Positions 1 through 33,925 of a DNA stretch of 33,925 nt are shown here, one piece after another. Origin of the DNA: Candidatus Woesearchaeota archaeon (lineage in GTDB: Archaea; Nanobdellota; Nanobdellia; SCGC-AAA011-G17; ARS1403); the NCBI GenBank assembly GCA_018302505.1, contig JAGVZL010000020.1:659-34583 (forward strand). Reading direction: 5' to 3'. The notes under the pieces are model-generated. The model saw only the letters and a list, made by a program, of their open reading frames with translations. It had not been told where the DNA came from and did not search any database. Position 1 is the stretch's first letter; each line of letters begins with the position of its first letter. The translations under genes and the position numbers were made by a program.

Positions 1-272
1 AATGATCTTGTTGCACTTCCATCAATCCAGCCAGAAGGCATATTCCTTCCTATTAAATCTGCAGCAACAGTATCTTCATTACATGGTTCAGAAACTAATG
101 GAACTCCTAATTCATCCGCTAAATGAGAAACCAAAGTAGTCTTACCAATACCTGTTGGACCTCTTAACATTAATGGCAGTTGTAATTTGTAGCAAGCATA
201 AGAAATATCCAATTCATTAGATTGTGGAATATATGGAATTCCTTCTCTAGTTTGCATTTCTTTCTTTGCCAT
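1..272 (-). CDS. MoxR/NorQ-type AAA+ ATPase, N-terminal part (runs off the window)
   Basis: The frame read leftward from ATG 272 has no stop to the window edge and gives about 90 residues. It contains the Walker A motif GPTGIGKTT near residues 37-45, followed by a segment ending EDTVAADLIGRNMPSGW. This layout is typical of MoxR/NorQ/CbbQ/GvpN-like AAA+ ATPases, which remodel or activate partner proteins and often sit beside VWA-domain partners. Walker B and the sensor motifs lie outside the window. The disrupted gene 288-1032 ends 15 nt upstream on the same strand, so the two probably form one operon. The start follows a short AT-rich gap with no clear Shine-Dalgarno. The superfamily is secure. 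The exact subfamily is not. Confidence 0.85.
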   Translation of the reverse strand, partial: MAKKEMQTREGIPYIPQSNELDISYACYKLQLPLMLRGPTGIGKTTLVSHLADELGVPLVSEPCNEDTVAADLIGRNMPSGWIDGSATRS

Positions 273-287
273 TTTAAGAATAAAAAA

Positions 288-1032
288 TCAAGCTTGCTCT
301 AAAGCCTGATTAATTTCATCTAATATATCATTAATATATTTTTGAACTCCAACATTACGTGCAACCTGTTCCCTTACAGGTCTTTCTACTCTTGCACCCA
401 TATCACTTTCATCTAAAGTTCTAGTTAAATTTAATTGGAGTCCTTGGGCAGTATGATCAAAATAAACATTTGTTCCCAGTATGATCAAAATAAACATTTG
501 TTCCAAGTGGCAAATCTTGGAAAGTTCCTTCTGGAATTTCACCTTCATATAATGGTTGATCTTCATACAACACAAATAGTTTACTTTTTTCCGGAACTCT
601 CTGAGCTTGCACAATATTTACCAAAGATTTGACATAAGGAATATCATTATTCATATAAGGAGCATTTCCTTCTCTTGCTTTTTCTAAGTTTGCTTCATCT
701 CTTTGCATTTTAGCTTCAACAACCTGATCAAATCTATCTTCATAAACGTTCCTAGCCTGAGCTATTAAGTTAGTATATTTTGAAAATTGTTCTGGAACAT
801 CATTCCCATAGAACCAATTTAAAAGAAACTCTATTTCTCCAACAGATTCTAAATCTCCTCTTTTTAATCTAAATGCTGGTTGTCCAGTTTCATCTATAAT
901 TGAGGAGTTAGCTTCAACTATCTGATAAAGTAAATTCAAATGAGATCCTAATGCTCTTTTTCTTAATGGAGTTAACTCTACTTTAATATCTTCACTTTGA
1001 ATTTTATCCCATTCTCTAGCAATTTCAGTCAT
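288..1032 (-). pseudogene. Orphan protein disrupted by a 28-bp tandem duplication
   Basis: Two overlapping minus-strand frames (457-1032 and 288-614) join into one protein of about 238 aa if one copy of a perfect 28-bp repeat at 449-504 is removed. The upstream frame ends ...LPLGTNVYFDHTGNKCLF and the downstream frame repeats LGTNVYFDHT before continuing AQGLQLNLTRTLDESD to NQALEQA. Because 28 is not a multiple of 3, the duplication shifts the frame. The intact protein would be soluble, mostly helical and acidic, with no signal peptide and no family I recognise. It lies just upstream of a MoxR-type ATPase and 1 nt downstream of the 95-aa gene, so it may be a partner or substrate of that ATPase. 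The lesion may be real or an assembly error. Confidence 0.75.
449..504. repeat. Perfect 28-bp tandem duplication
   Basis: Positions 449-476 and 477-504 are identical and directly adjacent. The unit begins CAGTATGATCA and ends TTGTTCC. It lies inside the coding region 288-1032 and shifts its reading frame by one base. Confidence 0.97.
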
Positions 1033-1033
1033 T

Positions 1034-1321
1034 TTAGTTTTGATAAGCCCCCTCTATACATCTTAATAAATTATCCCTTTTAAATGTTACGTCAAATCCC
1101 CTAGCAGTTCCTGCTTCAGGATCTTCTCCTATAATCATAAAAACAGGAAATAAACCTTCTAATCTTTTCCTTTCTTCTCCAACTGCATCATCTACAGTAG
1201 AATGAGCCTCTGTATCTACAGGAAAAGCATACTTTTCATCTCCAATATCTAAAACTACATATCTATCTCTATCAAAATATGCTCCAAATCCATCATAATT
1301 CGTTAATTCTACGAAATTCAT
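1034..1321 (-). CDS. Uncharacterised 95-aa protein
   Basis: The protein begins MNFVELTNYDGFGAYFDRDR and ends IEGAYQN. I do not recognise the family. It is acidic, with alternating short beta-like stretches (YVVLDIGDEKYAF, LFPVFMIIGE) and no signal peptide or membrane segment. The frame is open further upstream to 1453, but that extension is Cys/Leu/Lys/Asn-rich and reads like intergenic DNA. ATG 1321 has an AAGGTG Shine-Dalgarno-like element 4-9 nt before it and a TATA-like GCTTTATAAAGG on the minus strand at about 1359-1370. It ends 1 nt before the disrupted gene 288-1032 and is probably the first gene of that ATPase operon. Confidence 0.7.
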   Translation of the reverse strand: MNFVELTNYDGFGAYFDRDRYVVLDIGDEKYAFPVDTEAHSTVDDAVGEERKRLEGLFPVFMIIGEDPEAGTARGFDVTFKRDNLLRCIEGAYQN

Positions 1322-1523
1322 TTTACACCTTAATTTATAGGAATCTAAGATATTTCTACCTTTATAAAGCTTTCTATTGTTACTACTAATAAAAAGTAAA
1401 TTAATCCTCCAATTGCAATACAGCAAACACAGTAATAATTTAAGAGGTGACAAATGTCATGAACCTACACAGTAACTTTTGAGTAGTTAACTTTATAAAT
1501 GAACTCCATTTAACAATTTCAAG
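1322..1523. promoter_or_regulatory. Divergent intergenic region with two TATA boxes and a palindrome
   Basis: The region serves the minus-strand operon from 1321 (TATA-like at about 1359-1370) and the plus-strand gene at 1524 (CTTTATAAAT at 1491-1500, about 27 nt before ATG). Between them an inverted repeat TGACA-AA-TGTCA occupies 1448-1459 and could bind a dimeric regulator. Binding is inference. Confidence 0.55.
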
Positions 1524-2300
1524 ATGACAGAAAAAGAATTAATTGAAAGATTGAATTTTGAAGGTACTGGAATTTATTTAGATGGAGAAGCAATATTTTC
1601 TGGACTTGATATCCCTGTTGATAATAGAATTAATTTATTGGGAGTTACGCCAGAAAGAACCGAATATCAGAGTTCTAGATATGAACCTGGAAAAAAAGAA
1701 CCGGTTTTTACTGATCCCGTACAGACTAGACACATATATGTTGGTTGTGGTAGTTGTTGTGAAGGTCCAATTAGCGTTTTAATTAGTGAACATAAAGAAG
1801 GTGAAAAAGAAGATTTCAAATTATGTAGTGTCAAACTTCCAAGCTTTAATGTTTTTGATATTCTCCCAATAGTCTTTAAAGGAACTGAACAATTAGATGG
1901 AGAACGATATGGTTTATTGGCAACAGGGTATGGTTGTCATGGGAGGGGTGTTAAATTAATTGGTCGAGATTGTTCTGGATATTTAGAAGTTGTTCCATCT
2001 CAAGAGTTTAGGGAACTATGGGATAAGAGAGCACAAGATTGGGTTGAGCCAAGATTAACTATTGATGACCAGACCGAAAGAATCACTCTTAATTTACTTA
2101 AATCCGGTTATAGACTAAAACCAGGACATAAAAGAAATCCAAATATCCCTAAATGCTTAATAGATCAGAATTTTGAAACTTATGTTTCTCAAGATATTCA
2201 TGCTTCTAAAGACTTGACTTCGAGATTGGTTGAGTTAGGAGTAGACATTAAGAAGACTATTGAAGAACTAAATGAAGGTTACGTGAGAATTAGACATTAA
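1524..2300 (+). CDS. Uncharacterised Cys-containing protein, 258 aa
   Basis: I do not recognise this family. The predicted soluble protein has no signal peptide or TM helix. It has a Cys-rich turn GCGSCCEGP near residue 75 and a Gly/Cys segment GYGCHGRGVKLIGRDCSGY near 135-155, which could bind metal or form disulfides. The C-terminal 60 residues are helical and charged. ATG 1524 lies about 27 nt after a TATA-like box, which suggests a nearly leaderless transcript. The gene diverges from the 95-aa gene and its ATPase operon. It is followed by a T-rich stretch at 2301-2312 and then, convergently, by the racemase gene. No function is proposed. Confidence 0.75.
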   Translation: MTEKELIERLNFEGTGIYLDGEAIFSGLDIPVDNRINLLGVTPERTEYQSSRYEPGKKEPVFTDPVQTRHIYVGCGSCCEGPISVLISEHKEGEKEDFKLCSVKLPSFNVFDILPIVFKGTEQLDGERYGLLATGYGCHGRGVKLIGRDCSGYLEVVPSQEFRELWDKRAQDWVEPRLTIDDQTERITLNLLKSGYRLKPGHKRNPNIPKCLIDQNFETYVSQDIHASKDLTSRLVELGVDIKKTIEELNEGYVRIRH

Positions 2301-2312
2301 GTTTTCTTTTTT
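2301..2312 (+). terminator. T-rich archaeal-type terminator
   Basis: The run GTTTTCTTTTTT directly follows the stop codon of the 258-aa gene and lies 18 nt before the convergent racemase stop. Archaeal terminators are typically oligo-T tracts without a required hairpin. Confidence 0.45.
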
Positions 2313-2329
2313 GGAGTGCTACCATTAAT

Positions 2330-3013
2330 TCATCTCGTAATTTCTTTTATAGTAGCATTTTCTAATACGGCTGTTGTGTTTATTATTGGAATATTTAGAT
2401 TCAAATTAGACAAAAATCTTGGCAAATCTGTACAACCAAGTATAATCCCATCTATGCCATTAAAAGTTTTTATAATCTTAACTATCCTGTCTTTATCATT
2501 ATCACTAGTTGTGTTTTTTATTATCTTAAGAATACATTCACTGATAAACTTTTGATCTTCAGAATTTGGTGTTACCACGTCAATTCCAAAATTTTTTAGT
2601 TGATTGGAATGTAATCCAGTTTCAACTGTTTTTGTCGAAGCTAACAACCCTAATCTTTTTAGGTTTAATTTTTTACATTCTCTGGCAGTTTCTTCGATAA
2701 TACTTAAAATGGGAACTCTTGAATTTTTTCTCAATTCATCTATGAAAATATGAACGGTATTGCAGGGAATAGCAATTACAGAAACATCTAACTTATTTAG
2801 TCTTTCAATAGATTCATTAAGTAAATCTAAATGTTCCTGAGATGATCCTCCATTAACTAATTTTTCTTCTGCTTCTAAAGATATTGGGAGATTATCTAAT
2901 ATTATGTGAGGTTGAGTATTTATTAATTCTCTAATTTTATTGTTCACACTAATACAAAACTCACAGCAGGTCTCTGACCCTAATCCTCCGACTATTCCTA
3001 AAATATTGTTCAT
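2330..3013 (-). CDS. Aspartate/glutamate racemase family protein
   Basis: This 227-aa protein matches the Asp/Glu racemase superfamily. It has the Gly-rich N-terminus NILGIVGGLGSE, a first catalytic-cysteine motif IPCNTVH (Cys84) and a second motif LGCTDLP (Cys194). PLP-independent racemases of this family use two cysteines as acid/base to interconvert L- and D-amino acids. Both are present and the length is normal for aspartate racemase (about 225-235 aa). The substrate cannot be read from sequence; aspartate is most likely, and related hydantoin or maleate enzymes are less likely. The N-terminus carries unusual extra cysteines (SETCCEFC). It diverges from the beta-propeller/Lrp pair across an 80-98 bp promoter region with palindromes, so joint regulation is plausible. 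Confidence 0.85.
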   Translation of the reverse strand: MNNILGIVGGLGSETCCEFCISVNNKIRELINTQPHIILDNLPISLEAEEKLVNGGSSQEHLDLLNESIERLNKLDVSVIAIPCNTVHIFIDELRKNSRVPILSIIEETARECKKLNLKRLGLLASTKTVETGLHSNQLKNFGIDVVTPNSEDQKFISECILKIIKNTTSDNDKDRIVKIIKTFNGIDGIILGCTDLPRFLSNLNLNIPIINTTAVLENATIKEITR

Positions 3014-3058
3014 TGTACTGTTATTGGCGATTTATTACCTATATAGATATAACTGTAG

Positions 3059-3071
3059 ATTATTCAATAAT
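3059..3071. promoter_or_regulatory. Candidate operator palindrome between racemase and propeller/Lrp genes
   Basis: ATTATT-C-AATAAT is a perfect 13-bp palindrome, just upstream of the TATA-like box ATATATAAAT (3082-3091). A weaker inverted repeat AATTG-9-CAATT (3092-3110) lies between that TATA box and ATG 3112. Lrp/AsnC regulators bind AT-rich dyads and often control their own operon, so these are candidate sites for the regulator encoded at 4065. In AT-rich DNA such palindromes also arise by chance. Confidence 0.45.
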
Positions 3072-3111
3072 TAAACAAAAAATATATAAATAATTGAATA
3101 TTATACAATTT

Positions 3112-4068
3112 ATGGTTAAAATAAAAAATAAACTTGAATTTGATAATTCTATTTATACAGCAGTTGAAACATCAGATAAATTGTATGTTGGAGGGAGCAA
3201 TTGGAATAGAAGAAAAATATTATATAATAAAAAAATAGCTAAAAATTCAAAAGGAATCCTGCATATTTTCAATAAAAATGGGAGAAAATTCAAAGAGATA
3301 AAGCAGCTTGTTTTGCCAAGCATGATTTATTCAATAGTAGAGATTTCAAAAAATAGAATATTTATTGGATGCAAATTAGGAAAAAAATCACTAAATTTAA
3401 TTGATTCCGAAGGCAATATTATCAAGAGCGAGGATGATAAATATGGAGATGGAGTGTATAATGCAGAATTTAATAAAAAAGACAAAGAACTTCTATTAAC
3501 GACAAGAAAAGGTTTGCTTGAAGTAAGGAATATTAAAAATTTATCATTAAAAAGCAAACTTCAACTATCTAACGGGAAAGTTAGATTATGGTCACTATGT
3601 TATCGATATGGAAAAATTTATGTAGGAGATTATAATGGAATTTTGTATATTATAAATCGTAAGGATTTCTCAATTAAAAAAATAAATCTTAAATCCTTCT
3701 ATAAGGGAAAGATTACGGAGAAAGATTTTGGGCCTTCCTTATGGGGATTAGAAGTTTTAAGAGATGGTATTTTCCTTGGAACAAGATGGAAGGACATATT
3801 TGTCTTAAATAAGAATCTTGATCTCAAAAAAAGAATTAAACTTAATGAAGATATTACCTGTTTATCTAAGTTATTTAAAGATTTAATTTTAATTGGAACA
3901 AGATATGGAAACTTATATTCATTTAACACAAAAAATTTCAAGTTAAAAAAGCTTACAGAAATTAAACCATTATTGCAAAAAGAAAATGCTATTTGGACAA
4001 TTAATTCAAAGAATAATAAAGCACTGGTCTGTTTTGCAGATGGCTATGTAGTGGAGGTATCAAAATGA
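3112..4068 (+). CDS. Cytoplasmic beta-propeller (WD40/PQQ-like repeat) protein
   Basis: This protein of about 318 aa is built from repeated 40-50 residue units with short beta-strands ending in patterns such as GKIYVGDYNGILYIINRKD, DGIFLGTRWKDIFVLNKN and LILIGTRYGNLYSFNTKN. That is the blade pattern of WD40/PQQ-like propellers, probably 6-7 blades. There is no signal peptide, so it is likely a cytoplasmic scaffold or sensor. The frame is open from a TTG at 3094, but ATG 3112 lies about 21 nt after the TATA-like box at 3082-3091, which fits a leaderless start and makes the TTG too early. It overlaps the Lrp/AsnC gene by 4 nt (ATGA), so the two are probably cotranscribed and coupled. Ligand and partner are unknown. 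Confidence 0.8.
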   Translation: MVKIKNKLEFDNSIYTAVETSDKLYVGGSNWNRRKILYNKKIAKNSKGILHIFNKNGRKFKEIKQLVLPSMIYSIVEISKNRIFIGCKLGKKSLNLIDSEGNIIKSEDDKYGDGVYNAEFNKKDKELLLTTRKGLLEVRNIKNLSLKSKLQLSNGKVRLWSLCYRYGKIYVGDYNGILYIINRKDFSIKKINLKSFYKGKITEKDFGPSLWGLEVLRDGIFLGTRWKDIFVLNKNLDLKKRIKLNEDITCLSKLFKDLILIGTRYGNLYSFNTKNFKLKKLTEIKPLLQKENAIWTINSKNNKALVCFADGYVVEVSK

Positions 4069-4520
4069 AGGATATAGCATCCAAGCTGATAAACCTATTT
4101 AAACAGGGATATTGTACACCTCAAATAGCTAGAATTGCTAGAAAATTGAAAGAACCAAGCACTACAATTCATTATAATATTAAAAAATTAGAAAGAGAAG
4201 GGAAAATTGTAACATATGGTGCCATTTTTGATTACAAGAAAATTGGCTACGGTTACTGTGTTTACGTTTTTGCTAATTTGAAACCTGAAAAATATGATAA
4301 TCCTGAGGAAATTACAGCCAAAATAGCTAAAGACCCTTATGTTGAAAGCATTGATATATGTAGTGGAGAGCATGAACTTGTGTTAAAATTAAGAACTAGG
4401 GATGTTGATGAGTATTATGAATGGGTAAAAAAATCAATAAAGTTGTATGGATTTTCTAAGATAATTTCTTTAACTTCTTTGAAACAAGTTAAGGATGGGT
4501 TTGTTGAAGTTGGAAATTGA
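4065..4520 (+). CDS. Lrp/AsnC-family transcriptional regulator
   Basis: The 151-aa length is typical of Lrp/AsnC. Residues about 5-55 form a winged helix-turn-helix (TPQIARIARKLKEPSTTIHYNIKKLEREGKI), then a GAIFDYKKIGYG linker and a C-terminal RAM-like alpha/beta domain (VYVFANLKP, VESIDICSGEHELVLKLRTRDVDEY) that usually binds amino acids and drives oligomerisation. It overlaps the propeller gene by 4 nt and faces an amino-acid racemase across the divergent promoter. Sensing an amino acid related to that racemase and autoregulating the region is a reasonable inference. The effector is unknown. Confidence 0.92.
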   Translation: MKDIASKLINLFKQGYCTPQIARIARKLKEPSTTIHYNIKKLEREGKIVTYGAIFDYKKIGYGYCVYVFANLKPEKYDNPEEITAKIAKDPYVESIDICSGEHELVLKLRTRDVDEYYEWVKKSIKLYGFSKIISLTSLKQVKDGFVEVGN

Positions 4521-4661
4521 TTTTCATATTATTTTAGATATTTTACTCTTAAACTCTTTCATATCCTCAAACTCAAATACTTCATCTGCCATTCATTTAA
4601 CAAATTAACTTTTTTCTATTCTTCTCCATGAATTCTTTTTGCTAATTTTGCAGCTCCCAGC

Positions 4662-5420
4662 TTAAACTTTCAACTTATATCCAATTTTAAACAAATAAAC
4701 TGCAAAAGAAAAAGTAACTAAAGCTAAAACAAACACAACAGCCATACTAACAAATACATTCCCATCACTAACTCCAATCATGCTATACCTAAAGCCGTCT
4801 ATCATATAAAAAAGCGGATTTATTAAACTGATTTTCTGAAATATTTCAGGTAATAATTTAATAGAATGAAAAACACCTCCAAAGAATAATAAAGGAGTAA
4901 TGAAAAAAGTATTCAAAACAGCTAAATGGTCAAATTTCTCAGCCCACAAAGCAATTATTAATCCTATGGATGCAAAAATTACCGAAACAAATAGAATAAA
5001 ATAAACATACATCCATACAGAATAGATACCGGAATCAATAAAAAATAAAAATACTATAAATATCAGATTAGCTATAACAAAAGCCCTTAAAATGCTTCCA
5101 AATAAAAATCCTAAAGCAATCTCCCAATGAGACATCGGAGCAATCAATAATTCCTGAATATAATTAATAAACTTCCCTAAAAATAACGAGCTTGAACTTT
5201 CTTCAAACGAACTCATAATAACATTCATCATTATCAATCCCGGAACTAAGAAGACTAAATAAGAAACATCTCCAATCTCGAAATTCTTTCCTAAACTAAA
5301 TCCAAAGATAAATATGTACAATAAAGAAGAAATTATTGGCGGCCATATCACTTGATTAATTACTTTAATAGTTCTGACATTTTCTCTCATTATTAAGGAC
5401 CATAATCCCACCCAGTTCAT
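4662..5420 (-). CDS. ABC-2 type transporter permease
   Basis: This 252-aa integral membrane protein has about six hydrophobic segments and the ABC-2 pattern: an N-terminal amphipathic stretch, a central SLFLGKFINYIQELLIAPMSHWEIALG segment, and a late FFITPLLFFGGVFHSIKLLPEIFQKISLINPLFYMIDGFRY motif typical of the DrrB/NodJ/YadH group. These permeases export small hydrophobic molecules, lipids or polysaccharides with a separate ATPase. The start overlaps the ATPase gene by 4 nt (5417-5420), so the two are coupled. The substrate cannot be inferred. A short out-of-frame stretch after the stop (reading KLAKRIHGEE then stop) has a coding flavour but no start. Confidence 0.92.
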   Translation of the reverse strand: MNWVGLWSLIMRENVRTIKVINQVIWPPIISSLLYIFIFGFSLGKNFEIGDVSYLVFLVPGLIMMNVIMSSFEESSSSLFLGKFINYIQELLIAPMSHWEIALGFLFGSILRAFVIANLIFIVFLFFIDSGIYSVWMYVYFILFVSVIFASIGLIIALWAEKFDHLAVLNTFFITPLLFFGGVFHSIKLLPEIFQKISLINPLFYMIDGFRYSMIGVSDGNVFVSMAVVFVLALVTFSFAVYLFKIGYKLKV

Positions 5421-6310
5421 TTTTTAGTCAACCTCAAAAATATATCTTGTAAGGAATCTTTAACAGATTTAACATCTAAAACTTTTATTTTCTGCTCGCT
5501 CAAATAATCAAAAACCTCTTTCATCTTATCTTTCCCTTTATTCCAAACAATGATTTTATTGCCATTAAATTCAACATTCTCAATTTTCTTAACTTTGCTT
5601 TTCTTATCAGTTAAAATCTCAGTATGTCCTGTATCCAAATCATCTACTAAATTTTTAGTTAAATCATTTGCAATTATTTTTCCGTTATTAATAATACAGG
5701 TTTTATTGCATAATTTCTCAATTTCATCAATATAATGAGATGTTAATAAAATAGTTACTCCTTCTCCATTTATTTTTTTTAAATATTTATGAATATCTAA
5801 TCTTAATCCCACATCAACACCTGCGGTTGGTTCATCTAATATTAGTAATTTGGGGCTGTGAACTAAGGCTCTTGCTAAGGTCAATCTTCTTTTCATCCCA
5901 CCGCTTAATTTTCTAAAATCAACTTCTTTTTTTCCATCTAAATCAAATTGTTTTAATAATTCTTTAACTCTTGGCAATATCTTCTTCTTAGAAATCCCAT
6001 AATAGCCCGCCTGATAAATTAGAACATCTTCAATATTTAGGTAAGGATCAAAATTATACTCTTGAGGAGCTATACCAACTAATTTCCTTGCATCTATGAA
6101 ATCTTTCTTATTGTCCTTTCCAAATATCTCTATCCTACCATCTGAAAACTTAGCTAATCCTATCACACAATTTATAGTAGTAGTCTTGCCTGCTCCATTA
6201 GGCCCTAAAAAACCGAAAAAATCTCCTTCCTCAATATCAAAACTTACACCATCAACAGCTTTTATTCCAGGGTAACTTTTATGCAGATTTTTTATAGATA
6301 AAGCTTTCAT
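5417..6310 (-). CDS. ABC transporter ATP-binding protein
   Basis: A complete ABC nucleotide-binding domain of 297 aa. It has Walker A GPNGAGKTT near residues 38-46, the Q-loop in GIAPQEYNFDPYL, the signature LSGGMKRRL near 138, Walker B LLILDEPTAGVD near 158, and the H-loop SHYIDE near 191. A C-terminal region of about 85 residues follows, as in CcmA/DrrA-type exporter ATPases. It powers the ABC-2 permease whose gene overlaps its 3' end. It is divergent from the eL21 operon with 80 bp between. The family and exporter role are well supported. The substrate is unknown. Confidence 0.95.
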   Translation of the reverse strand: MKALSIKNLHKSYPGIKAVDGVSFDIEEGDFFGFLGPNGAGKTTTINCVIGLAKFSDGRIEIFGKDNKKDFIDARKLVGIAPQEYNFDPYLNIEDVLIYQAGYYGISKKKILPRVKELLKQFDLDGKKEVDFRKLSGGMKRRLTLARALVHSPKLLILDEPTAGVDVGLRLDIHKYLKKINGEGVTILLTSHYIDEIEKLCNKTCIINNGKIIANDLTKNLVDDLDTGHTEILTDKKSKVKKIENVEFNGNKIIVWNKGKDKMKEVFDYLSEQKIKVLDVKSVKDSLQDIFLRLTKK

Positions 6311-6390
6311 TCCATTCTTAGAAAAATAAGGATTTATAACATTATCGTAAATTGCAAAGCTTTTTAAATTAAAATATATAGAAATTTACT

Positions 6391-6690
6391 ATGAAAAGGA
6401 CAGGAACATCTAGAAGGAAGACCAGAAGTTTATACAGGAAAAATATAAATGATAGGGGTAAAATAAGCATAAGAAGATATCTTCAAAAGCTAGAAAATGG
6501 AGATAAAGTATTGCTAAAAACAGAACCTGCTATTCAAACTGGTATGTATTTCAGAAGATTCCATGGAAAAATTGGAACTGTATCAGGAAAGCAGGGTACA
6601 AACTACAAAGTTACAATAAAAGAAAACAATAAACTAAAGGAATTAATAATCCACCCAGTTCACTTAATAAAATGTCAGACGAAAGAATAA
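6391..6690 (+). CDS. rpl21e: Large ribosomal subunit protein eL21
   Basis: This 99-aa basic protein matches eL21 throughout: N-terminal MKRTGTSRRKTRSLYRKN, then RRYLQKLENGDKVLLK, a central RFHGKIGTVSGKQGTNYKV beta-barrel segment, and the closing HPVHLIKC. It is archaeal/eukaryotic-specific and contacts 23S/5S rRNA near the central protuberance. AT-rich promoter elements lie about 25-35 nt before ATG 6391, consistent with a leaderless mRNA. Its end overlaps rpo4 by 19 nt. The order eL21-Rpo4-DUF655 is conserved in many archaea. Confidence 0.97.
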   Translation: MKRTGTSRRKTRSLYRKNINDRGKISIRRYLQKLENGDKVLLKTEPAIQTGMYFRRFHGKIGTVSGKQGTNYKVTIKENNKLKELIIHPVHLIKCQTKE

Positions 6691-7025
6691 TCAGCGAAAG
6701 ACCAATCACAATGGTTGAATTATCTGAAGATTTGGATAGTTTGGAAAATAAAGAAAAAGAATTAAGTTTCAGAGCAAACAAGACAAAATCATACTTAAAA
6801 CAATTCGTTAAGATAAAAATAAAAGATGCGGAAGAATTAAAGAAAAAAATAGAAGGGTTGGATATTCCAAGAATAAAAGAAAGACAGATAGTAAAAATTA
6901 TTGACATGCTTCCAGAATCATTAGATGAATTAAAAATGCTAATGGTTGGTGAAACGACAACAATCACTGACGAAAATATGAAGAAAATTTTAGATGTAGT
7001 AAAAGACTATGTTAAGAGAAAATAA
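6672..7025 (+). CDS. rpo4: DNA-directed RNA polymerase subunit Rpo4 (RpoF)
   Basis: This 117-aa protein has the Rpo4/Rpb4 pattern. The N-terminal tip-associated segment ERPITMVELSEDL is followed by a helical HRDC-like region (RANKTKSYLKQFVKI..., RQIVKIIDMLPESLDELKMLM) and a short C-terminal helix. Rpo4 pairs with Rpo7 to form the stalk of archaeal RNA polymerase, which helps open complex formation and binds nascent RNA. Rpo7 is not in the window. The gene overlaps eL21 by 19 nt and precedes DUF655 by 20 nt, the usual archaeal context, which supports the call. Confidence 0.93.
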   Translation: MSDERIISERPITMVELSEDLDSLENKEKELSFRANKTKSYLKQFVKIKIKDAEELKKKIEGLDIPRIKERQIVKIIDMLPESLDELKMLMVGETTTITDENMKKILDVVKDYVKRK

Positions 7026-7045
7026 TACTAAAGGAGAACTAAAAA

Positions 7046-7609
7046 ATGATGAAACCTGCTCTCAGAGAGGAAGTTGTAATTATCTTAGACTTTCTGCAGC
7101 ACGGCTATCCTATGGATTCAAGACCTATGCATCAAAAGACTCCAATAGTACAAGCCATTGGTAAGGATCATTTTACATTATTAGAGTTAGTTCCAAAAAA
7201 AGGTATCTTCTTACAGCTCTATGAAGAAGTGTATATAGGCGAAGGGAAAAGAGATAAAATCCATCATATTATAGGAAAACTTTCTTTAGATAAGCTAACC
7301 CAAACAGCAAGAATGGAAATTAATGAAGTAATAAACAGCATAGTTGAAAAGAATGAACAAAGGTTTGTAAAATTCTTCAATACAGCAGGTCCTATTAATA
7401 CTAGAAGACATCAAATTGAATTGCTTCCAGGAGTCGGAAAAAAACACATGTGGGAAATAATAGAATTAAGAAAAGAAAAGGAATTTACTGATTTTAATGA
7501 TATTAAATCTCGCGTTAAATTAATGCCAGATCCTAAAAAAGTGGTAATAAAAAGGGTATTAGCCGAATTAAATAATGAGGATAAGTACAAACTATTCGTA
7601 GGAAGCTAA
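7046..7609 (+). CDS. DUF655 family protein (predicted RNA-binding)
   Basis: This 187-aa protein matches the archaeal DUF655 (COG1491) family. The N-terminal half is an S1/OB-like barrel (VVIILDFLQHGYPMDSR, DHFTLLELVPKKGIFLQLYEEVYIGEG), and the C-terminal half is helix-hairpin-helix-like (HQIELLPGVGKKHMWEIIELRKEKEFTDFNDI). The combination suggests nucleic-acid binding; biochemical function is not established. It is normally encoded between rpo4 and ksgA. Here rpo4 is upstream, but uS13 follows instead of ksgA. An AAGGAGA Shine-Dalgarno precedes ATGATG at 7046. Confidence 0.92.
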   Translation: MMKPALREEVVIILDFLQHGYPMDSRPMHQKTPIVQAIGKDHFTLLELVPKKGIFLQLYEEVYIGEGKRDKIHHIIGKLSLDKLTQTARMEINEVINSIVEKNEQRFVKFFNTAGPINTRRHQIELLPGVGKKHMWEIIELRKEKEFTDFNDIKSRVKLMPDPKKVVIKRVLAELNNEDKYKLFVGS

Positions 7610-7653
7610 TATGAAAAACTTTTTAAACACCCATTCTCACAATTTTTTTAAAA

Positions 7654-8127
7654 ATGCCTGCTGAAACTACTGAAAATAAGGACTTTAGACATATTGTAAG
7701 AATTGGGGAAGCAGACTTACATGGAGCTAAAAAACTTTTACCGTCTTTAAGAAATATTAAAGGTATTAGTTTTTATTTAGCTAGTGCAGCCTGTATAGTA
7801 ACGGGAATAGATGGAAATATGAAAGTTGGTGATTTAACAAATGAAGATATAAAAAAATTAGAAGATGCAGTAAGAAATCCGAGAAAATATAATATTCCTA
7901 TATGGGCATTAAATAGAAGAAAAGATCTTGTAACTGGCGAAGATAAGCATGTTATAGGCTCAGATTTAAAATTCCAAAAAGATCAGGATATCAAACATCT
8001 TAAAAAAATTAAATGCTATAAAGGCGTCAGACATTCTTTAGGTTTACCAGTAAGAGGGCAAAGAACAAAAGGTAATTTCAGGCACGGAAAGACGATTGGA
8101 GTGAGAAAGAAAGGAGTAGGCAAGTAA
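7654..8127 (+). CDS. rps13: Small ribosomal subunit protein uS13
   Basis: This 157-aa protein carries the uS13 hallmarks: HIVRIGEADLHGAKKLLPSL, the helix-two-turn-helix around GISFYLASAACIVTGI, and the C-terminal tail YKGVRHSLGLPVRGQRTKGNFRHG. Archaeal uS13 sits in the small-subunit head and contacts P-site tRNA and uL5. The CTTTTTAAAC element near 7619-7628, about 27-35 nt before ATG 7654, marks a separate promoter, so this probably starts the uS13-uS4-uS11-Rpo3 operon. uS4 follows after 1 nt. Confidence 0.97.
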   Translation: MPAETTENKDFRHIVRIGEADLHGAKKLLPSLRNIKGISFYLASAACIVTGIDGNMKVGDLTNEDIKKLEDAVRNPRKYNIPIWALNRRKDLVTGEDKHVIGSDLKFQKDQDIKHLKKIKCYKGVRHSLGLPVRGQRTKGNFRHGKTIGVRKKGVGK

Positions 8128-8128
8128 A

Positions 8129-8854
8129 ATGGGAAGCCCTAAGAAATCAAGAAAGCAATACAGAAAGCCGTTAGTAATATGGGATGAAAATCTAATTGCA
8201 GAGCAGAAAAAAATTCTTAGAGAATATGGTCTAAAAAATAAAATGGAGATTTGGCGTTCTGAAGGTCTTGTTAAAAAAGCTCGGGATCAGGCTAAAAATT
8301 TAATCGCTACTTATACACCTCAGGCTGAAAAAGAAAAAGTCCAGTTAATAAATAAATTAGTTAGATTAGGTTTTTTAAAACCCGGCACAAAACTAAATGA
8401 TATATTAGCATTATCCCTAAAAGATATTTTGGAAAGACGCTTGCAAACAATGGTTTTCAAAAGAGGCTATGCAAAAACCGTTAAACAAGCGAGGCAGTTT
8501 ATAGTTCACGGTCATGTTTCAATAAGCGAAGAAAAGATGAATGTCCCTTCATTTATAGTTCCTGTAGATTTAGAAAATAAAATTTCATTCAATCCAGCTT
8601 CAAAATTATCAGAAGAACAGCATCCTGAGAGAATAAAAGAAGCTTCAAGAAAAGAAAAGAAAAAGATAGAAAAGAATCTTGATGAAGCGGATATTTTCGC
8701 AATGGATAAAGTGGTGGAAAAAATTGAAGAGGAAAAATCTGAAAAAACAAAAAAAGTTGCTGTGAAAAAAATCCAAGAAAATGTGGAAAATAAACCTCCT
8801 GAAGAAACTAAAAAAAGAGGAGTTAAAGATAAACCCGCAGGAAAAGCAAAATAA
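8129..8854 (+). CDS. rps4: Small ribosomal subunit protein uS4 with long charged C-terminal tail
   Basis: Residues 1-180 match archaeal uS4: MGSPKKSRKQYRKPLVIWD, LRTM-like LERRLQTMVFKRGYAKTVKQARQFIVHGHVSI (the S4 RNA-binding motif), and VPSFIVPVDLENKI. uS4 nucleates 30S assembly. Residues about 170-241 form a lysine/glutamate-rich low-complexity tail (KEKKKIEKNLDE..., EEKSEKTKKVAVKK..., KPAGKAK) beyond the usual archaeal length of about 160-190 aa. The tail is in frame and has no obvious repeat, so it is likely a real, disordered extension. uS13 ends 1 nt before and uS11 follows 29 nt after. Confidence 0.96.
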   Translation: MGSPKKSRKQYRKPLVIWDENLIAEQKKILREYGLKNKMEIWRSEGLVKKARDQAKNLIATYTPQAEKEKVQLINKLVRLGFLKPGTKLNDILALSLKDILERRLQTMVFKRGYAKTVKQARQFIVHGHVSISEEKMNVPSFIVPVDLENKISFNPASKLSEEQHPERIKEASRKEKKKIEKNLDEADIFAMDKVVEKIEEEKSEKTKKVAVKKIQENVENKPPEETKKRGVKDKPAGKAK

Positions 8855-8883
8855 TATAAATGAAAAATTAGGATAAGAATAAA

Positions 8884-9354
8884 ATGCCGCAAAGAAAAGA
8901 TAAGTCAAGAGATCAGCCAAGAAGAGAAATGCACCAAATAAGGGAGTTGCCTAGAAGAGATAATAGGAAAATAAGATGGGGAATAGCCCATATTTATGCT
9001 AGTTATAATAATACAATTATTCATATTACTGATATTACAGGTTCTGAAACAATCGCAAGAACTTCCGGCGGAATGGTGGTTAAATCAGATAGATTAGAAT
9101 CATCTCCAACTGCAGCTATGACCGCAGCAAAAATGGCAGCTGAAGAATGCAAGGAAAAAGGCATTGAAGGTTTAATGATAAAAGTAAAAGCACCTGGGGG
9201 AAGCAATGGCCCGATGAATGCAGGTCCAGGAGCTCAGGCAGCAATTAGATCATTATCAAGATCCGGTTTAAGAGTAGGAACAATAGAAGATGTTACACCT
9301 TTCCCGCATGATGGGACAAGAAAAAAAGGTGGAAGAAGGGGAAGGAGAGTATAA
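8884..9354 (+). CDS. rps11: Small ribosomal subunit protein uS11
   Basis: This 156-aa protein matches uS11: [64 protein letters not shown] and the basic tail [16 protein letters not shown]. uS11 lies on the 30S platform near the mRNA exit channel. The N-terminal 25 residues are an Arg/Lys/Gln-rich extension. It ends directly before the Rpo3 gene (9355), an arrangement conserved across archaea. Confidence 0.98.
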
Positions 9355-10119
9355 ATGCAATTAAAATTATTAAATAAAAAGGAAGATAAAGTAACTTTCT
9401 TAATTACAGATACTGAAGCTTACATAGTTAATGCCTTAAGAAGAATGATCATAGAAGAAGTTCCTACTATGGCTATTGAAGAGGTTACATTTTCGAAAAA
9501 TCAATCAGCTTTATATGATGAAATAATCGCGCATAGGTTAGGTTTAATTCCATTAACTACAGACCTAAAAAGTTATAATTTGCCTTCTGAATGTAAATGT
9601 AAAGGAAAAGGCTGTGCTCAATGCCAGTTGAAACTGATTTTGGAGGCTAAAGGTCCATGCACTGTTTATGCTGAAAATATTAAGTCTAAAGACCCAAAAG
9701 TTAAACCAGCTCAGCCAAATATGCCTATTACTAAATTATTAAAAGGCCAAGTATTGGAGTTTGAGGCTATAGCAGTTTTAGGGCAGGGAAAAGACCACAC
9801 TAAATTTTCTCCAGGATTGCCTTACTACAAATCATTGCCAATTTTAACAGCATCATCAAGTGCGAATACTAAAAAGATTACTGAATCTTCAGATAATTTA
9901 GTTGCTAAAGGAAAAGGTGTTGAAATTAAGGATTTATCAAAATGGGATGAATCTCAAGAGCAATTATGTGAAGACAATGGGATTACAGTTGAATATTCAG
10001 ATACAGATTATATTTTCACAATAGAACCTTGGGGACAGTTAGATGTTGATAAAATCATAGCAACAGCTGTAGATATATTCAACAAAAAATTAAAAGAGTT
10101 TGAAAAGAAACTCAAATAA
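9355..10119 (+). CDS. rpo3: DNA-directed RNA polymerase subunit Rpo3 (RpoD)
   Basis: This 254-aa homologue of bacterial alpha-NTD and eukaryotic Rpb3 shows YIVNALRRMIIEEVPTMAIEEVTF and AHRLGLIPLTTDL near the N-terminus and a C-terminal dimerisation part ending FNKKLKEFEKKL. It pairs with Rpo11 as the assembly platform for RNA polymerase. A four-cysteine stretch (CKCKGKGCAQC, residues about 80-90) probably binds metal. The separate ferredoxin-like Fe-S domain found in some archaeal Rpo3 is not evident. It starts directly after uS11 and is followed by a T-rich terminator, so the ribosomal operon ends here rather than continuing to eL18. Confidence 0.96.
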   Translation: MQLKLLNKKEDKVTFLITDTEAYIVNALRRMIIEEVPTMAIEEVTFSKNQSALYDEIIAHRLGLIPLTTDLKSYNLPSECKCKGKGCAQCQLKLILEAKGPCTVYAENIKSKDPKVKPAQPNMPITKLLKGQVLEFEAIAVLGQGKDHTKFSPGLPYYKSLPILTASSSANTKKITESSDNLVAKGKGVEIKDLSKWDESQEQLCEDNGITVEYSDTDYIFTIEPWGQLDVDKIIATAVDIFNKKLKEFEKKLK

Positions 10120-10123
10120 ATAC

Positions 10124-10138
10124 TTCTTTTTTTATTTT
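10124..10138 (+). terminator. Oligo-T terminator after Rpo3
   Basis: The tract TTCTTTTTTTATTTT lies 5 nt after the Rpo3 stop and before the tRNA. It fits an archaeal U-rich terminator separating the ribosomal operon from the tRNA transcript. Confidence 0.55.
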
Positions 10139-10164
10139 AATCAAGATTTTCCTAAAAACTTGAA

Positions 10165-10247
10165 GCGGGAGTGCCAGAGCGGAAAATGGGTATGGCTAAG
10201 GACCATATGGCTTAGTGCCTACGCAGGTTCAAATCCTGTCTCCCGCA
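10165..10247 (+). tRNA. tRNA-Leu, apparent anticodon AAG
   Basis: A complete class II tRNA can be folded. The acceptor stem is GCGGGAG (10165-10171) with CTCCCGC (10240-10246) and discriminator A10247. The D stem is CCA/TGG. The anticodon stem is TATGG/CCATA with 7-nt loop CTAAGGA, giving anticodon AAG at 10198-10200. A long variable arm contains a GGC/GCC stem, and the T arm has loop TTCAAAT. The long variable arm and A73 indicate leucine. No CCA is encoded. An A at position 34 is very unusual in archaea, which normally read CUU with GAG. The tRNA sits between Rpo3 and an ATPase gene, where eL18 would normally follow. Confidence 0.93.
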
Positions 10248-10256
10248 ATAGCATGT

Positions 10257-10303
10257 CAATACCATGCGTAGCCCAATATTGGGAGAAAATGTGCATGGTG
10301 TTG
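10257..10303 (+). ncRNA. Long hairpin downstream of tRNA-Leu (terminator or structured RNA)
   Basis: CAATACCATGCGTA (10257-10270) pairs with TGTGCATGGTGTTG (10290-10303) over 14 bp with three G-U pairs. The loop holds a second inverted repeat, CCCAATATTGGG (10272-10283). A T-rich stretch follows (GCATTTTTATTT, 10304-10314). This resembles a bacterial-type intrinsic terminator for the tRNA transcript, but it could also be an independent structured RNA or the trace of an element inserted at the tRNA. Confidence 0.55.
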
Positions 10304-10383
10304 CATTTTTATTTCTGAGGGCATAAAAGTATGTACGTTTTCTTCACCCAACTTATAAATGGTGGATGTAGGAGTTAAATAAA

Positions 10384-10464
10384 ATGCCAGAAAATGATAT
10401 ATACAACAACAAAAGCAAATATGAATTTTTTGGGATTAATTCTATTTCAAGTTTCATTTCCTAA
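10384..10464 (+). CDS. Small ORF of 26 aa, possible truncated gene start
   Basis: ATG 10384 opens a 26-codon frame beginning MPENDIYNNKSKYEFFG and ending at TAA 10462-10464. A TATA-like CTTATAAAT lies at about 10350-10358, some 26-30 nt upstream, so a promoter-start pair exists. The composition looks like the N-terminus of a longer protein. It overlaps the convergent ATPase gene by 18 nt. It may be the stump of a gene truncated when the ATPase gene arrived. A tyrosine recombinase beginning is possible but cannot be shown from 26 residues. Confidence 0.35.
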   Translation: MPENDIYNNKSKYEFFGINSISSFIS

Positions 10465-11691
10465 AAGCCATTTCCATAAAGGAATGTATTTTATTTTTCC
10501 TTCTTCAACTTTGACTTCCCTTTCTTCGTTTTTTGTTATTAAAATGCCTTTTTTAACTTTAAATTTTTTCATGAATTCAGTTATGGATTTTAAGTTATCA
10601 GATTTTATTTTTTCCCGATATTTAATTTCAATTGGTGTGTTATTATGTATAACATCAACTTCATTTCCATTTTTCCAGAAAGAAGCGGCATTAATATTGC
10701 TTATGACTAAAGTTTCCACCATTCTTCCTAAAAAATCCTCTTCAATCTTGGATTTATATAAATAAGTAATGGCATTATCAGTAGGATACGCTCTTTTTCT
10801 CTTTCTTAAAGTTGTACTGCCTTTCCTGTAATTTCCTAGTAAATTAATTAGAAAACTTTCTTTTAAGTAGAAAATGTAATTTTTTATTACTCTTCTGTCT
10901 TTATTGAATTGCTTGCTTAATGACAAATAGTCTATATACATTCCAGGGTTTACCGCTATCATTTCTAAAAGTGTGCTTAAAAATTCAGGGTCATCCAATT
11001 TAAACATCCTTGGTATGTCTTTATACACGATTTTATCAACTACTAAAGACCTTATATATTCTTTAAATTCCTTATCTGTTTTAAAAGAGAATGTTTCTGG
11101 AAATCCCCCCTTTTCTATGTATTTTAATAAGAACGGTTTTATTTTTGTTTCATACTTAGATTCTATATTGTGTATTTTTAGATATTCTTTGAAAGTAAAT
11201 GTGCTTAAATTAAATTCAAAAATTCTTCCAGCCAATGTTTCTTTTGTTTTTTTCCTTATAAATAAAGATTCAGAGCCGGATATTATAAATTTAAGTTTTG
11301 GGTATAAGTCATAGTATTTTTTTATTTCATTTTCCCAGTTATTTAATTTTTGTATTTCATCAAAGAAAATATAGACTTTTTCCTCTCTAAAATCTTTTTT
11401 GTGTATTTCTTTATAGGTTTCTATAATTTCACTTATTTTTACATTATTTTCATCAAATGAGAAGAACAGTATATTTTCTGTTTTTGTTTTTTTAATTAAA
11501 TCTTTGATTAATTGATAAATTGTTGTGGTTTTTCCAACCCTTCTTAATCCTGTAATTGCTACTATAAATTTTTTATCTATATATTTTTCTATTTCTTTAT
11601 AATTATCCCTTTTAAAAGGTAAAGCTAATTCCGAGTCAACTTTTTCCTTTATCCACCAATGATTAAACTCCTCTAATTTTGCTTTTTCCAT
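10447..11691 (-). CDS. ATPase of the AAA_14/DUF4143 family
   Basis: The 414-aa protein starts MEKAKLEEFNHWWIKEK. It has Walker A GLRRVGKTT near residues 48-56, Walker B KVYIFFDEIQ near 109-118, sensor-like IISGSE, and a C-terminal DUF4143 region with a PD-(D/E)XK-like pattern (NEVDVIHNNTPIEIKYRE). These ATPases are widespread and mobile in archaea and genome-island DNA; their cellular role is poorly defined. The frame is open upstream to 11877, but ATG 11691 lies about 17-28 nt after a TATA-like CTTATAAATATAT, and the upstream stretch holds repeated ATGTACAT motifs, so 11691 is the better start. It lies opposite to and inside the ribosomal cluster between Rpo3 and eL18, which suggests insertion. 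Confidence 0.88.
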   Translation of the reverse strand: MEKAKLEEFNHWWIKEKVDSELALPFKRDNYKEIEKYIDKKFIVAITGLRRVGKTTTIYQLIKDLIKKTKTENILFFSFDENNVKISEIIETYKEIHKKDFREEKVYIFFDEIQKLNNWENEIKKYYDLYPKLKFIISGSESLFIRKKTKETLAGRIFEFNLSTFTFKEYLKIHNIESKYETKIKPFLLKYIEKGGFPETFSFKTDKEFKEYIRSLVVDKIVYKDIPRMFKLDDPEFLSTLLEMIAVNPGMYIDYLSLSKQFNKDRRVIKNYIFYLKESFLINLLGNYRKGSTTLRKRKRAYPTDNAITYLYKSKIEEDFLGRMVETLVISNINAASFWKNGNEVDVIHNNTPIEIKYREKIKSDNLKSITEFMKKFKVKKGILITKNEEREVKVEEGKIKYIPLWKWLLGNET

Positions 11692-11825
11692 ATGTACATC
11701 ATAATGTATATATTTATAAGCTTTATGGTCATTAGGATGTACATATTTTTTCATTATATAGAAGGGCATAACATATAAAAATTTCCATCTAAGAAATACT
11801 AACTTATGTACATCAGACTGTACAT
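11692..11825. repeat. Cluster of ATGTACAT palindromes upstream of the ATPase gene
   Basis: ATGTACAT occurs at 11692-11699, 11737-11744 and 11806-11813, with a near copy CTGTACAT at 11818-11825. A separate GACATATGTC palindrome is at 11851-11860. The first copy abuts the start codon at 11691 and sits between it and the TATA-like box. This is the layout of a repressor operator array. It could also be sites for DNA modification. Confidence 0.6.
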
Positions 11826-11877
11826 ATCTTTTCTTACTGTGTAATAAAGTGACATATGTCCCCATAAAATAGGTCAT

Positions 11878-12008
11878 AAGGGGTAATATAGGTAATTAGT
11901 TACTCTCAAATTATTATTTATTTTTGTCGTTGGGAAATAATTTCAGGATACTACATCCAGAAAAAATTTAGAAACATTTAAAAACCATTAATTTTACAAT
12001 ATTTTTAA
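11878..12008. promoter_or_regulatory. Intergenic DNA with promoter for the eL18 operon
   Basis: No ORF is seen here. A TATA-like element ACATTTAAAAACC (about 11972-11984) would place transcription start near 12000-12010, just at the 5' arm of the folded leader upstream of eL18. The rest is AT-rich without clear motifs. Confidence 0.45.
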
Positions 12009-12093
12009 CTCTGCGAGCTAACGCGCATAGTAGAGCTTGATTATTCTTCGAGCTTATGTGTGCTTATGTGTTTTGGTTAAATTTTTAGCAGAG
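12009..12093 (+). ncRNA. Structured 5' leader or small RNA upstream of eL18
   Basis: Three nested helices can be drawn: P1 CTCTGC (12009-12014) with GCAGAG (12088-12093); P2 CGCGCATA (12022-12029) with TATGTGTG (12055-12062), 8 bp with two G-U pairs; P3 AGCTTGA (12034-12040) with TCGAGCT (12048-12054), 7 bp and a 7-nt loop. P2 and P3 stack on the 3' side without a gap. GCTTATGTG is repeated at 12052-12060 and 12062-12070, so the second copy could compete for P2. The element ends 22 nt before the eL18 start, a position used by ribosomal-protein autoregulatory leaders. A free small RNA is the alternative. Confidence 0.5.
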
Positions 12094-12115
12094 AAGCTTT
12101 TTCAAAAAGATTAAA

Positions 12116-12478
12116 ATGGTAAAAAGAACAGGACCGCAAACATTAGTTTTAAGGAACCTAATTAGAGAATTGAATACTTTAGGAAAGAAAAATAAATCTA
12201 ACTTATGGTTAAGAATTGCTAGAGATTTGGAAAGACCAACAAGAATTAGAAGGTCAGTTAATTTATATAAAATAGATAAATACACAAATGAAGGAGAAAC
12301 AGCTTTAGTACCTGGAAAAGTTCTAAGTGTTGGGGATTTAACTAAAAAATTAACAATCGCAGCTTACCAATTTTCAGGAAAAGCAGAAGAAAAAATCAAT
12401 AAAGTTGGAAAAGCAATTAAACTTCAGGAATTAATGAAAGAAAATCCAAAAGGGAAGAAAGTGAGGATTATAGGATGA
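12116..12478 (+). CDS. rpl18e: Large ribosomal subunit protein eL18
   Basis: This 120-aa protein matches eL18: MVKRTGPQTLVLRNLIRELN, LWLRIARDLERPTRIRRSVNLYKID, VPGKVLSVGDLTKKLTIAAYQFSGKA and the terminal KGKKVRIIG. It is archaeal/eukaryotic-specific and part of the 50S subunit, in the L15-like fold family. It leads a tight cluster with uL13 (4-nt overlap) and uS9. In most archaea it follows Rpo3 directly; here 2 kb containing a tRNA and an ATPase gene intervene, and eL18 has its own promoter and a folded leader. Confidence 0.97.
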   Translation: MVKRTGPQTLVLRNLIRELNTLGKKNKSNLWLRIARDLERPTRIRRSVNLYKIDKYTNEGETALVPGKVLSVGDLTKKLTIAAYQFSGKAEEKINKVGKAIKLQELMKENPKGKKVRIIG

Positions 12479-12888
12479 TAATTAACGGAGAAAATTTAAT
12501 TTTAGGAAGGTTGGCATCGATAGTTGCCAAGAAAGCATTATTAGGAGAAAAAATAGATATTGTAAATGCAGAGAAAGTAGTTATTGTTGGAGACAAAAGA
12601 ACAGTTTCAGCTAAATATATCCAAAAAAGAAATAGAACAACACATGTCAAAGGTCCATTTACTCCAAGAATGGCTGATAGATTTATGAGAAGAACAATAA
12701 GGGATATGTTGCCTTATAAAAAAGAGCGTGGAAAAAATGCTTTTAAGAAAATTATGTGTTACATTGGAACTCCAGATAACTTTAAAAATGAAAAAATAGA
12801 AACTTTTGATAATATAAATGTATTAAACACAGAGAATATTAAATTTATTACAATAGAAAAAGTTTGTAAAATAATGGGAAAACAATAA
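12475..12888 (+). CDS. rpl13: Large ribosomal subunit protein uL13
   Basis: The 137-aa protein matches archaeal uL13: MIINGENLILGRLASIVAKKALLGEKIDIVNAEKV, then FTPRMADRFMRRTIRDMLPYKKERGKNAFKKIMCYIGTP. uL13 is an early-assembling 23S rRNA-binding protein. ATG 12475 overlaps the eL18 stop by 4 nt and the stop shares 1 nt with the uS9 start, so translation is probably coupled. It is slightly shorter than the archaeal norm of about 140-150 aa but complete. Confidence 0.97.
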   Translation: MIINGENLILGRLASIVAKKALLGEKIDIVNAEKVVIVGDKRTVSAKYIQKRNRTTHVKGPFTPRMADRFMRRTIRDMLPYKKERGKNAFKKIMCYIGTPDNFKNEKIETFDNINVLNTENIKFITIEKVCKIMGKQ

Positions 12889-13292
12889 TGGCTAAAATTG
12901 TTAATACATCAGGAAAAAGAAAAAGAGCAATAGCAAGAGCAACATTAAAAGAAGGCAATGGTATAATAAGAATAAATAAATCATTATTGACTAATTATGG
13001 AAATCAATTGGCTAGAATGAGAATCCAAGAGCCGTTAGAAATCGTTAACGATGTCGCAGTAAAAGTAAATATTGATGTTAATGTTAGAGGGGGTGGATGG
13101 CAAAGTCAGGCCGAAGCTTCAAGATTAGCAATTGCAAGAGCTTTAGTAGAATACTCAAGAGGGGATAAAGTAAAGAAAGCTTTATTAGACTATGACAGAC
13201 ACCTTTTGATAGCCGATGTTCGTTTTAATGAATCCGCGAAGCCCAACGATTCTGGAAAGCCTAGGGCGAAGAGACAAAAATCGTATCGCTGA
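12888..13292 (+). CDS. rps9: Small ribosomal subunit protein uS9
   Basis: The 134-aa protein matches uS9: VNTSGKRKRAIARATLKEGNG, VNVRGGGWQSQAEASRLAIARALVEYS, and the conserved C-terminal PRAKRQKSYR whose terminal Arg reaches the P-site tRNA. ATG 12888 shares one base with the uL13 stop. Rpo10 follows after 65 nt with its own TATA-like box, so this is the last gene of the eL18-uL13-uS9 unit or is read through into Rpo10. Confidence 0.98.
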   Translation: MAKIVNTSGKRKRAIARATLKEGNGIIRINKSLLTNYGNQLARMRIQEPLEIVNDVAVKVNIDVNVRGGGWQSQAEASRLAIARALVEYSRGDKVKKALLDYDRHLLIADVRFNESAKPNDSGKPRAKRQKSYR

Positions 13293-13357
13293 TACCAGAA
13301 TAATTGAAATAATAAAACAGAAAGCTTTTAAATCAAAAATAAACAATAAACAATAAA

Positions 13358-13555
13358 ATGATAATTCCAATCCGTTGTCAGTCTTGTGGTAAGCCTGTAG
13401 GTCATTTGTATGAGAAATACACTAAAGATTTAGAAAAAGGTACAAAACCAAAAGAGGCTTTGGATAAATTAGGATTAGAAAGATACTGCTGCAGGGCTTT
13501 GTTCTTAGGTCATGTGGAATTATTAGATACAGTAGCTCAATTCAAAAGAAGCTAA
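13358..13555 (+). CDS. rpo10: DNA-directed RNA polymerase subunit Rpo10 (RpoN)
   Basis: This 65-aa protein begins MIIPIRCQSCGKPVGHLYEKY and has the zinc-binding set CQSCG plus YCCRALFLGHVELLD, the invariant pattern of Rpo10/Rpb10. It binds zinc and bridges Rpo3 and the large subunits. GCTTTTAAATC at about 13322-13332 lies 26-35 nt before the ATG and fits a leaderless promoter. Archaeal clusters usually continue with rpoK, eno and rps2. Here the next gene is convergent and unrelated, and eno and rps2 lie far downstream on the other strand. Confidence 0.97.
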   Translation: MIIPIRCQSCGKPVGHLYEKYTKDLEKGTKPKEALDKLGLERYCCRALFLGHVELLDTVAQFKRS

Positions 13556-14094
13556 ATACTTTGATTTTCTTCTTTCAATTGACTTCTTATTGCAAAATAA
13601 GCTCTTTTTCTTAATTTTCTTCTTTCATATCTGCCAGATAAATCTCCCAACTCTACTAAATAAGAATCCCTTCTCATCCCTACTTCCGCACCAATAGTTC
13701 TGTCTGAAAGATAATTTTGAACCGTATTATTGACTTGGCCTTCAAATTCCCCATCACTTAATAATCCTCTATCATAAGCACTGCGAATCCTTCTATAAAC
13801 AATTACAAAATCAGCATGTAAATCATCTAAATTTCTACCATTAGAGTGCATTATCCTCAACTTAGCTCTCCTCATTTCAGCTTGTTCAGGAGTATCAATT
13901 AATAATTTTTCATCAGTAGGAGCCAATAAAGCATCGACCTCATCTTGGGATAGTGCTTCTCTTGTTCCATGGTCAGATGTAGCATAAAGAAGAGCCTCTA
14001 TTTCATCCCCTGATAGGGTATATTCAGTTCCTCTAGCCTCACCAGCAATACTTCTGATAACTCTTTCACTTGGTCTATTTACTACTTTAGCCAT
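13552..14094 (-). CDS. Orphan protein with two FliM-like LSxDE[IV]xALL motifs
   Basis: I do not recognise this 180-aa protein. Residues 27-36 read LSGDEIEALL and residues 48-57 read LSQDEVDALL, both very close to the N-terminal motif of bacterial flagellar switch proteins FliM/FliY that binds CheY. The rest is helical and charged (residues 70-180) with no FliM/SpoA domain. No chemotaxis or archaellum genes lie nearby, so the match may be convergence on an amphipathic helix. A TATA-like TTTATATTAG on the minus strand at about 14116-14125 precedes ATG 14094 by 22-31 nt. The 3' end overlaps the convergent Rpo10 gene by 4 nt. It is cytoplasmic by prediction. Confidence 0.7.
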   Translation of the reverse strand: MAKVVNRPSERVIRSIAGEARGTEYTLSGDEIEALLYATSDHGTREALSQDEVDALLAPTDEKLLIDTPEQAEMRRAKLRIMHSNGRNLDDLHADFVIVYRRIRSAYDRGLLSDGEFEGQVNNTVQNYLSDRTIGAEVGMRRDSYLVELGDLSGRYERRKLRKRAYFAIRSQLKEENQSI

Positions 14095-14144
14095 TATTTT
14101 AACTAAACCAAACTAATATAAATTAATTTCTATCTTTCATTATA

Positions 14145-14831
14145 ATGGAAATAGAAAAAGGAATAAAGATTAAGGACTTAGCATTAATTTACAAAGACCA
14201 TTTAATAATATCTGATTTGCATATTGGGTTGGAAGAAGCTTTAAACAAGCAGGGGATTCTAATACCAAGATTTCAATTTAAAGAAATAAAGCAAAGATTA
14301 GAACCTTTATTATTAAAGAAAATTAAAGTTATAGTAATAAACGGCGATTTAAAGCACGAATTTGGTACAATTTCAGAACAGGAATGGAGACATACACTGC
14401 AAGTATTAGATTTATTATTGGAAAACAACAGAAAAGTAATCTTAGTTAAAGGAAACCACGATACTATTTTAGGTCCTATAGCGGATAAAAGAAATTTAAA
14501 AGTTGTGGATAAGTATGAAATAGATGATATCACTATAATTCACGGAAATAAAATAAAAGAAATTAATACAAAGATTATAATTATAGGTCATGAACACCCA
14601 GCTGTCACAATTAAGGATAATATAAGGAATGAAACTTATAAGTGTTTCTTAAAAGGAAAATATAAGAATAAAATATTAATTGTAACTCCATCTTTTAGTT
14701 TAGTAAAACAGGGCTATGATGTGTTAAACTTTGATAACCATACACTATATATAAAGAATATAGATAACTTTGAAGTTTTCGTAGTCGAAGACAAAATTTA
14801 CAACTTTGGCAAGGTTAAGAACCTGTTTTAA
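14145..14831 (+). CDS. Metallophosphoesterase, COG1407-like
   Basis: The 228-aa protein has the calcineurin-like set of metal ligands in order: ISDLHIGLEE, INGDLKHEFG, VKGNHDTILG, IIHGNK and IIGHEHPAV. The spacing and the helix with EWRHTLQVLDLL between motifs II and III resemble the archaeal COG1407 group, found near DEAD/Lhr-type helicases in other genomes. It should be a two-metal phosphoesterase acting in the cytoplasm; substrate unknown. There is no helicase neighbour here. The frame starts at ATG 14145, 50 nt from the divergent orphan gene. Confidence 0.9.
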   Translation: MEIEKGIKIKDLALIYKDHLIISDLHIGLEEALNKQGILIPRFQFKEIKQRLEPLLLKKIKVIVINGDLKHEFGTISEQEWRHTLQVLDLLLENNRKVILVKGNHDTILGPIADKRNLKVVDKYEIDDITIIHGNKIKEINTKIIIIGHEHPAVTIKDNIRNETYKCFLKGKYKNKILIVTPSFSLVKQGYDVLNFDNHTLYIKNIDNFEVFVVEDKIYNFGKVKNLF

Positions 14832-14921
14832 AGCCTTTCTATATACATTATATATAATATTTAGAACAAGTATAAATAATTCTTTTCATATCTAATTATC
14901 ATAAAATCGGGGGTGATTTAA

Positions 14922-15062
14922 ATGAGGGAAAAATTTACAAGAGTAAGAGAAGACGACGATGAAAACATGTATCCAAAAGAAGTTATCGAAGAAGAATTTG
15001 ATAACGATGAGATAGATGCAGAAGAGGAGGGGTTCTGGGTTGGTTATAATAACGCTTACTAA
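14922..15062 (+). CDS. 46-aa acidic microprotein
   Basis: This short gene begins MREKFTRVREDDDENMYPKE and ends FWVGYNNAY. A strong Shine-Dalgarno-like GGGGGTGAT lies at 14909-14917, 4 nt before ATG 14922. TATA-like DNA (ATTATATATAATA) lies about 60-80 nt upstream. About 40 percent of residues are Asp or Glu, and the C-terminal pattern DNDEIDAEEEGFWVGY ends in an aromatic motif. The good ribosome-binding site and coherent composition support a real gene. I recall similar small acidic proteins in DPANN genomes but cannot name a family. It is probably cytoplasmic. Confidence 0.7.
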   Translation: MREKFTRVREDDDENMYPKEVIEEEFDNDEIDAEEEGFWVGYNNAY

Positions 15063-15142
15063 ATCCTAGCTTTCTTCTGTAGATTTCTCTTAGATTCTTC
15101 TATACAAAAATTATATATAATATCTCTAACATTAATTTCTTT

Positions 15143-16444
15143 ATGTATAAAAGAGGATTATTATTTTTACTAGTATTTATTATATTCTTGCAAAGTAGTT
15201 TAGCTCAAGATTCATGTTTAGCAGTATCTCAAAATCCGAGTGAAGAGCAATTAAATCAATTAATTACTGAATCAGCCACAAGAATTTGGAATGTTTATTC
15301 TCAAATACCAAAATATTCTGGAAACAATAATGAAATTTTTAAAGCAGCATTAATTGGTTTGGAAAACTGGGAGCCAGAGCCAAAATATGCAATATTAGCA
15401 AATTATAAGGAAAGAATAGCAGATGAATTGAGAATACTAGCAGGAGTATCTGGAAGCTGTATAGATAATTATTCTCTAAATGCAAAAGATGGTTACCTGA
15501 ATGGGGTTAAATTAAACACAAATGAGTATGTTATATCTGGCGAAGTGATTGATATTTACAATGAGGTCACAGGTCATCAAACAACAAGGATTTACGGAAT
15601 GTACACACCTGAGCAAAGTCCTTTTCTCGTAGATTTTTACAAAGGTCCATTCATTGAGGGATTAATGTCAAGGACTGATTTTTCTTCATCACAATCGGAT
15701 TGCTTTTACACCCTTTTCTCAACAGAGGGCAATGTAATACTGAGAGATGACACACCAGAGTCTATTTTTAGTCATGTTATTTTTCATGAAAGAGTGCATT
15801 ACCAAATAAGCCTTTTAGATTCCACAAGTCAAAGAATATTAGAAGAGGCGAAAGAAATATTTATTGAGTGGATGATTAATCAGAAAGAAGAAGTGCTAGG
15901 GGTAAATGCAGAAACAAAAGAGACCACCGCTCTAACTCGTTCATTTTTTGAAAAAAATATTCCTAATGGACAATTAAGATTTGATATACAACACGGTAGT
16001 TGGACTGAATTCTATGCTGGGCTTGGTGCATGGACCGAACATCCTAAACCGATTGAGGGATTTGATGCTTTAAGAATTTCATACCAATTTAAAATAAGGC
16101 ATCCAGAAGCGGAGGTTATATGGAAACAAGTTTTTAATAGTGTTAGAGAAGGTTGGGTTGAAAAAAGAGAGTGCATTGATATTTACTATTTAGATAATGG
16201 TTATGACTGTCGAGATGAGTCTGCTTTATGTATCGAAGGTGGGTGTGTTGAAGAAAATTCAGCAATATCCCATTTAGAGAACATTTTATTAGATCCAAAC
16301 CAATCAGAAGAACTGAAAAAAAATGCAGTAATTGCTTTGGTAAATCTTGGGGAACTTCAAATATTAAGAGATGTATTTGACTATCAAAATTCAGATTCAA
16401 TTAGAAGGCTGATAGGAAGATTTACCCAGAGAACGGATAAATAA
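15143..16444 (+). CDS. Secreted modular protein with HExxH zinc metallopeptidase domain
   Basis: The 433-aa protein has a signal peptide (residues 1-21, LLFLLVFIIFLQSSLAQ). A conserved N-terminal module (22-110) is nearly identical to that of the protein at 22478. A central domain (about 115-340) contains FHERVHYQ, a zinc-binding HExxH at 215-219, with E238 or E289 as possible third ligand. A Cys-rich linker (CIDIYYLDNGYDC...CIEGGCV, 344-369) and a short HEAT-like helical end follow. CID-Y-L appears both before and after the peptidase domain, as if that domain had been inserted into a module that is continuous in the paralogue. A TATA-like ATTATATATAAT lies 22-33 nt upstream. It probably acts outside the cell. 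Confidence 0.75.
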   Translation: MYKRGLLFLLVFIIFLQSSLAQDSCLAVSQNPSEEQLNQLITESATRIWNVYSQIPKYSGNNNEIFKAALIGLENWEPEPKYAILANYKERIADELRILAGVSGSCIDNYSLNAKDGYLNGVKLNTNEYVISGEVIDIYNEVTGHQTTRIYGMYTPEQSPFLVDFYKGPFIEGLMSRTDFSSSQSDCFYTLFSTEGNVILRDDTPESIFSHVIFHERVHYQISLLDSTSQRILEEAKEIFIEWMINQKEEVLGVNAETKETTALTRSFFEKNIPNGQLRFDIQHGSWTEFYAGLGAWTEHPKPIEGFDALRISYQFKIRHPEAEVIWKQVFNSVREGWVEKRECIDIYYLDNGYDCRDESALCIEGGCVEENSAISHLENILLDPNQSEELKKNAVIALVNLGELQILRDVFDYQNSDSIRRLIGRFTQRTDK

Positions 16445-16457
16445 TTTCTATAAACTC

Positions 16458-16500
16458 TCATTTATCCTTATCAATTCCATTTTTAATTATCGGGCAATCC
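16458..16500 (-). pseudogene. Decayed copy of enolase 3' end (copy A)
   Basis: TCATTTATCCTTATCAATT followed by TTAATTATCGGGCAATCC matches the 3' end of the enolase gene on the same strand (25774-25797 and 25833-25850) with about 35 bp missing between the blocks. Read on the minus strand it gives CPIIK then ELIR-like codons. It lies 14 nt after the secreted metallopeptidase gene. Confidence 0.65.
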
Positions 16501-16561
16501 AAGAAGTAGCATCTTAATGTCTATCCTAAAATTTATATACAAATTAAAGCTGTTATTTACT

Positions 16562-17098
16562 ATGAAATATCCAAAATTTTCTATATTTTTCATAACAATC
16601 ATAATAGCATATATTATCTTCATAAATCAGGAATCTGTAATAATGCAAAACACATTATTTTCTTTAGGATTATTAGGCTCTTTTATCTCGGGAATATTAT
16701 ACGCATACAGCTTCACATCTGCAATAGCAACATCAACACTGCTAATTTTAGGGCAAAGTAATATTATAATAACAGGATTGATAGCGGGATTAGGCGCGTT
16801 ATTTGGGAATGTAATTATCTATAAATTCATTAATCATTCTTTTGATGATGAGATAAAGAAGCTTTCAAAGGAGAAAATAATAATAAAAATAAATAATTCA
16901 GTAAATAAAGATTTCAGAAAATATATTCTCCCTGTCTTGGCAGTCATAGTTATAGCATCGCCATTGCCTGACGAGGTAGGGGTTGCATTATTAGTCGCCT
17001 CAAAAAAAGTGATACCGCCAAAATACGCATATATTTTATTTTATCTTATAAGCACGATGGGAATATTTGTAATCTTAATCATAGGGCATAATATCTAA
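16562..17098 (+). CDS. Small integral membrane protein
   Basis: The 178-aa protein has about five hydrophobic segments: residues 8-24, 35-55, 62-85, 125-150 and 160-178. The stretch VIVIASPLPDEVGVALLVASKK resembles the proline-containing re-entrant loop of DedA/VTT-like membrane proteins, but the match is too short to assign. The frame is open from 16517. ATG 16562 is preferred because TATA-like TTTATATAC (about 16531-16539) lies 22-31 nt upstream. The P-type ATPase gene begins 1 nt after its stop, so the two are probably cotranscribed and it may assist ion or membrane homeostasis. The specific role is unknown. Confidence 0.75.
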   Translation: MKYPKFSIFFITIIIAYIIFINQESVIMQNTLFSLGLLGSFISGILYAYSFTSAIATSTLLILGQSNIIITGLIAGLGALFGNVIIYKFINHSFDDEIKKLSKEKIIIKINNSVNKDFRKYILPVLAVIVIASPLPDEVGVALLVASKKVIPPKYAYILFYLISTMGIFVILIIGHNI

Positions 17099-17099
17099 A

Positions 17100-19730
17100 A
17101 TGGAATATTATCAACAAAAATCAGAAGAAGTAATAAAAGAACTAAATAGCTCTCCATTAGGATTATCTTCAAAAAAAGTTAAGACTCTTTTTAAAAAATA
17201 CGGGGTTAACGAGATAAGAAAAACAAAGCATTTTTCAAAATTAAAAATTTTCTTAAGACAGTTTCTGGATCCATTAGTTTTGATCTTAATTATAGCAGTT
17301 ATATTATCTTTGCTAGTTCAAGTATTTGAAAGTAATGAGTCATTAAAACCTGAAGAAACTTATAATTCTATTTTCATAGGCATAATCATTATCCTAAATG
17401 CATTATTAGGTTTTGCTCAGGAATTTAAAGCTGAAAAATCTATTGAACTGCTCCAAAAACTATCCAATCCAAGAGCAAATGTTTACAGAGATGGAAAACT
17501 TAAACAAATAGATTCTAAAGATCTAGTTCCTGGAGATATTATAGAAGTAAATGCAGGAGATAAGATAAGTGCAGATGCAAGAATTATAACCTGCGACTCT
17601 TTACAAACAGATGAATCCTTGCTTACAGGGGAATCAACCACAGTTTCAAAAACAGCTCTTCCAATATTAAAAAAAGTAAGCTTGGCAGATAGAACTAATT
17701 TATTATTTTCAGGAACAACAGTAACACAAGGCAAGGCAAGGGCAGTAGTATTTGCAACCGCTATGAAAACTGAGATGGGAAAAATAGCTTCTCTAGTCCA
17801 AAGCGTTGAAGAGTCAAAAACCCCCATGCAAAAGCGTTTAGCCTATTTAGGTAAATGGCTCGGAATATCAGTCATTACAGGATCACTCATTATAACAGTA
17901 GTTGGCTTAATCCATAAACAACCCTTAATTGAAATGCTGTTAGTCGGAGTTTCTTTAGCAGTATCAGCAATTCCTGAAGGTTTGCCAGCGGTAATAACAG
18001 TGACTTTAGCACTATCAGTAAATTCTATGGTAAAAAGAAAAGCATTAGTAAAAAAACTTAAAGCAATAGAAACCTTAGGGAATATTTCAATTATTTGCAC
18101 TGACAAAACAGGAACTTTAACTAAGAATGAAATGACGGTCTCTGAATTATATGTAAACTTACAATCCATAAAAGTAACAGGATATGGTTTCTCAACAAAA
18201 GGTTCTTTCTTATTAAATAATAAAAAAATAAATCCAAAAGAATTTTCTTTATTGTTGGAAGCGGGAGCAAGTTGTAATAACGCATCATTACCGAATATAG
18301 GTGACCCTACAGAAATAGCCTTGCTAATCTCTGCGGCAAAAGCGAATATTAAAAAAATAGAATATAGACTTAGCGAAACTCTATTTAATTCTGAAAGAAA
18401 ATATATGGCGACAGAGCATAAGATAAACTCCAAAAAAATTTCATATATTAAAGGTGCTCCTGAAGAAGTTTTGAAATTATGTAATTTTATACAAATAAAA
18501 AATAAGATACTTCCTTTATCTGGATATAAAAAAGATATCTTAGAAAAAAGTTCAGAGATGGCAAAAAAAGCATTAAGGGTATTGGCAATGGCTTATGAAG
18601 AAAATAATAAAACTATTTTTTTAGGTTTGCAGGGTATGATAGACCCGCCAAGAAAAGAAGCTAAAAGCTCAATTGAATTATGCAAAGATGCGGGAATAAG
18701 AGTTATTATGATTACCGGAGACCATAAATTAACTGCAAAAGCAATAGCAAATGAATTAGGAATTAAAGGTGAAGTTATAGATGGAAATGAAATGGATAGA
18801 TTATCCGATTCTCAGTTAAAACAAGCCTTAAAATCAGTAAATATTTTTGCAAGAGCATCTCCCCAGCATAAAGTTAGAATATTAACAATCCTGCAAAAAC
18901 AGAAGCAAGTAGTTGCCATGACTGGCGATGGAATAAATGATGCACCAGCATTAAAACAGGCCGATGTTGGAGTAGCGATGGCCATTAAGGGAACGGATAT
19001 TGCAAGAGAAGCATCGGATATGGTATTATTAAATGACAATTTTTCATCCATAGTTAACGCAATCCAGCATGGTCGTGTTGTTTATGAGAATATTAAAAAA
19101 TTTTTAAGGTATTTATTATCTGTAAATCTATCTGAATTAGTTCTAATCTTATTCACAATATTAGTTAACCTGCCGCTTCCGTTACTGCCTTTGCAGATCT
19201 TATGGATTAATTTAGTAACAGACGGATTGCCTGCTCTGGCATTAAGTGTAGAAAAGCCTGATAAAGATATAATGAAAAGAAAACCGAGAAATCCTGATGA
19301 AAGCATTTTCGCCGGAATAAAATATCATCTATTTTTCGGAACTTTATTCCTTTTCACTTCTTCATTAATAGCATTTTTATTATTTTTAGATGATTTGACA
19401 AAAGCCAGAACCATGGCTTTATCTGTCAGTATATTATATCAAATGTTTTTCGTTTTTACTTGCCGTTCAAATGAAAGTCTATTCAAAATAGGTTTTTTCA
19501 CAAATAAAAAATTATTTTACGCTGTTTTGGCAACAATAGCATTACATGCATTATTGATGTATTCACCAATAGGTTCTATCTTTTCTATGTCTCAGTTAAA
19601 TTTATCAGAATGGGTTACAGTAATTTTATTGGCATCAACTGGATTAATAGTATTTGAAATATTTAAACTGTTTAACCCTAGAAAAAATTATTTTTTTAGA
19701 TTATTCAGATACTTTTCTAAATCCTTATAA
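17100..19730 (+). CDS. P-type cation-transporting ATPase (Ca2+ type, class II)
   Basis: This 876-aa protein has all P-type landmarks: an N-terminal cation-ATPase domain, TGES at about 176-179 (actuator), PEGLP at 292-296 in TM4, CTDKTGT with phosphorylated Asp335, a nucleotide-binding region with KGAPEEV, MITGDHKLTAKAIA, TGDGINDAPALKQADVG near 608-624, and a C-terminal six-helix membrane domain including LPLQILWINLVTDGLPALALS. The full length and TM4 PEGLP point to class IIA/IIB, SERCA/PMR1-like Ca2+ (possibly Mn2+) pumps. It follows a small membrane protein by 1 nt. Its last 43 nt overlap a convergent RelE-type toxin gene. Confidence 0.95.
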   Translation: MEYYQQKSEEVIKELNSSPLGLSSKKVKTLFKKYGVNEIRKTKHFSKLKIFLRQFLDPLVLILIIAVILSLLVQVFESNESLKPEETYNSIFIGIIIILNALLGFAQEFKAEKSIELLQKLSNPRANVYRDGKLKQIDSKDLVPGDIIEVNAGDKISADARIITCDSLQTDESLLTGESTTVSKTALPILKKVSLADRTNLLFSGTTVTQGKARAVVFATAMKTEMGKIASLVQSVEESKTPMQKRLAYLGKWLGISVITGSLIITVVGLIHKQPLIEMLLVGVSLAVSAIPEGLPAVITVTLALSVNSMVKRKALVKKLKAIETLGNISIICTDKTGTLTKNEMTVSELYVNLQSIKVTGYGFSTKGSFLLNNKKINPKEFSLLLEAGASCNNASLPNIGDPTEIALLISAAKANIKKIEYRLSETLFNSERKYMATEHKINSKKISYIKGAPEEVLKLCNFIQIKNKILPLSGYKKDILEKSSEMAKKALRVLAMAYEENNKTIFLGLQGMIDPPRKEAKSSIELCKDAGIRVIMITGDHKLTAKAIANELGIKGEVIDGNEMDRLSDSQLKQALKSVNIFARASPQHKVRILTILQKQKQVVAMTGDGINDAPALKQADVGVAMAIKGTDIAREASDMVLLNDNFSSIVNAIQHGRVVYENIKKFLRYLLSVNLSELVLILFTILVNLPLPLLPLQILWINLVTDGLPALALSVEKPDKDIMKRKPRNPDESIFAGIKYHLFFGTLFLFTSSLIAFLLFLDDLTKARTMALSVSILYQMFFVFTCRSNESLFKIGFFTNKKLFYAVLATIALHALLMYSPIGSIFSMSQLNLSEWVTVILLASTGLIVFEIFKLFNPRKNYFFRLFRYFSKSL

Positions 19731-19984
19731 TCTTTTTTTCTTTCCAATAAGCAAATTAAAATTATATTCGGTTCAATCACAGCGTAAATTAATCTCATAT
19801 CATTAGATTGTATTCTTAATCTAACTCTAAAAATCCTTGAATAAGATTTAGTATGCAGTTTTTTAAATCTAAAAGGGTTTTCTTTTATTAGTTGAATTTT
19901 CCCCTCTATTATCCTTTTAGATTTTTTATCTAAATTTATTACTTGTTCATTAAATTTTTCAAGAGCTTTAATTTTATAGGTCAT
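19688..19984 (-). CDS. RelE/ParE-superfamily toxin
   Basis: The 98-aa basic protein begins MTYKIKALEKFNEQVINLDKKSKRIIEGKIQLIKENPF and has the RelE/ParE fold signature RLRIQSNDMRLIYAVIEPNIILICLLERKKDYKDLEKYL. RelE-type members cut mRNA on the ribosome; ParE-type inhibit gyrase. The C-terminal pattern R-x-L-Y...LERKKDY fits RelE-like interferases better. It overlaps the upstream RHH antitoxin gene by 4 nt, the standard antitoxin-toxin operon. The 3' end runs 43 nt into the P-type ATPase gene on the other strand, so the convergent transcripts would be complementary there. Confidence 0.9.
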   Translation of the reverse strand: MTYKIKALEKFNEQVINLDKKSKRIIEGKIQLIKENPFRFKKLHTKSYSRIFRVRLRIQSNDMRLIYAVIEPNIILICLLERKKDYKDLEKYLNNLKK

Positions 19985-20232
19985 TCTCTTAATACTTTCA
20001 TTACTTCCTCTTCAGAAACAAGTTTTCCTTTTTTTATAGAAACTTCTAATAACTTCTCTATTAACTCAACCTCTTTTTCGCTAAATGTCTCATCGTATTC
20101 ATTCTTCTCAAAAACCTTTTCCCTAATGCTTTCAGTTGCTAATTCCTGTATATTCCTAAACCCGAAATTTTCAACATAATTATTAGCAGCTTTTAATAAG
20201 TTATCAGGTAATTTTAAATTAATTTGTTTCAT
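19981..20232 (-). CDS. Ribbon-helix-helix antitoxin
   Basis: The 83-aa protein begins MKQINLKLPDNLLKAANNYVENFG, the beta-strand and first helix of a ribbon-helix-helix DNA-binding domain, then IQELATESIREKVFE (second helix) and an acidic C-terminal region with EKEVELIEKLLE that would wrap the toxin. It overlaps the RelE-type toxin by 4 nt. Three 10-bp repeats cover the promoter just upstream (20234-20263), a plausible autoregulatory operator for the RHH dimer or complex. Confidence 0.9.
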   Translation of the reverse strand: MKQINLKLPDNLLKAANNYVENFGFRNIQELATESIREKVFEKNEYDETFSEKEVELIEKLLEVSIKKGKLVSEEEVMKVLRE

Positions 20233-20233
20233 A

Positions 20234-20263
20234 AGTATCTAGAAATATCTAAAAGTATTTAAA
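20234..20263. promoter_or_regulatory. Three tandem 10-bp repeats at the toxin-antitoxin promoter
   Basis: AGTATCTAGA, AATATCTAAA and AGTATTTAAA follow each other without gaps. The last contains the minus-strand TATA-like TTTAAATACT, so bound protein would cover the promoter. One-turn spacing suits RHH dimers bound side by side. The site also contains the near-palindrome TAGAAATATCTA (20240-20251). Confidence 0.55.
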
Positions 20264-20271
20264 CTTTACTA

Positions 20272-20865
20272 CTAATTTTCATCATCGAATTCTTCTAAAG
20301 TAGCTTTCAGTTCTCCCAATCCTCTTAATTTCAAATACTCTTTGGCTAATATGTAGAATAATAATCCTAAAGATTTCTTCCCTTTATTATTGCAGGGCAC
20401 AACCAAATCAACATCATTTGAAGTATTATTAGTGTCGCATAATGCAATTATAGGAACGCCCATTTTGTTGGCATCTCTTACAATATTTCTGTCAGGCCAA
20501 GGATCCGCAACCAATAACATCTTAATTTCTGTAAATTCTTTAGAATCAGGATTAATTAACATTCCAGGACTGTATCTTCCAATTATAACCCTAATCCCTG
20601 TGTGCTTGCTAAATAACTCAACAGCTTTCCATCCATTTTCTCTTCTGCATGCTATTATAATCTCTTCAGTTGCATATCTGGCTAAGAACTTAGAAGCTAT
20701 CCCAATCCTGTCATTTATTTGCTGTACATTTAGTACACTCAAACCATCGGGTCTGATTTTATAAATGAAAGGTGCCATATATTTAGTTTTAAATTTAGTA
20801 CCTATATGCAGTCCAGCTTTCAGATAGTTATCCAATGGAACCAATAGTTGTTCTTCTTCTGCCAT
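20272..20865 (-). CDS. rps2: Small ribosomal subunit protein uS2
   Basis: The 197-aa protein matches archaeal uS2: [77 protein letters not shown], and [32 protein letters not shown]. It lies on the solvent side of the 30S neck. In archaea rps2 normally sits right after eno. Here eno is about 4.9 kb upstream on the same strand, separated by accessory genes, which is consistent with insertions into an original eno-rps2 pair. Confidence 0.97.
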
Positions 20866-20883
20866 AGAAAAATTAAACTAAAA

Positions 20884-21213
20884 TTAGTGTTTATAAAGCT
20901 TATTATTAAACTTAATCGATATCTCATTCGGCTTTAAATCAAATTTTAATTTCTCTCCCTTGTTAATTCCATATATCTCCTCAGCTATTTTCGGAATTCT
21001 AAAAACCTTGCTTTTGCCTAATACACCAACAGTAACAGTTAGAGATTTCTTACTTTCCTTTAATTTATTATATTGCAGGATGGGTTGGATATCTTCTTCA
21101 TCATAAATGACCTCTTTACAGCCATTGCATTTCCACGCATCTATCTCAAACCCATAGAATTTGTCTTTTATCTTTTCCATATCCTTATTGCAATTAAAAC
21201 AATGCATTTTCAT
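20884..21213 (-). CDS. YgiT-type zinc finger plus AbrB-like antitoxin
   Basis: The 109-aa protein has an N-terminal zinc finger (CFNCNKD...WKCNGCKEVIYDE, two CxxC pairs within residues 5-35) like YgiT/MqsA antitoxins. A C-terminal swapped-hairpin AbrB/SpoVT-like DNA-binding segment follows (KVFRIPKIAEEIYGINKGEKLKFDLKPNEISIKF, about 70-105), where MqsA would have an HTH. The arrangement suggests an antitoxin that binds its toxin and its own promoter. The start ATG 21213 lies inside the 3' end of the frameshifted partner gene (21194-21479), toxin first and antitoxin second. Family calls are by motif only. Confidence 0.75.
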   Translation of the reverse strand: MKMHCFNCNKDMEKIKDKFYGFEIDAWKCNGCKEVIYDEEDIQPILQYNKLKESKKSLTVTVGVLGKSKVFRIPKIAEEIYGINKGEKLKFDLKPNEISIKFNNKLYKH

Positions 21214-21479
21214 TTTTACCTTCTCTTATATTAAACCTTCCGAGATGGATTAGTAGGAAATAACTTCCACAATCCGCTACAACAGCTTTAAAGACTTCTT
21301 TACCTTTCTTTATACATTTCTCTAATACATTTTGCTTTTCTTTTGGATGTTGAACAATCATACCCATTTTTTAATATCTCTAAAACATCCCACAAATCTT
21401 TCTTAAGATGCCACATTTCTTCAGATGCATTTTTAGTCGCATTTATTCTCTTATTTTGATATTTTGGGAATCCATTCAT
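21194..21479 (-). pseudogene. Frameshifted small toxin-like gene upstream of the YgiT/AbrB antitoxin
   Basis: ATG 21479 begins MNGFPKYQNKRINATKNASE and continues MWHLKKDLWDVLEILKNGYD to KAKCIREMYKER, where TAA at 21300-21302 stops it. A shift of one base near 21315-21320 (reading GAA TGT for GAA ATG) restores ...KCIRECIKKGKEVFKAVVAD, then CGSYFLLIHLGRFNIREG, ending at 21194. The restored protein of about 94 aa overlaps the antitoxin by 20 nt, and I recall this pattern from archaeal genes paired with YgiT-type antitoxins. It is either inactivated or a sequencing indel. A TATA-like GGTTTATATAT lies about 33-42 nt before the start. An upstream in-frame ATG at 21533 would precede that TATA box and is unlikely. 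Confidence 0.65.
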
Positions 21480-21480
21480 T

Positions 21481-21511
21481 GATATCACTACGTCCAAAAA
21501 AAAGATATCAC
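21481..21511. promoter_or_regulatory. Repeated GATATCAC operator candidate
   Basis: GATATCAC occurs at 21481-21488 and 21504-21511, 23 bp apart (about two helical turns). The copies lie between the TATA-like element (about 21512-21521) and the start codon of the frameshifted toxin gene, a natural place for an AbrB-type antitoxin to bind. Confidence 0.45.
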
Positions 21512-21598
21512 CATATATAAACCTTACCATCAAAAAATTATAGAAATTTAATATAAAAATAAAAAAATAAAAGATTTATTACTCAGTTGAGAACCAAC

Positions 21599-21637
21599 CT
21601 AGTATTTACTTTTCTTCTTACTTTTTTTAGCAGCCAT
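21599..21637 (-). CDS. Candidate 12-aa basic microprotein
   Basis: ATG GCT GCT AAA... encodes MAAKKSKKKSKY and stops at TAG. AGGTGG, a good Shine-Dalgarno, ends 4 nt before the ATG, and a TATA-like CATATATAC (minus strand, about 21671-21679) lies 34-42 nt upstream. An AT-rich U-run terminator-like tract on the minus strand covers about 21552-21572. The promoter, ribosome-binding site, ORF and terminator form a coherent small unit. Alternatively this is only a leader. Confidence 0.4.
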   Translation of the reverse strand: MAAKKSKKKSKY

Positions 21638-21709
21638 TATTCCACCTCTTTTTTTTTGAAATTTGATAAAGTATATATGTTGAACTAGTTTATTAACTTA
21701 TTGATATTT

Positions 21710-22381
21710 TTAGAAATTTCTTAATAAATCCTTTACCCATTTCTCAGCATCTTTTCTTAACCCGAATCCCAAACCTATTCCCAATGCTAAAGCAACACCG
21801 ACGGATAAAGCAGCTAATACTAATAAAAATGCATTCTCCAAAATTCCAACTTCAATTCCAATTTGCTTAAATGCAATTATAGCAACCATAAAAACAATAA
21901 TCCATTTTAAAATTTTAGTTATTATAGAAACTCCTTTTACCGTCGAGCTTTGATTAATTTTTATTTCAATATAATGAGCGAATATCATTCCGAAAATTAA
22001 GATTACAACACTCAAGATTAAATTAGGCAGCCATCTCACAAACCCTTCTAAAACTCTGCTTAATGTTCCTAAACTAATTTTGTCGACGGCAGCTTGCAGG
22101 AAAACTATAAATATATACCATTTTAATATTTCTCCTAAGATGCTTGATAAATGTGTTTTTCCGATAGCTTTGGATAATTCGGCTTTCTCAATTTGTCTGT
22201 CTACTCCCGCTTTATTTAAAATTAATTTTAAGAAATGACCTAAAACCGCACCGAAGATATAACCAATAACTAATAATAATATAACAGCAATTAAATCTGG
22301 AAAGAATTTTAAGAAACTAATCCACAAAGATTCAAACGGGGTTCTAATCGCAATTACAGTTTCTAAAACTCCATTAGCCAT
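21710..22381 (-). CDS. Conserved TM-helix (mechanosensitive-channel-like) membrane protein
   Basis: The 223-aa protein has five or more TM segments with repeated helices of the TM_helix/CmpX type: FPDLIAVILLLVIGYIFGAVLGHFLKLILNKAGVD and LPNLILSVVILIFGMIFAHYIEIKI. It closes with the Gly/Ala-rich pore-like stretch LAALSVGVALALGIGLGFGLRKDAEKWV, which resembles the MscS TM3 region, but the MscS beta domain is absent. It probably forms or modulates a membrane channel. AAGGTGATT upstream of ATG 22381 is a good Shine-Dalgarno. It diverges from the secreted caspase-like gene. Confidence 0.8.
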   Translation of the reverse strand: MANGVLETVIAIRTPFESLWISFLKFFPDLIAVILLLVIGYIFGAVLGHFLKLILNKAGVDRQIEKAELSKAIGKTHLSSILGEILKWYIFIVFLQAAVDKISLGTLSRVLEGFVRWLPNLILSVVILIFGMIFAHYIEIKINQSSTVKGVSIITKILKWIIVFMVAIIAFKQIGIEVGILENAFLLVLAALSVGVALALGIGLGFGLRKDAEKWVKDLLRNF

Positions 22382-22477
22382 TTAATCACCTTTCATAAAA
22401 TATATATCAAATTCTTTATATAGTTTTCTATAAATTTTAAGATAATTTTATATAAACTAAACTTCATTATTTTTAAT

Positions 22478-24079
22478 ATGCTTAAAAGAGGATTGTTGTT
22501 TTTATTAGTATTTATTATATTTTTAGATTATGGTTTAGCTCAAGATTCTTGCTTAGCAGTCCCTCAAAATCCAAGTGAAGAGCAGCTCAATCAATTAATT
22601 ACTGAATCAGCTGCAAGAATTTGGAATACTTATTCTCAAATACCAAAATACTCTGGAGACAATAATGAAATTTTAAAAGCAGCATTAGAAGGATTGGAAA
22701 ATTTGGAGCCAAAGCCAAAATATGCGATATTAGCAAATTATAAGAAAGAGATAGGGGATGAATTGAGAAGGATTTCAAGTGGAGGAAGTTGTATAGATGA
22801 TTATTCATTACATGAAACGGACGACTGCTGGAATCAGGATGCTTTATGTGTAGAAGATAGGTGTGTTAAGTTTGAAAATTTAGGTTGGCGGGAAGAAGTT
22901 TTGGATAATATTAATAAACTAAGAGACCAAAATCCCTATGCCAGGCATAGTGCTGCACTTAAACTAACGGAAATTGCTCCACTGGAAGCAGTTCCGGTTT
23001 TGATAAAAACATTGGAAAGAGATCTAGGTGAGGATATACAAAATTTAATCTTGATTACATTGAAACAAATAGCATCCCAGGAAGCAGTTCAAGCTTTGAG
23101 AAGGGTATCTGAAAATGACCCCAATCCTTTTTTAAGAGAATCTGCAAAACTTTTGTTAGCATCTCTCACTCCAACACAAACCCTCGAATTATTAAGAGGG
23201 GAACCATTATTTGAAAGGATATATACAAATCAAAAGTTATCTGGTTTCTCTCCAACAGAAAAAAATTCAATATCAATTTCAGTTTACAGGTACCTATTAA
23301 AGAGAGGGAGTAGTGCTATAGACTTTGAAATAGAGAATACAATTGATTTTATTCTAGATAAAAGAAGGGTTTTTGAAAACGAAGCAATCTTTGGAGATGA
23401 TAAATATGTGATTGTATTTAGTCATGAAGATCCTCAAATGCAACCAGAACCAATAAAAGAATTTGCAAGAGATCGAGGAGTCACAAGATTCCCCACTATA
23501 ACTCCATTAAAAGGATATGCATCAAAAACAGATATAATAGATACTATTGTAAACAGCAAAACATATGGAGAAACTGTAATATGGTCCCAAACACATGGAT
23601 TGCCGGATTATATCTGCCTAAGAGAAGATGAAAACATTATTGGTGAAGAATCTTGTTTTGGATTTAGATATGATGAGTATGTAGACATTTTATTGCAAAG
23701 AGGAAGCTTAGACGAAATTATTTTGATAATTGATTCTTGCTTTAGTTACGATTTTGCAGAGCAACTTTTAGAGGATTTATCTAGAAAAAATAGTCCTTCT
23801 TATCCAGTTATAATTACAGTATCGAATAAGGGAAGACTTGGATATCCAGTATTCTTAAGTTCCTTAAGGAGATTATATCTTAGGGACAATGAACAATTAT
23901 TAGGTAGCCATATTTATAGAGCAGAACAATATAGTTTTAACAAACAAGATTCTGCAGTTTTCTTTTCAGAGAATAATAATCCTCCACTAGAAATAGCAAT
24001 GAATTCTTTAAATCCTTCTGAATGTGGATGTACAGAAGATTCCTGTCCAATAGAACCAGTTCAAGGAACAACATCTTAG
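22478..24079 (+). CDS. Secreted modular protein with HEAT repeats and caspase-like domain
   Basis: This 533-aa protein has a signal peptide (1-21) and an N-terminal module (22-108) differing at only about a dozen positions from the protein at 15143. A Cys-rich linker (CIDDYSLHETDDC...CVEDRCV) is followed by HEAT-like repeats at about 135-230 (ARHSAALKLTEIAPLEAVPVLIKTLE, LITLKQIASQEAVQALRRV). A C-terminal domain (about 300-490) carries a caspase-type dyad: VIWSQTHGLPD (His373) and LIIDSCFSYDF (Cys421), spaced 48 residues as in C14/C13 peptidases. It ends in a Cys-rich tail (CGCTEDSC). TATA-like TTTTATATAAAC lies about 22-32 nt before the ATG. A secreted cysteine endopeptidase is inferred. Confidence 0.75.
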   Translation: MLKRGLLFLLVFIIFLDYGLAQDSCLAVPQNPSEEQLNQLITESAARIWNTYSQIPKYSGDNNEILKAALEGLENLEPKPKYAILANYKKEIGDELRRISSGGSCIDDYSLHETDDCWNQDALCVEDRCVKFENLGWREEVLDNINKLRDQNPYARHSAALKLTEIAPLEAVPVLIKTLERDLGEDIQNLILITLKQIASQEAVQALRRVSENDPNPFLRESAKLLLASLTPTQTLELLRGEPLFERIYTNQKLSGFSPTEKNSISISVYRYLLKRGSSAIDFEIENTIDFILDKRRVFENEAIFGDDKYVIVFSHEDPQMQPEPIKEFARDRGVTRFPTITPLKGYASKTDIIDTIVNSKTYGETVIWSQTHGLPDYICLREDENIIGEESCFGFRYDEYVDILLQRGSLDEIILIIDSCFSYDFAEQLLEDLSRKNSPSYPVIITVSNKGRLGYPVFLSSLRRLYLRDNEQLLGSHIYRAEQYSFNKQDSAVFFSENNNPPLEIAMNSLNPSECGCTEDSCPIEPVQGTTS

Positions 24080-24171
24080 TTTAATTTCTCTTTAATTCTT
24101 TTTTCATCAGCACATTCTCTGCATGCAAATTTCTTATTACCATGCTGTTTCTGTGAAGCTTTGCAAGAAGA
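24076..24171 (-). pseudogene. Remnant of a small zinc-ribbon gene
   Basis: A minus-strand frame with no start codon reads CKASQKQHGNKKFACRECAD then KRIKEKLN and stops at 24076-24078. The CxxC pair and basic helix look like the end of a small zinc-binding protein. It is bounded upstream by a stop at 24172-24174 and overlaps the last 4 nt of the caspase-like gene. It appears to be a decayed fragment. Confidence 0.45.
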
Positions 24172-24553
24172 TCATTTAAAAATTCCTATAGCAAGAGAAA
24201 CCCTATATCTTCCTTATAATGAAGGTCTGTTTTCTATTAAAATACTAAATGGAGTTGAAACTATTGGATTTTTGTCAGTAGCAGGTTTATTATGTAATAA
24301 TGATAGATTATGCCAAGGAAATGAAACATTTGTTAGTTGTTCTTCTGATTGCAGTTCTTATGAAAAAGATGGTATTTGTATGAATATTAAAGATGGTCAA
24401 TGTGATCCTGATTGTAGTAAAGGTCAAGATTTTGAATGTGAAAGAAATCTTCCTCAATTAAATACAAAAAATAATGGTCTAAAATATTCATTATATGGTT
24501 TATTAGGGGTAGTTATCTTATATCTGATTTATAGAAATCTAAAGAAATCATAA
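24161..24553 (+). pseudogene. C-terminal fragment of a Cys-rich secreted or surface protein with TM anchor
   Basis: The frame has no ATG at its beginning (only TTG 24161). It reads a Cys-rich region (CNNDRLCQGNETFVSC, CSSYEKDGICMNIKDGQCDPDC) of the type found in archaeal surface proteins, then a C-terminal TM helix (YSLYGLLGVVILYLIYRNLKKS). Such proteins normally have a signal peptide and a large ectodomain in front. Both are missing here and the upstream DNA is a zinc-ribbon remnant on the other strand. It is therefore probably a truncated gene. A rare TTG-started short membrane protein is possible. No promoter is obvious. Confidence 0.6.
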
Positions 24554-24557
24554 GCTC

Positions 24558-24618
24558 TCATTTATCCTTATCAATTCATTTAATTTAGAAATTCTTTTCT
24601 AGCCAACAGTTAAACGAG
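24558..24618 (-). pseudogene. Decayed copy of enolase 3' end (copy B)
   Basis: TCATTTATCCTTATCAATTC and the following bases match enolase 25774-25802, then CTAGCCAACAGTTAAACGAG matches 25851-25870, with the region between deleted. The minus-strand reading is RLTVG, stop, then RISKLNELIRINE, against LAVGWE...ERTSKLNELIRINE in enolase. It lies 5 nt after the TM fragment 24161-24553. Confidence 0.75.
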
Positions 24619-24651
24619 TAATACTACAAATAGAAACATTTTTATATAATA

Positions 24652-24665
24652 ACGTAATATTACGT
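24652..24665. promoter_or_regulatory. Perfect 14-bp operator palindrome
   Basis: ACGTAATATTACGT lies between the TATA-like TTTTATATAA (about 24640-24649) and ATG 24669. ACGTAAT also recurs as a direct repeat at 24652-24658 and 24662-24668, one helical turn apart. The position would block transcription if bound. The AbrB-like domain of the downstream protein is the obvious candidate ligand. Confidence 0.6.
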
Positions 24666-24668
24666 AAT

Positions 24669-25454
24669 ATGGAAATAATAAGTAAAATAAGTAAGGGAAC
24701 AAAAATGGACCAAATATATATACCTAAGAATAGACCAGGTTTAGATATTGGAACTTATGTAAAAATAATACCGATAGAAGAAACGATAATAAAAAGGCCT
24801 TATTTCTATAATATAAAAGAAATTGAACCCATTAAATTGGAATTAGTAAATAAAATTTTTAATATTATAGAAACTTCAATAACCTACGAAAATATTATCA
24901 TATCCGGCTCTTTCTTAGAAAAAGGGTTCAGTTTTAACGATATAGATGTTCTATTGATAAAAAATGAAAAATTAAATGAAAAAGGACTCCAAGCCAAGTT
25001 AGAAAACCAATTAAAAATTGAAATGCATTTAATACATATGACTGAAGGCGAATTCAGAAAAGCATTAGTAATAGATCCTATATGGAGGTTAGTAACAAAT
25101 AAATGTATGGCTATAAAAAGGATTCCACCATTGCCTACCCCGAAATTAAATTATAAGTATTTAGATTTGCAGCAGTTAAAAAGTGAATTATTAATAATAA
25201 ATTTTGACTATTCAAGCGGAAATGAAAAATATAAATGGACAAGGAATCTAATGGCTATTTATTTGTTTATAAAAAACAAAAAATTAACAAAAGAAAATAT
25301 AGAAAAAGAAATAGAGAGAAAATTTAATCTAAAAATAGAAGATATTAAAAATAACATTGTAGAAAAAGAGTTTTTAAGAAAATATAAAGAATTTTATAAA
25401 AAATTTGAAAAAGAAATAATAAAAAATGCCGCAAAACAGGAAAAAATTAATTGA
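24669..25454 (+). CDS. AbrB-like domain fused to nucleotidyltransferase (MNT-type)
   Basis: The 261-aa protein begins with a swapped-hairpin AbrB/SpoVT-like segment (ISKGTKMDQIYIPKNRPGLDIGTYVKIIP, residues 7-36). Next is a Pol-beta-type nucleotidyltransferase domain with IIISGSFLEKGFSFNDIDVLLI, that is G80-S81 and the Asp91/Asp93 metal ligands. A helical C-terminal half (about 150-261) follows. The third catalytic acid is not obvious. A perfect palindrome lies between TATA and ATG, suggesting autoregulation. The end overlaps the next gene by 29 nt. MNT domains often pair with HEPN-type or other helical partners, so a toxin-antitoxin-like or RNA-modifying role is possible but unproven. Confidence 0.7.
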   Translation: MEIISKISKGTKMDQIYIPKNRPGLDIGTYVKIIPIEETIIKRPYFYNIKEIEPIKLELVNKIFNIIETSITYENIIISGSFLEKGFSFNDIDVLLIKNEKLNEKGLQAKLENQLKIEMHLIHMTEGEFRKALVIDPIWRLVTNKCMAIKRIPPLPTPKLNYKYLDLQQLKSELLIINFDYSSGNEKYKWTRNLMAIYLFIKNKKLTKENIEKEIERKFNLKIEDIKNNIVEKEFLRKYKEFYKKFEKEIIKNAAKQEKIN

Positions 25455-25767
25455 TTTATTCATAGGGAACTTATCAAATGTGATAGTTCATGAAATTATG
25501 GAAGAAGCAACTGAAAGTGAAGAAATTGCATCCCATTACAAAAAAGAAGTAGAAAATTCTTTAGGAATTTCAAGAAAATATAGAAGCAAAATAAATCCAA
25601 CAACCGCCATTTTATCTGAAAAAGATGCCGAGTATATTAAAAAGAAGTTAATTAACAAAGTAAAATCGAAATTAAAGGAGCGTATATCAGATGGTTATGA
25701 AAATATTGATTTAAATTTAATTGAAGAATTGGCCAACAAATATTTAAAGGAATCAAAAATAAGCTAA
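25426..25767 (+). CDS. Uncharacterised helical partner of the nucleotidyltransferase
   Basis: This 113-aa, charged, almost wholly alpha-helical protein begins MPQNRKKLIDLFIGNLSN and contains IVHEIMEEATESEEIASHY and SEKDAEYIKKKLINKVKSKL. There is no TM segment or clear catalytic motif (no RxxxxxH of HEPN). I recall similar archaeal small proteins but no named function. It overlaps the nucleotidyltransferase gene by 29 nt and so should be coexpressed. The 3' end overlaps the convergent enolase gene by 4 nt. Confidence 0.65.
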   Translation: MPQNRKKLIDLFIGNLSNVIVHEIMEEATESEEIASHYKKEVENSLGISRKYRSKINPTTAILSEKDAEYIKKKLINKVKSKLKERISDGYENIDLNLIEELANKYLKESKIS

Positions 25768-26948
25768 ATTTCTTCATTTATTCTTATCAATTCATTTAAT
25801 TTGCTAGTCCTTTCCCCGCCGACAATACCTGTTTTGATAATCGGGCATTCCCAGCCAACAGCCAAGTGAGCTATAGAATTATCTTCAGTTTCTCCGCTTC
25901 TATGACTAATAACAGGAACTATTTTATTATCTTTGGCAAAATCAATAGCTTCCTTAACTTTCAACAAGCTTCCAATCTGGTTTGGCTTAATAATAACAGC
26001 AGAAATTTTACCTTCAGCCATCTTCAGTCTTTCAGGATTAGTTCCAATTAGATCATCGCCGCAAATATAACAGGCTTCTTTATTCAAATCTTTAAAGCCG
26101 TCAAAATCATCTTGATGTAAAGGATCTTCAGCATAAATCAAACCATTATTTTTTATAGTTTTTCTAATGAATTCAATCTGCTCTTCCCTATCCAAAGTTT
26201 TTTTCAAATTGTTTTTTGAATAATTCTTATATTCATATCTCCTCCCATTCCAAAACTCATTAGCGGCAATATCCAATCCAAGTCCAATCTTCTTTCCATA
26301 TTCTTTCTCAACCTTCTCAGTTATTTTTTTCATAAAATTAAGAATATCTAAATTATCAAGATTAGTCATCCAGGCACCTTCCATATTTCTGGCACCAATA
26401 AAAGTTTTATCTCTTTTCTTTAATTCTCCATTAATTAATTTATAAATAGCAGTATTAATTTCCATAGCTTCCTCAAATTTTTTTGTCTCAGGCAAAACTA
26501 AAAATTCCTGAAAATCAGGACCAATAGAATGGCTTCCGCCGCCAATACAGTTTCCCAAAGGCATGGGCATTTTTTTTATTTTTTTATTAGTTAAAATTTT
26601 GTACAAAGGTTCATCACTAATAGATTTTAATATCGCTAATTCCAAAGCAACTAAAACATTGCCGCCAATCTTTTCTTTATTTTCAGAAAGATCCTGGCTG
26701 TTGTAATAATCTTCAATTTGTCTTAATTCTCCAAAACCCTCAATCCTTAATCCGCTTAAATCCTTGTTAAAATTTTTATTAACTAAATTTATCACAGAAT
26801 TAATATCTTTAGGATAAGAAACAACTTCATATTTTCCAACACTAGTGCCTAAACCAATGCTCGCTTTATTCCCATTTACTTCAATTTCAATGGCATTATT
26901 GCCGTTAGAATCAAATATTCTTCTAGCTTTTACATATATTATCTTCAT
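25764..26948 (-). CDS. eno: Phosphopyruvate hydratase (enolase)
   Basis: The 394-aa protein (from ATG 26948) matches enolase: N-terminal IIYVKARRIFDSNGNNAIEIEV, MPLGNCIGGGSHSIGPDFQEFLVLP, LIYAEDPLHQDDFDGF and CGDDLIGTN (metal ligands), IKPNQIGSLLKVKEA with the catalytic lysine, and VISHRSGETEDNSIAHLAVGW. It interconverts 2-phosphoglycerate and phosphoenolpyruvate in glycolysis/gluconeogenesis. ATG 26948 is preferred over 26954 because the TATA-like GTTTATATAG (about 26967-26977) lies 20-29 nt upstream. It is shorter and more divergent than typical archaeal enolases (about 410-430 aa), as expected in a reduced genome. The gene has two decayed 3' copies at 16458 and 24558. Confidence 0.95.
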   Translation of the reverse strand: MKIIYVKARRIFDSNGNNAIEIEVNGNKASIGLGTSVGKYEVVSYPKDINSVINLVNKNFNKDLSGLRIEGFGELRQIEDYYNSQDLSENKEKIGGNVLVALELAILKSISDEPLYKILTNKKIKKMPMPLGNCIGGGSHSIGPDFQEFLVLPETKKFEEAMEINTAIYKLINGELKKRDKTFIGARNMEGAWMTNLDNLDILNFMKKITEKVEKEYGKKIGLGLDIAANEFWNGRRYEYKNYSKNNLKKTLDREEQIEFIRKTIKNNGLIYAEDPLHQDDFDGFKDLNKEACYICGDDLIGTNPERLKMAEGKISAVIIKPNQIGSLLKVKEAIDFAKDNKIVPVISHRSGETEDNSIAHLAVGWECPIIKTGIVGGERTSKLNELIRINEEI

Positions 26949-26981
26949 AAACATTAAATTAGAAAACTTTCTATATAAACT

Positions 26982-27218
26982 TTACTCTAAAATCCCAGAA
27001 TCTTGATAAATAGCTTTAACTAATCCTTTTATGATCATTTCTTCGCCGTAAATCCTTACAGCATTTTCATATTCTTCAAGAGCTCTCCTATGAATCTCTA
27101 ATCTCTCCTCAGGGCTAAACACTTTATTAGGTTGCAAAAGTTCATAATGTGAAACAGCAGCACATCCAGCTAAAGCAATCCCTAAACTTATTCCAGCTTT
27201 TGCCAAAGTTCTCATCAT
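26982..27218 (-). CDS. Small membrane-anchored or lipoprotein-like protein, 78 aa
   Basis: The N-terminus MMRTLAKAGISLGIALAGCAAVSHYE contains a hydrophobic stretch ending LAGC, a lipobox-like motif, followed by a short helical domain rich in Glu (SPEERLEIHRRALEEYENAVRIYGEEMII). I cannot name a family. The general plan resembles the 87-aa protein at 31438-31701 (basic start, TM, then EER/R helices), so the two may be related. TATA-like GGTTTATAAACG lies 16-28 nt before the start. It diverges from the large secreted protein gene at 27296. Confidence 0.65.
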   Translation of the reverse strand: MMRTLAKAGISLGIALAGCAAVSHYELLQPNKVFSPEERLEIHRRALEEYENAVRIYGEEMIIKGLVKAIYQDSGILE

Positions 27219-27295
27219 GGATTTAAATAAAATTTCGTTTATAAACCTTACTATAACAAGATTTATATAAAAAAGATTGTCTAATAAATAGCAGT

Positions 27296-28864
27296 ATGCT
27301 CAAAAAAAGAGGGTTGATTTTAATACTTATATTATTAGTTTTAGTTAATCCTGTAGATTCTGCTCCAAGAAGTGCAACTGTAATTGAAGATACTCCTCCA
27401 TCTTCTTATCTTTCATGCAGCGATGGAACAAGATTTGCAGCCTGTAAAGAAGGAACTAACCTATTCTGCAGCAATCAAAATATTATCTTAAACAGCGGTT
27501 TTGAATCAGACTCAAATCAAGATGGTATTCCAAATTTATTTTCTCCAGATCCAAATGCTATTCTAGGAACTGATTTATTAATATCTCAGGATTCTTTGGC
27601 AGGTTTAAAATCAATATTAATAACAAAACAATGGGCGAGCTTTGATTATCAAGCCTCATTAGGAGCAACAGTTTTGCAGCCATCTACAGATTATGTTTTC
27701 TTCTCTTTTGTTAAAGGAACTTGTGATAATCTAAGGGTTTATTATAGCCAGCAGCAAACAGGATCAGCTAATGAATTGTGCGGCTCTAGCAGAGTTTGTA
27801 CTTTAATCCCAATTGTAAATGGATGGTCTAGGTTAGTAACTCAATTCAGTTCAGATGAAATAGTAACAACAATCCCTCAGGGGAATGTGCAGGTTCCAAT
27901 TATTCAAAATTTAAGAGTGGAATGTGCTGACTCAACACTATTTGAATTGTTTATAGATAATATGCATCTTCAGCCTTTAAATGCCCCTCCTCAATTAATT
28001 GAAAATTGCCAAATCTGCAGCTCTTGTTCTAATGGATTATTTTGTGCACCTGATGGAAGTTGTGTTTCAGATTTATCGAGATTTTATACAGACGAAGAAT
28101 TAATGGAAAAATGCATAGCAGAAAATAATTTTGCTTTATGCGAAAGAATTCAGGATGCAGCTAAAAAGCCAATAGCATTTAATCAATTCGCAGTCGAAAA
28201 TAATGATATTACAAAATGCCAGGATGTTATTTGCGAGCAGTCTGTTTTATATTTTTCTTGTTTAGATCAGGGAAGGGCTAACTGCAATGAAGAGATATTC
28301 CAAAATTATGAGATAAATCCCAGTTTCAAAACAGGAAGAAAAATTTATGTTAGAGACAATAAAGATGAAAATGAATTAAAAAGATATGAGTTTAGCGGGG
28401 ATAATTTTGATGAAGTTAGATGCGATATTCATGTTCAAGAAAGAAAGGTGGGATCATTTTCATTTGACACAGTAAAAGATGAATTTTGGTGTGGGGTAAA
28501 TGCCGGAACAATAGTTAATCATAATGAAGGAAATAGTTTTTGGGATTATATATCAAATAAAGAATGTGAAAATTCGGCTTTTGCATCATGCACACAAGGT
28601 TCTTCATTACTTTGTTTTGATGTATTAAAACAATCTTTCGGATCGGTAATTAATAGGATAAAAGATTGCAACGATTCAAATTGTGAATTATTAACTCCCG
28701 GACAACCAAACGGAGAATTGCCTCTAAACACTCCAAAGACAGATTTGTTGTGCGGTTATAATGATAAGTGGTATTTATGTGATAGGGATGGAATTCAAGA
28801 ATTTAGCAATGGAGAAAGATTCTTGTGTAATAGTGCTACAGGAACATGGATAAGATTAAATTAA
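27296..28864 (+). CDS. Large secreted Cys-rich protein with carbohydrate-binding-like module
   Basis: The 522-aa protein has a signal peptide (1-22, LILILILLVLVNPVDSA). Residues about 60-230 (IILNSGFESDSNQDGIPNLF ... LFELFIDNMHLQP) look like a jelly-roll carbohydrate-binding module: they begin with NxGFE, and the last strand has the xxFxxDNxxL pattern. Paired cysteines (ICSSCSNGLFCAPDGSCV near 240-258 and many later) suggest an extracellular disulfide-bonded protein. No catalytic motif is seen. Its end overlaps the next gene by 19 nt, so the pair is cotranscribed. TATA-like TTTATATAAAA lies about 24-34 nt before the ATG. A surface or secreted adhesin is likely. Confidence 0.7.
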   Translation: MLKKRGLILILILLVLVNPVDSAPRSATVIEDTPPSSYLSCSDGTRFAACKEGTNLFCSNQNIILNSGFESDSNQDGIPNLFSPDPNAILGTDLLISQDSLAGLKSILITKQWASFDYQASLGATVLQPSTDYVFFSFVKGTCDNLRVYYSQQQTGSANELCGSSRVCTLIPIVNGWSRLVTQFSSDEIVTTIPQGNVQVPIIQNLRVECADSTLFELFIDNMHLQPLNAPPQLIENCQICSSCSNGLFCAPDGSCVSDLSRFYTDEELMEKCIAENNFALCERIQDAAKKPIAFNQFAVENNDITKCQDVICEQSVLYFSCLDQGRANCNEEIFQNYEINPSFKTGRKIYVRDNKDENELKRYEFSGDNFDEVRCDIHVQERKVGSFSFDTVKDEFWCGVNAGTIVNHNEGNSFWDYISNKECENSAFASCTQGSSLLCFDVLKQSFGSVINRIKDCNDSNCELLTPGQPNGELPLNTPKTDLLCGYNDKWYLCDRDGIQEFSNGERFLCNSATGTWIRLN

Positions 28865-31395
28865 TACTTTGGAGTTTTGTATTTATAATTCTCATAAATA
28901 GTTCTTTAGCTACGGAAATATCAGGAAGAATAATTGATGAAGAAGGAAATTCAATGCGGGGGGTAGCTGTTGTAGTAGAAGGCACTGAAATAGGCACAGT
29001 TACAGATGATGATGGTTGGTTTTTATTAGGAGGCGTACCTTCTGGGGAATATACCTTAAGAATTACCCATCTTTCTAAGGAGCTAAAAATAACAAGAAAT
29101 ACAAATTTACCAATAGTGATAACTTTTGAATCAATAACCCTTCCTGTAACTACAGTTACGGATAAGCGGCCCGAGTTACAGCCGGTTATAGGATTATCAA
29201 CACTCTCTACTGAATTATATGGAAATTGTCTTGTTTGTTTAACTAATCCTTTATCCCTTAGACAAAATGATGTTCTTAGTATAGAAGGAGGTGAAAGCGT
29301 TTATGATGATGGAGAAACTTTAGAGTCAATCCCACCTGAATCCATGAAATGGTATTTTGGGGTTCCTAAAGAGGATTTTGATGAAATCTTAGCAACAAGA
29401 GAAGAATTATTTTATTCAGATTTAAATCATTTATTAGATAATTTCCAATCCGATTATCCCGGATTAGTCAGAGAAGGAACAGATAGCTTCGAAATAAATT
29501 ATCTTGAAGAGTTATATTCAGGAAGGTATTATGCTGTCTTAAAAATAACTAATCCTCATGACATTTTCGAAGAAACAATTACTTGGCATCAGTTTAATCT
29601 ATATCCTTCTACTGCATCAGATGAAGAATTATCAAGAGGAGAAACAACAGTAAGCCAGATTTCATCTTATGAAGGTTCGTTCAACCCAAATGATTTTCCA
29701 TCATGTAATCAACCGCAACCATCAGGAGCAATATGCTATAATGGAAGATGGGTCCCGCCATTAGTCAGTTCTTGGAACTGTCAGGAAAGCGATGGTTTTC
29801 CAGGAAGTCAGGTTTATAACAATCCAACAATTTCAAGCGGCTGTAGAGTTGGAGAGATAATTCAAAGAGACACATGCGGCTGTTTGGATCAAGATGCAAT
29901 CTTTACAACAGATTGCTCGCAAGGTTTTTCTCGTGTGGCAGAATATAGCTGCAGCAAGGATTGCAAAAATCCAACAATAAAGGAATGCCAGGATGGAACG
30001 CAATGCATCATAGGAAGGGATGGAGGTGCATGCAAAACTCCAAATTTTGAAAATTTGGAAAGTGTTCCAGGAATAGATTATGGTTTATTTCAATATCCTC
30101 TAGAGCTTTCAGAGGAAGAAATAACAATAATTTTAACAGATAATGACTTAATAAATTCAGCATTTTGTGATTCATTAGGAATAGACTTGTCAACTTTGGA
30201 AGTAGTTGAATCCACTCCAACAGCTTCGGTAATAAAACAAATAACAGGATTTTTCTCAAAAATAACTGGAAAGCAGACAGCTTTATCAGTAACTAGAAGA
30301 GAATATCATCAGAAATTAACAACAGATGCTTATTCAGAGCTTGCAAACATCAGGGCTTATATACCAGTAGTTTATTTTAACGAGAATGGAGCACGATCAC
30401 CCCAGAGAAAAGCAAAAATCCTAGACAGAAAAGTAGGAAGTGCATTGTTAAAGACTTATGGATTAGAAAGAAATAATAATTTAGATGCTTTAATTGCTTC
30501 AAAGCAGAGATTAGGAGAGCATTCAATCAGCGGGCAAGGAATAATAATTAGAGAAAGAACATCAATAACAGGATCAGAAGAAGAAGGGTTTGTAACTAAG
30601 ATAGCTCCCTTTGACTATTCTCTTTTTGCAGGCATACCTGAAATACAGACTAGCAGGTTTAAAGATTTAACATTTATTTTAGTAGAAGCAAGAGAAGATA
30701 ATTATTTTGAGATAAACAGCAGGATTTACTCAGTTTCAAAAGGGCTTTACTTAGTTCCATATCCAATCAATGAGGGTTTAAGATACAATTTAATTAGTGA
30801 TCCAAGTGAAGTAGACATGGAATTAAGGACATATTATGAAATTGCATTCGAAATCCAAAGCAGGAAATTCGATGTTGGAGTTGAAACAAAAGAAGAATTC
30901 GGATTCTGCACAACAATAGCAAGGGCTTTATCTCTAGAGATAGTATTCCTAACACCGTCTGAAGCTGATTATTTCTTAAGGGATATCCCGCCAACCTTTG
31001 GAGATGATTATAGATTTCCGTCGAAAATATTTACATATATACCGACTAGAAGGACTGATGTCGAATATTTTATAATTCCATTAGGAAAAAATTATGGCGG
31101 CTTCAGAAAGGGATTGTACTTCGTGCCTAAAAGGCCCATTATCTCAATGGATAATGAATACGATCTGAGAACAAGGGCTAATGAAATGCTAGGAATTAAG
31201 CATAAGCCTCCAACTCCAGATGTAGAAATCAGTTATGATACAAAAACCCTAAATAAAATCTTAGCGCTGGAAGCTGAAAAAAGAAGGTTAAAAGGCAGAA
31301 TACCTTGTGTATCTGATCTTAGGGAGATATTAGGAGAACTATTTAGCTATCTAAACAGTTATCGTGCAAAACAGATTGAAAGTGCGGGTTCATGA
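28846..31395 (+). CDS. Very large secreted protein with CarboxypepD_reg-like domain
   Basis: The 849-aa protein has a signal peptide (1-22), then a carboxypeptidase-regulatory-like/Ig-type domain (residues about 23-97, SGRIIDEEGNSMRGVAVVVEGTEIGTVTDDDGWFLLGGVPSGEYTLRI). A Cys-rich middle (about 280-400, for example CSQGFSRVAEYSCSKDCKN) and a C-terminal half of about 400 residues follow. The C-terminal part is repeated in the truncated gene 31969-32634 (FILVEA...IYSVSKGLYLVPY...LRDIP...MDNEY). There is no catalytic motif. It overlaps the 522-aa secreted protein gene by 19 nt, suggesting a two-component extracellular complex. ITGFFSKITGK near 475 resembles a low-complexity motif in DPANN surface proteins, by recollection only. 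Confidence 0.7.
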   Translation: MDKIKLILWSFVFIILINSSLATEISGRIIDEEGNSMRGVAVVVEGTEIGTVTDDDGWFLLGGVPSGEYTLRITHLSKELKITRNTNLPIVITFESITLPVTTVTDKRPELQPVIGLSTLSTELYGNCLVCLTNPLSLRQNDVLSIEGGESVYDDGETLESIPPESMKWYFGVPKEDFDEILATREELFYSDLNHLLDNFQSDYPGLVREGTDSFEINYLEELYSGRYYAVLKITNPHDIFEETITWHQFNLYPSTASDEELSRGETTVSQISSYEGSFNPNDFPSCNQPQPSGAICYNGRWVPPLVSSWNCQESDGFPGSQVYNNPTISSGCRVGEIIQRDTCGCLDQDAIFTTDCSQGFSRVAEYSCSKDCKNPTIKECQDGTQCIIGRDGGACKTPNFENLESVPGIDYGLFQYPLELSEEEITIILTDNDLINSAFCDSLGIDLSTLEVVESTPTASVIKQITGFFSKITGKQTALSVTRREYHQKLTTDAYSELANIRAYIPVVYFNENGARSPQRKAKILDRKVGSALLKTYGLERNNNLDALIASKQRLGEHSISGQGIIIRERTSITGSEEEGFVTKIAPFDYSLFAGIPEIQTSRFKDLTFILVEAREDNYFEINSRIYSVSKGLYLVPYPINEGLRYNLISDPSEVDMELRTYYEIAFEIQSRKFDVGVETKEEFGFCTTIARALSLEIVFLTPSEADYFLRDIPPTFGDDYRFPSKIFTYIPTRRTDVEYFIIPLGKNYGGFRKGLYFVPKRPIISMDNEYDLRTRANEMLGIKHKPPTPDVEISYDTKTLNKILALEAEKRRLKGRIPCVSDLREILGELFSYLNSYRAKQIESAGS

Positions 31396-31437
31396 AAACA
31401 AAAAGAAAAATTAATATCCAATGTTTTTTAAATTTTA

Positions 31438-31701
31438 TTAAGGAGAAATCTCTTCTCTTGATTTACTAATGTATATTATGCCAAGTGCAATCTCCTCAGG
31501 GGTTAATCTGCTGTATGATTCAGAAGCCCTATCCATGGCCTCAACCCTTGCTCTTGCCCTTTCTTCCAATAAATAATTTTGTGGAATTTGAGAAGTTCTT
31601 CCAGCAATATATCCCCTAGTAGCCAAAACTGTGCATGCAGTGCTAGCAGTTAAATATGCTCCTATCAAAATTCCCAATTCAGCTTTTCTTGAAAGTCTCA
31701 T
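31438..31701 (-). CDS. Small single-TM protein, 87 aa
   Basis: MRLSRKAELGILIGAYLTAS is followed by a hydrophobic segment to about residue 28, then a short Arg/Glu helical domain (LEERARARVEAMDRASESYSRLTPEEIALGIIYI). I do not recognise the family. Like the protein at 26982-27218 it has a basic start, one membrane helix and a charged helical domain ending near I/L-I. TATA-like GGTTTATAAATGG lies upstream of ATG 31701. Together with the other it flanks the large secreted pair. Confidence 0.6.
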   Translation of the reverse strand: MRLSRKAELGILIGAYLTASTACTVLATRGYIAGRTSQIPQNYLLEERARARVEAMDRASESYSRLTPEEIALGIIYISKSREEISP

Positions 31702-31818
31702 ATTATCATCTCGGTTTTTACCATTTATAAACCTTTATAGTTTATAGTTTACGACAAAAATATGTTATATTCTTATTATTGATTTATGCTCAATACATCA
31801 CATGGTTTTATATGAAAT

Positions 31819-32001
31819 TTATAACTTACTTATGCCGCCAACTATTACAACTAGGTTTTCCCCAAACTCATCTACAAAGATAAAGAAATCATCAAAATTA
31901 ATTATCCCGTTTTCGTCTAAGTCAACTTTAGCATCATAGCCAGCATCCCCCCCGCCCCAGCTCCAAAGTTGACTGCCAGCAGAAGGAAAGCTGTTGAAAA
32001 T
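31819..32001 (-). pseudogene. Remnant with dockerin/EF-hand-like calcium-binding repeat
   Basis: A minus-strand frame of 60 residues without a start codon reads FPSAGSQLWSWGGGDAGYDA then KVDLDENGIINFDDFFIFVD and ends ISKL. D-x-D-x-N-G-x-I-x-F-x-D-F-F is a dockerin-type/EF-hand calcium loop, normally at the C-terminus of secreted proteins. A stop bounds it upstream at 32002-32004. It is probably the decayed 3' end of a former secreted protein. It overlaps the beginning of the frame for the truncated paralogue by 33 bp. Confidence 0.6.
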
Positions 32002-32634
32002 CTAGGAAGTAGTTCAGCCGTTTTAGCAACACTTAACCAATTAACAGATTCAAGAAGTTCATCAGATTATCAAGGTTTAAGCTTCTTATTAGTCCAAACA
32101 TCAGAAAATAAATTCTTCAAAATAGACGGGCAGATATTTTCAGTGTCAAAGGGCGTTTATTTAGTTCATTATCAGCCGGATTATAATGTTGATTATGATT
32201 TAGTTTTAGACCCAACACAGGATAATGATTTAAAAACATATTACGAAGTAGCTTCAAAAATACTTGTTAAATCATTCATAATAAGAGAAGGTATTAGTAT
32301 CAAAGTGCCAATATTAAATCCTTCTGAAGGTCATTATTTGCTTAGAGATATTCCTTCAGTCGAACCGAAATTAGAAACTCAGGAAATAATATACACCTAT
32401 AAAAGAGATAACGAAGTAAGATATAGGATAATTCCTCTTGCGGAATTAGACCAGAGTAAAGATTATGGAACTTATAATGAGGGTCCTTATCTTGTGCCTG
32501 AGAAAAATATAATAGTAATGGATAATGAATACTTTACTCCTAGAAACAATAGACTAAAGCCAAGCTCATCTTATAACATCCCCCTGCCCCCGAAAACAAA
32601 TTTAGTTATAATTTCGCATTTTTCGAGGAAATAA
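31969..32634 (+). pseudogene. N-terminally truncated paralogue of the 849-aa secreted protein
   Basis: The frame begins only with TTG 31969 and lacks a signal peptide. Its residues match the C-terminal third of the protein at 28846-31395: LSFLLVQTSENKFFKIDGQI against LTFILVEAREDNYFEINSRI, FSVSKGVYLVHY against YSVSKGLYLVPY, ILNPSEGHYLLRDIPS against FLTPSEADYFLRDIPP, and MDNEYFTPR against MDNEYDLR. It has no promoter or ribosome-binding site, and its start abuts the dockerin-like remnant. It is most likely a duplicated and truncated copy. The frame is intact for 221 codons, so the truncation may be recent. Confidence 0.7.
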
Positions 32635-32639
32635 GAAGA

Positions 32640-32729
32640 ATGAATTCACAAAGGAGTGTTTCTGTAAACTTTTTGGATTCTCTAGACATAATATTCGATA
32701 CAAACCCAGCAGTTAGAGCTAGGAATTAA
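32640..32729 (+). other. Short ORF of 29 aa, likely debris
   Basis: ATG 32640 reads MNSQRSVSVNFLDSLDIIFD then TNPAVRARN and stops. The AAAGGAG at 32650-32656 lies inside the frame, not before it. The peptide may be a fragment of the decayed secreted genes. It overlaps by 2 nt the degenerate signal-peptide remnant if that is taken from its first in-frame codon at 32728. Confidence 0.25.
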
Positions 32730-32730
32730 A

Positions 32731-32844
32731 ATAAAAAAAACAATTTTACTTTTAGTGTTTTTAATAATGATGAATATAGTTAATACTCAAACAGTCCCAG
32801 ACAGCTGTTTAGCAATCTCAGCAAATCAAGAAGTAGTCAATTAA
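32731..32844 (+). pseudogene. Third, dead copy of the secreted protease N-terminal module
   Basis: Reading from ATA 32731 gives (I)KKTILLLVFLIMMNIVNTQ, a good signal peptide, then TVPDSCLAISANQEVVN and TAA at 32842-32844. DSCLAIS-NQE matches DSCLAVSQNPSEEQ of the two full-length paralogues at 15143 and 22478. The start is ATA instead of ATG and the frame stops after 37 residues, so this looks like a truncated relic. Confidence 0.6.
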
Positions 32845-32894
32845 GTTCAATCAATAGGGAAAGATTTATATATAAGTTTCCCTTAGAATAAAAC

Positions 32895-33925
32895 ATGAAT
32901 ATCAAGGAAATAACAGAATATTTGGTGGATTTTCAGCATAGGGAGTTCCCTTCATTAATTAAGAGAGATTTAGAAATCAAAGAAACCAAAAAAATAATCT
33001 CTATTATAGGACCAAGAAGGGCTGGAAAAACGTATTTTATCTACCAGAGTATGGAGGAAATGCTTAAAGATATGAAAAGAGAGAATCTCATTTATCTAAA
33101 TTTTGAAGATACAAGGTTGCTTGGAATAACATTTAAGGATATCAAGGAGATAATAAAGCTGCAGTGGAAATTATATCCAAATTCAATGAAAAAACTTGTT
33201 GTATTTATTGACGAACCTCAAAATATAAAAAACTGGGAGCATGCAGTAAGGTCTTTATATGATGAAGGATTTAAAATATTTTTGACAGGCTCAAGCTCTA
33301 AACTTTTAAGCAAAGAAATCGCTTCTTCCTTGCGTGGAAGAACTCTGTCTTATCTTCTTATGCCCTTTTCTTTTAGAGAAGTTCTGAAATTAAAAAAATT
33401 TGAATGTAGCTTCAATAAACTTAGCTCAAAAGAAAGATCCCTTCTGGATTACTATTTAGACAATTATATAAAATTAGGTGGATTCCCAGAGATTCTTATT
33501 GAAGAAGACAAGCAAACTCAGATTAAAATCTTAAAAGAGTATTTAGATCTTATAGTATACAGGGACGTTGTTGAAAGGTATAATCTTAAAAACACCAAAT
33601 TAATCCAATGGTTAATCAAATGTTTAATTGCATCTTTTTCCAAGGAATTTAGTGTTCACAAGACTTATTTGACATTAAAGTCACAAGGAATTAAGGTAAG
33701 TAAAAATACCTTATATACATATGTTTCTTTATTGGAGGATTCTTTGTTTGCCTTTTTCATTCCAAGTTTCAGTCAATCTCAAAGAAAAAAAGGCTTTTCT
33801 ATCAATAAAGTGTATATTAATGACATTGGATTTGTAAATTTACTTGAAGTTTCTACGGATAGAGGTAAAAGAATGGAGAACATTGTTTTCTTGGAATTAC
33901 AAAGAAGAAAGTCTCCGTTAACAAG
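32895..33925 (+). CDS. ATPase of the AAA_14/DUF4143 family, partial (runs off the window)
   Basis: ATG 32895 opens a frame of 343 codons still open at the window edge. It has Walker A IGPRRAGKTYF near residues 38-48, Walker B KKLVVFIDEPQNIKNWE near 94-110, sensor-like LTGSSSKLL near 126, then the DUF4143 region (KLGGFPEILIEEDKQTQ...DLIVYRDVVERYNLK). TATA-like TTTATATATAAG (about 32867-32878) lies 17-28 nt before the ATG. It is of the same family as, but not closely similar to, the ATPase at 10447-11691. The C-terminal nuclease-like part is outside the window. The nearby debris of secreted genes suggests a mobile setting. Confidence 0.88.
   Translation, partial: MNIKEITEYLVDFQHREFPSLIKRDLEIKETKKIISIIGPRRAGKTYFIYQSMEEMLKDMKRENLIYLNFEDTRLLGITFKDIKEIIKLQWKLYPNSMKKLVVFIDEPQNIKNWEHAVRSLYDEGFKIFLTGSSSKLLSKEIASSLRGRTLSYLLMPFSFREVLKLKKFECSFNKLSSKERSLLDYYLDNYIKLGGFPEILIEEDKQTQIKILKEYLDLIVYRDVVERYNLKNTKLIQWLIKCLIASFSKEFSVHKTYLTLKSQGIKVSKNTLYTYVSLLEDSLFAFFIPSFSQSQRKKGFSINKVYINDIGFVNLLEVSTDRGKRMENIVFLELQRRKSPLT

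Follow-up and report, generated by a model that had tools for sequence, protein, structure and literature searches.

A candidate two-state RNA leader at the head of the eL18-uL13-uS9 operon in uncultured archaea

Introduction

In the Woesearchaeota DNA analyzed here (a stretch of 33,925 nucleotides, hereafter the window), the region in front of the ribosomal protein gene eL18 is predicted to fold stably, which raises the questions of whether the mRNA opens with a regulatory RNA, which part of that RNA is kept among relatives, and how it could act. An earlier note on this DNA had proposed a folded leader consisting of three nested helices (P1, P2, and P3), with a repeated sequence that could switch between two folds. 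Cis-regulatory RNAs, whether known or predicted, are very scarce in archaea, and we found none for DPANN in the open-licence literature.

The genes downstream of the leader in the window were identified with Pfam as eL18, the first gene of the operon (positions 12116 to 12478; Ribosomal_L27A, 31.7 bits), uL13 (12475 to 12888; Ribosomal_L13), and uS9 (12888 to 13292; Ribosomal_S9), all on the plus strand, followed by RpoN. A 180-amino-acid open reading frame (ORF) on the minus strand downstream of RpoN (13555 to 14094) had no Pfam match. On the other side of the leader, an AAA_14/DUF4143 ATPase gene (10450 to 11877, minus strand) is situated between eL18 and a tRNA-Leu gene identified with Rfam (10165 to 10247); in many relatives, RpoD, tRNA-Leu, and eL18 are side by side.

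A conserved hairpin at the predicted 5′ end of the mRNA

When the upstream DNA of relatives was lined up, a block of about 29 nt (aactctgcgagctaacgcgcatagtagag) was seen just 5′ of eL18; the near relatives are deposited as Nanoarchaeota or Woesearchaeota metagenome assemblies. In the window, this conserved element is a hairpin of 27 nt (hairpin 1; positions 12009 to 12035, plus strand), which reads CUCUGC (12009 to 12014)/GA/GC-UAAC-GC/GCAUA/GUAGAG (12030 to 12035) and lies within a covariance-model match of 46.5 bits at 12006 to 12035. Its stem is a 6-bp helix (CUCUGC/GUAGAG) followed by an asymmetric internal loop, with 2 nt (RA) facing 4 to 6 nt (usually G...A; RA/GNNNA), and then by a 2-bp G[CU]/GC helix, and the tip is usually a UAAC or GNRA loop, the GNRA class counting GCAA, GAAA, and GUAA. 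In three leaders (L189, L192, and L198), something longer, either a loop or a stem, stands in place of the 4-nt tip; in L192, for instance, it reads UAAACC-UCU-GGUUA. This replacement favors reading the apical part as a genuine hairpin. One leader (L183, in genome G555) has a second, degenerate copy of hairpin 1 (ATCTGCGAGCGATAAGGCGCTCACAGGT) in tandem directly upstream of the first.

Hairpin 1 is predicted to lie at the very start of the transcript. A TATA box in the window (TTTAAAAA; 11977 to 11984, plus strand) has its center 28 nt upstream of the hairpin and predicts a transcription start at about 12007 to 12009, and a TATA match of at least 7 of 8 positions, centered 25 to 28 nt before the first base of hairpin 1, was present in 34 of the 38 leaders checked. 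Given the usual archaeal TATA-to-start spacing, this distance suggests that hairpin 1 begins at the first transcribed nucleotides.

Three successive covariance models (R1, R2, and R3) were run over whole genomes, mostly fragmented assemblies, blind to the positions of genes. Hairpin 1 was found in 52 genomes belonging to two lineages of one class of small, poorly known archaea, and in all 52 it is upstream of eL18, which is the first ribosomal protein gene downstream in every case. Within the order of the window genome, it occurs in 15 of 103 genomes, at one site per genome and upstream of eL18; the window genome likewise has a single copy. In the second lineage, a family-level group (f23), the element immediately precedes eL18, on the strand of that gene, in 8 of 8 matches with R1, in 24 of 25 places detected with R2, and, among the additional matches from R3, in 13 of 13. 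Matches outside these two groups were few and weak, and none adjoined eL18. Four candidates (L162, L167, and L168, with R1 E values of 0.012 to 0.038 that are rough, as are all E values of these models, and L185) were taken as noise because they are not beside eL18. Most eL18-containing genomes of the order, among them three from the family of the window genome, are without the motif, which is thus dispensable.

The 48 distinct sequences of hairpin 1 indicate that it is an RNA structure backed by covariation. Standard pairs make up 97.8% of pair cells, the covariation score is above those of all shuffles, and cells in which both bases have changed number 15, compared to 5.1 in shuffled alignments (none of 500 shuffles was as high), while shifting the pairing partner lowers pairing to 18 to 62%. 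The outer pairs vary among C-G, U-A, and A-U, or between U-A and C-G, and the inner pairs vary through G-U. A structured RNA leader in front of eL18, as the earlier note had envisaged, is thereby borne out by a conserved, covarying hairpin in 52 genomes.

A second hairpin that draws on the same strand

In almost all relatives, the 3′ strand of hairpin 1 (GURGR) has a second pairing partner farther downstream. In the window, this shared strand is GUAGAG (12030 to 12035, plus strand), which pairs with 12009 to 12014 in one fold (state A) and, through its 3′ half only (GAG), takes part in a second hairpin in the other (state B). This hairpin 2 (12033 to 12055, plus strand), formed by GAGCUUGA (12033 to 12040) and UCGAGCUU (12048 to 12055) with predicted pair probabilities of 0.95 to 1.0, is the P3 helix of the earlier note. 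Among relatives, the shared strand varies (GUAGAG, GUAGGA, GUGGGA, GCAGGA, GCGGGA, and others), and the rest of hairpin 2 is without conserved sequence, as in GAGCAC/GUGUUC, GAGUAAAC/GUUUACUU, and GUGGGAG/CUUCUAC.

Hairpin 2 was scored as present when at least four of the five core bases of the shared strand were paired downstream in the minimum fold, with shuffled downstream sequence as the null. By this measure, it was present in 36 of 39 leaders (19.5 expected), in 33 of 36 after removal of similar leaders (18.5 expected), and in 46 of 51 overall (23 expected). Because the sequences are related, combined P values overstate the strength of this result, and fairer measures are a swap test and the leaders that came to light only once the hypothesis existed. 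Hairpin 2 was present in 10 of the 12 late-found leaders, compared to 3.3 expected, a conservative figure since two of the 12 had been ended early at an internal ATG. In the swap test, hairpin 2 was more stable with its own shared strand than with a foreign one (−9.15 versus −6.76 kcal/mol; P = 6e-8). Further, position 2 of the shared strand forms U-A (25 cases), C-G (14), and U-G (5) pairs in hairpin 2 and never C-A. Hairpin 2 has a variable but co-adapted sequence and is a second covarying pairing, and since both hairpins draw on the same bases, they are mutually exclusive. Covariation in relatives, which the earlier note had put forward as a check, was thus found for both hairpins.

A conserved block at a fixed distance of 25 to 28 nt from the TATA box, which is also an imperfect inverted repeat, might instead be a DNA element, such as an operator or a downstream promoter element bound by a transcription factor. 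The pattern of change suits RNA better: pairing is preserved through G-U (counts of G-U 29, G-C 18, and A-U 1; of U-A 31 and U-G 17), which keeps an RNA helix and not a DNA palindrome; the tip alternates between UAAC and GNRA or gives way to the longer loops and stems described above; and hairpin 2 has changed in step with the shared strand. We consider a DNA element very improbable and read the block as RNA.

Folding of the complete leader in the window

The nested-helix fold of the earlier note does exist as a prediction: positions 12009 to 12093 (plus strand) fold to −28.2 kcal/mol, compared to a shuffled mean of −19.3 (z = −3.3; none of 200 shuffles was as good), and the eL18 ATG at 12116 follows 22 nt after 12093. 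In the window genome, this region is what the completed leader is predicted to refold into (state B): CUCUGC at the 5′ end, freed once hairpin 2 has formed, pairs with GCAGAG (12088 to 12093, plus strand) to form P1, with probabilities above 0.98 in the whole leader. By nearest-neighbor estimates at 37°C, which apply to all folding energies given here, the finished leader reaches −29.5 kcal/mol, versus −19.2 with hairpin 1 forced. Nascent folding is predicted to hold hairpin 1 until transcription reaches about 12051, with hairpin 2 forming next, P2 from about 12078, and P1 at 12093. An ORF of 10 codons (MCAYVFWLNF; 12056 to 12088, plus strand) is located within the leader, and we noticed no counterpart in other leaders.

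As a conserved structure, the P1-P2-P3 domain does not hold up, since the conserved part is the local hairpin at 12009 to 12035, which was absent from the earlier description. The idea of a switch fares better: two exclusive folds are indeed kept among relatives, but the strand that switches is GUAGAG (12030 to 12035) rather than GCTTATGTG, the repeated sequence invoked before. That sequence is present twice, as stated (12052 to 12060 and 12062 to 12070), and yet neither it nor P2 was found in relatives, even those of the same family. Of the three helices, P3 is the conserved hairpin 2, P1 can form in a minority of leaders, and P2 was seen in this genome only. A single P1-P2-P3 domain switched by the repeat is the predicted minimum fold for this genome, and GCAG, complementary to the 5′ arm, occurs after hairpin 2 in 7 of 39 leaders, compared to 0.8 expected and 0 to 2 for other orders of the same letters; the lack of P2 and the repeat in relatives, together with the fact that most leaders are too short for P1, leaves us giving that model hardly any weight. 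On the two-hairpin reading, the recurrence of GCAG after hairpin 2 suggests that P1 could serve, in some lineages, to lock state B in place.

Proposed mechanism and ligand

We suggest that the leader is most likely a new autogenous ribosomal-protein leader. The following model would apply. The first 30 or so nucleotides of the nascent mRNA would fold into hairpin 1, and about 20 nt later hairpin 2 would take over the 3′ strand of hairpin 1, freeing the 5′ end of the mRNA; in the window genome, P1 would then lock the freed 5′ arm. A free protein of the operon, most likely uL13 or eL18, would bind nascent hairpin 1 and hold the 5′-end fold, lowering expression, whereas hairpin 2 would form in the absence of free protein and the mRNA would be translated. 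Such a built-in switch would probably let the cell halt the making of surplus ribosomal parts. That the mRNA opens with a two-state leader and that capture of nascent hairpin 1 by an operon protein lowers expression is the reading that we favor, with somewhat better than even confidence.

The sequences themselves show where the element lies, that it is tied to the operon, and that its two pairings covary and exclude each other. Conserved sequence is confined to hairpin 1, making it the likely recognized part, and only pairing is conserved in hairpin 2, making that hairpin the likely competitor that undoes it. Hairpin 1 stands in front of eL18, uL13, and uS9, and the best explanation, by analogy with other ribosomal-protein leaders, is that one of the operon's proteins is its partner. 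As hairpin 1 is about 10 kcal/mol worse in the finished window leader, capture would have to be cotranscriptional.

The identity of the ligand is a matter of judgment. Eckert and Weinberg recommend picking a protein with an established role as a leader ligand and consider the first gene a weak choice (PMC7247131). By this rule uL13 is favored, though at less than an even chance, with eL18 close behind, some other ligand improbable, and uS9 slightly more so. In the leaders examined, uL13 is downstream of eL18 in 39 of 39, and uS9 comes after uL13 in nearly all leaders with enough downstream sequence. A choice between ligands from operons in which uL13 is apart from eL18 fails: in six leaders, the two genes are separated by an additional ORF on the same strand, which leaves the operon unbroken. 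Three of these (L160, L161, and L164) share an inserted gene of about 180 amino acids (in L160, ...LEVNLDRLAEFIADAKK...YDGFYQAPG...), and the other three (L145, L146, and L157) have apparently unrelated short ORFs of about 60 to 90 amino acids.

We looked for mimicry of rRNA in the 16S and 23S rRNAs of the carriers by local alignment, a structural descriptor, and an unfiltered covariance model, and found weak or chance-like matches only. A stretch of 23S domain I (GCGAGCGAAAGC) and the 3′-terminal hairpin of 16S rRNA (GUAGG/CCUGC) have short words in common with hairpin 1 in another order and context and were judged to be chance. The absence of an rRNA look-alike for hairpin 1 counts against a ribosomal protein as the ligand, although such mimicry is not universal among ribosomal-protein leaders (PMC7247131). 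A k-turn, which calls for a 3-nt bulge and then tandem G-A/A-G pairs, was also rejected, as the longer strand of the internal loop is variable in length and its final A is preceded by G in just 3 of 39 leaders.

A reading with no ligand at all deserves mention here. Hairpin 1 begins at the predicted first nucleotide and could be a 5′-terminal stabilizer against 5′-to-3′ decay, tuned by hairpin 2; 5′-end-dependent decay and 5′-end protection have been described in Sulfolobus (PMC3792030, PMC3936769). A hairpin that acts through stability alone would have no need of a conserved loop (RA, G..A, and a UAAC or GNRA tip) and would be expected on other genes as well, whereas we observed one copy per genome and always on eL18. 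We regard this reading as doubtful and retain capture by an operon protein as the preferred one.

With regard to the step controlled, we infer that the leader acts on translation or on the stability of the mRNA and not through termination. An intrinsic terminator is unlikely, since no U run follows hairpin 2 in most short leaders, although a few long ones have such a run, and masking of a Shine-Dalgarno site is unlikely, since a Shine-Dalgarno-like 4-mer at −16 to −4 was present in only 2 of 37 leaders. Pairing of the hairpin 1 loop with the region before the AUG was seen by eye in a few leaders and is not general.

The repressive sign of the effect is likewise our reading, and the opposite is conceivable: hairpin 2, lying where the 30S subunit lands on short leaders, would be an OFF state, and expression would be turned on by a ligand stabilizing hairpin 1. 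The distance of 24 to 35 nt from the shared strand to the AUG in most leaders puts hairpin 2 about 10 to 16 nt before the AUG in short leaders, which is what makes this sign possible. In 27 short leaders, accessibility at −20 to −9 drops from 0.50 to 0.32 in state B, although the state energies behind this comparison are rough, as 40 nt of coding sequence was included and the freed 5′ arm was left unpaired in state B. However, accessibility at −8 to +12 is no lower in state B, and in ten leaders with a gap of 47 to 92 nt, hairpin 2 is far from the AUG and accessibility there is unchanged. Further, ribosomal-protein feedback normally represses. We consider activation unlikely and keep repression through capture of hairpin 1.

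In its most specific form, the proposal is one of strand exchange that senses a ribosomal protein during transcription, at the 5′ end of an mRNA with no clear Shine-Dalgarno site or terminator, such that capture of the 27-nt hairpin determines whether translation or decay finds the 5′ end open. We advance it tentatively, at rather less than even confidence; if true, it would be a mode of control undescribed for archaeal ribosomal proteins in the papers that we found.

Relation to known systems

With Rfam 15, which includes families of known ribosomal-protein leaders, tRNA-Leu was the only match above gathering score over the window; for the leader in the window, the best matches (E = 2 and 3.9) were to unrelated families, and no family of the bacterial L13 leader kind matched even at E = 10. 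The earlier note knew of no precedent for a leader of eL18, uL13, or uS9, and our search agrees with it, in that no Rfam family or open-licence paper was found that covers the eL18 leader. What appears to be new, judging from comparative data, is a ribosomal-protein leader in which a strand exchange between two states is conserved. Being small and having two covarying states in at least 52 genomes, it makes control of ribosome synthesis testable in uncultured, Shine-Dalgarno-poor archaea, and such testing is feasible with short synthetic RNAs and purified proteins.

The closest counterparts by approach are the four archaeal ribosomal-protein leaders added in 2020, none of which is for eL18 or for these lineages (PMC7247131). 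Those leaders (S15 in Halobacteria and in Methanomicrobia, eL15, and L4) are likewise covarying 5′-untranslated-region RNAs of archaeal ribosomal-protein operons and, like the eL18 leader, were predicted by comparative genomics; they belong to other genes and lineages, and eL18, uL13, DPANN, and Woesearchaeota are unmentioned in that work (PMC7247131). A protein-induced switch in an archaeal ribosomal-protein leader has been shown experimentally for L7Ae (PMC6298567). Its kink-turn leader is an archaeal ribosomal-protein mRNA leader refolded by its own product (PMC5539422, PMC6298567), as the eL18 leader would be if it is bound as we infer. The L7Ae leader combines a k-turn with otherwise unstructured RNA, whereas the eL18 leader has two alternative hairpins and no k-turn consensus.

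In bacteria, the uL13-uS9 pair is under the control of an RNA leader, the L13 (rplM-rpsI) leader. The same pair lies behind the leader described here, although the first gene is the archaeal/eukaryotic eL18. Finally, the eL18 leader resembles bistable riboswitches and attenuators, in which a shared strand picks one of two hairpins during transcription, and differs from them in being without an apparent terminator or Shine-Dalgarno sequestration. It also offers a clean example of two helices that exclude each other and are nevertheless both conserved.

Follow-up and report, generated by a model that had tools for sequence, protein, structure and literature searches.

The two genes and their parts

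The window analysed here, a stretch of 33,925 nucleotides from the 869-kb genome of a Woesearchaeota-related archaeon, contains two genes for predicted secreted proteins, P1 (15143–16444; 433 aa) and P2 (22478–24079; 533 aa); both reading frames are open and, like all features of the window described below, lie on the forward strand. P1 begins with a signal peptide of 22 codons (15143–15208), called, as in the other family members, by reading the N-terminus, and continues with a short module (the N-module, 15209–15445; three predicted helices, pLDDT mostly 74–81), a gluzincin-like HERxH zincin domain (15500–16165, boundaries approximate) and a short HEAT stub. In P2, the N-module (22544–22774) is followed by a Cys-rich linker (CIDDYSL...CVEDRCV, 22790–22867), HEAT repeats (22910–23158) and a caspase-like domain with approximate boundaries (23189–24076). 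The initial annotation described the pair as sharing a signal peptide and a nearly unchanged N-module, and this is borne out: the modules are 81% identical, with a phmmer domain E-value of ~1e-53, and since dN is 0.12 against a dS of 0.42 (dN/dS ~0.28), the N-module is conserved coding sequence. Chance similarity between P1 and P2 is ruled out by these three measures. A third paralogue, P3, which carries a HEIGH motif and was missed by the initial annotation, is encoded on contig C27.

P1 has a CID on either side of its metallopeptidase, at residues 106–108 (15458–15466) and 344–346, and the stretch formed by the second CID, a Cys linker and the HEAT stub (16172–16438) is homologous to P2 from residue 105 onward (local score 80, where 2000 shuffles reached at most 51; BLAST E-value 2.3e-4 against the linker and HEAT start of P2). 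The helices originally called HEAT-like are real HEAT repeats in P2 (Pfam HEAT_2, E-value 9.2e-10). In P1, the stub is modelled as helices (pLDDT 64–81) and resembles helical-repeat structures with Z-scores up to 6.8, which by the tool's own account is a common level among helical repeats; as this stub made up most of what was compared, the comparison is silent on the enzymes. The homology of the linkers, together with the existence of relatives of the P1 zincin that lack the N-module, supports the earlier suggestion that a metallopeptidase was spliced into a P2-like scaffold.

The predicted catalytic residues lie where they had been placed. The HERVH motif occupies residues 215–219 of P1 (15785–15799), and in an alignment of 15 HERxH sequences the first H, the E and the R are present in all, the last H in 14 of 15, and a distal glutamate, E289 in P1 (16007–16009), in all 15. 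This residue is the predicted third zinc ligand, so that the P1 domain has the HExxH motif plus distal Glu expected of a gluzincin. In P2, the predicted catalytic H373 (23594–23596) and C421 (23738–23740) are invariant in six of six sequences and align with the HG and DSC motifs of a Peptidase_C14 protein. This protein, a Pfam Peptidase_C14 member of another family, was aligned with the caspase-like profile and provides a transitive link; direct Pfam searches with P2 matched HEAT families alone and not C14. The P1 zincin domain has no significant match in Pfam, NCBIfam or PDB, and profile searches of PDB gave no convincing relative of the HERxH or the caspase-like domain; matches to designed Pizza6 repeats (best E-value 0.0011) were repeated 22-residue chance matches. 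In both catalytic domains, for which the fold predictions drew on a single sequence with no aligned relatives, pLDDT stays below 50 almost throughout. Invariant residues and the transitive link to Peptidase_C14 support the identification of the domains as putative peptidases, and the protease activity proposed for them is predicted.

Distribution of the N-module and its cargoes

The expectation that one N-module would precede different C-terminal parts was confirmed, and the expectation that it would be widespread in archaea was not. Twelve proteins with E-values below 1e-4 were found in five of the eight genomes, all draft assemblies, of one family-level group; ten of the twelve are rows of the query alignment, and those on G007:C4 and G003:C12 are new. 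A search of the order (103 genomes) gave 12 further rows from other families, with E-values of 0.006–0.095 and none better, and in a phylum sample of 371 genomes (cut-off E-value 0.001) G000, which carries P1, and G001 alone matched; a wide archaeal distribution is thus unsupported at both levels. The G003 member, matched in the family search (E-value 7.8e-5) and absent from the order and phylum searches, is weak by score, and its assignment leans also on gene order and on its C-terminus. Five of 15 early rows (G008:C1, G003:C8, G001:C17, G004:C15 and G001:C27) were dropped as chance matches after their reading frames were read, as was one of the 13 family-search rows (G004:C52, E-value 0.057). 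No relatives were found in viral contigs, P2 alone as query gave no match to the genome contigs, and the N-module matches no Pfam family.

The C-terminal parts (cargoes) of the 12 proteins fall into seven groups, among them the HERxH zincin, HEAT plus caspase-like, M64-like and further HExxH types, as well as two (433 and 532) in which no known motif is seen; the remaining ten of 12 cargoes contain a peptidase motif. G007_470 matches Pfam M64 above the cut-off and also M64 structures in PDB, and G004_728 matches the Pfam family at the cut-off. A papain-like stretch in G007_740 is a hint at most (Pfam E-value 0.23, PDB E-values 0.29 and 1.9), and what we took for a TIKI/ChaN-like motif in G001_433 found no support in Pfam, NCBIfam or other searches. 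Judging from their N-termini, of which that of G001_665 is unusual, the proteins are probably secreted through the Sec pathway. Thirteen proteins have no lipobox pattern, and their hydropathy maxima after residue 40 are 0.68–1.46; the helices with which the partner proteins described below probably span the membrane reach only 1.47–2.37 by the same measure.

Mosaic structure and recombination

The genes of this family are mosaics of three exchangeable pieces: a leader, made up of the signal peptide and the DNA just upstream of it; the short helical N-module; and, at the C-terminus, a cargo that differs between members. Some of the pieces have crossed between genera. Breakpoints were located by the max-chi-square method with 10,000 permutations, a procedure that unequal rates between segments can mislead. 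Three tests placed points after codon 22 (P1 and P2) and codon 95 (P2), which correspond to the ends of the signal peptide and of the N-module, each with a permutation count of 0 of 10,000; a fourth test, on G007_740, was weaker (69 of 10,000) and placed the point inside the signal peptide. The leader DNA of P1 is shared with P2 (80%) and P3, the signal peptide of P3 is 95% identical to that of P1, and the leader of P2 (22443–22544), consisting of 35 bp upstream and the signal peptide, matches P3 along 101 bp with 84% identity. A leader match on C48 (E-value 1.9e-6) lies at an unrelated gene and marks the background level.

The P2 module has a DNA match of 233 bp and 83.3% identity in G001, which belongs to another genus, and this match is confined to the mature module. 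The gene behind P2 is 81.2% identical to its G001 counterpart, against 64.9–74.1% for ten other genes; the pieces shared across genera exceed ribosomal genes in identity. Modules and cargoes are also in conflict. The P1 and P2 modules are 81% identical and their enzymes differ; the modules of G007_532 and G007_740 (82%) and of G001_433 and G004_728 (65%) are joined to cargoes without similarity; and P1 and G007_740 share a zincin behind modules that are 18% identical. Modules and cargoes agree in G001_924 and G001_917 (62% and 33%), and no strong conflict is seen between P2 and G001_665 (39% and 45%) or between G007_470 and G004_728 (48% and 28%). The C-terminal tail of P2 (24023–24078) has two relic copies in G001, of ~45 codons each, without the rest of the gene, and no complete cassette was seen there. 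Next to the Ca-ATPase gene lies P1 in G000, a HEAT-caspase gene in G003 and a zincin/zincin gene in G007. Shared leaders, DNA identities and breakpoints together support recombination as the cause of the exchange of catalytic domains that had been proposed from P1 and P2 alone.

Neighbouring genes and candidate partners

Some of the neighbouring genes (RelE/RelB-like, AbrB-like, uS4, uS13, eL18, uL13 and a 193-aa membrane protein) were named by reading. Behind P2 lies a gene truncated at its 5' end (24161–24553), whose Cys-rich product probably has a membrane helix at the C-terminus. Full-length Cys-rich membrane relatives are encoded directly behind the M64-like genes G001_924, G001_917 and G007_470, that is, behind three of the four M64-like members. 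Since the truncated gene elsewhere travels with M64-like proteases, P2 probably took the place of one. An M64 gene of G005 that lacks the N-module has a possible membrane partner behind it in the same layout; in the partner-protein search the G007_470 neighbour was found with an E-value of 1.9e-4 and the G005 one with 0.11, which ranks below a chance match at 0.008, so that the G005 link is one of layout.

Further downstream are the genes of protein A, predicted to be secreted (27296–28864), and protein B, large and also predicted to be secreted (28846–31395), followed by a fragment of a second B gene (31969–32634). In relatives, A is the first gene of an order A, B, N-module gene, and in three genomes B immediately precedes an N-module gene. 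B and the N-module occur in one and the same set of five genomes, in G003 with a 108-residue stretch of B alone; across the eight related genomes, such co-occurrence has a probability of 1 in 56 if the two are independent.

Interpretation

We consider it somewhat probable (about 0.6) that these genes form a lineage-specific, modular family of secreted, mostly protease-bearing proteins, which displays interchangeable proteases outside the cell, docked by the N-module. The proteins would be exported by the Sec route, and removal of the signal peptide would leave the N-module at the free N-terminus, where it may act as a docking part for surface proteases, attaching each enzyme to a partner. The most likely partners are the large secreted proteins A and B of the same lineage, as suggested by the pattern of co-occurrence across eight related genomes and the gene order in three. 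M64-like cargoes would bring their own membrane-anchored Cys-rich partner, serving as anchor or inhibitor. The displayed proteases would probably have their substrates among the proteins of a partner or prey cell and serve contact, attack or the supply of amino acids, and frequent exchange of cargo would fit a changing target. Delivery to, and attack on, a host or neighbour, as the initial annotation envisaged, may be among their roles. A more specific version is offered tentatively, as a less likely one: the N-module would be a DPANN-specific delivery or docking domain heading a polymorphic system of protease effectors, leaders, modules and proteases would be shuffled between lineages to vary attack or feeding on the partner cell, A and B would be the platform, and the Cys-rich membrane protein would be the cognate inhibitor or anchor of M64-like cargoes.

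The same proteins might instead be ordinary paralogous extracellular peptidases for nutrient scavenging, with a short accessory domain, routine recombination between paralogues and no role between cells. Peptidase motifs in most cargoes would suit amino-acid scavenging by so small a genome, the N-module is under purifying selection, and no intact cognate gene follows P1, P2 or P3. The cross-genus pieces above ribosomal identity, the swaps beside the Ca-ATPase gene and the relic tails suggest, however, a turnover faster than that of housekeeping peptidases, and we regard this explanation as rather unlikely. The relic C-terminal tails, together with a constant N-terminus and variable C-terminus, would also suit a strict polymorphic toxin system, in which the N-module would serve trafficking, carrying a lethal C-terminal domain up to a target cell or into it, and cognate immunity would go with it. 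PMC3482391 describes such systems as having a constant N-terminal part and C-terminal domains exchanged by recombination, with peptidases among the variable domains. The membrane protein behind three M64-like N-module genes, possibly behind the G005 one (E-value 0.11) and truncated behind P2, could represent the immunity component, and an AbiEii toxin-antitoxin gene is nearby in G001. Against this, a survey of reading frames of at least 45 aa within 900 nt behind 13 genes gave no shared gene behind P1, P3, 433, 532, 665, 728 or L086; an ion exchanger lies behind G007_740 and the G003 gene; P3, 532 and 728 end 1–6 nt from a gene on the opposite strand; and Pfam and NCBIfam contain no known delivery domain that matches. 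A toxin system in this strict sense is therefore quite improbable. Least probable of all is that the N-module serves as a pro-domain or intramolecular chaperone and holds the enzymes in an inactive state until they are exported. The N-module does lie near the mature start and ahead of the catalytic part in the aligned proteins, but it precedes metallopeptidases, cysteine peptidases and two motif-less cargoes alike, and zincin and caspase-like relatives are present in genomes that yielded no N-module.

The preferred reading, interchangeable surface-docked proteases, shares with polymorphic toxin systems the constant N-terminal region and the exchanged C-termini, and differs from them in several respects. 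Beyond a Sec-type signal peptide, no trafficking or pre-toxin domain was recognised in Pfam and NCBIfam scans; no cognate immunity gene is found behind most members; and the cargo is mostly peptidase-like, with an additional breakpoint at the end of the signal peptide and a range of one archaeal family. In PMC6393860, a survey that includes DPANN, polymorphic toxin loci of archaea with a proposed role in conflict are recognised by colicin D and PD-DExK nuclease domains, both absent from the Pfam matches of the 12 family members scanned. Among peptidases, the P2 domain shares the HG and xxC motifs with Peptidase_C14 and clan CD, but follows HEAT repeats in a protein that starts with a signal peptide; the P1 domain is gluzincin-like and, unlike its relatives G007_470 and G004_728 with the same N-module, does not match IgA peptidase M64. 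Cellulosome-type enzyme sets, too, carry one small dockerin on many enzymes; here, the scaffold partner is a predicted one and the module falls outside Pfam.

The action of DPANN archaea on other cells is poorly understood, and the family offers a compact, testable set of candidates in which one short domain marks predicted secreted enzymes together with proposed surface partners. The shuffling of the front module suggests a rapidly changing set of tools with which these archaea act on other cells or scavenge their proteins. Several of the protease-like families have no Pfam match, including the HERxH zincin, present across the class, and the exported HEAT-caspase-like family. The breakpoints at the ends of signal peptide and module, together with cross-genus DNA identity higher than that of ribosomal genes, indicate that very small archaeal genomes, too, harbour modular effectors that evolve through exchange.

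Family of predicted secreted proteins

The genome that contains the window (G000; 869 kb in 58 contigs, 86% complete) has three genes for proteins with the same short helical domain, the N-module, after the signal peptide. P1 (15143-16444) and P2 (22478-24079) lie in the window among housekeeping genes for a ribosomal protein, RNA polymerase, Ca-ATPase, S2 and enolase, and P3 is on another contig. The initial annotation described P1 and P2 as secreted paralogues with swapped protease domains; all the residues it named are in place, the paralogy holds, and its modular reading is strengthened by evidence of recombination. The module comprises about 75 residues, among which Cys, Trp and Arg positions are conserved; the predicted structure of P1 has three helices here (pLDDT mostly 74-81), and in the P2 model the module has pLDDT of 49-71. 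At E below 1e-4 it was detected in 12 proteins from five of the eight genomes of the same family-level group, 10 of the 12 having already been part of the query alignment. L086 of genome G003, a thirteenth protein, has a divergent N-terminus (5-25% identity with the other members across the module) followed by a P2-type linker, HEAT repeats and a caspase-like domain. Outside the family-level group, no match better than E 0.006 was obtained in 103 genomes of the order and none at a cut of E 0.001 in a 371-genome sample of the phylum; the only named records found with the module belong to Candidatus Woesearchaeota archaeon RIFCSPLOWO2_01_FULL_35_31. The anticipated diversity of C-terminal partners was found, in seven groups, but, among the genomes sampled, within a single family-level group.

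These groups emerged from comparison of the C-terminal parts ("cargo") by BLAST (E 1e-3) and phmmer: an HERxH zincin (P1, G007_740); HEAT repeats with a caspase-like domain (P2, G001_665, a split G003 gene, L086); Cys-rich repeats with HELGH (G001_924, G001_917); M64-like (G007_470, G004_728); HEIGH (P3); and two cargoes without a recognised motif (G001_433 and G007_532), each forming its own group. G007_470 matches Pfam M64 above the cut-off (6.7e-8) as well as PDB 4df9 (E 1.5e-5), and G004_728 reaches 8.5e-5 and 22.3 bits, or 26.3 bits with neighbouring stretches, at a cut-off of 26. The HELGH and M64-like groups may be distantly related, judging from a phmmer domain E of 0.011 around HExGH. 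G007_740 has a second motif, HEFGH, and possibly a papain-like stretch.

In all six caspase-like sequences the His and Cys are fully conserved, and the corresponding profile matches nine of the 371 phylum genomes, three of them from the family of G000. In one genome outside it, a 376-aa protein is assigned to Pfam Peptidase_C14 (5.9e-11), with HG and DSC motifs that align with H373 and C421 of P2. Other families of the class encode proteins of about 950-1200 aa (L100-L105; a tandem pair in G228) in which the same caspase-like domain follows a different conserved N-terminus. Across 15 HERxH sequences, H-E-R and a distal Glu are present in all and the last His in 14; the profile matches 12 of 370 other sampled genomes, and the 11 loci read from that sample (ten and G050) encode proteins of 201-393 aa. 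A lipobox is recognized by pattern in five of 13 HERxH proteins that lack the N-module, and L081, the sole HERxH protein scanned besides P1 and G007_740, has no significant Pfam match. This metallopeptidase-like family occurs across the class (L121-L130, L081-L083); most of its proteins have 200-280 aa, and a lipobox is present in some. In the predicted structures, for which the aligned rows covered the N-module only, the enzyme domains have pLDDT mostly under 50. That the family is secreted and proteolytic is a well-founded prediction; it may also dock on a surface platform and be used against other cells. No title or abstract opening among the open-licence PMC papers listed for Woesearchaeota or DPANN secreted proteases, caspases and polymorphic toxins describes it; the papers compared concern host lysis by a DPANN archaeon (PMC11291902), predatory traits in Woesearchaeota (PMC9723730), archaeal polymorphic toxin loci (PMC6393860) and polymorphic toxin systems (PMC3482391), with PMC12352652 as a further one.

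Mosaic ancestry of leader and module

Over 101 bp, of which 35 bp lie upstream of the gene, the leaders of P2 and P3 (the proximal upstream DNA and signal peptide) share 84% identity, whereas for the modules protein identity is 33% and DNA identity 52%. Comparison of P1 or P2 with P3 and G001_924 placed the best breakpoint after codon 22, the end of the signal peptide, and comparison of P2 with G001_924 and G001_665 placed it after codon 95, at the module's end; these three values were reached in none of 10,000 permutations. A fourth test, with G007_740, was weaker (69 of 10,000). Module and cargo agree for G001_924 and G001_917, so not all pairs conflict.

G001 belongs to the same family as G000 and to a different genus. 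The DNA comparison covers selected stretches of G001, and the figures refer to the best segment per gene. Identity reaches 83.3% over 233 bp for P2, exactly the mature module, and 81.2% over 377 bp for the Cys-rich partner gene behind P2, compared with 64.9-74.1% for ten other genes (the 7046 ORF, uS13, uS11, rpoD, eL18, uL13, uS9, Ca-ATPase, rpsB and the mechanosensitive channel). For uS4 there is only a 65-bp segment (78.5%), and A (27296-28864) and B (28846-31395), large predicted secreted proteins, give short segments of 69-77%. An AAA_14/DUF4143 ATPase gene (10447-11877; 5539-6789 in L087) is 82.8% identical over 1329 bp, exceeding every ribosomal gene compared. In rpsB and Ca-ATPase, G007 (80.3% and 71.6%) and G003 (77.5% and 72.6%) are nearer to G000 than G001 is. 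The signal-peptide DNA likewise matches G007 (89.7% over 39 nt) and G003 (82.9% over 41 nt); the modules match G007 at best at 71.3% over 108 bp, besides a 28-bp piece at 89%, and have no matching segment in G003. Thus the leader tracks the close relatives and the module tracks G001, a split ancestry best explained by transfer and recombination.

Probable cargo replacement

The 5' side of the Ca-ATPase gene is occupied by different members of the family: P1, flanked by a phosphoesterase and a 193-aa membrane protein, in G000; the split HEAT-caspase gene, flanked by a phosphoesterase and an ion exchanger, in G003; and the 740-aa protein followed by the exchanger in G007, where the contig stops short of the phosphoesterase. 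P1 shares its linker and HEAT stub with the HEAT-caspase group and resembles a P2-type scaffold, composed of module, CID linker and HEAT, that gained a zincin and lost the caspase part and most of the HEAT, in agreement with the proposal that the metallopeptidase had been spliced into the linker. G001 retains two P2-type tail relics (88.7% over 53 bp and 80.9% over 89 bp, DNA against the P2 tail); in that genome a P2-type relic tail lies directly at the 3' end of the AAA_14/DUF4143 gene.

Compared with its G001 homologue, the Cys-rich gene behind P2 (24161-24553) is shorter by about 95 residues at the N-terminus. Its family (also L017 8017-8694, L019 5708-6358, L020 4320-5000, L059 6266-6832) combines a signal peptide, a Cys-rich part and a probable C-terminal membrane helix. 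Full-length relatives directly follow G001_924 and G001_917, with overlap, and G007_470, after 1 nt (profile E 1.9e-4), and the preceding enzymes all have HExGH/M64-like cargo, which indicates that the partner gene travels with the M64-like enzyme. The truncated copy behind P2 suggests that a HEAT-caspase cargo took the place of an M64-like one at this site. The partner is possibly a cognate inhibitor or anchor. In G005, an M64 gene without the N-module is overlapped by one for a protein of the same layout (E 0.11); the family lies directly behind M64-like protease genes with the module and possibly also behind those without it.

Neighbouring genes

In G001 and G007 a module gene follows A-B, and in G004 one follows B; unlike these relatives, the window has no module gene directly after A-B, and a fragment of a second B (31969-32634, in the region 31438-32634) lies behind the intact pair. 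Of the eight genomes, the five that contain B are the five that contain the N-module, an agreement with a chance of 1 in 56 were the two independent, though the genomes are related. In G003, all that is found of B is 108 residues within a caspase-bearing protein (L084, 3-3674), where they precede the caspase-like domain, so that B, too, may be involved in this exchange of domains. Apart from the ion exchanger in G003 and G007, the remaining module genes are not followed by any common gene.

Asp-rich repeats, dockerin-like by eye but unconfirmed as dockerin in a Pfam scan, occur in several predicted secreted proteins, one a subtilase (L085 3735-4658, L087 8643-10820, L084 5568-8939, L020 1203-3458). 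Toxin-antitoxin-like genes lie among the N-module genes in G001 (L018 9015-15055, with AbiEii by Pfam) and in the window (19688-20232 and 24669-25454), the latter being, as we take them, RelE/RelB-like and nucleotidyltransferase-like.
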